A stretch of DNA of 64,000 nucleotides from Lysobacter sp. ISL-50 (GTDB taxonomy: Bacteria; Pseudomonadota; Gammaproteobacteria; Xanthomonadales; Xanthomonadaceae). Location: assembly GCF_018612875.1 (NCBI RefSeq), contig NZ_JAGGRI010000009.1:1-64000 (forward strand). Reading direction: 5' to 3'. Both the position numbers and the translations under genes were made by a program. Position 1 is the stretch's first letter. Every line of letters begins with the position of its first letter. Of this stretch, positions 1 to 64,000 are shown piece by piece. The notes under the pieces are model-generated. The model was not told the origin of the DNA and ran no database searches. It worked only from the letters and a program-made list of their open reading frames with translations.

Positions 1-135
1 GGGGAGCGTCCATTCCATTTCATCCCCGTTGGAATCCAAGCGCTAACTGGCGGCCTAGCCATGCACAGACAGGTGCTGGACAGCTTGCGTCCATAGCCAT
101 CTTTAAGCGTTTTCTCTTGCCTGCAGTTCAATCCT

Positions 136-218
136 GTCCGACAGCTGTCCAACGTTGAGAACGCTCGTCCTTCATCGGCATAACCGCTTGGCTTCGCTGC
201 GGAAGGAAGCGTTCATGG
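136..218 (+). repeat. duplicated leader, copy 1 (second copy at 1271-1353)
   Basis: GTCCGACAGCT (136-146) is followed exactly 51 bases later by a block starting CTTGGCTTC and ending GGAAGCGTTCATGG (187-218). The same two blocks with the same 51-base offset recur at 1271 and 1322, each just upstream of a small element gene. The second block can be read as a short peptide (L-A-S-x-x-K-E-A-F-M). It may be a shared promoter/5' leader or a conserved short leader ORF; function unknown. Bases 1-135 show no gene. Confidence 0.6.
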
Positions 219-250
219 CCCCACACCACAACGGCCACGGAGGCCAATCC

Positions 251-481
251 ATGAACGACCAGACCCAAGCCCTGAAGGACTACATCGGCGGAATGAAGCG
301 GCATAACCGCGCGGCGCTGATGCAACTGCGCGGCATCCACAACTGGCACGCGGCGGCCCAGCACGAACTCGAACGCCGCGCCTACCTCGTCCTGAACACT
401 TTCAACGACGACCTGATGCTCGCCATCGCCAACGGCGAGGTCAACGTCCAGCAGGCTATCGACGAAGTGCTCGCCGACTGA
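251..481 (+). CDS. small hypothetical protein of the mobile element (76 aa)
   Basis: The ATG at 251 is chosen because GGAGG sits at 239-243 with good spacing; longer starts at 155 or 215 would run through the duplicated leader. The product begins MNDQTQALKDY and is a mostly helical, soluble protein with no signal peptide or membrane segment. The C-terminal third (ANGEVNVQQAIDEVL) looks like a helical repressor-type or partner-binding segment, but no family is recognised. It is followed 67 bases later by the DUF3489 gene, and the two are probably co-transcribed from the leader at 136-218. Confidence 0.6.
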   Translation: MNDQTQALKDYIGGMKRHNRAALMQLRGIHNWHAAAQHELERRAYLVLNTFNDDLMLAIANGEVNVQQAIDEVLAD

Positions 482-548
482 CCCACTTGCGCGCCTCGCA
501 TCCGCGCGGCGCGCGCTCCAAAACACAATCTCATTCAAAGGAACGACC

Positions 549-1160
549 ATGACTCAGCTTACCGACAACCAGCGCGCCCTCCTCCTCCTCGCCGTTGCGA
601 CCGAGGGTCGCATCGAGAACTTCCCCGACAACCTCAAGGGCGGCGCACGCGCCGCAGTGACGCGCGGTCTGCTGACCCACGGGCTGGTAGAGGCGCAAGG
701 CGCCGGGTACGCGCTCACCGACGCCGGTTATGAAGCGGTCGGCGCGCAGCGGCCGGGCACCGGCCAAGCGGCAGGCGACGGGGACTGCGCCGACGACTCG
801 AATCAGGATACCGATGACGCCGACAGCGAAGCGGAGGCCGAGGGGAGTGGTGATGACGACGGCAACGTGGCCATAGTCGCAGCAAAACCCACCGCGCCGC
901 CGAAGCAGCGCAAAGAAACCCGCATTGACCAAGTCGTCGCCCTACTGCTGCGCCCCCAAGGCGCAACGATCGCAGAGGTGATGAAGGCCACCGACTGGCA
1001 GCAGCACTCGGTTCGCGGATTCTTCGCCGGAACGCTGAAGAAGAAGGGGCATACCGTGATCAACACCAAGGAAGGCAAAGAAGAGCGCGTCTACCGCATC
1101 CTGACCGAAGTAGCAAAAGAAGCGAAAGCGTCGGCTGCCGCCCGCGACGAAGAGGAGTGA
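549..1160 (+). CDS. DUF3489-domain winged-helix protein
   Basis: 203 aa in three parts. Residues 1-60 form a small winged-helix-like domain. Residues 65-110 are a low-complexity acidic linker rich in D, E, A and G. Residues 120-185 carry a DUF3489 domain, recognised from ATIAEVMKATDWQQHSVRGF followed by a basic GTLKKKGH segment and an RVYRI strand. DUF3489 proteins are common near recombinases of integrative elements and phages and are presumed DNA-binding; a molecular role is not established. The start at 549 follows AAAGGAACGACC. Sits between two other small element genes on the same strand. Confidence 0.8.
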   Translation: MTQLTDNQRALLLLAVATEGRIENFPDNLKGGARAAVTRGLLTHGLVEAQGAGYALTDAGYEAVGAQRPGTGQAAGDGDCADDSNQDTDDADSEAEAEGSGDDDGNVAIVAAKPTAPPKQRKETRIDQVVALLLRPQGATIAEVMKATDWQQHSVRGFFAGTLKKKGHTVINTKEGKEERVYRILTEVAKEAKASAAARDEEE

Positions 1161-1270
1161 ACCAGCACGCGGCCGAGTATTGACCTGGCCGTGATCTGCT
1201 CTCAACAAGCGAACTTCCGGCGGCGCGCATCTCATGCGCGCTGTCTCTCGTTTGCAGAACGAACGTTCTT

Positions 1271-1353
1271 GTCCGACAGCTAAATAGAAAAAAGATGCTG
1301 GCGAGCATCTCCCTCAATCCACTTGGCTTCTCCTGCGAAGGAAGCGTTCATGG
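1271..1353 (+). repeat. duplicated leader, copy 2
   Basis: GTCCGACAGCT at 1271-1281 and the CTTGGCTTC...GAAGCGTTCATGG block at 1322-1353 repeat the blocks at 136 and 187 with identical 51-base offset. Between them lies a perfect hairpin GATGCT-GGCG-AGCATC (1294-1309). The downstream gene starts at 1377. Confidence 0.6.
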
Positions 1354-1376
1354 GCTCCCCAACGCAGGAACGACCC

Positions 1377-1694
1377 ATGACCAGCACGATCCTCCCGCCC
1401 TACCAATTGCACGTTCGCTTCAGCCGTAAGCCCGAAAACTCGCGTGCGATGCGACGTGAGCTAAGCGGTTACCCAGTTGAACCCGAACTGGTCTGGGTCA
1501 TCGAGCGCAAGACCATGACCCAGACCGAATACCGCGCCTTCGAGCGCGATTTCTTCAAACCCCAGTACTGGATCGTTCCGCTCAATAGCCGACCGGGCCA
1601 CTGCATCATGGTCGTGGCGCCGAGGCTCCCTGCTTTGTACGTCAGGGCCGAGGGCTACAACTATGCGCGCTACGTGGGCCTCGCCGTGGCCTAG
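1377..1694 (+). CDS. hypothetical element protein (105 aa)
   Basis: The start at 1377 has AGGA at a good distance; a longer reading from TTG at 1323 would only translate the duplicated leader. The product is about 105 aa, basic, with many aromatic residues, beginning MTSTILPPYQLHVRF and ending RYVGLAVA. No signal peptide or membrane helix. I recognise no family; similar short proteins are common as accessory genes of conjugative or phage-like elements. It is the last gene of the first plus-strand group. Confidence 0.6.
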   Translation: MTSTILPPYQLHVRFSRKPENSRAMRRELSGYPVEPELVWVIERKTMTQTEYRAFERDFFKPQYWIVPLNSRPGHCIMVVAPRLPALYVRAEGYNYARYVGLAVA

Positions 1695-1927
1695 CCATGG
1701 TTAGGTGATTTTGGCAGGGATAACTGACGCCGCCGACTCGGACTCCCCGGGAACGATCATCGCCATAGCTCGCTATGCAATGAGTTCGAAGACGGATCTA
1801 CTGTCATTTCTGACAGGTGTCGTCCTCAACGGAACTTGGCAACCGGACACTAGGGGCGGCGGCATTTTATAGAACAAACTTGATAGCCGCTTCCTCTTCT
1901 TTGAGCATCTATCACAAGGAACTAAGA

Positions 1928-2809
1928 ATGAGCTTCAGAACCATAGCTTGGCTTTCAACCTTCTTAGCCTTCGCCGCGATGGGCCCCATCAATTCTGCGA
2001 TGGCCGGCCAGGTCCATCGATGCGACAGCTGCACCAATGCGCAGAAGAAGAACAAAGCCCTGACAACAACCCCGCTTGGTTTGGCGTACGTATTCGACAT
2101 CCCGAACGCAGAGTTGACGATGTGGGAGGTGCGCTACGATGGCGAATTGAGGATGAAGACCGCAGACCAAACGGACGTTGACCCCGGCGCCTACAACATG
2201 TTCTTGAACGTATTGAGTGATGCGGCAGCTCCGCCGACTGCGAATGGACAAATTACATTGCCCCTGGCGGTGGGGATAGATCACGGCTCGCGCTTCTCAA
2301 GCGATCCCCTCGCAGGGTTTGAGACCTACGACGCATACGACATCGCGCGCTCAGGCACTCTAAGGAGCCAACTTGGACTTAGCATCGCCAACTCGCTCGT
2401 AGGCGGCCCGGGGAACTATGATCGACAGCAAATCGGACAAGTTTTGCTGTCGGCACTGTTGAATTTGACCGGGGGAACGATGCAGCTAACTGGCTATACC
2501 TTCGTCATACATTGGCACGGCGGCTCGACGACTACATTCACGCTTACTGGAAGCGATACAACCCAAGCCACGTACGTCTTTGGCGCAAGTCGAGACAGCA
2601 ATGGCGCCCCGATTCCCGATGCCACGGTTAACACCGATGCCGCCGGATTGATCTTCACCGGCGAATGGACCTTCAATACTCCGCAGACTCTGGAAGATTG
2701 GGTCAATGAAATGGCGTTTAACGGCGTCCCGATCACCGGGAGTCGAGGCACTGAGAACAAGGTCGCTTGTGTGCGGGTCGATGGTACTTTGTCGTGCCAC
2801 TATTTGTAA
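1928..2809 (+). CDS. secreted protein of unknown function
   Basis: 293 aa from the ATG at 1928, which has AAGGA at good spacing; the longer reading from 1817 lacks one. Residues 1-24 are a signal peptide (hydrophobic core WLSTFLAFAAM, cut near SAMAG). The mature N-terminus has a CDSC pair and the protein ends with CVRVDGTLSCHYL, so two disulphides are plausible. The middle is beta-rich with many T, S, G and N and little charge, like an extracellular beta-sandwich. Base composition is less GC-rich than neighbours, suggesting separate acquisition as cargo. No family recognised. Confidence 0.7.
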   Translation: MSFRTIAWLSTFLAFAAMGPINSAMAGQVHRCDSCTNAQKKNKALTTTPLGLAYVFDIPNAELTMWEVRYDGELRMKTADQTDVDPGAYNMFLNVLSDAAAPPTANGQITLPLAVGIDHGSRFSSDPLAGFETYDAYDIARSGTLRSQLGLSIANSLVGGPGNYDRQQIGQVLLSALLNLTGGTMQLTGYTFVIHWHGGSTTTFTLTGSDTTQATYVFGASRDSNGAPIPDATVNTDAAGLIFTGEWTFNTPQTLEDWVNEMAFNGVPITGSRGTENKVACVRVDGTLSCHYL

Positions 2810-2820
2810 TTAGCCCAATC

Positions 2821-2846
2821 GAAGGGCTCGTCTAAACGGGCCCTTC
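2821..2846 (+). terminator. terminator-like hairpin after the secreted-protein gene
   Basis: GAAGGGCTCG and CGGGCCCTTC form a 10-bp stem with one G-T pair around TCTAAA, 11 bases past the stop codon. No T-run follows, so termination is only likely. The stretch 2847-3076 shows no convincing gene. Confidence 0.45.
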
Positions 2847-3076
2847 GACAGGCCAATCAAGGCGCATTTCTCAGGATATGCCGTCTCCGGTTGGCGCGAC
2901 GATGGCGTTGAGCCGTCCCCTTGCACGATAGGAACCTCGACCGAATCGATCACCCTTAAAAAGGAACGCTTCGGAATTCCGCTCGCTTCTTGCTCGATGC
3001 TTTGTCACCCCAATGAATCAAAGCCCCTAGTAGGTCGAAGGTTAAACCCGGCGCCGCCCGCAGCGCGGTGCCAAGC

Positions 3077-3265
3077 CTACTGGGGTTCGTCTATCGGCTG
3101 CGAGCCCAATTCTGTTTGCCGGTTGATCTCCTCGGCAATGGCGCGCGCCAACCACTCCGGAATGTGTCCCTGGCGCCACGCCTCGGCAACCGCGTCCAGA
3201 TCGCCGCCATCCACGAGATCCCGGATCAGTCTCATCCGCTCGCAGCGTCCTTTCGCCTTCCACAT
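3077..3265 (-). CDS. small hypothetical protein (62 aa)
   Basis: Sits 44 bases downstream of the C5 methyltransferase stop, same strand, so probably the last gene of the methyltransferase operon. The product is a helical, charged 62-aa protein (WRQGHIPEWLARAIAEEINRQ) without membrane segments. The repeated arginines near the start and the short length leave real doubt; ATG at 3265 or the internal Met at codon 11 could be used. Confidence 0.45.
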   Translation of the reverse strand: MWKAKGRCERMRLIRDLVDGGDLDAVAEAWRQGHIPEWLARAIAEEINRQTELGSQPIDEPQ

Positions 3266-3309
3266 GACGCGCCATCGGCCATTGGGTAGCCCAGGCTACG
3301 CCGTGGCGA

Positions 3310-4233
3310 TTACGACCTCAATGCTCTAAGGATCTCGGCCGCGACTTGCGGGACGATGGCGTTGCCGGCGGCGCGCAGTCGAGGAATTCGGGCGGGTATC
3401 CCATGAGCCAGAAGACGAATTCCGGATTCAGGTATCCGCCGGCCGGCGAGGGTTCGACCTGTCGCCCAAGCAGCCCATTGACCGGTGCGCTGCCAATGCT
3501 CGACGCGTCCTTGTGATCCCGCGTCGTCGGCGTCGCCCACACCGCTTGTGCCGGCAGCGGTAACGTCGCTCCACTGGCGAAGCGCTGGCCCGGCCCGCCC
3601 TTCTCCCCGTCGCTCGCGCGCGGCGTGCTCCAGACCGCCTTCGCCACCCCCGGCAGGCCATTGCGCCGCTCGGCCGCAAAGTTGCCGCGCTTTTCCGGAT
3701 CGTTCGCCGTCGCCGTCGCCGTCGGCCAAACGACGCCCAACGATCCAGACCCGGCCTCGCCCGTGCGGGGCGTTGACGGCGCAAGCTGGAACAACAACCG
3801 CCCGGCTGGCGTAGCCTTCGCCTTCCAAGTCAGACAGAACTCCGTCGAGCGCCAGCGGGACGATGCCAGCAACGTTCTCGCCCAGGAATGCAGCGGGTCG
3901 CGCGGATGCAATGAGCCGATGCAGCTCCGGCCAGAGGTGACGGTCATCCGCCTGCGCGCGCTGTCGTCCCGCGACGCTGAACGGCTGGCAGGGGAAACCG
4001 CCCGTCCAGATTTCCGCGTCATCGGGCCAGCCGGCGAGCCGGCAGGCATAGGCGAAGCCACCGACCCCGGCGAAGAAGTGGCATTGGCGGTATCCGTGCA
4101 GATCGTCTGCGGAAACAAGTCGGATGTCACGGTCATCAACGTCGCCGGGCGGGATCAAGCCGGCGGCGATCAGATTTCGCAGCCAGTCGCAAAGGTAGAG
4201 ATCGTTCTCGTTGTAGTACGCCGCCCGGATCAT
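3310..4233 (-). CDS. DNA cytosine-5 methyltransferase
   Basis: 307 aa. Methylates cytosine C5 in double-stranded DNA using S-adenosylmethionine. Visible conserved motifs: motif I FAGVGGFAYA (about residues 53-62), motif IV GGFPCQPFS with the catalytic Cys, motif VI ENV, and the motif VIII-like GRGRVWIV. The segment after motif VIII is Gly/Arg/Ala-rich and short, and a C-terminal motif IX/X region (RAAGNAIVPQVAAEILRAL) closes the fold. About 50 residues precede motif I (residues 1-52), unlike the minimal enzymes. Its ATG overlaps the stop of the upstream methyltransferase as ATGA, implying coupled translation. No cognate restriction enzyme is visible, so self-marking against host restriction is the likely role. 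Confidence 0.9.
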   Translation of the reverse strand: MIRAAYYNENDLYLCDWLRNLIAAGLIPPGDVDDRDIRLVSADDLHGYRQCHFFAGVGGFAYACRLAGWPDDAEIWTGGFPCQPFSVAGRQRAQADDRHLWPELHRLIASARPAAFLGENVAGIVPLALDGVLSDLEGEGYASRAVVVPACAVNAPHGRGRVWIVGRRLADGDGDGERSGKARQLCGRAAQWPAGGGEGGLEHAARERRGEGRAGPALRQWSDVTAAGTSGVGDADDAGSQGRVEHWQRTGQWAAWATGRTLAGRRIPESGIRLLAHGIPARIPRLRAAGNAIVPQVAAEILRALRS

Positions 4234-5486
4234 TCGACCTCGGCGACGGCATTGGGGTCGGCACTGCTTGCGGCGTCATCGAACGGCATTCCATCGGACT
4301 GCCGTAGCGCGAACTGGCCGGTGTGGTCCTGCCAGCGGCGCACGATTACGTCGGCGTACTTCGGGTCCAGTTCGATCAGCCGCGCACGGCGGCCGGTCTT
4401 CTCGGCCGCGATCAGGGTGGTGCCCGATCCGCCGAACGGATCGAGGACCAGATCACGGCTCTTGCTGCTGTTGCGAATCGCCCGCTCGACCAGCGCCACC
4501 GGCTTCATGGTCGGATGCAGATCGTTCTTGCTGCTGCGATCGATGAACCAGACGTCGCCCTGATCGCGCGCGCCGCACCAGAACCGCTCGGTGCCTTCAC
4601 GCCAACCGTAAAGGATGGGCTCGTACTGCCGCTGATAATCGGCATGGCCCATCGTGAATTTGTTCTTGGCCCAAATAATGAAGGTGGACCAGCGCCCGCC
4701 GGCCGCTCGGAACGCGCTCTGGAGCCGGTCCAGTTCCGAAGAGGACATGGCGATGTAGATCGCGCCCTTGGTCAGCGCCACCATCTGCGTGCAGCACGCT
4801 TCCAAGAACACGCCGAAATCGCCGCCGAGATTGTCGTTGAGGATCGGACGATGCTTGCCGCGCAACTTGTCCTTCGGGTTGTTGGCGTAATCGACGTTGT
4901 ACGGCGGATCGGTGAAGGTCATGTCCGCCAGCTCGTCGCCGAGCAGCGCCGCGTAATCGTCGGCCTGCGTGGCGTCGCCGCACAGTACCTTGTGGCTACC
5001 GCAGACCCACACATCGCCGCGGCGCGAGACAGGTTGCTCCTGCACCTCGGGCACTTCGTCATCGTCGGTCAATCCGGCCTGGTCGCCGTCGAGCAACTCA
5101 TCCAGTTCGTCGTCGGTGAAACCGAGCAGGTCCAGATCGAAGTCGGCATCGCGCAGCTCGGCCAGTTCCAATCGCAGCAGCTCTTCGTCCCAGCCCGCGT
5201 TTTCGGCGAGGCGATTGTCGGCGATCACGTAGGCGCGCTTCTGCGCCGGGGTCAGATGCGACAGTTCAATGACTGGAACCTTCCCGAGGCCCAACTGGCG
5301 CGCGGCGAGCAGTCGGCCGTGGCCGGCGATGATGCCGCTCGCGCCGTCGACCAAGACCGGATTGGTCCAACCGAACTCCACGATGCTGGCCGCGATCTGC
5401 GCGACCTGCGCATCGGAGTGCGTTCTTGCGTTCCGCGCAAAGGGAATGAGCGCCTCGATCGGGCGCTGTTCGATCTGAAGGCTCAA
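4230..5486 (-). CDS. ParB-domain / adenine- or cytosine-N methyltransferase fusion
   Basis: 418 aa. Residues about 1-100 form a ParB/sulfiredoxin-like domain (IIAGHGRLLAARQLG is the ParB box), followed by an acidic linker and an amino-methyltransferase domain with TFTDPPYNVDY (motif IV) and VLDPFGGSGTT (motif I) in the beta-class order. Such fusions are widespread on phages and plasmids and methylate adenine N6 or cytosine N4; the ParB part is thought to help target DNA. Overlaps the C5 methyltransferase gene by 4 bases, making a two-enzyme modification operon. Confidence 0.9.
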   Translation of the reverse strand: MSLQIEQRPIEALIPFARNARTHSDAQVAQIAASIVEFGWTNPVLVDGASGIIAGHGRLLAARQLGLGKVPVIELSHLTPAQKRAYVIADNRLAENAGWDEELLRLELAELRDADFDLDLLGFTDDELDELLDGDQAGLTDDDEVPEVQEQPVSRRGDVWVCGSHKVLCGDATQADDYAALLGDELADMTFTDPPYNVDYANNPKDKLRGKHRPILNDNLGGDFGVFLEACCTQMVALTKGAIYIAMSSSELDRLQSAFRAAGGRWSTFIIWAKNKFTMGHADYQRQYEPILYGWREGTERFWCGARDQGDVWFIDRSSKNDLHPTMKPVALVERAIRNSSKSRDLVLDPFGGSGTTLIAAEKTGRRARLIELDPKYADVIVRRWQDHTGQFALRQSDGMPFDDAASSADPNAVAEVE

Positions 5487-5827
5487 AGGATGTCCGAATG
5501 CGAACCGGGTTGCAGCGACTGCAAACCCGAAGAAAAGGATTGACGCTAGCGGGGTTTTGCGGCTGTGCCCCCCGCTTCAGTTTCTGCTCAGGAAGGACCC
5601 GCGATTTCTGGCCGAACGGCGCGACGTGTGCCGCGCGGTGAGGCTTGCGCTAGGCCGGCCGAGGTCTCATTGCAACTTGATTCCGAGTCGCACACGCCGC
5701 CTGTCGCGCGCCCTGCGTGCGTCTATGAAATATTCAGAATGCCGCGGTCATCGTAAACACGCTGATCCATAGCGAGCGGCGTGGTCGTGTTGGTGCGGCC
5801 CGTCCTGTGTCCCTAGGGAGGATAGCC
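5487..5827. other. intergenic region without a supported gene
   Basis: About 340 bases between the divergent methyltransferase operon and the gene at 5828. Short ORFs at 5557-5772 lack a convincing ribosome site and protein-like composition. It should contain the promoters for both directions, but no strong box is recognised. Confidence 0.4.
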
Positions 5828-6136
5828 ATGACTCGGCTGCTGATCGTGCTTAAGCGTTCTGGGCATACGGGCTTCAATGATCTGCCGTTGGGCGAACTCG
5901 CCGAATGCGTCATTGATGGCGTAGCGGGAGTCATTAACCCCCGCACGGAACGCATGGAAGGAGAAACGGTGTTCGTTTCCTATTCCTGGGTGGGCACGAG
6001 CCCGCCCGTCATAGACAACGCCTCACTTAACCGCTTCGGTCTGTGTCTTGCCGACACGAACGATGTGGCTTATGCGATCACGTCCGATGACGCACCTCGC
6101 AGCGCTGTTTCCGGATCTCAGATGCGGGCTGACTGA
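5828..6136 (+). CDS. hypothetical protein (102 aa)
   Basis: A strong ribosome site GGGAGG at 5815-5820 fixes the ATG at 5828. Product starts MTRLLIVLKRSG, alpha/beta in character, with an early hydrophobic strand, an NPRTERMEGETVFVSYSW segment and a polar tail. No signal peptide (the N-terminal basic residues follow the hydrophobic strand), no metal motif, no recognised family. Single-gene unit just upstream of the direct repeat at 6149. Confidence 0.55.
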   Translation: MTRLLIVLKRSGHTGFNDLPLGELAECVIDGVAGVINPRTERMEGETVFVSYSWVGTSPPVIDNASLNRFGLCLADTNDVAYAITSDDAPRSAVSGSQMRAD

Positions 6137-6148
6137 TGGCGCACTGCG

Positions 6149-6173
6149 ATCAGCAATGCCGACTAGGCTAAGG
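6149..6173 (+). repeat. direct repeat, left copy, flanking low-GC cargo
   Basis: ATCAGCAATGCCGACTAGGC (first 20 bases, then TAAGG) recurs at 6973-6996 with one missing base and one substitution, in the same orientation. The 800 bases between hold the small membrane protein gene at 6380. Confidence 0.55.
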
Positions 6174-6379
6174 TGAAGCACTGGCGGCGGCTCGTAAGCG
6201 CGCCGCACGTTGGGGCTGTGTCGCGGCGGCGTTGCGTCTTAACACTCGATATGTTGTCGGCGCCCCGCAACGAGCATACTGACCCGGCTGTATGTGGCCA
6301 TCCCGCTTCCAACTCGGTATTCGAGATAGAACTACTATCGTCACCACGGCCGCCACACATCCATCGACAGAGGGATTAA

Positions 6380-6745
6380 ATGGAATTCAAGATGATGCTC
6401 GTTGCCCACACGTTGATAGCCGGGATATGCGGCATCCCAGCACGGCTATACGTGGCCGGCTTCTTAACATCTACGGAATCAGTTCAAAGTCCTAGAACGG
6501 GCGTACGGTATTTGTATAGGTATCTCATATTCTGCTTGTACTACCTTATTTCTTTCATGTTGACGCCGCTTCTTTTAAAACCATTCCTGCCGCACTTCAT
6601 GAGCATGAGCGGTGACGCAAAAAGCTATCTGTATTTCCTTTTGTGTGTGCCCCTGGCTTTTCTTCTGTACTGTCTCGATTACAAGTTCATTGTTTGGACA
6701 GATGCGCCGAAACTCCGTGCGCGGGAAAAATTGCGCGGAAAATGA
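6380..6745 (+). CDS. small membrane protein of unknown function
   Basis: 121 aa from ATG 6380 with AGAGGG close upstream. Three hydrophobic segments are visible: about residues 8-28, 47-70 (YLIFCLYYLISFMLTPLLL) and 85-105 (YLYFLLCVPLAFLLYCLDY), then a basic tail KLRAREKLRGK in the cytosol. Codons are clearly more AT-rich than surrounding genes, pointing to recent acquisition, and the gene lies between direct repeats at 6149 and 6973. Small multi-helix proteins in such positions can be toxins, immunity or superinfection factors, but nothing in the sequence decides this. Confidence 0.6.
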   Translation: MEFKMMLVAHTLIAGICGIPARLYVAGFLTSTESVQSPRTGVRYLYRYLIFCLYYLISFMLTPLLLKPFLPHFMSMSGDAKSYLYFLLCVPLAFLLYCLDYKFIVWTDAPKLRAREKLRGK

Positions 6746-7073
6746 CCGCAACTCGCCGCTCTGTCCGCGGTGCTTTTCCCGACTACGCACCGCGATCTGC
6801 ATGCCAATGGGGCCAGGTACGGTGTCGGACGATGTCCTGGAAGTGTTCGGACTGGTTCGTTCCTGATCCGCGCTCTGATGGTTCGAAGAAGGTCAGCCCG
6901 AAGATGCTGACGAAGCACTTGAACGCTTCGGGCTGAGCCATGCCGACTGCCACATCCCCCCGACGCACCACCATCAGCATGCCGACTAGGCTAGGGCAAA
7001 TCCGGGGTTTTTGGGACACCCCATAACGGCCGCGATCATGATCCTGGATGACGGTGGATATCGCAGGATCCGT
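6746..7073. other. intergenic region, right copy of the direct repeat inside
   Basis: About 330 bases without a supported gene. Contains GCCCGAAG...CTTCGGGC (6897-6933 region) as an imperfect inverted repeat and the repeat copy at 6973-6996. Confidence 0.4.
6973..6996 (+). repeat. direct repeat, right copy
   Basis: ATCAGCATGCCGACTAGGCT followed by AGGG; pairs with 6149-6173. Confidence 0.55.
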
Positions 7074-7502
7074 TCAGTGAAGATTTGTCGTCACCGCAGG
7101 TCGCTCGGCGACAGCGAAGCGCGGCAGTTGGTCGTTGAGATGCACGACCACCACCGCCAACGCATGCTGGTAGCGTCGCCAAGCCGTCTTGCGGATTAGC
7201 CCAGTGCGGTGGCTGATCTCGCGCCACGGCACGTACTGCGCCCGCAGCCAGACCAGGCGGCGCTGATCCTCGTCCAACCACTTCAGCCAGCGCACCGTCT
7301 CGCCGAAGCGGTCGATCGCGCCGGGCGACGCCGCGAAGCGCAGAACGATGCGCTCATCGGCATACCCTTCCCACGACTGCCGGTTGATATCCGGCCAGAA
7401 CGACGCATAGCCCTGCACCCGGACCGGCGGCAGCCGGCGTGCAGTGACCGCAGCCTCTTGGAATCGGTCGGACACCCGCTGGATATTCCAGTCCATGGTC
7501 AT
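7074..7502 (-). CDS. DUF6362-like phage protein
   Basis: 142 aa from ATG 7502, which overlaps the stop of the RuvC-like gene as ATGA. A longer reading to 7820 is a shadow of that gene. The product has a central GYASFWPDIN segment and a C-terminal helix-turn-helix-like stretch (WREISHRTGLIRKTAWRRYQHAL), the pattern of small DNA-binding phage proteins annotated DUF6362. Probably a late-acting regulator or nucleoprotein component of the replication operon; role unproven. It is the last gene of the minus-strand train. Confidence 0.7.
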   Translation of the reverse strand: MTMDWNIQRVSDRFQEAAVTARRLPPVRVQGYASFWPDINRQSWEGYADERIVLRFAASPGAIDRFGETVRWLKWLDEDQRRLVWLRAQYVPWREISHRTGLIRKTAWRRYQHALAVVVVHLNDQLPRFAVAERPAVTTNLH

Positions 7503-7963
7503 GCGTCGGTTCCTTGCGACAGAGCCCAGTGCAGCAAGGCAAGCGCGTCTGCCTCGTTGTCGTCCCCCGGCGCATGTCCACGCTGCTCCATCGCGGCGAT
7601 CATGGCGTCCTTCTTCGCATTGCCCTTGCCGGTCGCGAACTTCTTGATCGTGCCGACTGGTACGCCCTGGTATGGGATGGCGTGGCGCTCGCACCACGCG
7701 GTGAGCTGCGCCAGGAAACCGCCATAGGCGTGCGCGGCGTCCACGCCGAGATGACGTCGCACTTCCTCGAAGTAGATGGCTTCGACGTGGCCAACAAAGG
7801 CCAGGGTCTCGTCCAGCCAACGGCCAAAACGAAGGAACCGCATGCCACCGCCTTCAAACCGACTTGGCTTGAACGCTTGCGTACCGCTTGAGATCTGACC
7901 ACCGCGTGTCAGCGCCCAGCCCATCGTCGTGCCCAGGTCCAGTGCCAGTGTTGTGCTGCTCAT
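7499..7963 (-). CDS. RuvC-like Holliday junction resolvase
   Basis: 154 aa from ATG 7963, preceded by AAGGA; the ORF could be extended to 8002 without a ribosome site. The RNase-H-fold signature is visible: ALDLGTTMGWAL near the N-terminus (first catalytic Asp), YFEE in the middle (Glu), and GDDNEADALAL near the end (last acidic pair). Size matches phage-encoded RuvC homologues, which cut four-way junctions or branched DNA. Context supports this: it follows the primase-helicase gene in the replication and recombination train. Confidence 0.8.
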   Translation of the reverse strand: MSSTTLALDLGTTMGWALTRGGQISSGTQAFKPSRFEGGGMRFLRFGRWLDETLAFVGHVEAIYFEEVRRHLGVDAAHAYGGFLAQLTAWCERHAIPYQGVPVGTIKKFATGKGNAKKDAMIAAMEQRGHAPGDDNEADALALLHWALSQGTDA

Positions 7964-7982
7964 TGTGCGTCCTTGAGTCTGA

Positions 7983-8082
7983 GCGGGTGACGCGAGTGAC
8001 ACGGTTGCCGGTTATCCCTTGTATGCGTGTGCGCGCGCACACGCGTGGGGTAACTAGCAGCTATGTCACAGGCGTCACCCGC
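7983..8082. repeat. nested inverted repeats between primase-helicase and resolvase genes
   Basis: GCGGGTGACGC (7983-7993) and GCGTCACCCGC (8072-8082) are perfect 11-base inverted copies enclosing a 20-base perfect palindrome GCGTGTGCGCGCGCACACGC (8025-8044). A long cruciform or mRNA hairpin is possible. It could be a processing or attenuation signal, a regulator site, or part of the replication origin. Confidence 0.55.
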
Positions 8083-8102
8083 AGCCGTAAGTGACTGATT
8101 TT

Positions 8103-10379
8103 TCAACTGACGTAACGAGCAAAGCTTTTAGGTCGCAGACTCAAGCCGATCACGTAACGCGCGCCCTTACCGCCTCGATGTCGTCCGTACCGGCGCGAGT
8201 CCAAGAGTTCCGAAAAGCGCTTGATCGATCCGGCGAATTCACCATTGGCCAGGCACCAGTCCTTCCAGTCCGCGAACAAATCGGCGATCAAGGTCTTCGA
8301 TTGGGCGTGCTCTTGGCATCGCTCTTCGATCCAACGGCCCAATGCGTCCTCGGACTCGAAATACTCATCGGTGGCGCTGAGCACGCATTGAGGGGGCTTA
8401 AGGCCGACGCGCTGCCACTCCAAGCATCCTTCGACCGCCCAGGCTAGAACGCCTTCACGCTCGGCCAGGAGCTTCCGCGATAGATCACCGTCGCGCCGTT
8501 CCGGCGGCACGGTGACCGTGAAGGGGATTAGATGCAGGCGCCGTTTCATCGCCTCATCCACATTACGAATGGCCGGCTTATGGTTGCCTGCGATAACCAA
8601 TTTGAACTGCGGCGTGTATTCGAAGAAGTCCTGCCGCATAAACCTCGCCATGATTTTGTCGCCGCCGGTGATCGCCTTCAACTTCGACTCGTTCCATCGC
8701 CGCCCCTCCTCCGTCTCAACCGCGGCCACGAAGCGCGCACCGCGCAGACCGGCTAACTCGGTCGGATGTCGCTCGCCGCGGCTCTCCATGAACGTATCCA
8801 TCGGCGCGCTGGTGGCGTAGTCGCCCAGGAGCGATGACAGCGTGTTGACGAACACCGACTTGCCGTTGGCGCCGGTGCCATAGAGGAAAAACAGCGCATG
8901 CTCAGTGGTGACGCCAGTCAGGCAGTAGCCGACCATGCGCTGCAGATACGCCTGCAGGTCGGCATCGCCGCCGGTGACGTCCGCGAGGAAGCGGCGCCAG
9001 AGCGAATGCTCGCCGCCCATGCCGGCTGTTGCCATACGGGTCAGTCGATCTGAACGCGAATGCCTGCGCAGCGCCCCTGTCTTGAGATCGATCGTCCCCG
9101 CAGGAGAGTTCAACAGCCAGGGCCGCGTATCCCACTCCTCCGCATCGGAGGCATGGTAGCGATCGCTGCGTGCCATGCGCTCTACAGCGTGCACCGTCGA
9201 CGCGCTCGCCAGCCGTGACTGCTGGCTGCCGGAGTTGGCGTAGGTCGCCGCAACCCGGCAGACGCCACGGACGAGATGGTTGACGGTCAACGTGCGGTCG
9301 GGATTCCAGCGCTGTCCGCTCCAGACCATCCACTGGCTCCAGGCCGCGCAGTAGCGCCAATCTTCGTGGTATCGCTTGGTGAATGCCGTGGCCAGGCCGT
9401 CGTCGGTGTGCCAGCCCAGTTCGCCGAAGTCGATCGCCTCGGTCCGCTCCGGTCGTGTGATCGGCGTGCGCTCGCCCGCGCGCAGGAAGCCAATCACGTC
9501 GAAGTGCTCATCGACGGCATCGGCCGCATCCCAGCCCTGCTCCTTGTCCTCGGGCGGATAGAGGATCGCGCTGGAGATGGCGCCGGCTGCGAGCGCGGCT
9601 TGGGCGACGGTTAGGGCGTAGTCCCACCCGGGCTTGTCCTTGTCCGGCCAGATCAGGACGTGCTTGCCGCGCAGCGGCGACCAATCGGTCTTCTCGATCG
9701 GCGCCTTCGCACCGTTCATGGCGGTCGTGGCGGCCACGTCCAGGGCGATCAAGGCATCGGCTGCCTTCTCGCCCTCCACGACCACGATGTCGAGCGCCTG
9801 GGCAAGACCGGGCTGGTTATAGAGCGGGCGCGGTTCCGGCGCGAGGTGCTTGCGCCGCTTGGCGTCCCAGGGCCGGTATTCCTTACCGGTCGGGGGGTCG
9901 TAGCGGTAGACGCAGGCGATCAGCTCGCCTTCGGCGCTGTGGTAGTCCCAACGCGCGGTCGCCGGGCCAAGCTCGTCCAACACCGGCTCGGCGCGGCGCC
10001 GCTTCGGCGCCGAACTCGGCGTCGTCGCCGGCACGTGCCCGACTAAGTCGACCGCCCGCGCCAGCACTGCGGCGAAGTCACGCTGTGCATCAAGTCCCGC
10101 CTGCGCCGCGATTAGATCGAAGACATCGCCGCCCTCGCCCGTCGCGTGGTCCGTCCAAAGGCCTGCCTTGGGCCCAGACAACTCGATCTCTAAGCTGTCG
10201 CCCTTTTCGCCGCGCACATCGCCGATGTGGAACTTGCCGCGGCGAACGCGCCCATGCGGGTACAGTTCTTGGAGAACCCCCTCAAGGCGTTGCAGTAACC
10301 GCACCCTAATGGGATCCCGCGACGAACGCTCTGCTGGCCGAGACTCCGTCGGAGCCTCGGCGTCGTTGAAGTCCATCAT
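8103..10379 (-). CDS. phage/plasmid primase-helicase (toprim + D5/SF3 helicase)
   Basis: 758 aa. N-terminal primase part with a TOPRIM segment VVVEGEKAADALIALD (about residues 195-210) and a later acidic IWPDKDKPG. The C-terminal half is an SF3 helicase of the P4/D5 type: Walker A YGTGANGKSVF, Walker B-like AAVETEEG, and the sensor strand LVIAGNHKP, ended by a winged helix. It would unwind and prime element DNA, so the element probably replicates autonomously at some stage. Coupled to the 51-aa gene upstream (ATGA at 10376-10379). Confidence 0.92.
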   Translation of the reverse strand: MMDFNDAEAPTESRPAERSSRDPIRVRLLQRLEGVLQELYPHGRVRRGKFHIGDVRGEKGDSLEIELSGPKAGLWTDHATGEGGDVFDLIAAQAGLDAQRDFAAVLARAVDLVGHVPATTPSSAPKRRRAEPVLDELGPATARWDYHSAEGELIACVYRYDPPTGKEYRPWDAKRRKHLAPEPRPLYNQPGLAQALDIVVVEGEKAADALIALDVAATTAMNGAKAPIEKTDWSPLRGKHVLIWPDKDKPGWDYALTVAQAALAAGAISSAILYPPEDKEQGWDAADAVDEHFDVIGFLRAGERTPITRPERTEAIDFGELGWHTDDGLATAFTKRYHEDWRYCAAWSQWMVWSGQRWNPDRTLTVNHLVRGVCRVAATYANSGSQQSRLASASTVHAVERMARSDRYHASDAEEWDTRPWLLNSPAGTIDLKTGALRRHSRSDRLTRMATAGMGGEHSLWRRFLADVTGGDADLQAYLQRMVGYCLTGVTTEHALFFLYGTGANGKSVFVNTLSSLLGDYATSAPMDTFMESRGERHPTELAGLRGARFVAAVETEEGRRWNESKLKAITGGDKIMARFMRQDFFEYTPQFKLVIAGNHKPAIRNVDEAMKRRLHLIPFTVTVPPERRDGDLSRKLLAEREGVLAWAVEGCLEWQRVGLKPPQCVLSATDEYFESEDALGRWIEERCQEHAQSKTLIADLFADWKDWCLANGEFAGSIKRFSELLDSRRYGRHRGGKGARYVIGLSLRPKSFARYVS

Positions 10380-10531
10380 GCCAAACGCCTTTCTTTCAGC
10401 GGCGCAGGCAAATCACGGAACGCATTGAACCAAGGCAACGCGGCTTGAAAGCGCCTGCCGGGCAACGTGAGCAGGGCGATTGGCACGAAGTTGGGCATGA
10501 CGACGGCGCTTTCGCGGGGGGAGGTATTCAT
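10376..10531 (-). CDS. small coupled protein upstream of the primase (51 aa)
   Basis: The ATG at 10531 follows GAGG at good spacing and lies 11 bases after the nuclease gene stop. The stop overlaps the primase start as ATGA, so translation is almost certainly coupled. The product begins MNTSPRESAVVMP, is rich in P, F, L and R, and has no membrane segment long enough to be certain. Family unknown; it may serve mainly as a translational bridge or as a primase partner. Confidence 0.6.
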   Translation of the reverse strand: MNTSPRESAVVMPNFVPIALLTLPGRRFQAALPWFNAFRDLPAPLKERRLA

Positions 10532-10544
10532 TGGAGCCTCGCGG

Positions 10545-11294
10545 TCAGTGAAGCGTGGTGGTAGCCGGCCAGGACCAGCAGCGGTCCTGCCAGGCGCAGG
10601 CTCGGCATGTTTGGTGGGTGGGTGTCGTGCTGATCCGGGGAAGGAGTTCGGCAGCGTCACAGGCGCGTAGGATCTCGACGGCGCGATCTGACGCGCGCTG
10701 TGCCAAGCCGCGGTCGAAGACCACGCGCTCGGCGTAGATCGCCATATCGTCGGCACAGATCGCGGTGAACAATGCGGGATGCTCGTGCAGTCCCAGGTAG
10801 GCCTGGTACAGCGCGATCTGCGTGGCGTAGACCGGCCGGCTGGCGGCGAGTCGCTTCTTCTGCAATTCGCGGAAGGACTTGGTGCCGACCGCCTTGTTCT
10901 CCCAGAGCATGGGATACCGAAACCCGTCCGGTCCGCCGACGATGATTCCGTCTGCATGGCCGCGGACGCGGCCGCCAGCCGTTTCGAATCCGAACTGCTG
11001 ACCGCTTGCGTCGTGGGTGTGCAGATCGAAGCCGGCCACGCGCAGCCAGTCGGCCATCCAGTCTTCCATCTGATGGCCGCGCTGGAATACGCGCAGCACG
11101 CGGCCGGGAAAGTGACGGCCGCAATCCTTGGCCGCGTCGAAGAACTGGAACTGGAGTCGGCGGCTGCACTCCTCACCCAAGCTGGAGGCGCCCAAATAGG
11201 CGCGGGCGGGCCGTTGTGTCGCCTCCCGCTCCATCGCCGCATCGACCAGCGTCGTAAGGTGCTCGGATAGATCGTGCGAGTTGAAATCAAGCAT
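10545..11294 (-). CDS. PD-(D/E)XK nuclease, RecB/Cas4-like
   Basis: About 249 aa from ATG 11294 (a TTG at 11318 is the alternative). The nuclease core is visible: GHADGIIVGG (motif II Asp) and LWENKAVG (E-x-K), followed by a conserved Gln helix (ATQIALYQAYL). The C-terminus carries CRACAWQDRCW and an upstream EECSRR; together the four Cys are suggestive of the Fe-S cluster of Cas4/AddB-type nucleases. In phages such enzymes pair with a RecA/AAA ATPase and an SSB-like protein, both of which are encoded upstream here, so a role in element recombination is likely. Confidence 0.85.
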   Translation of the reverse strand: MLDFNSHDLSEHLTTLVDAAMEREATQRPARAYLGASSLGEECSRRLQFQFFDAAKDCGRHFPGRVLRVFQRGHQMEDWMADWLRVAGFDLHTHDASGQQFGFETAGGRVRGHADGIIVGGPDGFRYPMLWENKAVGTKSFRELQKKRLAASRPVYATQIALYQAYLGLHEHPALFTAICADDMAIYAERVVFDRGLAQRASDRAVEILRACDAAELLPRISTTPTHQTCRACAWQDRCWSWPATTTLH

Positions 11295-11345
11295 GGCTTC
11301 GCTCGAATAGGCGGGCAATGCCAGAATTTTCCTGGCATGCCCTTT

Positions 11346-11777
11346 TTAGAAGGGAATCGGGTCGTCGAAGGGTCGATCGGAATCCCATGCGGGCAGCGGC
11401 TTGCTTCGCGGATCCGTCTGCTCGCGCAGCGACAGTTCGTAGGCCATCGTCACGGCCTCAATCACTTCGGTGGCCTGCACTTGGCTGTACTGCGCCAGCG
11501 GCACGTGGAAGCCGACGCGCTCAGCGACTTGCGCCAGCGCCGACAGGCACGCGCGCTGCGCTTCGTGGGAAAGGGGGTGTGGCACGTGCAAAAGCTCCTC
11601 CACCGCGCTCGGATTCGTCCGGGCTCGGGTCGCGTAGAGTTGGTGAAAAGCGTTCTGGCACGTGGTCGAGCAGAACGCCCAGCGATACGGGGTGCGCCGC
11701 GGGTCAGCGATGCGGCGGCGCAGGTCCAGATGTCCAAACCCGCGCGCGGGTCGGCCGCAACCCCAGCACGGCGTCAT
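11346..11777 (-). CDS. DUF6511-like zinc-finger phage protein
   Basis: 143 aa. N-terminal CWGCG and FCSTTC make a four-cysteine zinc-binding site, followed by a helical region. The family is seen in phage replication clusters under DUF6511, without a defined activity. Its ATG overlaps the preceding 65-aa gene as ATGA. Confidence 0.72.
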   Translation of the reverse strand: MTPCWGCGRPARGFGHLDLRRRIADPRRTPYRWAFCSTTCQNAFHQLYATRARTNPSAVEELLHVPHPLSHEAQRACLSALAQVAERVGFHVPLAQYSQVQATEVIEAVTMAYELSLREQTDPRSKPLPAWDSDRPFDDPIPF

Positions 11778-11971
11778 CGGCCATGCCGCGATCGATCAAA
11801 GACATGGTCGCGGTACTCGATCAGGGCTTGCGCGTGATCGTCGTGGTGCTGCGCCAGAGCAAGCAGGCGCTGGATCTGCGCTTCAAGCTCGGCGCTGGAT
11901 AACTCGCGCAAGGGGGTGAAGATGCCGTTGCCATTGGGGGAACGGTCCTGGAGGCGCGGATTTCGTGGCAT
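11774..11971 (-). CDS. small charged helical protein (65 aa)
   Basis: A 65-aa, His- and Arg-rich protein predicted to be mostly helical (LSSAELEAQIQRLLALAQ). The 4-base overlap with the DUF6511-like gene and 15-base gap from the SSB-like gene make it a real member of the operon. Family unknown. Confidence 0.6.
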   Translation of the reverse strand: MPRNPRLQDRSPNGNGIFTPLRELSSAELEAQIQRLLALAQHHDDHAQALIEYRDHVFDRSRHGR

Positions 11972-11986
11972 GGCGGCGTATGCCCA

Positions 11987-12598
11987 TCACTGCGCCCACG
12001 TGGGTCGGCCGGCGGTAGGCGCCTGCGCTGCCGCCTGATTCGCAGCGTGCGCCATGTGCGCCGGCATCGCGGCGGCCTGTGCTGGTAGCGATTGGATCGC
12101 GCCCATCACCTCCTTGTACTGCGGATGGTCGGGCATGATCGGCATCTTGATCACGGCCTTGTCCTCGCCATAGCTGTCCTTTTCCCAATCGATCTTGCCG
12201 ACGAACTCGGTACCGTCCAGATCGCCGAAACTCTCGATGCACCGGCCCTGTTGTGCGGCCGCGCTCATGTCGTCCGGATGCAGTGCGTTCGCGGAATTGA
12301 GGACGCCCTTGATGAAGCTTCGCCCCATCTGGCCCCAGGTCGGTCCCTTCGGGCTATGCAGGCCGATCAGCGTCCACAGCTTGCGGCGCGCGTACTTGCC
12401 CTCCAGCACGACGAACTCGGCGTTGAGGTAGACCGCGCCGGTATCGCCGCGGGTGGCCCAGCCGTGCAGCCAGCCGTTGGCAGCGTCGCTGTACCCGCCG
12501 GGTTTGAGGGTCATGCGCACCTTGACCAAGGTGCCCTTCGGGATGAGGGAGAACGCCGGGCTTTCGGCGTCGTTGAAGTTGTTCCAGGCGGAGGACAT
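11987..12598 (-). CDS. probable phage single-strand-binding-type protein
   Basis: 203 aa. Begins MSSAWNNFNDAES and continues with beta-rich OB-like sequence (GTLVKVRMTLKPGG, AVYLNAEFVVLEGKYARRKLW), then an acidic DWEKDSYGEDKAV segment and an Ala/Gln/Pro-rich flexible C-terminus ending PTWAQ. This layout and its position next to an AAA ATPase and RecB-like nuclease fit DUF669-type recombination accessory proteins. The assignment rests on layout and neighbours, not a diagnostic motif. Confidence 0.6.
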   Translation of the reverse strand: MSSAWNNFNDAESPAFSLIPKGTLVKVRMTLKPGGYSDAANGWLHGWATRGDTGAVYLNAEFVVLEGKYARRKLWTLIGLHSPKGPTWGQMGRSFIKGVLNSANALHPDDMSAAAQQGRCIESFGDLDGTEFVGKIDWEKDSYGEDKAVIKMPIMPDHPQYKEVMGAIQSLPAQAAAMPAHMAHAANQAAAQAPTAGRPTWAQ

Positions 12599-12613
12599 GG
12601 TTGACCTTACTTA

Positions 12614-13441
12614 TCAATGGATCGCGGGGGGAGTGGGCGCAGCCGCCTCCGGCGCGCCGAGCTTTCGCATGAGCTGGCCCAGGTCCGGGGGTTCGACCAT
12701 GTCGAGCCGGCCGGATCGGTCCTTGGCGGGGTAACCCCAAGGGTTGGCGGTGTGGCAAACGAAGGCGCGATAGGCGGCCCCTTCCGCCGCAGGGACCTCG
12801 GCCAGCGTGATCACCTCGTCCACGATGCCCGGCAGTTCCAGACCGGTCTTGGCACCGTCGATCTGCAGGGCATGGACACGCCGATTAAAGTCATCGACCC
12901 GCTCTTCGAGGATGCCGACGAACCAGACGTGCTTGCCGCGAACGTGCTGGAGGTGGGTCAGCCAGCCGACCATCTCCTGGCCCAGCAAGCCGTAGGCGCC
13001 GCGCGTATCGGGCTTGCCCGTCTTTTCGGAAAAGGCCTGCGGCTGGCCCTTGCACCACTGCAGGCACAGGCGACCGGCGACGGTGATCGAGTCCACGAAC
13101 AGGGTCTGGTATTTCGCGAACACGGCCGGATCGCCGTAACGCAGCCGCGCGGCCTCGAAGTGCCACTGACTGAAGGGTTGGCCTTCGCGCAGGGCGGGAT
13201 TGGGTCCGCCGAGCAGGACCGCGATATCGCGGCAGTCATCCCAGGTGCGGGGACGGATGCTGTCGCCCGGCCACGTGGCCACAGGCAGGTCGCCGGCCTC
13301 GATGTCCACGAACAAGGTCGTGGCCGGATCCAACGTCCAAAGCTGCGAAGTCTTGCCCAACCCCCAACTGCCGACGAGGACGCCCTTGACGCCCCGGGTT
13401 TCGGCCAGCCGTTGCTCGGCGGTAATGATCGGAAGCGCCAT
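12614..13441 (-). CDS. AAA/RecA-like ATPase of phage recombination module (AAA_24)
   Basis: 275 aa. Walker A is VGSWGLGKTSQL near residue 22, Walker B is TLFVDSITV around residue 112, and an HVWFVGILEERVDD strand follows. This is the AAA_24 pattern of phage NTP-binding proteins that act with SSB-like and nuclease partners in homologous recombination. Its ATG overlaps the stop of a 23-codon ORF (TGATG at 13439-13443). Confidence 0.85.
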   Translation of the reverse strand: MALPIITAEQRLAETRGVKGVLVGSWGLGKTSQLWTLDPATTLFVDIEAGDLPVATWPGDSIRPRTWDDCRDIAVLLGGPNPALREGQPFSQWHFEAARLRYGDPAVFAKYQTLFVDSITVAGRLCLQWCKGQPQAFSEKTGKPDTRGAYGLLGQEMVGWLTHLQHVRGKHVWFVGILEERVDDFNRRVHALQIDGAKTGLELPGIVDEVITLAEVPAAEGAAYRAFVCHTANPWGYPAKDRSGRLDMVEPPDLGQLMRKLGAPEAAAPTPPAIH

Positions 13442-13512
13442 CAGACGGCGCCCCCGTCATGGACTGCGGTCATCAGAATCCGGCGCCCCCAACTTACAGC
13501 TGCAATTACCAT
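13441..13512 (-). CDS. 23-codon bridging ORF
   Basis: Starts in TGATG with the stop of the 156-aa gene (13512) and ends in TGATG with the ATPase start (13441), so ribosomes could pass through three genes without leaving. The peptide is MVIAAVSWGRRIL followed by ten residues. There is no other evidence that the peptide itself matters. Confidence 0.4.
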   Translation of the reverse strand: MVIAAVSWGRRILMTAVHDGGAV

Positions 13513-13982
13513 CACGCTTGTCCTTCGGTCAGCGACAGACGGAATACCGGTTTGCCCGGCTTGAGGGTTCGGGCAGGCTCGAAGGACGCGCGCATCGATA
13601 CCGGCCACGCGGTGTACTTGGTCTCGCTGACGCGATAACTGATCTCCACGAACTCGGCCGGGTTTTCGCCCGCGGCACGGATACGCTCCACGATCCTTCC
13701 GAGCACGGCCTGATCCCACTCCACCTTCTTCGGCACCTCGCAGGAAATCCGTACCGCGCCCTCGGTCAGCGTGACCGTGCCGGTGTCCTTGCCGACGGCG
13801 AACCGCTGCTCGGCGGCGCGCTTGCCGTAACGGATGTCGAGCGCCTGGTCGATTTTGTCGGCTTGGGCGCGTGCTACGGCGACGGCCTCGGAAGCCTGGA
13901 CCTTCAAGTCGAGCAGCAAGTCCGGAGCGAACCCAGCCAGTTCGCTCGCCGGACGATCGATACAGCGTGCGAGCAGGTTCAT
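13512..13982 (-). CDS. hypothetical replication-module protein (156 aa)
   Basis: Helical N-terminal half (ELAGFAPDLLLDLKVQASEA) and a beta-rich C-terminal half with charged strands (TLTEGAVRISCEVPKKVEW). Typical of small proteins that precede AAA_24 ATPases in Xanthomonadaceae prophage-like elements; no function known. Overlaps the HTH gene upstream by 4 bases. Confidence 0.65.
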   Translation of the reverse strand: MNLLARCIDRPASELAGFAPDLLLDLKVQASEAVAVARAQADKIDQALDIRYGKRAAEQRFAVGKDTGTVTLTEGAVRISCEVPKKVEWDQAVLGRIVERIRAAGENPAEFVEISYRVSETKYTAWPVSMRASFEPARTLKPGKPVFRLSLTEGQA

Positions 13983-14245
13983 GCCGGTACTCCTTGTGCT
14001 GCCGCGCTCGCGCGCTGCGCCGTCAGGCGCAGGTCATTGCTGGGGATGCGTGCAGTGTCAGCGGTGGAGGTGCGCATGGACTCGGACTCGTATTGCTCGA
14101 TGTCCTCCAGGCGGTACTTCACGCGCCGCCCCATGACCTTGAAGAACGGCGGACCGATCGCGTCGGCGCGCCAGCGCGCCAGGGTTTCAGGGGTGACGTC
14201 CCAGCGCACGGCAAGCTGTTCGGTCGTCAGAGAGTTGTCGCTCAT
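13979..14245 (-). CDS. AlpA/excisionase-like HTH protein
   Basis: 88 aa. Residues 5-50 form a MerR-like winged helix: LTTEQLAVRWDVTPETLARW, then IGPPFFKVMGRRVKYRLEDIEQY, the classic pattern of excisionase/AlpA regulators. The C-terminal 35 residues are disordered. As first gene of the minus train, facing the repeat-rich control region, it may set transcription of the train or assist excision. Confidence 0.82.
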   Translation of the reverse strand: MSDNSLTTEQLAVRWDVTPETLARWRADAIGPPFFKVMGRRVKYRLEDIEQYESESMRTSTADTARIPSNDLRLTAQRASAAAQGVPA

Positions 14246-14302
14246 GGGAAAAGTCCTCTTCGTCGGCGTGGTGCGGCCGGGGCGAGAGACTGCGCGAAGC
14301 AG

Positions 14303-14638
14303 AGCTAGGAATGAAAGAGGGGAACGAGCTAGGAATCGTCCGCCGATTTCTAGACGTTCCTAGCTGAAACCGTATGTCGAGCTAAAAACAAGGATTTTTT
14401 TAGCTAGGAATCGACAAGCCGCGCGACGAGATTTTTTTTTGCTCCCGTACGCGCCACCGCCGAGTCGAGACGCAGGCACCTGATCACCAGAGTGCAGATT
14501 TCTGCACATTGCACATGCGCCACCACGTCAGTGCGATGCTGAAAGGAGTCGCGTACATCGCGAGGACGCGAGCGTCAGCGACGTATCTCGTAGTGCGGTT
14601 CCTAGCTCAACCATAGGAATCGGGACCGATTCCTAGCT
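14303..14638. repeat. cluster of AGCTAGGAAT repeats (iteron or operator array)
   Basis: Six near-perfect copies: direct at 14303, 14327 and 14402; inverted at 14356 and 14598 (GTTCCTAGCT) and 14629 (ATTCCTAGCT). Shorter partial copies occur near 14345 and 14613. Interspersed poly-T tracts (14394-14401, 14432-14440) lower local stability. The array lies between divergent operons, the expected place for a repressor operator set or a replication origin. Confidence 0.8.
14492..14507. promoter_or_regulatory. 16-bp perfect palindrome in the control region
   Basis: GTGCAGATTTCTGCAC is a perfect inverted repeat, the shape of a dimeric repressor site, distinct in sequence from the surrounding AGCTAGGAAT copies. 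Confidence 0.55.
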
Positions 14639-15066
14639 CTCGCGCTGCTGAATCCAAACGAACCGTGAACTCGCGCTCGTGACTTGTGGGGGATGGCGTT
14701 CAGTGATGTTGCGCATGGCTTCGGCGCCGCGCTATCTTCGTTAAGAAGAAAGAAAGCCCACTCGAAATGGGCCGCACAATGAAGGACATCACCGATGCGC
14801 AATGGACTGTTCCACCACATCGTCGTGGCGGCTTCGCGCAACCACGACAAAACTCTCCCCCGATGCTACCGCGCGCCGAACATCGGTTGCGTACGAGACC
14901 GAATCGGCGCGGGCGCAAGCCTACGCCTATCGATCCTCACTTCGCATCAGATAGCGCGCCAGTCGATCGACTGATCGGCTAGTTCGCTTCGCCTCTGCTC
15001 CATCCCGATTCAGACCGCTAGGGCCTGACGGGCAGCTTTTGCCCCGGCAAAACCGAAGGAAACAAC
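14639..15066. other. rest of the divergent control region, no supported gene
   Basis: About 430 bases. Contains a small hairpin GCCCA...TGGGC (14756-14772). ORFs at 14602-14850 and 14767-14982 overlap each other on opposite strands, lack conserved features and are not accepted. Confidence 0.4.
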
Positions 15067-15981
15067 GTGCTCAATAGAGTCATCCACTGGTTCGAGCTCG
15101 AACCGGTCGGCGCCCTGCTGTCCTACGACCACGACGCCATGTGGCCGTTCGTGCAGGCAGGCGCACTGACCGATCCGAAGCGCACGCGGTATGCAGAGTG
15201 CCGCGTGTGCAAGGCGAGGGAATCCATACAGGTCTATACGTGGGGCGAGCATCTGGTGCGCTGCAAGCGATGCGCGGGTGAAGTCGAATTCGGGCTTGAG
15301 TTCACCTCGGTGAGCCCACGGCCCGCGTGGCTGGCCGATTCGCTGGCGCGCCAGATCGACGGATCGACGGAACCGGCGAATGAACTGATCGCGGGCCGCC
15401 TGTGGCGCTTGACTCGACGATTGAGCTCAAGCCCGAGCGTCTACCTGCTTCGCTCGTCACTCAGCTTGGATCCGTCTCCGATCATCGATGCCTTGAATGA
15501 CGACTGCGAGAACGGTCGGCGCTTGGTCATCTCGACATCACTGTTCCGATCGATGCCGGTGGCTGCGCCAACCCTCACTTTCTTACCCCTGGATGAAGTC
15601 GCACATATGGAAATGGAAGGTATTCGCTTAGACACCCGAAACCTGCTGCCGCATCTGACGGATCAAATACCGCTGTGGTTCGAACTGTCGCCTCCACACA
15701 ACCGACTGACGATCGGAAGCGAAACGCTCTCGCTTCGCCGGCGCCAACCGGAGTTCATGCGCCTGCTGAAGCTGGCCCACGCTTCAGGCGCAAAGACGGC
15801 GAGTTGGCGCGCGCTGCTCCAACGTGCCGGTTACAACGCCACCTATACCAGTCTGGCGCAGGTGTTCCCATCGTCTGTGTTCCGCTTCATCGATACGTCC
15901 AAAGACGACGTGTGGATCCGCAAGTCGGTCCTTCCCCTATCGCGCGCCGGTCCAGATCGGCAAAAGCAGAGCAATCGATGA
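15067..15981 (+). CDS. hypothetical zinc-ribbon / winged-helix protein (304 aa)
   Basis: Starts at GTG 15067 after AAGGAAACAAC. Residues 45-70 hold CRVCKAR and CKRCAGEVEF, a four-Cys zinc ribbon. The middle is alpha/beta without known motifs. The C-terminus (LRRRQPEFMRLLKLAHASGA) looks like the start of a winged helix that ends near the stop. First gene of the plus-strand operon leading to the recombinases, so it may be an activator or a recombination accessory factor; not a recognised family. Confidence 0.65.
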   Translation: MLNRVIHWFELEPVGALLSYDHDAMWPFVQAGALTDPKRTRYAECRVCKARESIQVYTWGEHLVRCKRCAGEVEFGLEFTSVSPRPAWLADSLARQIDGSTEPANELIAGRLWRLTRRLSSSPSVYLLRSSLSLDPSPIIDALNDDCENGRRLVISTSLFRSMPVAAPTLTFLPLDEVAHMEMEGIRLDTRNLLPHLTDQIPLWFELSPPHNRLTIGSETLSLRRRQPEFMRLLKLAHASGAKTASWRALLQRAGYNATYTSLAQVFPSSVFRFIDTSKDDVWIRKSVLPLSRAGPDRQKQSNR

Positions 15982-16184
15982 GCATCGATACCCGCAATGA
16001 ACGCAGCGCCGCGATGGCGCGTCTGCAAACGGTCGCCGAGATTCTCGCCACAGGACTGATTCGAATGCGGCGCGCGGCGACAGCTGCGGCGAAGGGCCCT
16101 GTGGACCTTGATAACGCGTCCGAAGAGAGGGTGTATGTCACCGACCTCAAACCACCACGGAGAGACCGTCGTGACATCCACTAA
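15978..16184 (+). CDS. small helical protein (68 aa)
   Basis: ATG at 15978 overlaps the upstream stop as ATGA. A longer in-frame reading from 15675 is a shadow. The product starts MSIDTRNERSAAMARLQTVA, is helical and basic, and sits directly upstream of DUF2924. Short helical proteins in this place are standard in recombinase cassettes of xanthomonad and Burkholderia islands; function unknown. Confidence 0.6.
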   Translation: MSIDTRNERSAAMARLQTVAEILATGLIRMRRAATAAAKGPVDLDNASEERVYVTDLKPPRRDRRDIH

Positions 16185-16644
16185 TCCTACATCGCCGCAC
16201 ATCATCGCCCAGATCGAGTCGCTATACGACATGAAATGGATAGATCTCAAGAGCTTGTGGACTGAGCGATTCGGTAGCCCGCCCGGCGTCAACAATCGGC
16301 GGTATGTCGAGCGACGCTTGGCCCATCGAATACAGGAGGATGCGGCGCGCGAAGCCCAGTCCGTCGTTGTGGTCACCAACGAGGCGCGCGTTCGACACCT
16401 GCTCGCCACGGGAACGTTGAAGCCGCAGACCAAGAAGGGACTGCAGCCGGGCCAGGTGATCACCAAGAACTACCACGGCGTACTGCACACCGTTCGTGTC
16501 CTCGGCAAAGACCGCTTCGAACACAACGGAAAGCTGTACCTCAGTCTTTCGGCCATCGCCCGCGAAATCACCGGAACTCGCTGGTCCGGTCCGCTTTTCT
16601 TCGGCGTCAAGCCGACCAACGCTTCTAAGGATTCCTCCCGATGA
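16171..16644 (+). CDS. DUF2924 protein
   Basis: 157 aa from GTG 16171 with GGAGAG upstream (ATG 16135 is possible). Opening HIIAQIESLYDMKWIDLKSLW and the central RFGSPPGVNNRRYVERRLAHRI are the DUF2924 signature; a TxGTRWSGPLFFG motif closes the domain. DUF2924 genes nearly always precede a serine recombinase in integrative elements, as here (4-base overlap with the next gene), and may be a recombination directionality or accessory factor. Confidence 0.85.
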   Translation: MTSTNPTSPHIIAQIESLYDMKWIDLKSLWTERFGSPPGVNNRRYVERRLAHRIQEDAAREAQSVVVVTNEARVRHLLATGTLKPQTKKGLQPGQVITKNYHGVLHTVRVLGKDRFEHNGKLYLSLSAIAREITGTRWSGPLFFGVKPTNASKDSSR

Positions 16645-17048
16645 CCCCGCCCCTGACCATCGCCACCTACATTCGGACCTCCACTCACAGCAGCGAGGGC
16701 GTGGCCCAGCAGATCCGGCTCACCAATCGCTTTCTCCGAACCCAGTTGGGAGTCACGTCCAGCACGATCTACTGCGACGATGGCTATTCCGGTGTGTCGC
16801 TGGAACGCCCCTCCTTGCAGTCGCTGCTGGCCGACGTCAAAGCCGGGCGCGTGGACACCATCGTGGTCTCGGCGCACGACCGACTGACCCGTGTGCACAC
16901 CCATCTGCTGAGCCTGCAGATGCATTTCGAGCAGGCGCGCGTGGCGCTGCTCGCGGCGACGCCTCTGCCGCGCGGCTATCTGGGCAACGTACGTCTTGCC
17001 GCATCCATCGCCAACCTTTTTGACGACGAACTCCCCCAGAGGAACTAG
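16641..17048 (+). CDS. serine recombinase catalytic-domain-only protein
   Basis: 135 aa, resolvase N-terminal domain only. YIRTST gives nucleophile Ser14 and Arg12; the later DDGYSGVSLERPSLQ and HDRLTR carry the other active-site residues. There is no DNA-binding domain after residue 120, so it is either a partner of the large recombinase or a relic. It is complete as an ORF with no frameshift in the next gene. Confidence 0.8.
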   Translation: MTPPLTIATYIRTSTHSSEGVAQQIRLTNRFLRTQLGVTSSTIYCDDGYSGVSLERPSLQSLLADVKAGRVDTIVVSAHDRLTRVHTHLLSLQMHFEQARVALLAATPLPRGYLGNVRLAASIANLFDDELPQRN

Positions 17049-17050
17049 CC

Positions 17051-17413
17051 ATGTCCACGCAGAGCAACCTTCGCGTCGCGGTGTACTGCCAGACCCTCGG
17101 GATGTCGCCTGACCTGATCACCGTCCAGCGCGTCACGATCTCCGAAGCACTACGGGACTGTTGCGACCTTCCGCCCGTCATCCGGGTGTACGCGGATGAT
17201 GGCCGCTGCCCGAACACGCAGGTCCGAGAGCAGTTTCAGACCATGCTACTCGATGTCGATGCCGGACTAATCGACTGCATCGCAGTCATGGGACGCGAGC
17301 GCCTGGCGGACCGCGACGAGGACTATCGGACACTCAAACGCTTCCTCGATAACCGCGGTGTCGCCGTCCTGCTCTGCGAGCAGGCACCCGCGCAGTTTGT
17401 GAGGGTGCCATGA
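17051..17413 (+). CDS. degenerate resolvase-domain protein lacking the catalytic serine
   Basis: 120 aa. The fold is that of a resolvase domain (RVAVYCQTLG strand; VYADDGRC in place of DDGGFSG; a LLDVDAGLIDCIAVMGRERL segment matching LLADIKHGKVDIIVAYKLDRL of the downstream enzyme). The nucleophile position of YTRVST is changed to YCQTLG, so it cannot attack DNA. It starts 2 bases after the upstream stop and overlaps the next gene by 4. Probably a regulatory or structural subunit. Confidence 0.7.
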   Translation: MSTQSNLRVAVYCQTLGMSPDLITVQRVTISEALRDCCDLPPVIRVYADDGRCPNTQVREQFQTMLLDVDAGLIDCIAVMGRERLADRDEDYRTLKRFLDNRGVAVLLCEQAPAQFVRVP

Positions 17414-18738
17414 CCCAGGCGAAACGGCAGCGCTGCGCGGTCTACACCCGTGTTTCAACCGACGAGGGATTATCCCAGGCCTACACGTCCATTGATGCCC
17501 AGCGCGACGCTGGCGAATCCTACATCGAAAGCCGGCGCAGCGAAGGCTGGGTTCAGGTCGGCGACTACTATGATGACGGCGGATTCTCCGGCGGCACCCT
17601 TGAACGACCGGCCATGCAGCGGTTGCTGGCCGACATCAAGCACGGCAAGGTCGATATCATCGTCGCTTACAAGCTGGACCGGCTCAGTCGCTCGCTGTTC
17701 GACTTCGCCGAGCTGGTCAAGCTGTTCGACACCCACAGCGTCACCTTCGTCTCGGTCACCCAGCACTTCAACACGACCGATGCGATGGGGCGAATGCTGC
17801 TCAATATCCTCCTGACGTTCGCCCAGTTCGAACGCGAATTGACCTCCGAGCGCATTCGGGACAAGTTCATTGCCAGCAAGCGCAAGGGGTTCTGGATGCA
17901 CGGCATCCCGCCCCTGGGCTACGACGTGGAAGACCGCCGCCTGGTGATCAACGAGGAAGAAGCCAAGCGGGTGCGCTGGGCGTTCCGCCGCTTCATCGAA
18001 ACCCGCTCGATACAGAAGGTGGCGGAGGATGCGAGGAAGCTTGGGCACAACAACAAGGTTTGGGTCAGCAAACAGGGGCGAAAAACTGGCGGGATGGTGC
18101 TCGGTAAGAGCGCGATACACAAGATTCTGCATACCCGGACCTATCTCGGTCTGTTGCAACACCGAGATATCGACTTCGAGAACACCCACCCACCGATCAT
18201 CGATGTCGACGTTTGGCGCGAAGCCCACCTGATTCTCTCGGACAACTCGGTCGGACGAGGCAACATGACTCGGGCCTCCGTGCCGTTCTTGCTGAAGGGG
18301 CTGGTCTTCGCCCCGAACGGCCGGGCCTTGATTCCTTGGCACACGACCAAGAGCAATGGTCGGCTGTACCGCTATTACCAGACCAGAGAGACGATGGAAC
18401 GCGGCCGACTGTCGGAATCGCCGCTGCCACGCCTGCCGGCTGCAGAACTGGAGGACATCGTGCTGCAACAACTGCGCTCGATCTTCAAGCGGCAGGATTT
18501 GTTGCAGGAAGTGGTCGCGGCCGCCATTGCCAAAGACCCCAGCTTAGACGAGGCGCGAGTCACCGTCGCGACCCGTCAGATTGACAGAATCTGGGACTCA
18601 CTATTCCCCGAGGAGCAATCGCAGTTGGTGCGGCAACTCATCGAGCGCGTCGTCGTGAAGCCCGACGCCATTGAGATTCGGCTACTTGCGCTAGGCGACG
18701 TGCCGGTCGTCCAGGAGCTATCCAAGGAGGACGCATGA
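17410..18738 (+). CDS. large serine recombinase (integrase)
   Basis: 442 aa. Catalytic domain 1-150 with YTRVST (Ser16), DDGGFSGGTLERPAMQRLL and KLDRLSRS; then the recombinase domain (PPLGYDVEDRRLVINEEEAK) and a beta-rich C-terminus. The usual CxxC zinc ribbon after LLKGL is replaced by FAPNGRAL, as in a subfamily of element recombinases. Likely the enzyme that moves this element in and out of its site. Confidence 0.92.
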   Translation: MTQAKRQRCAVYTRVSTDEGLSQAYTSIDAQRDAGESYIESRRSEGWVQVGDYYDDGGFSGGTLERPAMQRLLADIKHGKVDIIVAYKLDRLSRSLFDFAELVKLFDTHSVTFVSVTQHFNTTDAMGRMLLNILLTFAQFERELTSERIRDKFIASKRKGFWMHGIPPLGYDVEDRRLVINEEEAKRVRWAFRRFIETRSIQKVAEDARKLGHNNKVWVSKQGRKTGGMVLGKSAIHKILHTRTYLGLLQHRDIDFENTHPPIIDVDVWREAHLILSDNSVGRGNMTRASVPFLLKGLVFAPNGRALIPWHTTKSNGRLYRYYQTRETMERGRLSESPLPRLPAAELEDIVLQQLRSIFKRQDLLQEVVAAAIAKDPSLDEARVTVATRQIDRIWDSLFPEEQSQLVRQLIERVVVKPDAIEIRLLALGDVPVVQELSKEDA

Positions 18739-19187
18739 GTCCGCCGGTGATTCGTGTGGACGGAGATACCAGCGTCGTGCAAATCAGCAACGGCGATAGC
18801 GTGGTGCGGATTCCGATCCAGCTTCGACGCCGCTCGGGCAAGCGGCGGCTCCGACCCGCCAAGGTGCAATGTGCAGCGCTTTCATCGGAGCTCACCGCGC
18901 TGCAAGCAGCTCTGGCGCGCGGGTATCGATGGCGCGACATGCTCGACCATGGGGAAGTCGCCTCGACCAAGGACATCGCCGACAGCGGGAACATAGACCG
19001 GAGCTACGTGTCGCGAATGATCAACATGACGATGCTAACGCCCGAGATCATCGAGTCGATTTTGGACGACACCCTCCCCGACTTCACCCTGGCCGACATC
19101 GCTATCGCTCCGCCGGACCTGTGGGATGAACAACTGCGCAAGTTCCGATTGCGCAGAACATCGAACGGTTTGGTTCAAGACCCCTAA
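18735..19187 (+). CDS. ParB-type HTH accessory protein
   Basis: 150 aa, 4-base overlap with the recombinase. Basic segment PIQLRRRSGKRRLRPAKVQ then a helix-turn-helix STKDIADSGNIDRSYVSRMI, similar to the HTH of KorB/ParB-like proteins found downstream of element recombinases. Likely a directionality factor or regulator; role inferred. Confidence 0.7.
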   Translation: MSPPVIRVDGDTSVVQISNGDSVVRIPIQLRRRSGKRRLRPAKVQCAALSSELTALQAALARGYRWRDMLDHGEVASTKDIADSGNIDRSYVSRMINMTMLTPEIIESILDDTLPDFTLADIAIAPPDLWDEQLRKFRLRRTSNGLVQDP

Positions 19188-19226
19188 TCGCTTACTCTCG
19201 AACAGCCACGATAAGAAGGATAAGAC

Positions 19227-19853
19227 ATGCCAAACATCGCAACTATATTCAAGGCCGAGGTAGCGCGCCTGACGCGCAAAGAACTCAAGCTTCAGGTCGA
19301 GCCCCTGCGCAAGCAATTGACCGAACAACGCAAGATCATTGCCGCGCTACGCGCCGACGTTGCAAAGCTCCAGAAAGGCGCCTCAAAGAGCCAAAAAGCG
19401 GTCTCAGTTCAACACATTGACGATGCGCCGGCGACGCGCGCACGGTTCTCGGCCAGCGGCTTGTTGAAGTTGCGCACTCGTCTGGGCCTATCGCGCGAAG
19501 CATTTGCACCGTTGCTTGGTGCAAGCCCTCAGGCACTCGTCAACTGGGAGACCGGCGTCAATCGCCCCCGTGCCGAGTTTATAGAGAAGTTGACAATTGT
19601 ACGTGGCTTGAGCAAGCGAAAGGTTCAGGAGTTGCTTGAACAGCACGCGCCAAAGAACAACCCGAAGACCAATCGTAAAGCCACCGCTTCTAAGAGGCTG
19701 ACAAAGAAGGTTTCGACGAAGCGAACTTCGCCTAAGAATTACGCGAAGAAAGCCCAAAAAAAGGCAGCGAATCCTGCCACCCCAGCTAGGCGCGGCCGCC
19801 CCGCGAAAGGGAGCGTTCAAACGCCGGCGACAGCGCAAGCCCAAACCACGTAA
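19227..19853 (+). CDS. XRE regulator with histone-H1-like tail
   Basis: 208 aa. Residues 1-55 are a charged coiled coil; 72-125 an XRE helix-turn-helix (LRTRLGLSREAFAPLLGASP, WETGVNRPRAE); 135-208 a Lys/Ala/Pro/Thr-rich tail like bacterial H1/AlgP proteins. It should bind DNA both sequence-specifically and non-specifically, suiting a role as element repressor or nucleoid protein. A ribosome site AAGGA precedes ATG 19227 and the gene ends at a strong terminator. Confidence 0.8.
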   Translation: MPNIATIFKAEVARLTRKELKLQVEPLRKQLTEQRKIIAALRADVAKLQKGASKSQKAVSVQHIDDAPATRARFSASGLLKLRTRLGLSREAFAPLLGASPQALVNWETGVNRPRAEFIEKLTIVRGLSKRKVQELLEQHAPKNNPKTNRKATASKRLTKKVSTKRTSPKNYAKKAQKKAANPATPARRGRPAKGSVQTPATAQAQTT

Positions 19854-19873
19854 GCCGCCCACCCAACGCACAG

Positions 19874-19899
19874 AGTCCCGCCTACCGGCGGGACTTTTT
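19874..19899 (+). terminator. Rho-independent terminator of the recombinase operon
   Basis: AGTCCCGCC and GGCGGGACT form a perfect 9-bp stem with loop TACC, followed by a T-run. Confidence 0.9.
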
Positions 19900-19935
19900 C
19901 GCTTTCGATCACCAACAAACTTAACGTCGCGTAGG

Positions 19936-20003
19936 GACACCCCCAGCCCTAGAGTAAAGCCGAGCCGCGAAGCGGCTTCAGCAAAGTACTGCTGAAGGGT
20001 GTC
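19936..20003. repeat. attC-like nested hairpin 3 (possible element or cassette boundary)
   Basis: Core GCCGAGCCGCGAAGCGGCTT matches the cores at 27.45 and 28.87 kb almost exactly. A second stem CTTCAGCA/TGCTGAAG (19976-19997) and outer arms GACACCC/GGGTGTC (19936-20003) nest around it. The R' and R'' boxes of a real attC are poorly matched, so it may be a relative or relic. Confidence 0.4.
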
Positions 20004-20063
20004 TAAAGCAACTTGGGCGATTCAGTCCGAAACTGCGGTTGCGAGTCCGCCGAGTTCGTGAAG

Positions 20064-21044
20064 CTAGGCCCTCACCAAACCTAGCTCTCGCAATATTTTC
20101 CTGTAAGCCACCGATGCCAGATCTGCACCGAAGGACTGTTCGGTGTCGCTCGTCAGATCGATATACCTCGGCCGTTGCCCTTCCACGACAGTCAGGTCAT
20201 CGGTTTGCACCTTTTGCGAGAAGGCATTGACCTCCGCATCCGAGCCGAGCCTCAACGAGTTATCGAATCGGATCGGGTAAAACCAGACGCACTGGTCCTC
20301 GCCTACGGGAGAGGCGCAGTTGAAGATGGTAAACAGCCCATCCGGGAAGTAGATGTCCAGAACGGCGATAAACGGCGTGTGGATTCGATAGGCGCGGCGC
20401 CAGATGAAATCCTCCGGCGACGAATGGCCGATTGGATAGTTCCCCAGCGAGCTGCTGTATTCAAAACTGAACCCCCCGTCTAACGGCTCGACCCTGTACG
20501 TCGGCATGACCTCGGCGGTGCAATCGTTGAATGTCGCCCGATGCACGAATGGCAGGTGTGAGATATCCATGAAGCCTTCGACTTGGCGCCCGGCGGATGC
20601 GTTGACGTTTACCGGCGGCGCCACCACCAGCCGCTGGATTTCGCTCTCGCGCCCTGGCCCCAGATCATAGAAAGCTCCTGCTCCGAGACTGGTCCACAGC
20701 AGCCCGTGAGATTCGACGGTCGGATAGGAGCACAGATCGAACCGCTTCAGGTTCTGCACCTGAGGGTGAGCCGGAATTCTGGAACAGGCCCCCAGATGGG
20801 CGAATTGCAGACCGTGATAAGGGCACTGCAACCCGGCTTCACTCACGGCTCCTGCGGAAAGCATTTCGCCCCGATGCGGGCAGCGGTCGTCCGCCACCAC
20901 CACTTCGCCCTGAATTTTGTAGATCACCAGTGGCTTGCCGAGCAGCACGGCAGCCAGGGGCTTGCCTTCAGTCGTGGCGGCCTCGAGGTCCTGCAGTCTC
21001 GCAACCGGGTAGTAATGATCGGCGAGTTTCTCTGAGTAGCTCAT
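20064..21044 (-). CDS. Rieske non-heme iron oxygenase B
   Basis: 326 aa, the size of VanA/NdmA-type single-component oxygenases. [2Fe-2S] ligands: C55-x-H57 in CPHRG and C74-x2-H77 in CPYHG. Mononuclear iron: D160-x2-H163-x4-H168 in FMDISHLPFVH. This class inserts oxygen into, or demethylates, small aromatic or heterocyclic compounds using electrons from a separate reductase, which is not encoded nearby. Last gene of the minus-strand operon after the MFS gene. Related to, but distinct from, the copy at 23611. Confidence 0.9.
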   Translation of the reverse strand: MSYSEKLADHYYPVARLQDLEAATTEGKPLAAVLLGKPLVIYKIQGEVVVADDRCPHRGEMLSAGAVSEAGLQCPYHGLQFAHLGACSRIPAHPQVQNLKRFDLCSYPTVESHGLLWTSLGAGAFYDLGPGRESEIQRLVVAPPVNVNASAGRQVEGFMDISHLPFVHRATFNDCTAEVMPTYRVEPLDGGFSFEYSSSLGNYPIGHSSPEDFIWRRAYRIHTPFIAVLDIYFPDGLFTIFNCASPVGEDQCVWFYPIRFDNSLRLGSDAEVNAFSQKVQTDDLTVVEGQRPRYIDLTSDTEQSFGADLASVAYRKILRELGLVRA

Positions 21045-21137
21045 AAGTCCTCCGATTGCAGATCGTCGATGGCATTGCCGCGCTCTTGGTCACGCCACCG
21101 TGCTGCCGCCGCCGACGCTTCGAAACTTTGGGAAGGG

Positions 21138-22505
21138 TTAATTTGGTTCGCGCACCGCGCGATATCCGGGCAGATAAGTCCCCCACCACGCCTGTAGTAA
21201 CGACAAAACCACCATCAGCGCCATCGCACGCACTTCGCCGTAGCCCCCGCTTCCGCCGAGCCATCCGATGGTCGCGACCACCGCCACCGCGCCCAGCGCG
21301 CCGCTGACGCGCTGCACGATGTGGACCAACGTGGCCGCGCCGCCGATGTCCTTTCGATCCACCGCGGCATAAGCAGCCGTGGTGGCCGGGTTCGTCGTCC
21401 AGGCCGACCCGATGCCGCGGACGAACATGAGCGCCGCGGCGATGTCGGACGGCACGGCGATCAAGGCAAAGGGCGCCGTAGACACTGCCAGCATGGCGGC
21501 TCCAGCCAGGACGACGGGCCGGGGGCCGAAGCGGTCCACCAAGTTACCGGCGAGATACAGTGCGCAGGCCGTTCCTGATCCCATGAATACCAGCATCACG
21601 CCGATCTGCGAGTGGCTCATCTCGTGTCGTGCGTGGAAGTACAGCGGAAACAACAGCAGCCCCCCGAACACGTTAGCGCTGTTTGCCATGCCCAGCAGCG
21701 ACGACGCGCAGAACTGGCGATTCCCCATCAGCTCAAGCGCCAGGAGCGAAGACCTGCTCGTACGTGCAACCGCGACGAACAGAGCCAGGAGCACGGCGCT
21801 GCCGCCGATGGCCAGCCAACCGTTCCCCGAAGTCTGGCGGGAGGTGATCTCCGCCGCGCCGTACAGGGCCAATGGCAGCCCGGTCACGATGAGGACCAGC
21901 TGCCCTAGAGGAAGCCTGAGCCCATGCTGGGCGATGCCCCCGGGCATCACCTTCGCGGCCCACATCGCAGCGATCGCCCCCAGCGGCACGTTGATCCAGA
22001 ACAGCCACCGCCATGAGGCGACGTCGACCAACCAGCCGCCGATGCCCGGCCCGATCGCCGCGGCCAAGCTGATCAGGGTGCCGACGACTCCGAGGACGCG
22101 GCCCACCTGATCGCGCTCGACGCCTCCTATCAGGATGGCGTGCCCGGTCGGAAGCAGGATGCCGGCAGCCAGCCCTTGGACGATACGAGCGGCAATCAGC
22201 GTGTCGAGACTGGTCGCGAACGCGCAGCCGATCGACGCCCCAATGAAAGTCGCCAACGCGGCGCCCCAGACGCGCCCGTGCCCGAACCGGCCGCCGAACC
22301 ACGTCGAGGTCGGCAGCGAAACGGCGATGGCAATGAGATAGCTGGAAATAATCCACTGCGCGTCTTCAAGCGGCGCATTGAGGTCGGCTTGCACGGAGAT
22401 CAGGGCGAGACCGGCGAGGGTCGCGTCCAGCATCACCAGCATCCCGCCCATGCCGGAGACCAAACCGATGGACCACACGCGTCGCGGTATGCGGGTGGGA
22501 CTCAT
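21138..22505 (-). CDS. MFS transporter, DHA2 (EmrB/QacA) type
   Basis: 455 aa from ATG 22505, which overlaps the PuuD-like stop as ATGA; a GTG start at 22613 would add a hydrophilic leader read in another frame. Thirteen to fourteen hydrophobic segments. Motif A is WFGGRFGHGRVWG and motif C is the GTLISLAAAIGPGIGGWLVD segment, typical of proton-driven drug or metabolite exporters. Likely exports the substrate or product of the operon. Confidence 0.9.
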   Translation of the reverse strand: MSPTRIPRRVWSIGLVSGMGGMLVMLDATLAGLALISVQADLNAPLEDAQWIISSYLIAIAVSLPTSTWFGGRFGHGRVWGAALATFIGASIGCAFATSLDTLIAARIVQGLAAGILLPTGHAILIGGVERDQVGRVLGVVGTLISLAAAIGPGIGGWLVDVASWRWLFWINVPLGAIAAMWAAKVMPGGIAQHGLRLPLGQLVLIVTGLPLALYGAAEITSRQTSGNGWLAIGGSAVLLALFVAVARTSRSSLLALELMGNRQFCASSLLGMANSANVFGGLLLFPLYFHARHEMSHSQIGVMLVFMGSGTACALYLAGNLVDRFGPRPVVLAGAAMLAVSTAPFALIAVPSDIAAALMFVRGIGSAWTTNPATTAAYAAVDRKDIGGAATLVHIVQRVSGALGAVAVVATIGWLGGSGGYGEVRAMALMVVLSLLQAWWGTYLPGYRAVREPN

Positions 22506-23503
22506 GGCTCGGGTGTGCGCGAGATAATCCTTGCGGACGGCGAGCCGGCGGCCGCAGTGGTTGCCTCTGCCGTGGCTGGAAGATTGGCTTGGTGTTCGAT
22601 GACCACCAACCACGCCAATGCCAGCACCAGAGCGAACGCGGCAGCGACGCCGGCCCAGCGCAATCGCGTTGGCACAATGCCGTGGTTGCGGTGGACCATT
22701 TCGATTACATGGCGCGAGGCCACGCTGACGGCCAGCACGATGACGATAGTGGCGAATGTATGGCCATTGGCCTTGATGGCGCTCCCCATGTGACTGGAAA
22801 GCATCAGGAAGACGACCGCAGGCAGGAGAAACGAGTGCTGGTTGCGTCGATCCCAGTATTGCTTCCTCATCGGGTCGGGCTGCTCGCCGCGCATCACCGC
22901 AGCCATCGCCGCACGCGTCGCCGGATAGAGATTGCCGAGTATGTTGATCGATACGGTCGTTCCGAGCATCGCGCCGATCTGGATCATCGCACCGTGCTGC
23001 GAGTACCGGTCCGCGTAGAACGACGTCCAGGCCAGAACATGCAAGGCGCAGGCAAAGTAGTAGAGGGTCGTGCGATGCAGCGGGATACGGTTGATCGCTT
23101 CATTAATCAGCGGAGCGCCTATCAGCCCGGCCAGCGACAGGGCGATTGCCGCGCGGGACGACAGCGACGCGTCGGCGGGGTCGAGCAGGTAGACCTGGGG
23201 CTGCCGGTAATAGATCAGACTGAAAAGTAGCAGGCCGGTACCGAACAGCCAACGAATCAGATTGAACGACAAGACTAGCCCTTCCAGATCGGTGGCCTTC
23301 GGTCGAGTGACCCTTTCGGTTTGCCAGAACCCGAGGCTATGGGTGTCCCAGACCTCAAGATCGGCCGACGAGTCGAGCACTGAGCGGGCTCTGATCGCCA
23401 GTCTGCGCAGCCACAGCACGAAGCCCATCCAAGCGATCGCGGCGATCACATGCAGCCAACGCACGATGTCGGTCATGAAATCGATCAAGGCATCCATCAT
23501 CAT
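22502..23503 (-). CDS. PuuD-like membrane protein without cytochrome c domain
   Basis: 333 aa, about eight membrane helices, beginning MMMDALIDFMTDIVRWLHVI. The signature WDRRNQHSFLLPAVVFLMLS matches the urate hydroxylase PuuD membrane domain, with HGAMIQIGAMLG before it. It ends after a short Ala/Thr-rich tail with no CxxCH, whereas the homologue at 24560-25828 has one. It may form a complex with, or be a substrate-diverged copy of, that protein. Confidence 0.8.
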   Translation of the reverse strand: MMMDALIDFMTDIVRWLHVIAAIAWMGFVLWLRRLAIRARSVLDSSADLEVWDTHSLGFWQTERVTRPKATDLEGLVLSFNLIRWLFGTGLLLFSLIYYRQPQVYLLDPADASLSSRAAIALSLAGLIGAPLINEAINRIPLHRTTLYYFACALHVLAWTSFYADRYSQHGAMIQIGAMLGTTVSINILGNLYPATRAAMAAVMRGEQPDPMRKQYWDRRNQHSFLLPAVVFLMLSSHMGSAIKANGHTFATIVIVLAVSVASRHVIEMVHRNHGIVPTRLRWAGVAAAFALVLALAWLVVIEHQANLPATAEATTAAAGSPSARIISRTPEP

Positions 23504-23610
23504 GATCTACTCCGGATGATCTGCCAGCGTTCCATCCAGTGCGCCGTTGCCGTCCCACTTGGTTCGGCGTCGAGAGTTCGGTGGGGCTTCGCTGCGATTA
23601 GGAAGGCTGC

Positions 23611-24570
23611 TCATGCGGTGGCCAGCCCCATTTCTCGCAACAGGCGCCGGTAGTGAACGGATGCGAGATCCGCCGCGAAGGACGCTTCGCCGGACTTCAG
23701 CGGAAGATGGCGTGGCTGCTGGTTCTCCACCATCAGACGGTCTTCCGCGAAGATGCGCGCGTTGAAATCCTTGACCGCCTCGTCCGTGCCGAGCTCGAGG
23801 TCGAAACACACCGGAGAGAACAACACGGTGCGGTCGCTCGTCACCGGGCTGGCGCCGTTCAATATGTTCAGGCGCCCGTCGGGGAAGTGCACCGTCAGGT
23901 GAGCCAGATAGGGAAGGCGGACGTCGAAGCTACGACGCCAGACGAAGTCGTTCGCAGTCATTCCGCTGCCGACCGCGTAATTCGAGACCGTGCTGCAATA
24001 ATCGAAACGCAACCGACCTTCGTCGACCTGGACCGAATATGCAGGCACGGCCGCATTGGTGGGATCGGCAAAGGTCGTGGAATGCACGTGCGCGAAATGC
24101 GCCACGTCGATGAAGCCCTCCACTTGCCGGCCCGCACTGGCGGCGATCGGCACCGGGTCCGGCGCCACCTGGCGAAATGCGGGGTCGTCCCAATCGGGGC
24201 TCAGCTCCGGAAACGGCGGAGGCGAGGCCCCAAGACAGGTCCAGACCAGCCCGCAACGCTCCACCGCGGGATAAGTTGAGAGCTGGAACTGCCGGGATGG
24301 CGTCAGGTGTGGATGCGCCGGTATGTGAGTGCAGCGCCCCTCCTGCCCAAAGGCAAGGCCGTGGTAGGGGCAGATCAACATGCCCTCCCGATGCTGCCCC
24401 AGGCTGAGGCGGGTGCCACGGTGCGGGCAACGATCGGCGGCCACCACTATCTGCTGGCGAGCCCGGTACAGCACGAGATCGTTCTCCAACAGCGACGCAC
24501 AGACAGCGCGATCGTGCACGTCCTCGCTACGCGCTATCGGATACCAATACGGCAGCAGCTCAGTGTGCAT
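23611..24570 (-). CDS. Rieske non-heme iron oxygenase A
   Basis: 319 aa. [2Fe-2S] ligands C48-x-H50 (CPHRG) and C67-x2-H70 (CPYHG); mononuclear iron D155-x2-H158-x4-H163 (FIDVAHFAHVH). Its ATG lies inside the last codons of the PuuD-cytochrome c gene, 11-base overlap, so the two are translated together. Substrate unknown; the neighbours suggest a purine or another N-heterocycle. Confidence 0.9.
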   Translation of the reverse strand: MHTELLPYWYPIARSEDVHDRAVCASLLENDLVLYRARQQIVVAADRCPHRGTRLSLGQHREGMLICPYHGLAFGQEGRCTHIPAHPHLTPSRQFQLSTYPAVERCGLVWTCLGASPPPFPELSPDWDDPAFRQVAPDPVPIAASAGRQVEGFIDVAHFAHVHSTTFADPTNAAVPAYSVQVDEGRLRFDYCSTVSNYAVGSGMTANDFVWRRSFDVRLPYLAHLTVHFPDGRLNILNGASPVTSDRTVLFSPVCFDLELGTDEAVKDFNARIFAEDRLMVENQQPRHLPLKSGEASFAADLASVHYRRLLREMGLATA

Positions 24571-25828
24571 GGTCAGTCGCCCATTGAGTCACTGCTTTGC
24601 GTTCATCCGGCTGCATGTCCGTGGCGTTGCCAGGCGGCATGCGCTCGCTCTGCACGACAGTGGCGATCAGGCCCGCATATAAAGGCAGGGTTTCGGAAGT
24701 GAAGACGATCCCACGCGGAGGCGAGGCCATGCCAGGGAAGCTGGGTTGCACGGCATGGCAAACCGCGCAGCGACGTTGAACGATCTCGTCGGCGCGCAAT
24801 AAAACACTGCCGCTGGCTACTGAGTTCGCGATCGAAGTCGGACTTGAGTGCTTGGCCGGCTGCGCTGATGCATCTGCCGCAGCAGATGCATCAGCGTGAG
24901 CGGCGACCTGTTCGGTTGGAAGCTCCGGCAAGGCCATCCAGGTCATTCCCAGCCCGAGTACCAAGATAGCAGCCATGGACACCCAGCGCTGTTGGGTCGG
25001 CATGACCCCACCATTTCGGTGGGTGGCATTGAAAACCCATCGAGCCCCCACGCTCAAAGCCACTACGGAGGCAATGGTCAGGAACGGGTAGCCGTTAGCG
25101 CGGACCAGACTTCCCATGTGGCTGGAAAGCATCAGGAAGACCACGGCGAAAGTGATGTGGGCGTGTAAACCCCTTCGATCCCAGAGCAGCCGATCGATGG
25201 GGTCTGGCTGCTCGCCTTTCAGCACCGCGTCGTAGGCTTTGCGCATCCTCGGATAGAGCCACCAGATGACGTTGGACGCGATCACTACGCCCAGCATCGC
25301 GCCGATTTGGATCATGGCGCCGTGCTGGGAGAACAGATTCGCGTACAGCCACACCCAGCCGAGGAGGTGAGTGATGGTCGCGGCCATGTACAAGGTTTTG
25401 TGCTGCAGTGGTATGCGGTTGACGAGCTCGTTGAGGAGGGGCGCGCATATCAGGCCGAGGGCCGAAATTTCGATCGCATCGCGGGCAGACAGCCTCGCGA
25501 TACTTGGGTCGACCAAATACGCCAGAGGTTGGCGGTAGTAGATCAGGCCGAAAAGCACGACGCCGGTACCGATCAGCCAGCGAATCTGATTGAACGACCA
25601 AACTAGCCCGTCCAGCTCCGCTGCGGTAGGTGCTGAGACTTTCGAGCTCCGCCAGAACGACAGGCTGTGCGTGTCCCAGACCTCCAGTTCGGCCCGCTGA
25701 TCAAGGAGCGGTTTCGCCCGCAGCGTCAGGCGTCTTACCCACATGCCGCCGCCCAGCCATGCGAACGCAGCGAGGACATGCAGCCACCGGGTCATATCGG
25801 ATGCCAAGTCCAGCAATGTCCCTATCAT
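24560..25828 (-). CDS. PuuD-like urate hydroxylase with C-terminal cytochrome c
   Basis: 422 aa from ATG 25828 (AGGAG at good spacing). N-terminal eight-helix domain with WDRRGLHAHITFAVVFLMLS and HGAMIQIGAMLG as in PuuD, an Ala/Ser-rich linker, then a class I cytochrome c: CAVCH at 354-358 and axial Met near 397 (RMPPGN). PuuD enzymes hydroxylate urate at the membrane and pass electrons to cytochrome c. First gene of the operon. Whether urate itself is the substrate here is open. Confidence 0.85.
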   Translation of the reverse strand: MIGTLLDLASDMTRWLHVLAAFAWLGGGMWVRRLTLRAKPLLDQRAELEVWDTHSLSFWRSSKVSAPTAAELDGLVWSFNQIRWLIGTGVVLFGLIYYRQPLAYLVDPSIARLSARDAIEISALGLICAPLLNELVNRIPLQHKTLYMAATITHLLGWVWLYANLFSQHGAMIQIGAMLGVVIASNVIWWLYPRMRKAYDAVLKGEQPDPIDRLLWDRRGLHAHITFAVVFLMLSSHMGSLVRANGYPFLTIASVVALSVGARWVFNATHRNGGVMPTQQRWVSMAAILVLGLGMTWMALPELPTEQVAAHADASAAADASAQPAKHSSPTSIANSVASGSVLLRADEIVQRRCAVCHAVQPSFPGMASPPRGIVFTSETLPLYAGLIATVVQSERMPPGNATDMQPDERKAVTQWATDHAH

Positions 25829-26339
25829 TGCTAAGTCTCCTGATGCATTACGCGATCGCCACAAACTCGCTGCGCGTGTCCCAATCCTTGTGAGGGCGGC
25901 ACATCGTTTAAACCGCCGGCTTGTTACCAACCATGTGGCTGGCAAACGGACCCACTGAGCCGTGGCGCCATAGAGCCCCCTTCGGGACGCCTGATCAAGC
26001 GGCATTAACGTGGCCTGCGTGTACTCGTGAATTTGGTACACGGCCTTCACGCCGGGCCGCAGTGCGATAGTTTCTTCTCCTCGAAAAAAATGTGCGTGTT
26101 CGAGCCGCTCGCAGCAGCTGCGCCGATGATGTCCATTCTCCCTTCGTTCGTTCCCTTGCCAGTCCGCGCTACGGATGCGGCCTGTAAGGCAACGCTATCA
26201 GATACGCCGTGGCCCACTTCTGTGCGCAAATCCTCACAACGTCGGATGCTCACTCTTACTCACTCGCGCACGGCCTCGTGGAGCTGATCCGTTATTCCAT
26301 AGACCGAGTAACGTTCACCAAGCTTGGCTTGGCCGGCAA
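25829..26339. other. intergenic region upstream of the Rieske/PuuD operon
   Basis: About 510 bases without a supported gene; overlapping ORFs on both strands (26027-26287, 26047-26253) look like noise. It should contain the operon promoter, but no clear box is recognised. Confidence 0.4.
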
Positions 26340-26942
26340 CTACACCATTAACGACGATGGCGTAATGACGTCAGGACGCACCAGGTTGACCGCTTCGATC
26401 AGCCCACATTGGCGGGTAACAGCGTGGTCCGCCGCCGCCCAGAAGATCGGCAGCCAGCCGCGCGAGAACACACGAGCCAACTGTGATCGCACCACTCCGT
26501 GTTCGGCATGCTCGGCACGCAATTGCCTCAATGCTTTGCAACTCAGGAAGAAGATGCCGTCGTCGCGGAACGTGCCCCTCTCATGAGGACAACGCTCGAG
26601 GACGATGTCCTCGGCCATGAGATTTCGCCAATCGATCACGTATTGGCAAAAATCTGGATACTCCAATAACGCGGAAAAGCGACAGTCGCTCGTATACCAG
26701 CAGTCCCGCAACAGGCTCGAAACCTTGTCCAGGTTGTAGGCGTGAGCTTCGCTGAGACTCATTCCATTGGGGCGATCGCGGCCGCCATGAGACAGCAGTG
26801 TTTTCAACCTGGCTGAGGCATCCGGATCCAACCCGAGTTGCAAGGCCAAGCGCTCGATGCACGCACTGCGCCCTACGCTGTCGAAGTACAAGGCGTGTAC
26901 TTCGGCTGGCGAAAATGGGTGATAGCTGACATGAATACCCAT
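26340..26942 (-). CDS. hypothetical protein (200 aa)
   Basis: ATG at 26942 has AGGA upstream; the longer reading to 27257 is a shadow of the YegP-like gene. Opens MGIHVSYHPFSPAEVHALYF, mostly helical, with cysteines and a C-terminal RGWLPIFWAAADHAVTRQCG segment. The beginning is reminiscent of DUF1877-type proteins, but the similarity is weak. No signal peptide. Function unknown; it shares the strand of the YegP-like gene 58 bases upstream. Confidence 0.6.
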   Translation of the reverse strand: MGIHVSYHPFSPAEVHALYFDSVGRSACIERLALQLGLDPDASARLKTLLSHGGRDRPNGMSLSEAHAYNLDKVSSLLRDCWYTSDCRFSALLEYPDFCQYVIDWRNLMAEDIVLERCPHERGTFRDDGIFFLSCKALRQLRAEHAEHGVVRSQLARVFSRGWLPIFWAAADHAVTRQCGLIEAVNLVRPDVITPSSLMV

Positions 26943-27000
26943 AAAGCGTCCTGTCCTTAGACTGTCCGGCCACGCGGATCGAACACAGGCTGGTTGCTCT

Positions 27001-27243
27001 TTAGCCGTCGACTTCCCGTATCTCAGCGCCACCCAGGTTTGCAATGATGTCGATGGTCCGCAGCATCGAGCCCTTGTCGGGATAGGACTCCCCGTGGGCC
27101 ATTGGCTCTCCGTTTCCGCCGACCAGTCGCCAGCGCCACTGCCCATCGGTCGCAGATCCGGCCAAGAAAGCGTTAGACAATGAGCGCTGCCCGCCCACCC
27201 TCCTGCCTTCCCGATACACCTCGAAGCGCGGTTTGCCAGCCAT
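27001..27243 (-). CDS. DUF1508/YegP-like protein
   Basis: 80 aa. FEVYREG at the start and the GQWRWRLVGGNGEPMAHGES core are the YegP fold: short beta-alpha repeat with the FxxWRWRL motif. Such proteins are small, soluble and of unknown function, often duplicated in one chain; here only one repeat is present. Followed by the 200-aa gene on the same strand. Confidence 0.75.
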   Translation of the reverse strand: MAGKPRFEVYREGRRVGGQRSLSNAFLAGSATDGQWRWRLVGGNGEPMAHGESYPDKGSMLRTIDIIANLGGAEIREVDG

Positions 27244-27422
27244 GATGGTTCCCCCACGTTTTACCAGGAGAACGGCGCTCGGCGCGTCCTACGGCCAACG
27301 GCCAACGGCCACCAAGCCTAGCTGCGGCACAAGACTATGCGCATCCAGGTTCTTACGTGACCGAGGGCATAGAAACCTTGCTGTCCGAGACCATGCGTGG
27401 CCCGCGGATGATGTTGCGTACA

Positions 27423-27488
27423 ACACAACGACTCGTCTGGCGGACACCGAGCCGCGAAGCGGCTTCGGCTTGAATGAATTGTTAGTTC
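27423..27488 (-). other. attC: attC recombination site of an integron cassette (site 1)
   Basis: On the minus strand: AACTAAC, then AATTCATTCAAGCCGA, central stem GCCGC-TTC-GCGGC, TCGG, and GTTGTGT at the far end. The first 20 bases after the R'' box are those of classic attC sites, and the stop TAA of the upstream gene lies within R''. The R' box departs from GTTRRRY at one position and the far arm is poorly paired, so the site may be partly inactive. No integron integrase gene is in the window. Confidence 0.65.
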
Positions 27489-28228
27489 GTAACATGCGTG
27501 GGCACGGGAGTAATATGCTCATGAGAGAATAGAACTGTAATAAAGCTTGCTGAAATGTATCTCTCAATGTGGCGCGCAAGGTCGTAAGGGAGGCTGAAGT
27601 AACGGTGGATCCAGTCTAGGTCGCTGTTGATAGTCGTGTTTGCCGTTTTAGTCCCTGGATGCACTTGCGCACCATTAACAGACAGGCTGATCTTGTGATG
27701 CACGAGCGCATTTCTCTGACTGTTTAGGCGCTTTAGCGTTTCATATAGAGCGCCGTCCTTCTGTAAGCAGTAGCCTGGCTCAAAAGACTTGGGGCCGTTA
27801 AGCCACTTTTCCATGAAGTCCGCCCGCTCATGAATATAAAAAAGGTCGCTTAAGTCTTTATTAGCCAAGCCAACGGCAAGCAAAGCATTGATCTGAGATT
27901 CACACAGTGCATGGGACAAGAAGGCAACTATTACGTACTCAGACATAACAGGATCACGGAGTGCGAGAAATCGCTGGACGTCGGGTGGCAAGTAACGCTG
28001 TGATAAAACCGATAAGCGCGTTGCTGCCAACTCATCGGAAATGCTTGGGTCGTTCTTTCGAAGCTCTGCAACTGATTGAATGCACTCTTGCTCGTACTCT
28101 TGAACATTCTTTGGTTTATAAGCGGCAACTGTTTTCCTCAGATCAACGAAGTGGTGCCAACGAGACTTTAGCGCTTTATCGAGAGAGGAAAATGCGCCAG
28201 CTATTTCGCTTGAACTGATCGGTGGCAT
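27482..28228 (-). CDS. HEPN-motif protein in an integron cassette
   Basis: 248 aa, low GC for this genome. Mostly helical. Residues 172-177 read RNALVH, matching the R-x4-H signature of HEPN ribonucleases, in a LKRLNSQRNALVHHK helix as usual for such enzymes. Its stop codon falls inside attC site 1, the standard cassette layout. No ribosome site consensus is strong (ATG 28228). HEPN proteins often act as toxins or antiviral RNases; activity here is inference. Confidence 0.7.
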   Translation of the reverse strand: MPPISSSEIAGAFSSLDKALKSRWHHFVDLRKTVAAYKPKNVQEYEQECIQSVAELRKNDPSISDELAATRLSVLSQRYLPPDVQRFLALRDPVMSEYVIVAFLSHALCESQINALLAVGLANKDLSDLFYIHERADFMEKWLNGPKSFEPGYCLQKDGALYETLKRLNSQRNALVHHKISLSVNGAQVHPGTKTANTTINSDLDWIHRYFSLPYDLARHIERYISASFITVLFSHEHITPVPTHVTN

Positions 28229-28453
28229 TGATATTTATCTGCAGTCTGAGTAAATCGTCCAGGGTTTCTCGTAGACAGCTCACAGCCATATCGGCCCAGC
28301 TTGCTGTTCCGACAAGGATCCGAGCCATGTGGCTGCTCCTACGTCAACTTTCAGGATAGTTGGACTTACCACCCTAGCCATCCGGGGCTCGTGTAGGACG
28401 GCTATCGACATGGATTCTTGACAGGTTGATGGTATAGCCAGACCCTTGGCTGC

Positions 28454-28839
28454 ATGAAATTTGACGTCAAAAACTGAGCCTGCCGGAACTGAATTCCCTT
28501 CTGATCGCGTCGCCCCCGTCGCCTTAGTACGTCGGCAAGTGATCGCACTCGCCGCTAAATACGACTATACGATCAACGAATTTATGGCGGTCAGACGCTA
28601 CCTGAGGCGGCCGGCAAAAAGCGTGCGTCACGCCGAAAGATGGGCAAGGTTGCTGCCAAGTACCGCGACCCAGAGAACCTACGCAACACATTGTCAGGAC
28701 GGGGGCGGATGCCGCGATGGCTGGCCAAGAAGACGAGTACCACCGGAGCGCCACCGACTTCCTGATACCCGGCTTGGCAAGACCGATCGCGCGCAAGAAC
28801 CGCTCAATAGGCAAGAAAACAGTCGTTAAGCAGCGCTGA
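28454..28839 (+). pseudogene. decayed H-NS-like gene, copy 1
   Basis: Reading across frames gives MKFDVK(K)LSLPELNSLL near the start, QVIALAAKYDYTINEF in the middle, and KVAAKYRDPEN, SGRGRMPRWLAKK and SATDFLIPGLARP at the end, the layout of an H-NS family nucleoid protein. At least three frameshifts are needed (an A lost near 28470, one before the basic linker, one near 28730). It lies antisense to the cassette gene. Confidence 0.8.
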
Positions 28840-28845
28840 CGCACA

Positions 28846-28888
28846 GTCCAACTAGCCGAGCCGCGAAGCGGCTTCGGCTACGTTATTC
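28846..28888 (-). other. attC: attC-like hairpin, site 2
   Basis: TAGCCGAGCCGCGAAGCGGC followed by TTCGGCTA is an almost perfect hairpin with one unpaired base, a normal attC trait, and shares its core with site 1. On the minus strand it ends with GTTGGAC, a perfect R' box; the R'' side (GAATAAC) is weak and the site is short. It follows the stop of the coiled-coil/zinc-ribbon gene by about 65 bases. Confidence 0.5.
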
Positions 28889-28952
28889 AACAGCTATAGC
28901 GTTTCACGGGCATGTCTTGAAGTGCATTCTCACCCATGCTCTCGATACCGCG

Positions 28953-29402
28953 CTACACGCTGGCCGGACTCGTCCCTTTTCGGCCCGTTCGGTGGTAGGC
29001 GTACTGAGCCTTGCATACGACGCATCGCGTGGGTTCATCGGTTCGTTTGGGATAGCTGAGGTGGAACAGGCGGTGGTCAATCTCGTAACAGCGCATGCAG
29101 TAGGCCGGTCCGGTCGGGCCGCCAGCTGCATCGATCTCGTAATACCCCTCGTCGACCTTAGTCACCTTAGCCTTGTTCTGTAGCGCTTCCTCAAGACGCT
29201 TTATCTCCTGGTCTCGTTTTTCAATGACCGACTGCGCGTCGAGCACCGCCACTTTCGCGTCCAGGAGTTGCTGCGCCGCCTCCGCCAAACGGAACTTGAG
29301 TTCGGCCTCGCCGAGTGCTTTGTCGGCCTTCAGCACCGCTCCGATTGCATCTGTGGTCGCCTTGATCGCCCCGAGGGCAGTTGTGATTTCTGCTATGGCC
29401 AT
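28953..29402 (-). CDS. coiled-coil / zinc-ribbon protein (149 aa)
   Basis: ATG 29402 has GGAGG at ideal spacing. Residues 1-90 are a long amphipathic coiled coil (VLDAQSVIEKRDQEIKRLEEA); residues 115-140 hold CMRC and CVVC, a zinc ribbon. Proteins of this layout accompany mobile islands in enterobacteria and pseudomonads, with unknown roles. It reads like an integron cassette gene with attC site 2 downstream. Confidence 0.7.
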   Translation of the reverse strand: MAIAEITTALGAIKATTDAIGAVLKADKALGEAELKFRLAEAAQQLLDAKVAVLDAQSVIEKRDQEIKRLEEALQNKAKVTKVDEGYYEIDAAGGPTGPAYCMRCYEIDHRLFHLSYPKRTDEPTRCVVCKAQYAYHRTGRKGTSPASV

Positions 29403-29488
29403 AGGTGATCCTCCCTGCAAGGTGCAGCCTACATCAGCGGCTGCCGCCGCGCCGCAAACAAACCAGAGCCCAAGCAAGCGCACTTCGG

Positions 29489-29617
29489 TCAGGCCCGTGA
29501 AGGAATGCCGGGATGGCTAACCCAGGAGAGAAGTACGGCCTAATACCGGACCTCGAAAGGCCGACCGCGCCTAAGAGCGGTTCAATAGGCGAAAAGGCAG
29601 TCGTCAAGCAGGGCTAA
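29489..29617 (+). pseudogene. decayed H-NS-like gene end, copy 2
   Basis: Bases from GTCAGG through ATGCCGGGATGGCT and TTCAATAGGC to the stop align with 28697-28839 of copy 1 (about 12 bases deleted), in the same orientation. It lacks the first two thirds of the gene. Confidence 0.7.
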
Positions 29618-29721
29618 CGCAGAGTCTTTGATACATGAAAAAGGCCGCGCGGGCTCTCATCAACATATAACTGCGCGACCGCTAGCCGAGCCAGCTGCAC
29701 ATGCCACGCGAGTCTCGTGAA

Positions 29722-30399
29722 TCATTTCAACAGATCGGCCAGCGACTCACGCAGAATCTCCGCAACAGCGTCGGATCGGCTTGCACCAATCGCGACTGCG
29801 CCTTGATGAGCCAAGATCGCCCTGCCTTCGTACGCCCCAGAGAATCGGACCTGAACTTTTTCAACCTTGTGCCGGCGCCCGCTCGTTAAGACCTTACTGG
29901 AGTTACGGACGTCCTTCGCCCCTTTCACCACGATTTTTGCCGACACGCCCGACCCTAGTTCGAGGTCTCCGATCTGCAAAGAATCCACAACAACCTCCGC
30001 GCGCGCGAGTTGCTGAAAGGACGTAGCCCAAGCCACAACATCGACCGATATTGGGATGATCGCTAAAGAGAAATCGTTCGCCTCCGAAAGTCGACTCACC
30101 AATCCATGCGTACTGCGCGGAGCATCTCGCAGCTCTAGTCCAACCTTACCTCCTGAAGCCCGAATCGTGCTCTGCTTGAATTCGAGCCGCTGAAAAGTCA
30201 ACTCCTTGCCGAAAGGATCTGTAACTACTTCTTCGACTTCGAACCGCTCGATATAGCGCGCCTCGACGAAATCATCTCTTACGCGATCCACCACAAAGCC
30301 ATCGGTCGAGTCATCGGCAAACTGCTTGGCTTTTAACCGCTTGGCAAGTTGGCGCATTGAAATTGGCCACTCCGCGCGGAACCAGCGATAGCGATTCAT
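29722..30399 (-). CDS. third gene of a candidate defence operon (225 aa)
   Basis: ATG 30399 overlaps the 381-aa gene as ATGA. Opens MNRYRWFRAEWPISMRQLAK, then beta-rich with FEVEEVVTDPFGKELTFQRLEF; C-terminal helical. No catalytic motif recognised. Lower GC than the chromosome. The tight coupling argues that it works with the two genes upstream. Confidence 0.7.
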   Translation of the reverse strand: MNRYRWFRAEWPISMRQLAKRLKAKQFADDSTDGFVVDRVRDDFVEARYIERFEVEEVVTDPFGKELTFQRLEFKQSTIRASGGKVGLELRDAPRSTHGLVSRLSEANDFSLAIIPISVDVVAWATSFQQLARAEVVVDSLQIGDLELGSGVSAKIVVKGAKDVRNSSKVLTSGRRHKVEKVQVRFSGAYEGRAILAHQGAVAIGASRSDAVAEILRESLADLLK

Positions 30400-31523
30400 G
30401 CTGCGTCCCCCGGAGCATCGACACCGGATTCCCCTGCCGCCTTGGCGTGCAACTTTGCCAACACACTCCGAGCCGCAGACTCAAGCAGTTCGAAAAGCTC
30501 AGCGCGATCGCCTTCCTCGACTGGACGGAAATGCTTTGCGTAGTCACCGCTCTTCAATCGCGCTGATCGCTTGACTCCATATTTAAAACCCGTGCCGTCG
30601 ACGCCGTTCTCAAAAGAAGCGTCGAACTGAATCATGTCATACGGGCTGGCGCTTTCCTTAGCCCGCCACGTAATGGAGGTGATGTAGAAGCCGCCCTGCT
30701 TGAGCTGCTGATACTGTGTTGACGCGACCAGATTGGAACCTTGCATTGACACGCTATGCACTACAGCCAACATCTCCTGCTTAATGTCTTCATCTTCGTC
30801 TTCGTCAAGATCGCCGCCTTCATCGCTATCACCCCCTCCTGACGCCACCTTTAAATTGATGACAGTGTCCAGATCGTAACCCTTTATCCCAGATATTAGG
30901 GAAGTAAAGAACGATGTGCGATCGTCTGGGCTGTCAAGCCCTTGAAGAGTGATCTGCTGTGCGGGCACTTCAGCCTTTCTTATCTCTTCAACTTTACGAA
31001 CCAAGCTATCTACCACCAGCCTAGCCTTATCAGTTGCGGGCATTCGGATCACGGTGGCGCCAGCTTTCTTGACGAACTCGATCCCCGCTTCTTTTCGCTG
31101 CCGTTGGATCAGCCTTGTTCGAGAGTAATCGTACTCGTCGTACTCAATATTCAATGAATACCCATCTGCACCCTTCTGCTGTGCGCGAACTTTTTCGCTA
31201 GTCTTTGCCTCGGCCTGATAGGCCAATGCAACGCTTTTAATTTCGTCCATCGTTAGATCGACAGGAAGCGTTACCGACGTCGTCTTCTCCCCCCTCTTTG
31301 CATGATCCCTCCGCTCAATTATTCCAATCACGTCAAGGTAGTCGTGCGGCAAGGAGGAAATGGCCTCCACGAGATCTGAACGCGTAGCTTTTGGGGAATA
31401 GAAGATTCCGCGGTCGCGCGCAAGCTCGAAGAGCACAGATTCCGTAAGCTTCTGTTTTCCCGACATCAACAGATCATAAATTTCTTTATCTGTCGCGCAG
31501 TACTGCTGCAGCTTGTCATTCAT
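30396..31523 (-). CDS. second gene of a candidate defence operon (375 aa)
   Basis: ATG 31523 overlaps the upstream stop by 8 bases; a longer start at 31541 is less likely. Residues about 20-60 look like a SAP/LEM-type helix pair (LTESVLFELARDRGIF, LVEAISSLPHDYLDV) that may touch DNA. A central acidic GGDLDEDEDEDIKQE stretch separates it from a beta-rich C-terminal domain (GFYITSITWRAKES). No enzyme motif recognised; probably the sensor or target-binding partner of the nuclease-like protein. Confidence 0.7.
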   Translation of the reverse strand: MNDKLQQYCATDKEIYDLLMSGKQKLTESVLFELARDRGIFYSPKATRSDLVEAISSLPHDYLDVIGIIERRDHAKRGEKTTSVTLPVDLTMDEIKSVALAYQAEAKTSEKVRAQQKGADGYSLNIEYDEYDYSRTRLIQRQRKEAGIEFVKKAGATVIRMPATDKARLVVDSLVRKVEEIRKAEVPAQQITLQGLDSPDDRTSFFTSLISGIKGYDLDTVINLKVASGGGDSDEGGDLDEDEDEDIKQEMLAVVHSVSMQGSNLVASTQYQQLKQGGFYITSITWRAKESASPYDMIQFDASFENGVDGTGFKYGVKRSARLKSGDYAKHFRPVEEGDRAELFELLESAARSVLAKLHAKAAGESGVDAPGDAA

Positions 31524-32511
31524 AGCCCATCCCCAGCTCAATAGAGGAGAAGGTCGTCAGGACCTGAGTGATCCTGGAAAACTTGATAGCCTCAACGCAC
31601 TGCGCTAACTTGCTACCCATGTCTCCGTTGGCAACTTCCGCAATATACTGATGGACTGCCTTCTGAAAATTGACTTGAGCCGTCGGCACAACGTCCAGGA
31701 CTTTGACGTGTACGCGAGCACTCTCCTCCAGCACTTGGTAGTGCCTCAAGTAGTCGATCAGGTACATAAACTCCTGCGTCGTGGAACCGTCTCGCCGATA
31801 AAATACGACGATTCCGCGCGCTTGTGATTGCGGCCTTTCGTACTCCAAAACAATCCAAGGTGCCGTAAGCATTTCCAGGGTCGCTGATTTTGCTTTCTCT
31901 AGCTGGACGTTGGCCTTTAGTACAAGCTGCGGATAGAAGTAACGACACTTATCGGCAGCCGGAAGTTGATCTGGGCCTGACGATCCGCGCATCTGGCGAA
32001 TTTCATACCGTACGTTATCTAGCCAGAAAATATCCTTCGGCCCTAGAACGACAATCTTAGAGCCGCGAGGCAGGTCAAGGGCTTCGTTTTTGAGTGAAAC
32101 GATAACCGTGTCGAAATTCTTGTCGTACTCACCGTCATGGTTGTAGACGAATAGCAGACCAGATATTTGTGGCGTGACGTCATCGTGGATATACAGCTTC
32201 CGCCATTCGTCGCTCTTTTCCGCACATGCCACCTGCTTTCCTAGGCTCTCAAGGGCGCTTCGAACCGCCGATGTTGATATCGAGTCCTTGGCGTAGCTCT
32301 TTAGATCACAGTTGACGTACGTTCTTGCTTGAGAATACGGCTCGTCGTAGAAGAAGACTACATCCGAAGGATGCGTCTTGACGTTATGGTGGTCTTGATC
32401 TTCGCAGGGCCAGTTCTGGTTTGTCGGCCCAATTTTTTTCCAGAAGAACTCCGCAAACAGTTCATCTGAGATCTTCTCAGCCATTTGTGCGATATGTACG
32501 GTCTCGGCCAC
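31516..32511 (-). CDS. first gene of a candidate defence operon: PD-(D/E)XK-type nuclease
   Basis: 331 aa from GTG 32511 with GGAGG close by (ATG 32484 is possible). The early part has HPSDVVFFYDEPYSQARTYV then NCDLKSYAK; D50, D69 and K71 make a PD-(D/E)XK site, with an acidic residue in the first helix. The rest is alpha/beta with no other motif. Such nucleases act in many restriction and anti-phage systems. Followed at once by two unknown genes with overlapping stops and starts. Confidence 0.65.
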   Translation of the reverse strand: MAETVHIAQMAEKISDELFAEFFWKKIGPTNQNWPCEDQDHHNVKTHPSDVVFFYDEPYSQARTYVNCDLKSYAKDSISTSAVRSALESLGKQVACAEKSDEWRKLYIHDDVTPQISGLLFVYNHDGEYDKNFDTVIVSLKNEALDLPRGSKIVVLGPKDIFWLDNVRYEIRQMRGSSGPDQLPAADKCRYFYPQLVLKANVQLEKAKSATLEMLTAPWIVLEYERPQSQARGIVVFYRRDGSTTQEFMYLIDYLRHYQVLEESARVHVKVLDVVPTAQVNFQKAVHQYIAEVANGDMGSKLAQCVEAIKFSRITQVLTTFSSIELGMGYE

Positions 32512-32990
32512 GCCCCCTCCGTTCCATCAGAAATAGACATCCCGTGCGGCCAGCCTCCATCGGCCGCACCCTCAATCTATCTCATTCGAGCCCACCGTAG
32601 CGCTGCCGGCTATTCGCAAAATGGGACGGCCGCACGATTCAATGCGTAACGGATAACGGGGAGCGTATCGGACACGCGCACCCCCTGTGGCTCGCCGTTA
32701 CGCCTGTTGGCTATGCTCCACACGCTCCACACGATCAGGGCACATTCGGGTCCACATGGCGTAGTAGTCGCATTGACAATGGAGCTCAGAACCATTTGCA
32801 GTCGCCGGACATGCGGTCCGCTCACGGGAAGCGATTGTTAATACAGCGAAGATCGAGGCCCGGTAAGCATCGTTATGATCTTAGGAAGAGGCTGCGTCGG
32901 CGACAGGCAACCTCCTCATGGACGGGATGTGCGTTTGTGTGCCGGCTTGTTCCCAGGCGTGAAGAGACTAGTTTGAAAACCGTAGCCGCG
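32512..32990. other. intergenic region, no supported gene
   Basis: About 480 bases before the tRNA-like fragment. ORFs here (32610-32825, 32796-33026) lack protein-like features. Presumably holds the promoter of the candidate defence operon. Confidence 0.4.
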
Positions 32991-33041
32991 GGCTCGCCAA
33001 GAGGGATTCGAACCTCCGACCAATAATTGAGTTTTTAAACG
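32991..33041 (-). other. tRNA 3'-end-like fragment (possible att relic)
   Basis: On the minus strand TCAATTATTGGTCGGAGG then TTCGAATCCCTC resembles the anticodon-side and T-arm of a tRNA (tRNA-Lys is closest), but there is no D-arm or acceptor pairing upstream, and the T-stem has an A-C mismatch. Such fragments mark the far end of islands that integrated into a tRNA gene. Confidence 0.5.
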
Positions 33042-33177
33042 ACTGCTGCGGCGCTCAGCCTCAACACTCTCGGGCCGTGGTTTCGAGTTGAGTGTTCTGG
33101 CTGGCAGGTTGATGGCGAAAAAACTTGCGTGATAAGTCCAAAGCTAACCCATTGATTCGTAAGACCCAGAAAAATGG

Positions 33178-33203
33178 CACCTTTGGTTCGCGGTCCAAAG
33201 GTG
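33178..33203. repeat. perfect 9-bp hairpin
   Basis: CACCTTTGG and CCAAAGGTG around TTCGCGGT. No T-run follows. Lies in a gene-free stretch between the tRNA fragment and tRNA-Ile2. Confidence 0.5.
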
Positions 33204-33352
33204 CGGAGAAAACGGAGAAATTTCGGCGAAATTTTCGCCAGAAATCGCGCGCGTCGAATTTGGCGAAACCAAAGGCCGTCGCCGAAAAGGCCGAAAACAG
33301 GGCGTTTTCGTGAGGCGTGGAGAGGAGAGGCGCGGGTTTGTTCGCGAGGCAG

Positions 33353-33428
33353 TGGTGGGCCCACCAGGATTCGAACCTGGAACCAAAGGATTATGAGTCC
33401 TCTGCTCTAACCGTTGAGCTATAGGCCC
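33353..33428 (-). tRNA. ileX: tRNA-Ile2 (CAU anticodon, lysidine type)
   Basis: Complete 76-base cloverleaf with encoded CCA. Acceptor GGGCCTA pairs with TGGGCCC; D-arm AGCTCAACGGTTAGAGC; anticodon loop CTCATAA; T-arm CCAGG-TTCGAAT-CCTGG. The body (TTGGT variable region, G1-C72) resembles tRNA-Ile2 more than elongator tRNA-Met, so C34 is probably modified by TilS to read AUA. Confidence 0.85.
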
Positions 33429-33648
33429 GCGCGAGCGCAGATTCTAATCGTTGCGAGGGGCGGGCGTAAGCCGCAAGCCGCGCATACGCGAAGTCCGGGG
33501 GCGAGCCCCCGAACTTGGCCTGCGGCGAATCTACGCACTTGCGCGCCCGTGCCGAATGAAAGACCAGCCGGACAAGACCGCAACCACCCGGCTCTACATC
33601 GTTCAACTCAACGATCCGCGCTCATCGAGATTCCCTACCACCCCACCC

Positions 33649-36048
33649 TCACCGCCCCGCGCTCATCGAATACGGCCGCAGCTTGGGATCGCTGGCCCAC
33701 TGCTTGTTCGACTGCGCCTGCATGGTGAAGCGCAACTCGCCACCGGCGACGATTTCCTCGTGCCGCAGGAAGCTGCGATTCAAGGGCTGGCCGTTGAGCG
33801 TCGCCGATCCGATATAGGTGTGCGCTTCGTCCAGACCCTCGGCGATCACGCTGAAGCGCTTGCCGTTGGGCAGGTTGAGCGTCGCGCGCGGCAGGAACGG
33901 GCGGCCGATGGCGTATTCGTTGCTGGCCGGGGCCACCGGGTAGAAGCCCAGGGCGGTGAATACGTACCAGGCCGACATCTGGCCGAGGTCGTCGTTGCCG
34001 GCCAGGCCGTCGGGGCGCGGGGCGTATTGGGTCGCCATGATCTGCTTCAGCCGTTCCTGGGTGCGCCAGGGCTGGCCGGCGTAGCCGTACAGATAGGCGA
34101 CGTGATGGCTGGGTTCGTTGCCGTGGGCGTACCAGCCGATCAGGCCGGTGATGTCTTCCATGTGCTCGAAAATTTTCGGATCGACCTTGGCGTCGAACAC
34201 TTGGTCGAGCTTGTCCACCAACTTGGCGTCGCCGCCGAGCGAGCGGGTCAGGCCGGCGACGTCCTGCGGCACGTACCACGAGTATTGCCAGGCGTTGCCT
34301 TCGGTGTAATCGCTGCCGTAGCCGCTGACGGTGGGGTCGAAGGGTTCGCGGAAGCTGCCGTCGCGCTTGCGCGCGCGCATGAAGCCGGTCTTCGCGTCGA
34401 AGGCGTGTTTCCAGTTGCCGGCGCGCTTTTCGAACGTCGCCGCGATGTCCTTGCGGCCCATGTCGGCGGCCACGCGCGAAATCGTCCAGTCGTCGAAGGC
34501 GTATTCCAAGGTCTTCGACGCGGCCTCGCCTTCTTCGTCGATCGGCACGTAGCCCAGTTCCATGTACTGGGCGATGCCGTCGTACGGGCCGTAGCTGGCG
34601 CTGGCGACCATGGCGTCGAGCGCTTCCTTCGTGTCGTAGCCGCGGATGCCTTTCATGTAGGCGTCGGCGATGACCGGCACAGCGTGGTAGCCGACCATGC
34701 ACCAGGTTTCCTGGCCGTGGAAGGCCCACACCGGCAGGATGCCGTAGGGGCTGTCGCGGCGAGAGGCCAGCAGCGAATTGACGAAGTCGTTGTTGCGTTG
34801 CTCCGGCTGCACCAGGGTCAGCAGCGGATGCAGCGCGCGATAGGTGTCCCACAGCGAGAACGTGGAGTGATAGCGAAAGCCCTTCGCCTCGTGCACGGCG
34901 TTGTCCGGGCCGCGGTAACGGCCGTCGCTGTCCATGAACAGACTCGGGCCCATCAGCGTGTGATACAGCGCGGTGTAGAAGCTCTTGCGCATCGGTTCGG
35001 GCGCGTCGGCGTCGATCGCGGACAAGGCCTGCGACCAGGTCTCGCGCGCCTGGGCGCGCACGCCGTCGAAATCGAAACCGGGCACTTCGGCATCCAGATT
35101 GGCGATGGCGCTGTCTTCGCTGACCGGCGAAATCGCCACTTTGACGATCAAATCCCGGCCTTCGGCCTGCTTGAAATCGAAGCTGCCGACGATCTGCCGG
35201 CCTTCGATCTGCGCGCGCCGGGTCGGGTCTTTTTCGCCCGGCGGCGGAAAGCCTTTGTAGACGACATCGGCTTCAGTGTCGTTGAAGCTGTGGCCGCTGA
35301 CCGGACGCGAGAAACGCATCGCGAAATACAGCTGCCGGCCCGGCGCCCAGCCGCGGGTTTCGCGGAAACCGGTGACGGTGCCGTCGGCGCGCAGACGCAG
35401 GCGCGACCACAGCACTTTGCCGGGGTAGTCGTACATGCTCGTGCGCAGGTCGATCAGCACATGCGCGGCCTGCCCTTGCGGGTAGCGATAGCGATGCACG
35501 CCGACGCGCTCGCTGGCGGTGAGTTCGGCGCGGATCTTGTAGTCGTCCAGGGTGACCGCGTAATAGCCGGGCTGCGCCACTTCGTCGTCGTGGCGGAAGC
35601 TGGAACGGTAGCCGCTGCGCGCGACCTTGGAATCGCCGCGTTCGAGCTTGACCTCACCGGCGATCGGCATCAGCAGCACGTCGCCCAGGTCGGAATGGCC
35701 GGTGCCGGAGAAGTGCGTGTGCGAGAAGCCAACGATGCTGCTGTCGCTGTAGCGATAGCCCGCGGCCCAGCCGTAGGCGTCCTTGCGCGGCTTGATCTCG
35801 GTGTCGGGGCTGAGCTGGATCATGCCGAAGGGCACGGTCGCGCCGGGGAAGGTGTGGCCTTCGCCGCCGGTGCCGATGAAAGGATCGACCGCTTCGAAGG
35901 CGCGCCGGCCGGCGTCGCCGGCGGGGGCGGCGACGGCGCTCCAGACGCAGGCGCCGAGCGCCAGGGCACCGATCCGGCACAACCAGGGTCGGCCGGGCGC
36001 CGCGCGCGGGCCGTCGGGGGCGATAGAAGGCTGGGTCGGCCGGGTCAT
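33649..36048 (-). CDS. GH92 alpha-mannosidase, secreted
   Basis: 799 aa from ATG 36048 (GGAG upstream); a GTG at 36135 only adds an unlikely leader. Signal peptide about residues 27-41 (IGALALGACVWSAVA). GH92 signature VDPFIGTGGEGHTFPGATVP at the start of the catalytic region, THFSGTG soon after, and a late TGLIGWYAHGNEPSHH loop that carries the catalytic region of the second domain. These calcium-dependent enzymes remove alpha-1,2/1,3-linked mannose from N-glycans or mannan. Divergent from lacI; expected to be repressed through the operators at 36137 and 36238. Confidence 0.92.
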   Translation of the reverse strand: MTRPTQPSIAPDGPRAAPGRPWLCRIGALALGACVWSAVAAPAGDAGRRAFEAVDPFIGTGGEGHTFPGATVPFGMIQLSPDTEIKPRKDAYGWAAGYRYSDSSIVGFSHTHFSGTGHSDLGDVLLMPIAGEVKLERGDSKVARSGYRSSFRHDDEVAQPGYYAVTLDDYKIRAELTASERVGVHRYRYPQGQAAHVLIDLRTSMYDYPGKVLWSRLRLRADGTVTGFRETRGWAPGRQLYFAMRFSRPVSGHSFNDTEADVVYKGFPPPGEKDPTRRAQIEGRQIVGSFDFKQAEGRDLIVKVAISPVSEDSAIANLDAEVPGFDFDGVRAQARETWSQALSAIDADAPEPMRKSFYTALYHTLMGPSLFMDSDGRYRGPDNAVHEAKGFRYHSTFSLWDTYRALHPLLTLVQPEQRNNDFVNSLLASRRDSPYGILPVWAFHGQETWCMVGYHAVPVIADAYMKGIRGYDTKEALDAMVASASYGPYDGIAQYMELGYVPIDEEGEAASKTLEYAFDDWTISRVAADMGRKDIAATFEKRAGNWKHAFDAKTGFMRARKRDGSFREPFDPTVSGYGSDYTEGNAWQYSWYVPQDVAGLTRSLGGDAKLVDKLDQVFDAKVDPKIFEHMEDITGLIGWYAHGNEPSHHVAYLYGYAGQPWRTQERLKQIMATQYAPRPDGLAGNDDLGQMSAWYVFTALGFYPVAPASNEYAIGRPFLPRATLNLPNGKRFSVIAEGLDEAHTYIGSATLNGQPLNRSFLRHEEIVAGGELRFTMQAQSNKQWASDPKLRPYSMSAGR

Positions 36049-36136
36049 CCAGGGCACTCCGTCTGATACAAAGCGGGGGAAGGCTGGGAACAGGGGCAGC
36101 GGCCAGCCGTCGCTGGGTTTTGGGCGGGCCGACACT

Positions 36137-36152
36137 TTTAGATCGTTCTAAA
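36137..36152. promoter_or_regulatory. LacI-type operator 1
   Basis: TTTAGATCGTTCTAAA, a palindrome with central CG as preferred by LacI-family proteins. About 89 bases upstream of the GH92 start. Its partner at 36238 shares the TTTAGA half-site. Confidence 0.75.
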
Positions 36153-36237
36153 TACGGGCAAGCTAACACGGGCCCCGGCCGCGTTCATGCTGCATTGCAG
36201 AATGCAGGGACGGGGCCTAAGCCGCAGGATGACGGCA

Positions 36238-36253
36238 TTTAGAACGATCCAAA
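36238..36253. promoter_or_regulatory. LacI-type operator 2
   Basis: TTTAGAACGATCCAAA, one mismatch from the palindrome; 60 bases upstream of the regulator start. A separate hairpin CTGCATT-GCAG-AATGCAG lies at 36190-36207 between the two. Confidence 0.72.
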
Positions 36254-36312
36254 AGCACGCGACCACGCCCTGCCATGCGTCCCGACCGTCCATTGTTTGC
36301 GAGGTGTCATTG

Positions 36313-37365
36313 ATGAACGACGCGCCCGCCCCCCGAGGCCGGGTCACCCTGGCCGATATCGCCCGGGCCTGCGGCCTGTCGCGCGCGACGGTTTCGCTGG
36401 TGCTGCGCGGCAGCCCGCTGGTCCACGCCGACACCCGCGCCCGGGTCGAAGCCGAGCTCAAGCGCCAAGGCTACGTCTATCACCGAGGCGCCGCCAATCT
36501 GCGCCGCAAGGTGTCCACCGGCGTGGCCCTGGTGATCAACGACCTGTCCAACCCGTTCTTCGCCGAATTCGCCGCCGGCGTGGACGAATGGCTGGCCACG
36601 GCCGGCTTCGTCACTCTGCTCGGCAGCACCAACGAGTCGGTCGAACGCCAGCAGGCGGTGCTGACCTCGCTGATGGAGCACGATCCGGCCGGCATCATCC
36701 TGTCGCCGGCCGAAGGCAGCGACGGCGCGCGGGTGCGTCAGCAGATCGGCGAACGCACGCCGGTGCTGGTGTTCAACCGCGAACTCGACGGCACCGCGTG
36801 GGACTTCCTCGCCCTGGACAACACCCACGGCGCGCGTCTGGCGACGCGGCACCTGCTCGATCGCGGCCATCGCCGCATCGCCTTCTTCGGCGGCCATCGC
36901 GATTCGTCCTCGTGCCGGCAACGCCGCCAGGGCTATCGCGAAGCGCTGGCCGAAGCCGGCGTCGAGCCCGAGCCGCAGTGGCTGGTCGAATGCGCGCCCA
37001 CCCGCCTGGAAGCGGCGCAACAGACCGGCGCGCTGTTCGTGCGCGATCCGGCGCCGACCGCGGCGGTTTGCTACAACGACGCGGTCGCGCTTGGGTTGAT
37101 GGCCGGCTTGGTCGCGCGCGGACGCCGCGCTGGCGGCGATTTCGCCGTGGTCGGATTCGATGACATTCCCGAAGCCTCCGTCGCGTCGCCGACGTTGACC
37201 ACGATCGCGGTCGATCCGCGCGCGCGCGGCCGCCAGGCCGCCGAGTTGATCCTCAAGCGCCTGCGCGAACCCGAGCTGCCGCACGCCCACACCGTTGCCC
37301 CCGTCCGGCTGCAGGCACGCAGCAGCAGCGAGGTGCTTGTTCCGCCGCCCGGAGAGTCCGCATGA
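36313..37365 (+). CDS. LacI-family repressor of the mannose/mannan operon
   Basis: 350 aa from ATG 36313 (GAGG 8 bases upstream). N-terminal HTH TLADIARACGLSRATVSLVL and hinge, then a periplasmic-binding-like sensor domain (GVALVINDLSNPFF, VVGFDDIPEASV). Likely binds the two operators around it and is released by mannose, fructose or a phosphorylated derivative. Overlaps the transporter gene by 4 bases. Confidence 0.92.
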   Translation: MNDAPAPRGRVTLADIARACGLSRATVSLVLRGSPLVHADTRARVEAELKRQGYVYHRGAANLRRKVSTGVALVINDLSNPFFAEFAAGVDEWLATAGFVTLLGSTNESVERQQAVLTSLMEHDPAGIILSPAEGSDGARVRQQIGERTPVLVFNRELDGTAWDFLALDNTHGARLATRHLLDRGHRRIAFFGGHRDSSSCRQRRQGYREALAEAGVEPEPQWLVECAPTRLEAAQQTGALFVRDPAPTAAVCYNDAVALGLMAGLVARGRRAGGDFAVVGFDDIPEASVASPTLTTIAVDPRARGRQAAELILKRLREPELPHAHTVAPVRLQARSSSEVLVPPPGESA

Positions 37366-38660
37366 GTCGTCGCGACATGTCCTACACCGCCGCGCTCGCG
37401 GTGGTGACCATCATCTTCTTCACCTGGGGCGGGCTGACCAGTCTCAACGACGTGCTGATCCCGCATCTCAAAGCCGTGTTCCAGATGAACTACGCGCAGT
37501 CGATGCTGATCCAATCGACCTTCTTCGGCGCCTACTTCCTGATGTCGCTGCCGGCCAGCAAGGTGGTGGCGAAGTTCGGCTACAAGAACAGCATCGTGAT
37601 CGGTCTGATCGTCGCCGCCATCGGCGCGGCGATGTTCTTTCCGGCCGCGCGCATTCCCTCGTATCCGCTGTTCCTGGGCGCGCTGTTCGTGCTCGCCAGC
37701 GGCATCACCCTGCTGCAGGTCTCGGCCAATCCCTACATCAGCCTGCTCGGCGACCCGGCCGGCGCGCCGAGCCGCCTGAACCTGGCGCAGGCGCTGAATT
37801 CGCTGGGCACCACGGTGTTCCCGTACGTGATCGGCCCGCTGATCCTGTCCGGCGCCGTGCTCACCCTGGACGAACTGGCGGCCAAGCCGGTCGCCGAACA
37901 GATCGCCTACCGCGCGCACGAAGCCGCGTCGGTGCAGATGCCGTACATGATCATCGCCGGCTGCCTGCTGCTGCTCGCGGTGTTCGTCTACACCATGCGC
38001 ATCCCGTCGCTGGTCGAAGCCACCGAGAGCGCCGACCCGGTGCACCACAGCTTCACCGAGGTGCTGAGCCAGAAGCATCTGTTCTTCGGGGTGATCGCGA
38101 TCTTCGTCTACGTCGGCGCCGAGGTTTCGATCGGCAGCTTCCTGATCAACTACATCTCCGCGCCCGAAATCGGCAACCTCGATCACGCCATCGCCAGCAA
38201 GTACCTGGCGTATTACTGGGGCGGCGCGATGGTCGGCCGCTTCATCGGCGCGGCGCTGTTGCGCGTCGCCGATGCGCGCAAGCTGCTGGCCCTGTTCGCG
38301 GTCGCGGTGATCGCGCTGCTGGCGGTGACGATGTCCACGAAGGGTTCGATCGCGATGTACGCGGTGCTGTCGATCGGCCTGTTCAACTCGATCATGTTCC
38401 CGACCATCTTCACCATCGCCATCGAGCGCCTGGGCCCGATGACCAGCAAGGCCTCCAGCCTGCTGATCATGGGCATCGTCGGCGGCGCGGTGATTCCGCT
38501 GGCGCAGGGCGCGCTGTCGGACGTCATCGGCGTGCAGCACTCGTTCGTGATTCCGCTGGTGTGTTACGTCTTCATCGTCTGGTACGGCCTGAGCGGTTCG
38601 CGCATCCGCGCCGGACAAGGACAGCACACCAGCACGCAAGCTTCAGGAGTGACGCATTGA
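37362..38660 (+). CDS. FucP/GluP-family sugar:proton symporter
   Basis: 432 aa, twelve membrane helices. FFTWGGLTSLNDVLIPHLK at the N-terminus and QVSANPYISLLGDPA in helix 4-5 are typical of FHS sugar transporters for fucose, glucose, galactose or mannose. In this operon D-mannose freed by the GH92 enzyme is the obvious substrate. Ends in TGATG with the kinase start. Confidence 0.9.
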   Translation: MSRRDMSYTAALAVVTIIFFTWGGLTSLNDVLIPHLKAVFQMNYAQSMLIQSTFFGAYFLMSLPASKVVAKFGYKNSIVIGLIVAAIGAAMFFPAARIPSYPLFLGALFVLASGITLLQVSANPYISLLGDPAGAPSRLNLAQALNSLGTTVFPYVIGPLILSGAVLTLDELAAKPVAEQIAYRAHEAASVQMPYMIIAGCLLLLAVFVYTMRIPSLVEATESADPVHHSFTEVLSQKHLFFGVIAIFVYVGAEVSIGSFLINYISAPEIGNLDHAIASKYLAYYWGGAMVGRFIGAALLRVADARKLLALFAVAVIALLAVTMSTKGSIAMYAVLSIGLFNSIMFPTIFTIAIERLGPMTSKASSLLIMGIVGGAVIPLAQGALSDVIGVQHSFVIPLVCYVFIVWYGLSGSRIRAGQGQHTSTQASGVTH

Positions 38661-39682
38661 TGTCCGCTGCACCGCCGGCCGCTCCCGCCGCCGCCCACAC
38701 TCACGCCGCCATCGTCTGCTTCGGCGAGGCGTTGATCGATTTTCTGGCGCGCCCGGCCACCGCCGCGGGCGAGCCGCGTCATTTCGTCGAATACGCCGGC
38801 GGCGCGCCGGCCAATGTCGCCGTCGCCGCCGCGCGCCTGGGCGGCAACGCACGCTTCCTGGGCATGCTGGGCCAGGACATGTTCGGCGATTTCCTCGCCG
38901 AGCAGTTCGACCGCTACGGCGTGGACACGCGACATATCCTGCGCACCCACGAAGCCAAGACCGCGCTGGCCTTCGTTTCGCTCGACGGCGACGGCGAACG
39001 CAGTTTCAGTTTCTATCGCCCGCCCGCCGCCGATCTGCTGTTCCGCGATTCGGATTTCCGCGCCGACAGCTTCAACGGCGCCGGCGTGTTCCATGTGTGT
39101 TCCAACAGCCTGACCGAGGAAGCGATCGCCGCGACCACGCTGGCGGGCATGCGCCGCGCACGCATGGCCGGCGCGCTGGTGAGCATGGACATGAATCTGC
39201 GGCCGTCTCTGTGGCCGGCCGACGTGGACCCCGCGCCGCGATTGCTGGCGGCGTTGCTGGAAGCCGACCTGATCAAGCTGTGCGGCAGCGAGTTCGAATT
39301 CCTCGCCCGTCACCTGGGCGGCGAAGAAGCCGCGCTGCAGCGGCTGTGGCACGGCTACGCGACCTGCGTGCTGATCACCGACGGCGCCACCCCGATCCGC
39401 TGGTTCACCCGCACCCGCCGCGGCGAAGCGGCGACCTTCCGGGTCGCGCCCAGCGACACCACCGGCGCCGGCGACGCCTTCGTCGGCGGCCTGTTGCAGC
39501 GTCTGGCCAGCCTGGGCGTGAGCGCAGCCAATTTCGCCGATTTCCTGCAGCGCGAAGACGACTTCGTCGACGCGCTGCGCTATGCCGCCGCGGCCGGCGC
39601 GCTCGCCACGACCCGCCACGGCGCGTTCGCGGCGATGCCCAGCGCGGCCGATGTCGAACGACTGATGCAGGAACAATCATGA
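38660..39682 (+). CDS. PfkB-family fructokinase
   Basis: 340 aa. N-terminal FGEALIDFL and YAGGAPANVAVAAARLGG are the substrate-binding region; DTTGAGDAFVGGLLQRL is the C-terminal PfkB signature with the anion hole and catalytic Asp. This matches bacterial ATP-dependent fructokinases, giving fructose-6-phosphate from the fructose made by the next gene product. Shares 4 bases with the isomerase gene. Confidence 0.9.
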   Translation: MSAAPPAAPAAAHTHAAIVCFGEALIDFLARPATAAGEPRHFVEYAGGAPANVAVAAARLGGNARFLGMLGQDMFGDFLAEQFDRYGVDTRHILRTHEAKTALAFVSLDGDGERSFSFYRPPAADLLFRDSDFRADSFNGAGVFHVCSNSLTEEAIAATTLAGMRRARMAGALVSMDMNLRPSLWPADVDPAPRLLAALLEADLIKLCGSEFEFLARHLGGEEAALQRLWHGYATCVLITDGATPIRWFTRTRRGEAATFRVAPSDTTGAGDAFVGGLLQRLASLGVSAANFADFLQREDDFVDALRYAAAAGALATTRHGAFAAMPSAADVERLMQEQS

Positions 39683-40893
39683 ATCTTCCGCTGCACCCGC
39701 TGCCCGATTTCCGCGACGCGAAGGTGTTGCGCGCGCACGTCCAGGACACGATGGCGTTCTACGATCCGGTCGCGCTCGATCCGGAAGGCGGCTTCTTCCA
39801 TTACTTCCGCGACGACGGCACGGTGTACGAGGCCTCGCACCGACACCTCGTCAGCAGCACGCGCTTCGTCTTCAACTACGCGATGGCGGCGATCGAATTC
39901 GGCCGCGACGACTACCGCGAACGCGCCCGCCACGGCCTGCGTTATCTGCGCGAAAAACACCGCAACGCGCAGACCGGCGGTTACGCCTGGACGATCCGCG
40001 ACGGCGCGCCGGAAGACCGCATGAACCACTGCTACGGCGGCGCGTTCGTGCTGCTGGCTTATTCGACCGCGCTCAAGGCCGGCATCGATGAAGCGGCGGC
40101 GTGGATGGACGAAACCTGGGAGTTGCTGGAAGCGCGCTTCTGGGAACCGCAGCACGGCCTGTACCGCGACGAAGCCGACGCCGACTGGAACTTCACCGAT
40201 TACCGCGGCCAGAACGCCAACATGCACATGTGCGAGGCGATGCTGGCGGCGTTCGAAGCTTCCGGACAGGCGCGCTATCTGGACCGCGCGCTGACCCTGG
40301 CGCAGAACATGACCCAGCGTCAGGCGGCGAAGGCCGACGGCCTGGTGTGGGAACACTACGATCGCGACTGGAACATCGACTGGGATTATCACCGCGACGA
40401 TCCCAAGCACCTGTTCCGTCCCTGGGGTTTCCAGCCCGGCCATCAGACCGAATGGGCGAAGCTGCTGCTGATCCTCGATCGCCACCTGAGCGCGCGCGGC
40501 GGCGCGCCGGCATGGCTGGTGCCGACGGCGCGGCATTTGTTCGACGTCGCCATCGCGCGTTCGTGGGACGACGAATTCGGCGGGCTGGTCTACGGCTTCG
40601 CGCCGGACGGCTCGGTCTGCGACGACGACAAATACTTCTGGGTCCAGGCCGAATCGCTGGCGACCGCGGCGCTGCTGGGCGCGCGCACCGGCGACAACCT
40701 GTACTGGCAGTGGTACGACAAGCTGTGGGCGTATGCGTGGCAGCACATGGTCGATCATCGCTACGGCGCGTGGTATCGCATCCTCGACCGCCAGAACCGC
40801 AAGTACGACGACGAGAAGAGCCCGGCCGGCAAGACCGATTACCACACCATGGGCGCGTGCTTTGAGGTGATGCGCCTGTTGCGGGCGGACTGA
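39679..40893 (+). CDS. D-mannose isomerase (AGE superfamily)
   Basis: 404 aa, alpha/alpha barrel of the N-acylglucosamine 2-epimerase superfamily. Motifs seen: SSTRFVFNYA, QNANMHMCEAML, WGFQPGHQTEWAKLLL, FWVQAESLA, and WYRILDR near the end, as in ManI/YihS-type mannose isomerases. Converts mannose to fructose, so with the kinase it brings mannose into glycolysis. A longer reading from 39097 is a shadow of the kinase. Confidence 0.88.
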   Translation: MNLPLHPLPDFRDAKVLRAHVQDTMAFYDPVALDPEGGFFHYFRDDGTVYEASHRHLVSSTRFVFNYAMAAIEFGRDDYRERARHGLRYLREKHRNAQTGGYAWTIRDGAPEDRMNHCYGGAFVLLAYSTALKAGIDEAAAWMDETWELLEARFWEPQHGLYRDEADADWNFTDYRGQNANMHMCEAMLAAFEASGQARYLDRALTLAQNMTQRQAAKADGLVWEHYDRDWNIDWDYHRDDPKHLFRPWGFQPGHQTEWAKLLLILDRHLSARGGAPAWLVPTARHLFDVAIARSWDDEFGGLVYGFAPDGSVCDDDKYFWVQAESLATAALLGARTGDNLYWQWYDKLWAYAWQHMVDHRYGAWYRILDRQNRKYDDEKSPAGKTDYHTMGACFEVMRLLRAD

Positions 40894-40922
40894 TTCGCCC
40901 GCGTCGCCGTTGCCGGCGCTCC

Positions 40923-40962
40923 CGACCGGCGGCGCGACGCCGCATTCATCCGCCGCCGGTCG
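40923..40962 (+). terminator. hairpin after the mannose operon
   Basis: CGACCGGCGGCG and CGCCGCCGGTCG are perfect 12-base inverted copies, 30 bases past the stop. No T-run, so termination is likely rather than certain. Confidence 0.6.
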
Positions 40963-41059
40963 CGGCATGATGCCCGTCATGCCGCTCCGCTGACGCCCGT
41001 ACGCGGCGCGCTAACGTACCCAGGCCTATCCTGCCCGCTCCTTTCACCGGAGCGTGGGC

Positions 41060-41425
41060 ATGGACATTCAGCAGATCGCCGATCGTTACGTCGCCTTGTG
41101 TCGCGAAGGCAAGCACGAACAGATCACCCGCGAGCTTTACGCGGAAGACGCCTCCAGCGTCGAGATCCCCGGTCGCCAGGACGGCCCCCTGGGTAATGTC
41201 AAAGGCCGCGACGCGATCCTGGCCAAGGGCCGCGTGTTCCAGGACGACGTGGTCGAAGTGCACGACAGCTGGTGCAGCGATCCGGTCGTCGGCGGCAACT
41301 GGTTCAGCCTCGCGATGAGCATCGACGCGACCTACAAGAGCATGGGCCGCATGCCGATGGCCGAAGTCGCGGTGTATCAGGTGCGCGACGGCAAGATCGT
41401 GCACGAGCAGTTCTTCTACGGTTGA
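41060..41425 (+). CDS. SnoaL-like/NTF2-fold protein
   Basis: 121 aa. Starts MDIQQIADRYVALCREGKHE and closes with VYQVRDGKIVHEQFFYG, the characteristic NTF2/SnoaL cone fold: helices, then a twisted sheet. GGAG precedes ATG 41060 (GTG 41054 is possible). Members are isomerases, hydrolases or of unknown role; none can be assigned from motifs here. Confidence 0.75.
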   Translation: MDIQQIADRYVALCREGKHEQITRELYAEDASSVEIPGRQDGPLGNVKGRDAILAKGRVFQDDVVEVHDSWCSDPVVGGNWFSLAMSIDATYKSMGRMPMAEVAVYQVRDGKIVHEQFFYG

Positions 41426-41608
41426 GTCGATCGACCCAAGGCCGGGCCGCGGGATCGCTTCGTTGGTCCCGTGGCCTGCATCGATCAGCGCATCCAGGTC
41501 ACGCCGGCCTAGCTCAATGCACCATCTCGATACGGACGCGACATTATCCGACGACGTGATCGGCGCGGCCAATGGCCTCAACCGACGGTTGCACGAAAAG
41601 CGGCCGGC

Positions 41609-42100
41609 TCATGCCGATGATTCGACCAAGCCGATCACGGTGAACATCAGCATCAGGATCAACGGAAACATGACCGCGAACAGCACGAACGCCAGCGCGA
41701 CCAGCACCGCGTGCCACAGCGGCCGCGCAGGTCTGCCCGCGGCCGCCTGCGCACGGATCGCGCCGCCTTGCGCCCAATCGGCGAACAGGTACGCGGCCGC
41801 CGGCAGCAACACCAGATAGCTCAGCGCCACGGTGATCCGCTGCGCGCCCTGCGCGTTGAACACGTAGCCGAGCGCGCTGATCGCGGCGAACGCCAGCACC
41901 GGCACGACTACCAGCCGCAACACCCAGGCCGTGCCGCGCCGTCCCAGCGCCACGTAGTTCATCGACATCAGCCAGACGCCGGCCAATACGCTGCCGATCA
42001 TGCTGGCCACGGCGATGGCGATCAGGCCGAACAAGGGTCGGCTGGGCGGGGTCGCGCCGTCTTTTCCGTCCGGCGCCCGATAGGGACTGGGTGCATCCAT
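41609..42100 (-). CDS. membrane protein, tandem paralogue 1
   Basis: 163 aa, four membrane helices. Shares a short polar N-terminus (DAPSPYRAP), SRPLFGLIAIAVASMIGSVL and MNYVALGRRG with the next two genes. No known family beyond this. Confidence 0.7.
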   Translation of the reverse strand: MDAPSPYRAPDGKDGATPPSRPLFGLIAIAVASMIGSVLAGVWLMSMNYVALGRRGTAWVLRLVVVPVLAFAAISALGYVFNAQGAQRITVALSYLVLLPAAAYLFADWAQGGAIRAQAAAGRPARPLWHAVLVALAFVLFAVMFPLILMLMFTVIGLVESSA

Positions 42101-42335
42101 TCGCCATCTCCGTCAGCCATCGAACGCGAGGGTTGCGCATGCGCGGCGTATACGCGTGACTGCCACGCGATGGGCGCCGCGGGGAAATGCGCAACCGCTT
42201 GCCTCCACCGAGCATACCCGTCCCGGCAAAACGAAACTGGCCCGAGGCAGAACCTGTTCCACCTGCGCGCCTTCGACGCAGCGGTGCGACTCGACGTAGC
42301 AGATCGATTGATCGCGGCTCCGCGACCGACCCGAC

Positions 42336-42809
42336 TCAGCTCAGTTCGAAACCGAATCCGTAGATAGCGATGGCGACCAAGCCCACCAGTACCGTCAACA
42401 GCGCCAGCGCGGCCAGCGCACCGACACCGGCGGCGGCCCAGTTGGAACGCATCGGCAATCCGGCCGAGACCCGCGCGGCGATCGCATCGCCCTGGGTGTG
42501 CTTCATCCAGTAACCGACCGCGAGCATTTGCGGAATCAGATACACGATGCCGGGCACCTGCTCGGGCAGCAGCATCGACAGCACCACCACGACGATCATG
42601 CCCGCCAGCCCGGACCAGCGCGCCTTGCGCGCCAGATCGAACTGGCCCAATGCGGCGTGATTCATCGCCAGCACCCAGCCGCCGGCGAGGACCGACCCCA
42701 GGAAGGTCGCGACATAGATTCCGCTGGTGCGGAACAAGGGACGGCCGGTATCGGCTGCCACGTCCACCACGGCGGCGGCGGGGGCTTCGTAGGGGTTGTT
42801 TGAGTCCAT
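42336..42809 (-). CDS. membrane protein, tandem paralogue 2
   Basis: 157 aa, four membrane helices, N-terminus MDSNNPYEAPAAA, with GRPLFRTSGIYVATFLGSVL and MNHAALGQFD at the positions seen in its neighbours. The NPYEAP start is common in small xanthomonad membrane proteins. Confidence 0.7.
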   Translation of the reverse strand: MDSNNPYEAPAAAVVDVAADTGRPLFRTSGIYVATFLGSVLAGGWVLAMNHAALGQFDLARKARWSGLAGMIVVVVLSMLLPEQVPGIVYLIPQMLAVGYWMKHTQGDAIAARVSAGLPMRSNWAAAGVGALAALALLTVLVGLVAIAIYGFGFELS

Positions 42810-42929
42810 TCGTGTCTTCTCCAGAAGAACCTCGCGCCGATGCGCGAGGCAGATAGCCGCGTCCAGATTAACGCGTCGGCCCGGCGGGCGTCTTCGGGCC
42901 GGGCATGGCTGTCGCCAGCTTCCGCAACG

Positions 42930-43445
42930 TCAAGCCCATTTATGAGCGCGGGAAAAAACCAGCTGATCGAGCCCAAACCGAAGCACGACATAGCCCAGCG
43001 CCCACAACAGCCATGCCGCCAACACCATCGCCGCGGCGTGCCAGCCCGGGCGCGTGGGATATCCGGCCGAGGCAAGCGCCTTCATCGAACGGCCTTGCGC
43101 CGTCGCCGCCCAGGCCAGCGCGATCAACGGCTGCGCGATCAACGCAACGGCCATGACCCATGCGATATCGCCGCCGAAATACGACATGTTCAGCACAAGC
43201 AGCATGGTCAGGATCAGGAAACTGCCGGGCGCGATCACCAGCACGGACGCGACACCGGTCAACCATGCCGCGCGGCGACGCCCCAAGGCCGCGTAGTTGC
43301 ACGCGATCATCAGCCCGCTGGCCATCAGCCCCGCGAACAGGCCAGCGGTGCCGATGGCGATCAGGCCGAACAACGGCCGGCCCGCGCCGAACAGCCGCTC
43401 GGCGAGGGCGGCGACGGGGGATCGATGAGGAATAGCGGCGTCCAT
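42930..43445 (-). CDS. membrane protein, tandem paralogue 3
   Basis: 171 aa, four membrane helices. GRPLFGLIAIGTAGLFAGL and CNYAALGRRRAAWL match paralogues 1 and 2. A Cys-free C-terminal tail ends FSRAHKWA. Confidence 0.7.
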   Translation of the reverse strand: MDAAIPHRSPVAALAERLFGAGRPLFGLIAIGTAGLFAGLMASGLMIACNYAALGRRRAAWLTGVASVLVIAPGSFLILTMLLVLNMSYFGGDIAWVMAVALIAQPLIALAWAATAQGRSMKALASAGYPTRPGWHAAAMVLAAWLLWALGYVVLRFGLDQLVFSRAHKWA

Positions 43446-43594
43446 TCGCGTTTCTCCTGAAGAATCGCCGGCCGCAACGGCCGGTCGAGCGCCAAGCGTC
43501 GCGCAAGCAGATTAGCGCGGCGGCGACCGGCTCGCATCCGCCCACGCGCGGCAGCGCCGGGACGCGACGCTCCGGCGGCGCGCGCCCAAAACGA

Positions 43595-43620
43595 AACAGG
43601 CCCCGTTTCCGGGGCCTGTT
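43595..43620 (-). terminator. rpoD terminator
   Basis: AACAGGCCCC and GGGGCCTGTT form a perfect 10-bp stem around GTTTCC, followed on the minus strand by TCGTTTT. Lies 24 bases past the rpoD stop. Confidence 0.88.
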
Positions 43621-43643
43621 GCTTGTTGCTTATCCGCGCGGGA

Positions 43644-45509
<1,866 letters not shown>

Positions 45510-45549
45510 GGGCTGCGCCACCGCGCTATTGAGGGTAGGGAACGCTCCA

Positions 45550-45558
45550 GTATAGCAG
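45550..45558 (-). promoter_or_regulatory. extended -10 promoter candidate for rpoD
   Basis: On the minus strand TGCTATACT, a TGn extended -10, 40 bases upstream of the rpoD start. No good -35 box. Confidence 0.5.
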
Positions 45559-45603
45559 GTCCGGGCGGCCCGACCGGGACTACGCGGCGGGGCAGCGGTC
45601 GGA

Positions 45604-46044
45604 TCAGGACCGGAGGAGAAAGGTGACCGGGCCGTCGTTGACCAGGCTGACGACCATATGGGCGCCGAACCGGCCGGTTTCCACCCCCGCGGGGTGACGT
45701 TGCCGGCAGGTTTCGACTAAACGGTTGAATATCGGTTCAGCCAGCCCCGGGGCGGCGGCCGTGCTGAAGCCCGGACGCATCCCGCTGCTGGTGTCGGCGG
45801 CCAGGGTGAACTGGCTGACCAACAACAGCCCCCCGCCGGTATCGGCCAGGGCCCGGTTCATGCGTCCGGCCTCATCGGCAAATACACGGTATCCGAGCAG
45901 CCGTTCGGCCATGCGCGTGATCTGGGGTTCACCGTCGCCCGGTTCAACCCCGACCAGGGCCAACAGGCCCGGGCCAATCGCGCCGACGGTTTCGCCTTCG
46001 ACCACCACGCGGGCCTGGGTCACGCGCTGGATGAGGCTGAGCAT
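45604..46044 (-). CDS. dtd: D-aminoacyl-tRNA deacylase
   Basis: 146 aa. [21 protein letters not shown] is the SQxxLxAD-type active-site loop (split here by the rule on length: LLLVSQFTL, then [12 protein letters not shown]); [13 protein letters not shown] is the GPVT motif at the end. Removes wrongly attached D-amino acids from tRNA. Same strand as rpoD. Confidence 0.95.
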
Positions 46045-46176
46045 GCGGCGGCGATCGCGATGTGTCGGGGAACGTCATTGTAAAGCCTGCATCGCGCCGG
46101 CTTCTGCGCTCTACCGTCAGCGAACCGGTTCAAGCGGCGGCGCGGGCGCGCAAACCGCAGCGGCTACACTCGCGGC

Positions 46177-47097
46177 ATGACCCGATTCGCCGCCCGCCTG
46201 CTGTACTTTTTCGCCGGTCTGATCGGCCGCCTGCCCTGGTCCTGGCAGATGCGGCTGGGGGACGCCATCGCCGCCCTGTGGCAGCGCCGCGACGCGCGCG
46301 AAAGCCGGGTGGTCCGGGTCAATCTGGCGCTGGCCTATCCCGAGCTGCTGGCGGCCGAACGCGAGCAGTGGCAGCGCGCGATCATGCGCACCACCGCCCG
46401 GCAGGCGGTGGAGACCCTGCGCCTGTGGACCCGGCCGCATGCGGAAAATCTGCGTCTGCTGCGCGAGCAGCACGGCACCGAGCTGTTCGACGCGGCCCTG
46501 GCCTCGGGCAAGGGCCTGATCGTGGCCGCGCCGCACTACGGCAACTGGGAACTGCTGAACCAGTGGCTGGCCTGGCGCACACCGCTGGCGATCCTGTACC
46601 GGCCGCCGGAATCGGCGGTGGGCGAAGCCTTCCTGAACCTGGTCCGCGCCGATACCGACGCGCAACGCGTGACCCAGGTGCGCGCCGAAGGCGCCGCGGT
46701 GCGCCAGCTGTGGAAGCGCCTGAGCGCCGGCGGCGTGGTCGGCATCCTGCCCGACCAACAGCCCAAGGCCGGCGACGGCGAGTTCGCGCCGTTCTTCGCC
46801 GTGCCGGCGCTGACCATGACCCTGCTCGGCCGCCTCGCCGAACGCACCGGCGCGACGGTGCTGTTCGCCTACTGCGAACGCATCGACACCCACACGGACA
46901 ATCCCGGCTTCGCGCTGCGCATCGAGGCCGCGCCCGAAGGCATCGCCGATACCGATCCGCAGCACGCCTGCGACGTGCTCAACGCCGCGGTCGAGCGCAT
47001 CGCGCGGCGTGATCCGGCGCAATACCAGTGGACCTACAAACGCTATACGCTGCGTCCTTCCGGCAACGGCGAAGACAATCCTTATCGGAGCGGATAG
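46177..47097 (+). CDS. LpxL/HtrB-family lysophospholipid acyltransferase
   Basis: 306 aa. One N-terminal membrane anchor (LLYFFAGLIGRLPWSW) and the catalytic H-x4-E in AAPHYGNWELLN, then GILPDQQPKAGDG. This is the family that adds secondary acyl chains to lipid A at the inner membrane. Which chain cannot be told from sequence alone. Confidence 0.88.
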   Translation: MTRFAARLLYFFAGLIGRLPWSWQMRLGDAIAALWQRRDARESRVVRVNLALAYPELLAAEREQWQRAIMRTTARQAVETLRLWTRPHAENLRLLREQHGTELFDAALASGKGLIVAAPHYGNWELLNQWLAWRTPLAILYRPPESAVGEAFLNLVRADTDAQRVTQVRAEGAAVRQLWKRLSAGGVVGILPDQQPKAGDGEFAPFFAVPALTMTLLGRLAERTGATVLFAYCERIDTHTDNPGFALRIEAAPEGIADTDPQHACDVLNAAVERIARRDPAQYQWTYKRYTLRPSGNGEDNPYRSG

Positions 47098-47126
47098 GGC
47101 GCCCGCCGGCTTCGACAAGGATGCAC

Positions 47127-48650
47127 ATGCGATCGCACCGGCCCACTTCCGCACGACTGATCCGCCCCTTTCTGCTCGCCGCCGGCCTGTCCGCGGCCCT
47201 GCTGGGCCTGCCCTCGCCGCCGGCCGCCGCCGCCGAACCGGTCGGCGCCACCGCTTCGGCCGAGGAGCAGTCCGCGGTCAATGCGATCGCCGGCGTCTGG
47301 ACCCGCTACGCCGGCCAGATGGAACGCCACGACCCGGCCGCCGCCGACGCGATCGCCGAATCCACCGTGCGCCACTACGCCTTCCTGCGCGATGCCGCGC
47401 TGTACGCCTCGCCCGAACAACTGCAGCGTTTGCCCGCGGCCGACCGCCTGACCGTCTACGGTCTGCGCGCGCGCCACGACGCCGACGCGCTGGCGGCCTG
47501 GGACGGCCGCCGCACCTATCGCGAATGCATCGGCCTGCACCTGTGCGATGCGCCGATGACGCTGTCGCCCAGCGGCGGCGTCTATCCGATGCTGAGCCAC
47601 GTGGCGATGATCGACCGCGACCGCGCGCTCGGCGAAATCAAGCCGCAGACCGACAAGCGCTACGCCTTCGGCCCGGAGTTCGCGCGCGAGGACGGGCGCT
47701 GGAAAGTCCGCCCGGAACGCAACGCCGAGCAGTTGTCCGAGCTGATGAACCTGCTGTCGGAACAAGCCGGCGGCGAGACCGGGATGATGCAGTTCCTGCT
47801 CGGCACCTCGTTCGGCGCGCAGTACGCCGCCGCGCCGCTGGACACGCTGAAACAACCCTTGCGCGACGATGCCGCCGCGCGCGGCCGCTTGGACGGCCAG
47901 TGGCCGGACTACGCCGCCATCCGCGAGACGGTGCTGGCCGCGCTCGCGCACAAGGCCGAGGACGGCGAGCCGCTGGCGCAGTTCATCTACGGCCATGCGC
48001 TGTACGCCGGCGATGCCGAGCGCAAGATCGCGCCGGACCAGGAACGCGGCCTGGCGATGATGCAGCGCGCCAGCGACGCCGGCCATGTCGATGCCTCGGT
48101 GGCCCTGGCCCAGACCATGCTCGACACCGGCCCCGACCAATCGTTTTCGAGCGTGCCGGCGGCGACGCTGCGGCGCGCGCTGCCGTACATCCGCAGCGGC
48201 GCCGATGCCGGCGACGTGTGGTCGATGACGATCTATGCGCAGTTGCTGCAGGACGGCGCGGCCGGACTGGCGCGCAACTGCACCGAGTCCGCCGACTGGC
48301 GGCGCAAGGCCGAAGAGGCGGGGCTGGAGTTCGCCCGCAACGATCGGGTCTGGGTGCTGGCGACCTGCGCCGAGCCGAGTCAGCGCGATCCGAAACAAGC
48401 CCTGGCGCTGGCCCGGCCGATGATCAAGCAGCGCGCCAAGCTCAGCAGCGGCAACCTGGACACGGTAGCCGCCGTCTACGCCGCCAACGGCGACTTCGCC
48501 CAGGCCGTGCGTTTCCAGCAACTGGCGATCAAGCGGCTGGAGCCGGACATCGACGCGCGCGATCGCGAACGCATCCACGCGCGCCTGAGCCTTTATCAGC
48601 AAAGACGCGACTACACTGACCAGGAAACCTCTTTCACGGTCGAGCGATGA
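47127..48650 (+). CDS. secreted protein with Sel1-like repeats
   Basis: 507 aa from ATG 47127 (AAGG six bases upstream). Signal peptide with IRPFLLAAGLSAALLGL and a cut after PPAAAAEP. The second half has Sel1-like helical pairs (LAQFIYGHALYAGDAE, DVWSMTIYAQLLQDGAAGLA), often used for protein binding. The N-terminal half is not recognised. Overlaps the next gene by 4 bases, though the two may be functionally unrelated. Confidence 0.75.
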   Translation: MRSHRPTSARLIRPFLLAAGLSAALLGLPSPPAAAAEPVGATASAEEQSAVNAIAGVWTRYAGQMERHDPAAADAIAESTVRHYAFLRDAALYASPEQLQRLPAADRLTVYGLRARHDADALAAWDGRRTYRECIGLHLCDAPMTLSPSGGVYPMLSHVAMIDRDRALGEIKPQTDKRYAFGPEFAREDGRWKVRPERNAEQLSELMNLLSEQAGGETGMMQFLLGTSFGAQYAAAPLDTLKQPLRDDAAARGRLDGQWPDYAAIRETVLAALAHKAEDGEPLAQFIYGHALYAGDAERKIAPDQERGLAMMQRASDAGHVDASVALAQTMLDTGPDQSFSSVPAATLRRALPYIRSGADAGDVWSMTIYAQLLQDGAAGLARNCTESADWRRKAEEAGLEFARNDRVWVLATCAEPSQRDPKQALALARPMIKQRAKLSSGNLDTVAAVYAANGDFAQAVRFQQLAIKRLEPDIDARDRERIHARLSLYQQRRDYTDQETSFTVER

Positions 48651-49345
48651 CACCTGTTCCGCCGCAACGCGACGACACCCACGCAGTACCGGCGCCGGCC
48701 ACGGCGGACGCCACCGCATCGCCTCGCGACGACGCCGATGCAGCCGCGGACAGCGCCGGCGTCGAAGCGCGGCCGCCGCCGCATGCGAACGCCGGCGCGC
48801 AGCCGTCGGGCGATCAGCACGCGCCTGAGCGCGAGCCGGGCGATGCCGCGCCGGCCGCCGCCGCGTCACCCAACAGCGACTGGCAACGCCTGCCGGCGCG
48901 CGCGATCCCGCTGTGCACGATCGACATCAGCCTGGCGCTGGCGCTGGTGGCCGGCATCGCCGGCACCGTGCTGGGCGTGCTGGTGATCGGCAAGTTCGTC
49001 GCCCTGGCCAGCGGCCTGACCGGCGCGCTGTTCGGCGCCGGCATCGGCATGTGGATCGGCTTCCGCCGCTATCGCAACACCTTGTGGCGCCTGGACGAAC
49101 ACGGCTTCGCGGTGCGCCGCGGCGTGGCCTGGCGGCGCGAGACGCTGGTGCCGCTGACGCGCGTGCAGCACCTGGACCTCAAGCACGGCCCGCTGCAGCG
49201 CATGCGCGGGCTGGCGACGCTGGTGGTGCACACCGCCGGCACCCGCCACAGCGCGGTGGCGATCGATCACCTCGACGCCGACGACGCCCAACGCCTGCGC
49301 GAACGCCTGGGCCGCCAGCTCGATCACGAGGACGACGAGGCCTGA
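48647..49345 (+). CDS. bacterial PH-domain membrane protein, YdbS-like
   Basis: 232 aa. A long Pro/Ala/Asp-rich cytosolic lead (1-80), two membrane helices (SLALALVAGIAGTVLGVLVI, VALASGLTGALFGAGIGMWI) and a bPH2 domain (RRETLVPLTRVQHLDLKHGP). YdbS proteins pair with YdbT, exactly as here with the next gene (TGATG). Confidence 0.82.
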   Translation: MTPVPPQRDDTHAVPAPATADATASPRDDADAAADSAGVEARPPPHANAGAQPSGDQHAPEREPGDAAPAAAASPNSDWQRLPARAIPLCTIDISLALALVAGIAGTVLGVLVIGKFVALASGLTGALFGAGIGMWIGFRRYRNTLWRLDEHGFAVRRGVAWRRETLVPLTRVQHLDLKHGPLQRMRGLATLVVHTAGTRHSAVAIDHLDADDAQRLRERLGRQLDHEDDEA

Positions 49346-50904
49346 TGAGCGCGTCCGAGCTCGATCGCCCGTCCGCCGATCCGCAACGCCCGCCGGTCGC
49401 CGCCGCGGGCGCGCACGCGAACCGGCGCGCGTCCGAACCGGTAGCCGACCGCCGCCTGCATCCGATGTCGTGGCTGTTCGTGCTGATCCAGCACCTCAAG
49501 CAATACATCGTGCCCTTGCTGGTGCTGGTGTTCGTCGGCCGCGGCGACCGCAACGAGCTGTGGTCGCTGGTCGGCGTGGCGCTGCTGGTGCTGGCCGCGT
49601 TGTGGCGGTACGCGACCTATCGCTACGGCGTCGGCGCCAGCGGGCTGGTGGTGCGCAGCGGCTTGTTCACCCGCAACCTGCGGGTGATTCCGTTCGTGCG
49701 CATCCAGAACGTCGCCGTGCATCAGACCGTGCTGCACCGGCTGTTCGGCGTGGCCGAGGTGCGGTTGGAATCGGCCGGCAGCAAGGAACACGAAGCGCAG
49801 ATGCGCGTGCTCAAGCTGGCCGACGCGATGGCGCTGGAAACGCTGGTGCGCCGGCGCGGCGACAGCCCCGCCGACGCGGCGGAAGAACGCGTGGACACGC
49901 TGCTGCGGCTGTCGCCGCTGGAAGTGCTGCGGCTGGGACTGGTCTCCAACGGCGGCCTGGTGCTGGCCGGCGCCGGCCTGGCCGCGGCGATGCAGATGCT
50001 GCCGGATTTCAACGGCCGCATTCCCGAACGCGTGCTGCGCCGCGGCGCCAACTGGCTGCTCGGCCAGCTCGGCGGCTATCAACTCGACGCGCTCGGCTAC
50101 GTGCTGCTGGCGGCGGGCGCGATCGCCTTCGTCGCCGCCGCGCTGAAGCTGCTGTCGGTGACCCTGGCGCTGCTGCGTTACTACGGTTTCGAACTCAGCG
50201 AACAAGGCCGCCGGCTCACCGCCGAGCGCGGCCTGCTCGGACGCTGGCGCACCACCGTGCCGCGCCGGCGCATCCAGGCCTGGACACTGGAGGAAGGCCT
50301 GCTGCACCGGCTGGTCAAACGCCGCCGGCTGGCGGTGGACACGGTCGGCGCGGACGGGCACGAAGAAGGGCGCGCGCTCAAGGAGCTGGCGCCGATCGCC
50401 ACACCCGCCGCCTGTGCCGCACTGGTCGCCCACCTGCTGCCGCGCGCGGGCTGGGACGCGCTGCAATGGCGGCCGCTGCCCAAGGCGGTGTGGTGGCGGA
50501 TGTTCCTGCCCGATGTGCCGTGGACTGTGTTGGCGACGTTCGCGCTGTACTGGCAGGTCGGCGGCGGGTGCCTGCTCGCCTTGCTGTGGCTGCCGTGGGC
50601 GGCGTTCAAGGCGCAGCGGCGCGCGCGCCGGATCGGCTACGCGCTCAACGGCGAACTGATCGCGGTGCGCGAGGGCTGGTGGCATCGCTACTGGCGCTTC
50701 GCCGAACTCGACAAACTGCAGGCCCTGCAGATCACCCGCTCGCCGATCGACCTGCGCTGCGGCACCGCGACCCTGTGGCTGGACACCGCCGGCGCCACCG
50801 CGATGGGCCCGGCGCTGCGCATCCGCTTTCTGCCGGACGACGAAGCGCGGCGGATCTACGAACGATTGTCGGCATCGCTGGCGAAGCGGCCGCTGCGCTG
50901 GTGA
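49345..50904 (+). CDS. bacterial PH-domain membrane protein, YdbT-like
   Basis: 519 aa. Several membrane helices with bPH2 domains between (RNLRVIPFVRIQNVAVHQTV, VPRRRIQAWTLEEGLL, AELDKLQALQITRSPIDL), the YdbT arrangement. A Pro/Arg-rich N-terminus precedes helix 1. YdbS/YdbT are thought to aid membrane or lipid homeostasis; this is family knowledge, not shown here. Confidence 0.85.
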   Translation: MSASELDRPSADPQRPPVAAAGAHANRRASEPVADRRLHPMSWLFVLIQHLKQYIVPLLVLVFVGRGDRNELWSLVGVALLVLAALWRYATYRYGVGASGLVVRSGLFTRNLRVIPFVRIQNVAVHQTVLHRLFGVAEVRLESAGSKEHEAQMRVLKLADAMALETLVRRRGDSPADAAEERVDTLLRLSPLEVLRLGLVSNGGLVLAGAGLAAAMQMLPDFNGRIPERVLRRGANWLLGQLGGYQLDALGYVLLAAGAIAFVAAALKLLSVTLALLRYYGFELSEQGRRLTAERGLLGRWRTTVPRRRIQAWTLEEGLLHRLVKRRRLAVDTVGADGHEEGRALKELAPIATPAACAALVAHLLPRAGWDALQWRPLPKAVWWRMFLPDVPWTVLATFALYWQVGGGCLLALLWLPWAAFKAQRRARRIGYALNGELIAVREGWWHRYWRFAELDKLQALQITRSPIDLRCGTATLWLDTAGATAMGPALRIRFLPDDEARRIYERLSASLAKRPLRW

Positions 50905-50923
50905 CCGCGGTCTCGCGCCGCGC

Positions 50924-51994
50924 TCAGCCGCCCCATCCCCAATAGCCCAGCTCGCGCCGGATCTGCAGCGCGCGCAGCCACGACGACAGCGGCTTGGCGC
51001 GCAAGGCGCCGAGCTTGCCGGCGAGCAAGTCCTCGGTCGCCGCGATCACCCGCTCCGACGAGCGCCCGTCGCGATACGGATGGATGGCGTCGGCGTAGGC
51101 GTCGATCGCCGCCTGCAGTTCCGGGCTCGGCATGAAGGCGTGTTCGAGCTGCTCGCCGAGCCGGGCCGGATCGTCGAAATCGAGCATGTGCGGCTTGGGC
51201 GCGCGATTGCGGAAGGTGACCACCGGTTTGCGCTGGACCACGAACTCGGACACCACCGAGGTGGTATCGGCCACCAGCACGTCGGCCGCGCGCTGCGCCG
51301 CGATCAGGTCCTCGGTTTCCACGAAGGTCGCGTTCGGCCCGGACAAGGCGCGGTAGCGATCGAACCACTCCGGCGCGCACTTGGGATGCAGGGTCAACAG
51401 CCAGTAGCGCTCGCCCTCGGCGACCTGGGCCTGGATCGCCTCGAACAGATGCGGCGCGGCGCTCAGCCGCTCGGTGAAGGTCGAAGCGAACAACACCACC
51501 GGCCGGCGCCCGGCCAGGCGGCGCCAGCGCGCCGAGCCTCCGTCGTCGTCGCGGAACAGGGGATCGAGCTTGGGCCAGCCGGTTTCGACCACGGCGAAAT
51601 GCCCGGCCTGCGCGGCCAGGGCGCGGAACGGCGCGGTGGTGGCCGGGCCTTGCGTGCAATACAGATCGAACAGGCCGCGCACGCGGAAATGGCCGCGCGC
51701 GTCCTCGCGTTTTTCGACGTTGAAGCCATGGAACAACTGCACCTTGGCCCCGGCCACGAACGGCGGCACCCAGTTGGCGGCGCTGAATACCGCGCGCGGC
51801 TTCAACGCGACCGCGGCGCGCAGACCGGCCTTGCCCGGTTCGAGCATGCGCACCGGCGCGGCCAGTTGCGAGGCCGCGGCGCCGTCGGCGAACCAGGCGT
51901 GGGCGACGTGTCCGGCCGCGTGCAGCGCCTGCGCCAGCGGCTGCAGGATCGGCAGCGCGTAGCGTTCGGTCGCGAAAAGCAGGTAGTCGGACAT
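50924..51994 (-). CDS. CDP-glycerol-type glycero-/glycosyltransferase
   Basis: 356 aa from ATG 51994; the longer reading to 52084 lies across the inverted repeat. Motifs HGFNVEKREDA and ADVLVADTTSVVSEFVVQRKP resemble the TagB/TagF CDP-glycerol transferase fold. In Gram-negative bacteria such enzymes take part in polysaccharide or LPS modification. Substrate unknown. Divergent from the WaaE-like gene. Confidence 0.75.
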   Translation of the reverse strand: MSDYLLFATERYALPILQPLAQALHAAGHVAHAWFADGAAASQLAAPVRMLEPGKAGLRAAVALKPRAVFSAANWVPPFVAGAKVQLFHGFNVEKREDARGHFRVRGLFDLYCTQGPATTAPFRALAAQAGHFAVVETGWPKLDPLFRDDDGGSARWRRLAGRRPVVLFASTFTERLSAAPHLFEAIQAQVAEGERYWLLTLHPKCAPEWFDRYRALSGPNATFVETEDLIAAQRAADVLVADTTSVVSEFVVQRKPVVTFRNRAPKPHMLDFDDPARLGEQLEHAFMPSPELQAAIDAYADAIHPYRDGRSSERVIAATEDLLAGKLGALRAKPLSSWLRALQIRRELGYWGWGG

Positions 51995-52051
51995 GGGTAG
52001 GCCGGTTGGGTGGGGGGCGCGCGGGATTATCGGGTAGAAGGGCGTAGGAAC

Positions 52052-52129
52052 GAGTGCAGAGGAGTGAGGAGTGAGTAAAAGCAAAGCTCGAGGCTCCGGC
52101 CTTTACTCACTCCTCACTCCTCTGCACTC
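52052..52129. repeat. 28-bp perfect inverted repeat
   Basis: GAGTGCAGAGGAGTGAGGAG (first 20 of 28) at 52052-52079 is copied inverted at 52102-52129, with a 22-base loop. It lies in the divergent region between two glycan genes and would give a very stable hairpin in either leader RNA. Confidence 0.8.
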
Positions 52130-52219
52130 ATTCCTCCCCCTCACTCCCCAAACCCGGCGCTATCCTTGCCAAGCCCCCCGCCCTGCCGGATCGCCGCCAT
52201 CGACACGCCCCGCCCCGCC

Positions 52220-53038
52220 ATGGATGCCACCGAGCCCGCGCGCGTGCGCGTATCGGCCTGCATCATCGCCTTCAACGAGGCCGACCGGATCGGCGACTGC
52301 CTGAGTTCGCTGGCGTTCTGCGACGAAATCGTGGTGGTGGATTCCAATTCCTCCGACGCCACCGTCGCCATCGCCCACGCCGCCGGCGCGCATGTGCTGC
52401 AGCGGCGATTCGACGGCTTTCGCAGCCAGAAGCAGTACGCGATCGAACAGGCCGCGCACGACTGGGTGCTGTGCCTGGACGCCGACGAACGCGTCAGCGA
52501 TGCGATGCGCGCGTCGATCCTGGCCGCGCGCGATCGCGGCTTCGCCGACGCGGCCGGCTATCGTTTCGCCCGGCTGTCGGATTACTTCGGCCGCTTTCTG
52601 CGCCACGGCAACGCCTATCCCGACCGCGTGCTGCGCCTGTTCGACCGCCGCCGCGGCGGCTGGCGCGGCAAGCGCGAAGTGCACGAGGCCGCCAGCGTCG
52701 ACGGCGCGGTCGTCACCCTGGGCGGCGACCTGATCCACTACCCGTATCGCTCCCTGGAACAGCAACTGGCCAAGACCGAGCGCTACGCGCGCATGATGGC
52801 CGAGCACGATCACGCGCGCGGCAAGCGCGCGACGCTGGCCAAGCTGGTGCTGGCGCCGGCCTGGCGGTTCTGGCGCGGCTATGTGCTGCGCGGCGGCTTT
52901 CTCGACGGCTGGCACGGCCTGATCTATGCCTATGTGCGCGCCAACTACGTGCGGCAGAAGACCATCATGCTGTGGATGCTGCAGCACGGGCAGCCGGTGA
53001 CCACACCCAAACGCGACGACGATACGACGGCGGGATAA
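52220..53038 (+). CDS. WaaE/KdtX-like family 2 glycosyltransferase
   Basis: 272 aa from ATG 52220 (a TTG at 52166 is less likely). GT2 motifs: SACIIAFNEADRIGDCL, VVVDSNSSD (NDP-sugar D-x-D region), CLDADERV. Closest in layout to WaaE/KdtX enzymes that add a hexose to the inner LPS core. A conserved C-terminal helical domain ends in LWMLQHGQP. Confidence 0.85.
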   Translation: MDATEPARVRVSACIIAFNEADRIGDCLSSLAFCDEIVVVDSNSSDATVAIAHAAGAHVLQRRFDGFRSQKQYAIEQAAHDWVLCLDADERVSDAMRASILAARDRGFADAAGYRFARLSDYFGRFLRHGNAYPDRVLRLFDRRRGGWRGKREVHEAASVDGAVVTLGGDLIHYPYRSLEQQLAKTERYARMMAEHDHARGKRATLAKLVLAPAWRFWRGYVLRGGFLDGWHGLIYAYVRANYVRQKTIMLWMLQHGQPVTTPKRDDDTTAG

Positions 53039-53047
53039 GCGCGGCGG

Positions 53048-54352
53048 TCAGGTTCGCGCGGCCGCGTTCTCGCGCGATTCGCGCAAGGCGAATCCGTACA
53101 TCACGCCCACCATCACCGCGTAGAACGAGGCGATCAGTTGATGGGCGAACATCGACTGGGTCAGGCCGCAGGCGATGTAGACCAGCACCAGCACCAGCCC
53201 CGCCAGCGCGGTGCTGCGCGACCGCCCGGCCGCCTGCGCGCGCAGGCGCCGGGCGAACAGCGTCAGCGGGATCAGATAAATGCCGAAGATCGCGATCAGG
53301 CCCGGCAGGCCCATGGTCGCCGCCCATTCGAAGGCGTCGCTGTGGGCATGGCCGAGTTTGCAGAAACCGATCCGCGGCGCCGGCGGCGCGCATTGCGGCG
53401 TGGCCAGCACCACTTTCTCGAAACTGCCGATGCCCACGCCGGTCAGCGGATGCTCGATGAAGGTATCGCGCGCCAACTCCAGCAAGGTCATGCGCGCGCC
53501 GAGCGAGGATTCGTGATCGTTGCCGCGCTTGACCCGGTCCACGTCCGAGACCAGTTCCTGCATGCGCATCTGTTGCGCCAGCGGCCCGCCGACCCACCAG
53601 CTGATCGTCAGTCCCAGCGCCAGCACCGCCAGCACCGTCCACGACAACTTGCGCGCGCGCCCGCCGCTGACGATCAGGCCCACCACCAGCACGATCGCCA
53701 GCCCCGGCCACACACCGCGGCTGCCGCTGAGCGCCACCGCGCCGACGCCCAGCGCGCAGGCCAACGTGGTCCACAGCAGCTCGCCGGACGGACGGGTGAA
53801 CACCGCCACCACGATCAGCGCGATCAAGGCGTCGGCGAACACGATCGCGTTGGCGGTCCAGCCCAGCGCGCGATCCACGCCGGTGCCGACCTGGAACAGG
53901 GCCACGCCGAACGCGCCGGCCAGACCGACCAGCGCGCCGGCCCACAGCCAGCGCCGCGACGGCCGGTAGGCGAAGATCATCAGCGCGAAGAACGGCAGCG
54001 TGAGCAGGCGCAGGCGGTTGTCGGCCTCGCGCCAGCGCACGTCGAAATGCAGTTTCGAATACAGCACCACCACCGCGGCGACCGCGGCCATCGCGATCAG
54101 CCAGCGCAGCTCGCGCCCGACTTCGCGCCAGCCCTGCACGATCACCCCCGGCGACAGCGCGAACGCCACGATCGCCAAGGCCGCGAACGGCCCCAGCCCC
54201 CACGGCGTGGAGATCAGCAGCGCCGGCAGGCAGAACAGGCCGATCTCCAGCGTGCGCCGCGACCAGCGCTGGCGCCGCGAGGGTTCGCCGAACGCGACCG
54301 CGGCGCCCTGGGCACGACCGGACGCGGGCACCGCTGCTTGGGATTCGGTCAC
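53048..54352 (-). CDS. O-antigen ligase-like protein (WaaL/Wzy_C)
   Basis: 434 aa, about eleven membrane helices. The large periplasmic loop holds HPLTGVGIGSFE and a GHAHSDAFEWAATMG motif, the Wzy_C signature. Transfers polymerised glycan to lipid A-core or another lipid. The gene upstream is an ArnT-like transferase, 3 bases away. Confidence 0.85.
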   Translation of the reverse strand: MTESQAAVPASGRAQGAAVAFGEPSRRQRWSRRTLEIGLFCLPALLISTPWGLGPFAALAIVAFALSPGVIVQGWREVGRELRWLIAMAAVAAVVVLYSKLHFDVRWREADNRLRLLTLPFFALMIFAYRPSRRWLWAGALVGLAGAFGVALFQVGTGVDRALGWTANAIVFADALIALIVVAVFTRPSGELLWTTLACALGVGAVALSGSRGVWPGLAIVLVVGLIVSGGRARKLSWTVLAVLALGLTISWWVGGPLAQQMRMQELVSDVDRVKRGNDHESSLGARMTLLELARDTFIEHPLTGVGIGSFEKVVLATPQCAPPAPRIGFCKLGHAHSDAFEWAATMGLPGLIAIFGIYLIPLTLFARRLRAQAAGRSRSTALAGLVLVLVYIACGLTQSMFAHQLIASFYAVMVGVMYGFALRESRENAAART

Positions 54353-54355
54353 CGA

Positions 54356-56125
54356 TCAGTCCGCGTCGTCGTACTGATGATCGTCGTCGTTCGGCACGAG
54401 CGGCGGCGCGGCCGGACAGGTCTGTCGTGCTTCATACGGCACCAGCCACCACATCCGGCGATTGGACATGCCGATCATCTCCGCGCGCAGGCGGTCCACG
54501 CACGCCGGCAGCGCCGGCTCCTGCACGAACAGCCAGCGCCGCTGCGGCGCCTGCTTCTGCCAGGCCAGGCCGAGTTCGAGCTGCCGGGCCCACCCCATGC
54601 GGAAACCGAAGTTGGTGGTCCTGGACTGACTCATGAGCAGGTTCTGCTCTTTCCACGCGACCAGGCCGAGCTCGGCATCGGGCCCGATGCGCTGCGCGGT
54701 CAGCGTCATCACCCCGCGCGCCGACGAGGAATCGTTGAGCACCGGCGTGATCAGCAGGCCGTACATCACCCACAGCCCGCACAGCGTCGAGGCCAGCACG
54801 TGGATCGGCCGACGGTAGCCGAACCACAGCAGGCTCGCCGCGCCCCAGGCGCCGATCGCGATCAGCGCCGCTTCCAGCGCGCGCCCGCCGTCGGTGAAGC
54901 CGCGCCCGTCGAGCAGGCGGCCTTCGAACTTGGGATCGCCGAACCACATCGACAGGCCGGCGCCGAGCATCGCCACCGTCAGCATCAGCGCGAAGCCCAG
55001 CGCGATGCGGCGCGGCCAGGCCCGGCGCAGGATGCCCGGCAGAAGCGGCGCGAACATCAGGCAGGCCATCGGCAGCGCCGGCAGGATGTAGACGTCGCGC
55101 TTACCGTGCGGGATCGAGAAGAACACGATCACCAGCACCCACCAGCTCAGCGGCAGCAGGTAGCGCGCGTCCAGCCGGCCCAGGCGCCGGCCCCAGGCGC
55201 GCAGCGCCCACGGCAGCGCCAGCATCAGCGGCAGCCACATCGAGAACATCACCCCGATGTGGTACCAGACCGGCTGCGGATGATCCCAGGACTTGGCGTA
55301 GCGCCCGGCGGTCTGGCGGAACAGGATGTCGTTGAGATACGCCTGATAGCTCGGATCGGCGCTGTGCGTCGCCACCAGCACCATCGGCGCCAGCCACAGC
55401 GCGATCGCCAGCAAAAACGCCAGCGGCCCCAGCCAGAAGCGCGGATTGCCGATCCCGGCGCGCACCGGCATGCGCACCCAGGCCAGCGCGCGCGCGCCCG
55501 GGCCGTCGGCGGCCATGCGCGCGCGCAGCGGCCGCAGCAGCGCCGCCAGCGCCACCGGCACCAGCATCAACAGCGCGATCGCGCCCACGCCCTTGGTGAT
55601 CACGCCGATGCCGGCGGCGAACCAGCCCAGCGCCCACCAGCGCCACGCCCGCCCGGTCAGCAGATGCCGCAGCAGTCCGTAATTGGCGAAGGTGATCCAG
55701 AACACCACCGACGGATCGATCTGCGCCTTCTTCGACTGATAGGCGAAGTGCAGGGTCAGCAGCAGCGCCCAGCCGGCGTAGTAGCCGATCCGCGGCGTCC
55801 ACAGGCGCCGGCCCAGATCGACCACGCACCACAGCGTGCCCAGCGCGGCGAACAGCGACGGCAGCAGGAAGGCCACGCGCCAGTTGCGAGTGAACAGATA
55901 GGCCACCGCCTCGGTCCACATGAACAACGGCGGCTTGTCCGAGTACAGCTCGACCCCGCGGTGCGGGAACAGCCATTGCCCGGTCTCGACCATCTGCTTG
56001 GCGACCAGGGCGAACCGCGGCTCATCGGCCGGCCACGGATCGCGCAGCCCCAGGCCGGCCCCGAGGACCAGCCAGGCAACGATCCAAAACAGCCATGCGT
56101 GGCGGGATAGGGCGTTCTTGAACAT
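54356..56125 (-). CDS. ArnT-like GT39 glycosyltransferase
   Basis: 589 aa from ATG 56125; a reading to 56716 is a shadow of rsmB. Twelve or so membrane helices. The first periplasmic loop has WPADEPRFALVAKQMVETGQ and LYSDKPPLFMW, the metal-binding DE and active-site layout of GT-C enzymes of the PMT/ArnT type that use undecaprenyl-phosphate sugars. Likely modifies lipid A or a glycan alongside the ligase gene. Confidence 0.85.
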   Translation of the reverse strand: MFKNALSRHAWLFWIVAWLVLGAGLGLRDPWPADEPRFALVAKQMVETGQWLFPHRGVELYSDKPPLFMWTEAVAYLFTRNWRVAFLLPSLFAALGTLWCVVDLGRRLWTPRIGYYAGWALLLTLHFAYQSKKAQIDPSVVFWITFANYGLLRHLLTGRAWRWWALGWFAAGIGVITKGVGAIALLMLVPVALAALLRPLRARMAADGPGARALAWVRMPVRAGIGNPRFWLGPLAFLLAIALWLAPMVLVATHSADPSYQAYLNDILFRQTAGRYAKSWDHPQPVWYHIGVMFSMWLPLMLALPWALRAWGRRLGRLDARYLLPLSWWVLVIVFFSIPHGKRDVYILPALPMACLMFAPLLPGILRRAWPRRIALGFALMLTVAMLGAGLSMWFGDPKFEGRLLDGRGFTDGGRALEAALIAIGAWGAASLLWFGYRRPIHVLASTLCGLWVMYGLLITPVLNDSSSARGVMTLTAQRIGPDAELGLVAWKEQNLLMSQSRTTNFGFRMGWARQLELGLAWQKQAPQRRWLFVQEPALPACVDRLRAEMIGMSNRRMWWLVPYEARQTCPAAPPLVPNDDDHQYDDAD

Positions 56126-56288
56126 GCGCGAAATAATACGCAGCGACCTGGGCCGGGTGGAGAGGGGAAAGCCGGCATCTGGGCGCCCGCTCACCTTTGG
56201 CTCATCTAATGCCGGCCGCGACTCCAGGCCGGCCGGCATGACGAAAACACCGGCGGGCACCCGCCGGGCGAACGCGCAGCGGCGCGGA

Positions 56289-58178
56289 CTAACCGGCCCG
56301 GCGCAGGCGCGCGTAGAAGAAACCGTCGCCGCCGTCCTCGCCGGGCAGGCGCTGGCGGCCGACTTCGCAGTCGTGGCCGTAGCCCGCGTCCAGCGGCTCC
56401 ACCCGCGCATCGGCGGTGCGTTGCACGAACGCGCGCACCTGGGCGTCGTTTTCCTGGCGCAGGATCGAACATGTCGCGTACAGCAGCACGCCGCCGGGCG
56501 CCACGGTGCGCCACAGCGCATCGAGCAGCCGCGCCTGCAGCAGGCTAAGCGTGGCGATGTCGGACTCGCGTCGGTGCAGCACCACGTCCGGCTGCCGGCG
56601 CACGATGCCGGTGGCCGAGCACGGCGCGTCGAGCAGCACCGCGTCGAACGGCGTGCCGTCCCACCAGGCGTCCAGGTCGGCGGCGTCGGCGGCGCGCAGT
56701 TCGATGCGCTCGCCATCGGCGCCGTCGAAGCCGGCGCGCTGCAGGGTCGCGCGCACCTTGTGCAGGCGGGCGGCGTCGATGTCGAGCGCGGTCAGGCGCA
56801 GGCTGGGGTCGCGTTCGAGCAGATGCGCGCTCTTGCCGCCGGGCGCGGCGCAGGCGTCGAGCACGCGCGCGCCCGGCGCCGGCGCCAGCGCGTCGGCGAC
56901 CCGCTGCGCGGACACGTCCTGCACCGACACCTCGCCGTCGGCGAAGCCCGGCAGGGCCGCCACCGGCAGCGGCGTGTCCAGGCGCAGCGCGTCGGCCGGA
57001 TCGACGGGCGCGCTCGCTTCGATCCCGGCCTGGGTCAAGCCGGCCAGATAGTCCTCGCGGGTGACGCGGGCGCGATTGACCCGCAGCCACATCGGCGGCG
57101 GCGTGCCGCTGTGGGCGAGGATCGCGTCGTAGTGGTCCGGCCAGTCCTTGCGCAGCATGCCGCGCAGCCAACTGGGCCAATGCGAATGGCGCGGGTCGGT
57201 GACCGGCAGGCCGTCGCGCTGGGCGCGGCGCAGCAGCGCGTTGACCAGGGCGGCCTGATGCGGATGGCCGAGCAGGCGCGCGGCCTCGACCGTCGCATCC
57301 AGCGCGGCGTGCGCGGCCAGTTGCAGCGGATCGAGCTGGGCCAGTCCGGTGTAGAGCAGCGCGCGCAGTTCTCCGTCGCGCGAACTCAGCGGCCGCGGCA
57401 TCCACGCCGTCAGCGCGGCCTCGTAGCGCAGCGGCTGGCGCAGCACGGCGAAGCAGATCGCCTCGACCAGGGCGCGGTCGCGCGGATCGGCCAGCGCCGG
57501 CAGGGCGACGGCGAGCTCGGCCTTGAGCGAACGCCCGCGATGCAGCACCGCGTTGAGCACGCGCGCGGCGATGGCGCGCGACTGTGCGCCGGGCTGGGCG
57601 GTGTCGGACAACGGCGGCGGGCGCGTCGCGGCGCCGCGGCTGCGCGCGTAGGGATCGCGGGCGCCGGCGGCGGAAGACGCCAGACGCGATCGCGGCGGAC
57701 GCGGGCTCGCGCTGTGGGGTTGCGCGGCGCGCTCGGTGGACGCGTGGCTTGCGTCGCTGCCCGTGTCGGCGGTTTCGGCGGCGCCGCGTTTCTCGGCGGC
57801 GCGGCGGTCGGCGCGGCGTTTTTCGAAATCGAGCTTGGCGAAGGCCAGTCGTGCCGACCCGGGCTTGGCGCCGGCCGAACGTTTGCCGCGATCCGCGCCA
57901 TCGGATGCGCCGCGCGCCGCCCCGCGCGGGCCGGGCACCCGGCGCTTGGCCTCGGTCGGCTTGCTGGAATCGCTACGCGCGGATTCGGATCGCTGCGCGG
58001 CCGGTCGCTGCGCGGCGCGGCGCTCAGGCCCCGTGGTTTTCGCCGCGCGCTCGCCGGAGGCTTTCGCCGCGGCCGGGCGCGGCGCATCCAGCGAACCCGG
58101 AGCGCGCACGCGCCCGCGTGCCGGCCGTGCGTCGCCGTCGCGCGGCGGACCTTTCGGCGGTTGCCGTCCGGCGCTCAT
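56289..58178 (-). CDS. rsmB: 16S rRNA cytosine-967 C5-methyltransferase with long disordered N-terminus
   Basis: 629 aa, far longer than the usual 430. Residues 1-190 are low-complexity (R, A, P, S, K, G) and likely disordered. Then a NusB-like domain ([15 protein letters not shown] region) and a Sun-type methyltransferase with [35 protein letters not shown] and YATCSI. The second conserved Cys is in DAPCSATG. Placed directly upstream of fmt on the other side of a 1-base gap (fmt-rsmB order on the minus strand). Confidence 0.93.
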
Positions 58179-58179
58179 G

Positions 58180-59103
58180 TCAGCGCGCCGCCGCGAGATC
58201 GCGGCGGCCGTTCAAGTAATCGGCGGCGGTGATCGCCTTGCCGCCTTCGCGCTGCAGCACGCGGATGCGCAGCGCGCCGCGGCCGCAGGCGATGTCGATG
58301 CCTTCGCGGCCGGCCAGCAGCACCGTGCCCGGTTCGGCGCCGTGCTCCAGCGGCAAGGCGATGGCGCCGTGCACGCGCACGCGCTCGCCGGCGATCAGCG
58401 CATCGGCCATCGGCCAGGGATTGAACGCGCGCACCTTGTTGGCCAAGGCGGTGGCGGGCTGATTCCAGTCCAGCCGCGCCTCGGCCTTGTCGAGCTTGTG
58501 CGCGTAGGTCACGCCCTCTTCGGGCTGGACCCACGGGTTCAGACGCAGGTCCGCGCGCAGCAGGCCCAGGCCGTCGTTGAGCACCTGCGCGCCGATTTCG
58601 GCCAGGCGGTCGTGCAACTGGCCGCCGGTTTCGTTGTCGCCGATCTCGGTGGTGTGGGCGAGCAGCACCGGGCCGGTGTCCAGGCCTTTCTCCATCTGCA
58701 TCAGGCACACCCCGGTTTCGCGGTCGCCGGCTTCGATCGCGCGCTGGATCGGCGCGGCGCCGCGCCAGCGCGGCAGCAGCGAGGCGTGCAGGTTCCAGCA
58801 GCTGTAGGTCGGAATATCCAGCACCGACTGCGGCAGGATCAGGCCGTAGGCGACCACGATCAGCAAGTCCGGCTGCAGCGCGCGCAGCGCTTCGCGCGAG
58901 ACCGCGGCCTTGAAGTTCTCCGGCTGCAGCACCGGAATGCCGCGCAGCAACGCCTCGCGCTTGACCGGCGAAATCGACATCTCGCGCCCGCGCCCGGCCG
59001 GACGGTCGGGCTGGGTGTAGGCGGCGACCACCTCGCCCTTGAGCGTGGCGGCCCGCAGGGCGGGAACGGCGAAGTCGGGGGTACCGGCGAAAACTAGGCG
59101 CAT
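58180..59103 (-). CDS. fmt: methionyl-tRNA formyltransferase
   Basis: 307 aa. [13 protein letters not shown] at the N-terminus and [19 protein letters not shown] ([18 protein letters not shown] here), with the catalytic Asn-His-Asp set, identify Fmt. It formylates initiator Met-tRNA. Downstream of def on the minus strand, upstream of rsmB. Confidence 0.97.
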
Positions 59104-59109
59104 AAGCTC

Positions 59110-59266
59110 GGGAATGGGGAATCGGGAATGGGGAATCGGCGCGGATCACCGCGTCGGTCGCGAGCGCCTTGCGTTCAAGACTACAGAAACGAAAAACGGG
59201 ACCCGGAAACCAGCGCGCGCCGCACGGCGCCACGCCGATTCCCGATTCCCGATTCGCGAATCCCGG
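59110..59266. repeat. GATTCCC-type inverted repeat pair
   Basis: GGGAATGGGGAATCGGGAAT... at 59110-59142 and CGCCGATTCCCGATTCCCGA... at 59233-59266 are imperfect inverted copies separated by 90 bases, between fmt and def. Tandem GATTCCC units like these are common intergenic elements in xanthomonads. Confidence 0.6.
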
Positions 59267-59269
59267 CCC

Positions 59270-59782
59270 TTACGCCGACTGCCGACGCTGCTTGGCCAGC
59301 TTCTTGCGCACCATCTCGCGCTTGAGCGGCGAGAGGTAATCGACGAACAACTTGCCTTCCAGGTGATCCATCTCGTGCTGGATGCACACCGCCAGCAGAC
59401 CGTCGGTGCTCAGCTCGAAGGGCTGGCCGTCGCGGCCGACGGCCTTGACCGTGATCGCGTTGGCGCGGGTCACGTCGGCGAAGATGCCGGGCACCGACAG
59501 GCAGCCTTCCTGGTAGACCTGCTCGCCGTCGCGGGCGAGGATCTCCGGGTTGATGAACACCATCGGCTGGTTTTTTTCTTCCGACACATCGATGACCATG
59601 AAGCGCTGGTGGACATCGACCTGGCTCGCGGCCAGGCCGATGCCGGGGCATTCGTACATGGTCTCGAACATGTCGTCGAGCAGGCGCTGGAACTCGGGTT
59701 GGGTCACGCGCGCGGGATCGACCGCCGCCGCTTTCGTGCGCAAACGCGGGTCCGGGAATTCGAGAATGGATAAGACGGCCAT
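59270..59782 (-). CDS. def: peptide deformylase
   Basis: 170 aa. Motif 1 [10 protein letters not shown], motif 2 EGCLSVPG, motif 3 [15 protein letters not shown] with the metal-binding HExxH. Removes formyl groups from new proteins. Divergent from the LysM gene. Confidence 0.97.
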
Positions 59783-59933
59783 AGGGCACCGAAAATGGGG
59801 GCGTGGGTCACATACGCAAGCTTTGGTTGCATTGTACCCCCGTTATAGGCTGCAAAGGCCTGCTAGTGTTCGCACCTTCTGAGCTATAGTCCGGGTGCCC
59901 GCAGAGGGCAAACCTGGAAGGGGAATCAGGTAG

Positions 59934-61097
59934 ATGGCCGCCATGTTTAAACCGATCCGCGCGGTTTTCGCCGCCGCGTTGCTGACTGTCGCCACGTACG
60001 CCCTCGCGGCGGAAATCCGTGGCGACCACCCCGACACTTACGTGGTGAAGCGGGGCGACACCTTGTGGGATATCTCGGCTCGCTTCCTCAAGCGACCGTG
60101 GCTGTGGCCGGAAATCTGGCAGGCCAACCCGCAGATCAAGAATCCGCATCTCATCTATCCCGGCGACGTGATCTCGCTGGCGTACCTCGACCGCGTCGCC
60201 GCGGCCCAGGTCCAGTCCGGTCCGCGCCAGGAGGCCCCGATCACCGGCGTGCCGCTGGCCGAGATCGAGCCGTTCCTGAAGAACCTGCGCGTGGTCGAGC
60301 AGTTCGAACAGCTGCCCTACGTGGTCGGCCTGGAAGAAGACCGCCTGCGCGTGACTCAGGGCCAGGTCGCCTACATCAAGGGCCTGCCCGAGCAGAGCCC
60401 GGGCACCCGCTACGCCGTGGTCCGCCCGACCCAGCGCTACACCCGCCTGGACCGCAAGGCCTGCTGCGACATCATGCGCGCCGCCGACCTGGACTTCCGC
60501 GGCAAGCGCACGGTCGATTTCGAATCCATCTGGACCGACGTGGTCGTGCCGGACAAGGGCCGCGAGCTGCTCGGCTATGAGCTGATGCAGGTTTCCACCG
60601 GCACCCTGAGCCGCGGCGCCGTGGGCGGCATGGAAGCGTCCACCCTCGTGATCGACGACACCGGCCGCGAAATCCGCGTCGGCGACCGCCTGATCCCGGT
60701 GGAGATGCAGCCCTACGATCTGCAGTTCTTCCCGCATCCGCCCAAGGCTCAGTTCGACTACGGTCGCGCCCAGGTCCTGTCGGTCGCCGATCTGGTCCGC
60801 AACGGCGGTCCGCGCGACGTGATCGCGCTGTCGGTCGGCGCCCGCGACGGCATCGACAACGGCACGGTGTTCTCCACCTGGCGCGTCGGCAGCCGCGTGC
60901 CGGACCGGGTCAAGATCGGCCCGGACCGCTCCGAGGACCTGTACGGCAAGAACTCGCGCGTGCGCCTGCCCGACGAGTTCTCCGGCCACGCGATGGTGTT
61001 CCGCACCTTCGACAAGGTCAGCTACGCCCTGATCATGGACGGCGTGCGTCCGACCAAGGTCGGCTACGAGCTCAAGCATCCGGACTCGCCGTACTGA
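59934..61097 (+). CDS. LysM-domain protein next to dprA
   Basis: 387 aa with a signal peptide (AVFAAALLTVATYALA) and one LysM domain (YVVKRGDTLWDISARFLKRP, then HLIYPGDVISL) at residues 35-85. The remaining 290 residues are beta-rich and conserved in xanthomonads without known function. ATG 59943 is an alternative start. Probably binds peptidoglycan in the periplasm. Confidence 0.88.
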   Translation: MAAMFKPIRAVFAAALLTVATYALAAEIRGDHPDTYVVKRGDTLWDISARFLKRPWLWPEIWQANPQIKNPHLIYPGDVISLAYLDRVAAAQVQSGPRQEAPITGVPLAEIEPFLKNLRVVEQFEQLPYVVGLEEDRLRVTQGQVAYIKGLPEQSPGTRYAVVRPTQRYTRLDRKACCDIMRAADLDFRGKRTVDFESIWTDVVVPDKGRELLGYELMQVSTGTLSRGAVGGMEASTLVIDDTGREIRVGDRLIPVEMQPYDLQFFPHPPKAQFDYGRAQVLSVADLVRNGGPRDVIALSVGARDGIDNGTVFSTWRVGSRVPDRVKIGPDRSEDLYGKNSRVRLPDEFSGHAMVFRTFDKVSYALIMDGVRPTKVGYELKHPDSPY

Positions 61098-61137
61098 GTC
61101 CAGGGAACAGCCCGCGGGCTTTTCCTACAGCACCACG

Positions 61138-61161
61138 CGACGGCGCCTTCGGGCGCCGTCG
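61138..61161 (+). terminator. terminator hairpin after the LysM gene
   Basis: CGACGGCGCC and GGCGCCGTCG with a TTCG tetraloop, followed by TCGTTTG. The dprA start lies 24 bases on. Confidence 0.75.
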
Positions 61162-61184
61162 TCGTTTGCGGACTAGGCTGGGGC

Positions 61185-62396
61185 ATGAACCCGACCGCCG
61201 ACCCCGATCCCATCGCCACGCTGCTCCTGCTCGCCGCCGGCGGCTCCAGCGCGGCCCGGCGCGGCTTGCTGGAGCGCCACGGCAGCGCCGCCGCCGCGCT
61301 CGCCGCTGGCGCCCGCGCCTGGACTGCGGCGGAGCTGTCGCCGCCGCAGATCGCGCGGCTGTGCGCGCCCGCCGACGCGGCGGTCTGGGCCGCGGCCGGC
61401 TGGCCCGGCGACACCGGCGAACGGCTGCTGGCGTGGCTGGGCGATACCAATCACCACCTGATCGAATGGACCAGTCCCGACTACCCAGCTCTACTGCGGC
61501 GCGCGCCCAATCCGCCGCTGGCGCTGTTCGTGGCCGGCGAGCCGGGATTGCTGTGGCATCCGGCGGTGGCGGTGGTCGGCAGCCGCTCGCCGACGCCGGG
61601 CGGCCAGGACAACGCCGCCGACTTCGCCCGCGCGCTGGCGCGCTCGGGCCTGGCGGTGGCCAGCGGCCTCGCCGCCGGGATCGATGCCGCCGCCCATCGC
61701 GCCGCCCTGGACGCCGGCGGCCTGACCGTCGCCGTCCTCGGCACCGGTCCGGACGTGGCCTACCCGCGCCGCCACACCGAGCTGCTGCAGCGCATCGCCG
61801 CCGACGGCGCCGTGGTCAGCGAGTACCCGCCCGGCACCCAGGCCCGGCCGGAGCACTTCCCCAGCCGCAACCGCATCCTCGCCGGCCTGAGCCTGGGCAC
61901 CCTGGTGATCGAAGCGGCCGAGCGCTCCGGCGCGCTGATCACCGCGCGCCTGGCCAGCGAATGCGGGCGCGAGGTGTTCGCCGTGCCCGGCTCGATCCAC
62001 AACCCGCTGGCGCGCGGCTGCCACCGGCTGATCCGCGAAGGCGCCGGCCTGGTCGAGAGCGCCTCGGAAGTCGTCGCCGCGCTGGCACCGATGGCGGCCG
62101 AGCTGGCCGACGGCTTGCGTCACCGTCTGGCCGCCCCCATTAACCTCGGCCACGCGCTGGTCACACACGGCGATCACGATGGCTCCAGCCCCGTCTCAGG
62201 AGCTGCCGAGCCTTCAGTTTTCGCCGACCGCGACTACCAGTACTTGTGGAACGCGCTGGGCCACGACCCTACCGGTATGGATCAACTCGTCGAACGTACT
62301 GGATTGACGACTGCGGAACTGTCCTCCATGCTGCTGGTCATGGAGCTTGAGGGTCGCGTCGCGGCGCAGCACGGCCGTTACTTCCGTAACCGCTGA
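61185..62396 (+). CDS. dprA: DNA-processing protein DprA
   Basis: 403 aa. Rossmann-like core [58 protein letters not shown] and a C-terminal winged helix ([16 protein letters not shown]). Loads RecA on incoming DNA during transformation. Upstream of smg as in many gammaproteobacteria. Confidence 0.95.
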
Positions 62397-62485
62397 ATCT
62401 GAATCGGTGTCCACCCACCGGCGATTCACCCGGCCAATCAGCAACTCCTGACCCACCGCGCCGCATGCGGCGCAGGCCGAGGGAA

Positions 62486-62974
62486 ATGAAAGAGAGCATC
62501 CTGGACGTCCTGCTGTACCTGTTCGAGCATTACTTCACCGACGATGCGGACCTTGTCCGCGACCGCGATTCGCTCCGCAGCGGCCCCCTGTTCGATGAAC
62601 TGGGCCAGGCCGGTTTCAGTCCCGCCGAGATCAACAAAGCCATCGAATGGCTGGATGCGCTGGCCCAGCAACGGCCCAGCGTCAGTGCTCCGCGCGTGGG
62701 CGGCCCGACCCGGATCTACTTCGGCCCGGAACTCGACAAGCTCGATGTCGAATGCCGCGGCTTCCTGCTGTTCCTGGAACAACACGGCATCCTCGACGCC
62801 GATCAGCGCGAACTCGTGCTCGACCGGGCGATGGCGCTGGATCAGGAAGAGCTGGACCTGGACGACCTCAAATGGGTCGTGCTGATGGTGCTGTTCAATC
62901 AGCCCGGCTCCGAGGCGGCCTACGCCTGGATGGAAACGCAGATGTTCGAGGACGAGCCCGAGCCGGTGCACTGA
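62486..62974 (+). CDS. smg: Smg/DUF494 family protein
   Basis: 162 aa from ATG 62486 (GAGGG close upstream; an in-frame ATG at 62465 is possible). [17 protein letters not shown] start and [20 protein letters not shown] end are typical of Smg, a helical protein of unknown function that always lies between dprA and topA in this group. Confidence 0.93.
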
Positions 62975-63274
62975 CACCGGCCGCGGCCGCGAGCGGTTCG
63001 CGGCGGCGGGTTTCGTCCTTGAATCACTCCACGGCCCTGCACCCGGCCGTTCTGCTTGCACGACGGGCATATTCCTCGCGCCCATCCGTCGCGCAATACA
63101 CACCGCCCATGCCGGGCGAATAGCGTTTTGCGAACTCCGTGCTAGTTTCATGCGTCTCGCGCATGCCAAGGGTGCTGCGCGATGCTGGCCGTCAGGCGAG
63201 TCGCGCGCCCGCGACGCTGCCCGCGCCGGCGCATGCCATCACAAGGACGATCGCGAGATCCGCAGGGGGAGCAC
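62975..63274. other. intergenic region without a gene
   Basis: 300 bases, GC-rich, no ORF with protein-like features. topA, which often follows smg, is not here. Confidence 0.4.
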
Positions 63275-64000
63275 ATGACGAACTGGTACTACCACGATCC
63301 GGCCCAGGGCCGCGTCGGCCCGATCGACGCCGACACCTTGCGCGGCCACTTCCGCGCTGGCCGCATCGGCCGCGACACCCTGCTGTGGCGCGAAGGCCTG
63401 CGCGAATGGCAGCCGCTGGAGCGGCTGTCGGCCGAACTGGGCCTGGACGACGACCTGATGTCGCCTCCGCCGCCTCCGGTCGTGCCGCCGCCGCTGCCCG
63501 AACCGCCCCACTACGCCATCGACGGCAACGACGCGTCGGCGTCCGCGCCGGCGCAGAACCACGCCCAGCGCAGCGTCAGCCCGGCCGACTACGCCCCGGC
63601 TCATGTCGCCCGCCGCCAGCCCGCGCCGCCGCCCAAGCGCGGCCTGTCGGGCTGCATGATCGTGCTGATCGTGCTCGCGGTGCTGGCCATTCCGGTGCTC
63701 GGCGTCCTGGTCGCGATCGCCTTGCCGGCGTACCAGGACTACACCTTCCGCGCCAAGGTCTCGGCCGCGCTGGCCGCGGCCGGCCCATACAAGACCCAGG
63801 TCGCCGAACACTACCTCGCCCACGACGGCTGCCCGAACAACGCCTCGCCCGGCTTCCGCCCCGCCGAAGCCTATGCGACCGCGCAGATCGCCTCGATCGA
63901 GTTCGGCCGCATGCAGGACAGCGGCCAGTGCGGCATCCAGATCGAACTGCGCGGCTTCAACACCCCGCAACTCGACGGCAAGAAGATCTGGCAGTCGTTC
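63275..64000 (+). CDS. GYF-domain protein with pilin-like helix (partial at window end)
   Basis: Open from ATG 63275 (GGGGGAG upstream) to the last base, at least 242 aa. Residues 1-45 are a GYF_2 domain (WYYHDPAQGRVGPIDADTL, LLWREGLREWQPL). A Pro-rich linker leads to one membrane helix, MIVLIVLAVLAIPVLGVL, then VAIALPAYQDYTFRAKVSAA as in type IV pilins, and a globular region with Cys residues. It may be an anchored, pilin-like protein of unknown role. Confidence 0.75.
   Translation, partial: MTNWYYHDPAQGRVGPIDADTLRGHFRAGRIGRDTLLWREGLREWQPLERLSAELGLDDDLMSPPPPPVVPPPLPEPPHYAIDGNDASASAPAQNHAQRSVSPADYAPAHVARRQPAPPPKRGLSGCMIVLIVLAVLAIPVLGVLVAIALPAYQDYTFRAKVSAALAAAGPYKTQVAEHYLAHDGCPNNASPGFRPAEAYATAQIASIEFGRMQDSGQCGIQIELRGFNTPQLDGKKIWQSF

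Follow-up and report, generated by a model that had tools for sequence, protein, structure and literature searches.

What might be oxidized, and to what end, by a locus that combines two Rieske oxygenases with two PuuD-like membrane proteins and an exporter? This combination occurs in Lysobacter sp. ISL-50 within a stretch of 64,000 nucleotides, the whole of which is referred to here as the window. The initial annotation had recognized these five genes on one strand, and both the coordinates and the Pfam domains agree with that description. The features of the locus are as follows:

16641..18738, plus strand: resolvase and large serine recombinase genes (Resolvase and Recombinase domains), left of the cluster
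20064..21044, minus strand: R1, an HpxD-related Rieske oxygenase (Pfam Rieske and VanA_C domains, motifs, tree), with CxH at 55, CxxH at 74, and DxxHxxxxH at 160
21138..22505, minus strand: DHA2/EmrB-like MFS exporter (MFS_1, 5.5e-48), start at 22505
22502..23503, minus strand: P1, a PuuD-like membrane protein without a cytochrome c domain (Urate_ox_N, 1.4e-40; alignment)
23611..24570, minus strand: R2, an HpxD-related Rieske oxygenase (Pfam Rieske and VanA_C domains, motifs, tree), with CxH at 48, CxxH at 67, and DxxHxxxxH at 155
24560..25828, minus strand: P2c, a PuuD-like membrane protein with cytochrome c (Urate_ox_N, 9.2e-42; alignment; trees), C-terminal CxxCH at residue 354
26340..26942, minus strand: X2, a 200-aa protein without a Pfam match, upstream of the block in all four copies described below
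27001..27243, minus strand: X1, an 80-aa DUF1508 protein (PF07411, 8.3e-10)
33353..33428, minus strand: tRNA-Met (ARAGORN), right of the cluster

All five genes of the block are intact and are arranged, from position 25828 downward on the minus strand, in the order P2c, R2, P1, MFS exporter, and R1. Several of the genes had been described as having overlapping stops and starts; such overlaps do exist, but only at two of the four junctions (11 bp at P2c/R2 and 4 bp at P1/MFS), while the remaining two are gaps of 107 and 93 bp. The exporter matched TIGR00711 with an E-value of 1.9e-58, but its 198 bits are under the model cut-off of 230. An Rfam search of the region from 14 to 34 kb found no riboswitch, only a tRNA and two matches under their gathering scores, and the block includes no scaffold-building gene. 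X2 is a candidate, as yet unproven, for a role in the function of the block.

Recurrence and genomic setting of the block

Using tblastn, the block was found in the same gene order in four copies: one in the window, one on another contig (C9) of the same genome, one in Lysobacter antibioticus 13-6 (G157), and one in a further Lysobacter genome (G283), which together amount to three carriers among 20 genomes of the genus. Homology between the copies spans ~7.3 kb, from X1 to R1 (20046-27304 in the window); the X1 DNA is alignable in all four copies, for three of which its reading frame was identified by eye. Within the stretches fetched, the flanks of C9 have no more than a single 0.3-kb piece, ~5 kb off, that is alignable to the flanks of G157 and G283. 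Thus, the block occupies three genomic settings, namely the window, C9, and a site common to G157 and G283. All five genes are open in every copy and the 30 pairwise dN/dS values range from 0.06 (R1 and R2) to 0.40 (P1); the genes are under purifying selection in the four copies. A shared order in four copies, open reading frames throughout, and these dN/dS values argue that the block is more than a chance assembly.

A recent duplication within the ISL-50 genome was considered and rejected, as the amino acid identity between the window and C9 copies (72-86%) is overall not above that between the window copy and the other genomes (73-89%). The placement of the window copy also differs by tree: R1 places it outside of the other three (support 98/69), R2 and P2c leave its position open, and in the P1 tree it is the C9 copy that falls outside of the rest (100/99). 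These conflicting outliers among the gene trees may reflect exchange between copies.

The serine recombinase region flanking the window copy is likely a mobile element, with the tRNA-Met gene as its possible right edge; the window itself starts at a contig end, and further phage- or island-type genes (D5_N, AAA_24, and ParB/methylase) are found by this copy. Two specific modes of carriage were tried and rejected. For phage carriage, P2c had no match in phage records and the P alignment had no relative in viral contigs, while for an integron cassette, attC-like half palindromes are present near the ends, but a pattern search found no complete attC. One could imagine the block as mobile-element cargo that oxidizes and pumps out a toxic heterocycle, either from soil or host-made. 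The DHA2/EmrB-like exporter would suit such a role, as would the serine recombinases and phage-type genes adjoining the window copy and the patchy occurrence in three settings and three of 20 genomes. However, we judge two oxygenases plus two membrane oxidases to be elaborate for resistance, and there is no general tie to phenazine production: of the three carriers, G157 and G283 have phzA/B matches, and the ISL-50 genome, the one with two copies of the cluster, has none. A general link to phenazine (myxin) tailoring was rejected on the same observation, and we consider detoxification to be unlikely.

The recurrence of the cluster in other genomes, which the initial annotation had proposed as a check, gave a mixed outcome, with the pairing found in four copies, but only inside Lysobacter among the samples searched. 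In these samples, the adjacent Rieske/PuuD-like pairing is confined to this genus: R2 matches at E 1e-35 were obtained in 14 further genomes, none of which had a P2c match within the 17-18 kb fetched around the Rieske gene; the nearest PuuD to such a gene was 10.6 kb off by coordinates, in G518. No Rieske match at E 1e-6 was found in the sequence fetched around any of 39 other PuuD-family loci. In the family sample, P2c matches at E 1e-20 occurred in 15 of 297 genomes, with the best match outside of the three carriers reaching 1.3e-43 and 33% identity. The phylum sample had matches to the P alignment in 106 of 398 genomes, the best of these outside of Lysobacter scoring 185 bits vs 602-771 bits for the four in the ISL-50 genome. 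At E 1e-50, R2 matched just one of the 369 genomes in the class sample, that of ISL-50 itself, and inference from genomic context consequently rests on few comparisons.

The Rieske proteins and their electron supply

The ancestry of R1 and R2 was examined in a tree of 27 proteins, comprising the four copies of each, nine HpxD-type proteins, and 10 weaker Rieske proteins. The HpxD-type set consists of five plasmid loci picked from 118 records plus four genome loci, with the name HpxD taken from the plasmid annotation, and the genome loci of the Rieske set draw upon all 14 genomes other than ISL-50 with an R2 match at E 1e-35. R1 and R2 formed one clade (support 99/96), which is placed together with the nine HpxD-type proteins inside a 17-row clade (99/98), while the 10 weaker Rieske proteins are found across a branch. 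Long branches were flagged in this tree and may meet, R1 being on one of them, and R1/R2 are either nested within the HpxD type or sister to it. Mean identity to the nine HpxD-type proteins was 47.1% for R2 and 38.8% for R1, compared to 43.2% between R1 and R2, and the nine share 101 invariant positions, 80 of which are retained by R2 and 69 by R1 in all four copies. R2 is up to 48.6% identical to genes annotated as hpxD in plasmid records, while R1 has at least 42.0% identity to an HpxD-type protein among the matches listed. Both proteins keep the CxH/CxxH Rieske motifs and the iron-site motif; no match to an NCBIfam model of the name HpxD was found.

A comparison of R2 with characterized oxygenases bears upon the demethylation of the NdmA type that had been suggested at the outset. 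R2 shares 151 of 317 residues (48%) with Klebsiella HpxD at 279 bits, whereas its nearest solved structures (E 6e-43 to 6e-32) are SxtDIOX and SxtT at 150 and 149 bits and NdmA and NdmB at 129 and 114 bits, although BLASTP and phmmer scores are not strictly alike. Klebsiella HpxD scores much as R2 does against SxtDIOX, SxtT, NdmA, and NdmB (138, 143, 137, and 120 bits, respectively). For R2, to which this comparison applies, demethylation is accordingly disfavored. In the excerpted text of PMC7373994, Klebsiella hpxDE is involved in two oxidations, one turning hypoxanthine into xanthine and the other xanthine into uric acid. The original lead of a purine-type substrate gained from the grouping with HpxD, a purine hydroxylase, and judged by this kinship, purine hydroxylation is a sound lead for the R proteins. 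R1 could act on a different substrate than R2, as it is more diverged (39%) and has a long branch. A MoCoBD_2 molybdenum-hydroxylase domain was also detected at 190 bits in the ISL-50 genome and at 182 bits in a non-carrier (G138), as well as more weakly, though still above the cut-off, in G157 and G283 (60 and 68 bits). The ISL-50 protein is possibly a xanthine dehydrogenase, and given this strong match, an HpxD-type step could be redundant there.

Rieske oxygenases require consideration of their electron source. Tblastn searches (E 1e-3) with two queries of the HpxE type and one resembling an FAD reductase gave no match in the whole window or in stretches of 35-40 kb around the other three copies, which upholds the earlier statement that no reductase gene is near. 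Such a situation is not peculiar to this cluster: HpxE is adjacent in five of the nine HpxD-type loci, while the fetched stretches of the other four have no HpxE match, one of these holding an ORF that resembles an FAD reductase by eye. With only five of nine loci having it, an adjacent HpxE is a weak criterion for the HpxD type. A distant HpxE homologue (33%) is found on contig C32 of the ISL-50 genome, and the simplest electron supply for R1 and R2 would be a reductase from another locus.

One might instead suppose that the PuuD-like proteins feed electrons to the Rieske oxygenases in place of the missing reductase. The constant pairing of R and P genes and their joint duplication would speak for this, as would the lack of a reductase match near any copy and, as described below, the retention of candidate heme residues in proteins that have lost much of the PuuD signature. 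The case is weakened by the distant homologue elsewhere in the genome and by the four HpxD-type loci whose fetched stretches are likewise devoid of an HpxE match. Furthermore, judging by redox potentials, electron transfer to a Rieske center would be uphill from urate, ubiquinol, or cytochrome c, and a closed electron loop from urate to the Rieske center was rejected for this reason. For PuuD itself, the excerpted text of PMC4562309 proposes that electrons pass outward to the periplasmic cytochrome c. We consider a redox partnership of this kind to be very unlikely.

The PuuD-like proteins and the urate pathway

According to the excerpts of PMC4562309, PuuD consists of an 8-helix membrane domain and a periplasmic cytochrome c, Agrobacterium no longer broke down urate once PuuD was deleted, and DUF989 proteins of full length carry a cytochrome c and function in purine degradation. 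A C-terminal cytochrome c, with its CxxCH and a later Met, is present in P2c and absent from P1, which is full length over the Pfam model yet lacks this domain. To place these proteins, ten Lysobacter P proteins were aligned with PuuD-family proteins from all 39 non-Lysobacter genomes that had a match in the family and class samples, leaving aside further phylum-sample genomes and 220 plasmid records. The ten formed one clade, whose connecting branch to the other 39 measures 3.76 changes per column, and have about 30% identity to PuuD. In the membrane domain, the 39 PuuD-family proteins have 65 near-invariant positions. Each P protein keeps 25-30 of these (38-46%), with 23 retained throughout the ten and 30 in none of them; in a leave-one-out control, each of the 39 proteins when omitted keeps at least 86% of the near-invariant positions. 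The retained residues include His17, His54, His222, His237, Arg14, and Arg219 in all ten P proteins, as well as Arg263, and some of the conserved histidines are possible heme ligands. Gly55, Gly56, Tyr30, His76, Trp80, Tyr83, and Thr85 are lost in all ten, while Gly57 stays in six. By the published topology, the lost residues fall largely in or near cytosolic loop I-II and helix II, and at several of these positions the Lysobacter proteins all carry one and the same replacement. A structure model of P2c, made from five sequences, had a pLDDT of 45.6, and the search of solved structures for this family returned one meaningless match (E 0.39). Judging from these alignments, P1 and P2c are not ordinary urate oxidases. 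The altered signature points to another substrate or role, and with the signature rewritten in this manner, the substrate of the P proteins may not be a purine.

The surroundings of the genes were also compared. Among the 39 other PuuD-family loci, which come from the family and class samples, 32 had uraH or uraD within the sequence fetched, a number that rises to 33 when the NCS2 permease is included; of the seven without uraH/uraD, six also lack NCS2, and several of the fetched stretches are truncated at contig ends. No match to uraH, uraD, hpxO, or an NCS2 permease (E 1e-3) was found beside any of the four Lysobacter copies. At the genome level, neither HIU hydrolase nor OHCU decarboxylase was found in any of five Lysobacter genomes (three carriers and two non-carriers), with 4 of 14 controls positive for each.

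These results weigh upon purine salvage or catabolism as the function of the cluster, in which the R proteins would convert hypoxanthine/xanthine to urate and the P proteins would oxidize urate to 5-hydroxyisourate, which would then decay unaided to allantoin for export or use. The HpxD lineage of the R proteins and the PuuD family membership of the P proteins are what one would expect of such a pathway, and in the excerpts of PMC4562309, 5-hydroxyisourate is metastable and yields racemic allantoin in vitro. Even so, retention of 38-46% of the near-invariant PuuD positions vs at least 86% for the 39 controls, carriers without a uraH/uraD family match, and the lack of urate-pathway or permease matches beside any copy all argue to the contrary. 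Thus, we find salvage or catabolism improbable, and the urate oxidation formerly ascribed to the P proteins is doubtful, as most of the near-invariant PuuD residues are gone and the two downstream enzymes were not found in the carriers.

A proposed function and its relation to known systems

Although its parts are related to purine-oxidizing enzymes, the cluster is detached from the customary urate pathway. Our preferred explanation, held tentatively and at slightly less than an even chance, is that a duplicated Rieske plus PuuD-like module oxidizes a purine-type compound, the product of which is exported. The sister relationship of R1 and R2 and the single clade formed by the ten P proteins are as expected if an R and P pair had been duplicated together. 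The explanation is further favored by the HpxD kinship of the R proteins, the His and Arg residues conserved in the P proteins, the lack of HIU hydrolase and OHCU decarboxylase matches, the uraH/uraD neighbors and lack of Rieske matches at other PuuD-family loci, the position of the exporter gene inside the operon, and the purifying selection upon all five genes. Against it stand the absence of a scaffold-building gene from the block, the rewritten P signature, the divergence of R1, and the molybdenum hydroxylase that could make an HpxD-type step redundant. In each module, the HpxD-lineage Rieske oxygenase would act in the cytosol to hydroxylate the ring of a purine or purine-like compound, after which the PuuD-derived membrane protein, which we infer to bind heme in its membrane domain, would take two electrons from the hydroxylated product. 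The presumed direction of electron flow is to cytochrome c, being the protein's own domain in the case of P2c and either that of P2c or a soluble one in the case of P1, while the MFS protein would presumably act outward upon the end product. The putative purpose of the cluster would then be the making and secretion of an oxidized purine-type compound, rather than a nitrogen-yielding breakdown of urate.

A more specific version of this proposal, which we regard as possible but hold with less confidence than doubt, is that the cluster encodes an undescribed Lysobacter natural-product or signaling pathway, assembled from components of purine catabolism, in which HpxD-derived Rieske hydroxylases and, in functional coupling with them, neofunctionalized, heme-bearing PuuD-derived membrane oxidases yield a secreted oxidized purine-type compound. 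If true, this would constitute a second function for the PuuD (DUF989) fold, all full-length members of which known to PMC4562309 in 2015 were tied to purine degradation in its excerpted text, and would provide an example of purine-breakdown enzymes repurposed for secretion. Among the papers available for searching, none names both Rieske and PuuD, and a search of one L. antibioticus genome paper (PMC13163355) returned no mention of Rieske, PuuD, urate, or purine. The operon is small enough for direct heterologous expression and metabolomics.

Among known systems, the methylxanthine demethylases NdmA/NdmB and SxtT/SxtDIOX are the closest solved structures to R2, but at 114-150 bits vs 279 bits between R2 and HpxD, scores from phmmer and BLASTP not being strictly alike. 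PuuD, the membrane cytochrome c urate oxidase, shares with the Lysobacter proteins the Urate_ox_N domain, several invariant His and Arg residues, and, in P2c, the cytochrome c tail. It differs from them in that the P proteins form a long-branch clade of ~30% identity with the loop I-II signature largely replaced, P1 lacks cytochrome c, and the loci lack a urate-breakdown context. HpxDE of Klebsiella is a molybdenum-cofactor-independent xanthine hydroxylase in which HpxD is the oxygenase. Like HpxD, R1 and R2 belong to the same clade of ~320-350-aa Rieske oxygenases with the Rieske and iron motifs kept, whereas the Lysobacter cluster has two oxygenase copies, no nearby match to HpxE, uraH/uraD, hpxO, or NCS2, and R proteins that are instead paired with PuuD-like proteins and an exporter.

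Surroundings of the cluster

The window copy of the cluster is closely flanked on both ends by palindromes, and another lies upstream of the copy on C9, the second cluster-bearing contig of the same genome (L005, a stretch of it). We take these palindromes to look like one half of the attC sites seen in xanthomonad integrons; a pattern search found no complete attC. Domain matches also placed phage- or island-type genes in the window, and three of the four cluster copies have a short ORF nearby that was judged by eye to be H-NS-like.

Window 19964, 27451, 28860; L005:12647: attC-half-like palindromes
Window 3318-19853: phage- or island-type genes (ParB-linked DNA methylase, D5_N primase-like, PDDEXK nuclease, AAA_24, resolvases, HTH protein)
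Window 28461-28829; L029:9270-9689; L027:3347-3766: short H-NS-like ORFs

A third PuuD-like protein

Lysobacter antibioticus 13-6 (G157) and a further Lysobacter carrier (G283) both encode a third PuuD-like protein with its cytochrome c tail present.

L029:1478-2788: third PuuD-like protein, G157
L026:6200-7405: third PuuD-like protein, G283

By alignment, the first Cys of its heme motif is Tyr in G157 and Cys in G283. The BD-FAE-type alpha/beta hydrolase match in G157 is the ORF next to, and overlapping, this gene.

Purine context of other Rieske relatives

L132:7629-8762: weaker Rieske relative, G518
L032:1-12963: plasmid-borne purine-use region, Acinetobacter plasmid

In G518, an adenosine-deaminase-like ORF (by eye) adjoins the weaker Rieske relative and a PuuD-family gene lies ~11 kb from it, a neighbourhood which hints that the weaker Rieske group, too, has purine substrates. 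The Acinetobacter stretch is a plasmid-borne purine-use region: besides an HpxD-like Rieske gene it holds hpxO, NCS2 genes and the genes for allantoicase and ureidoglycolate lyase.
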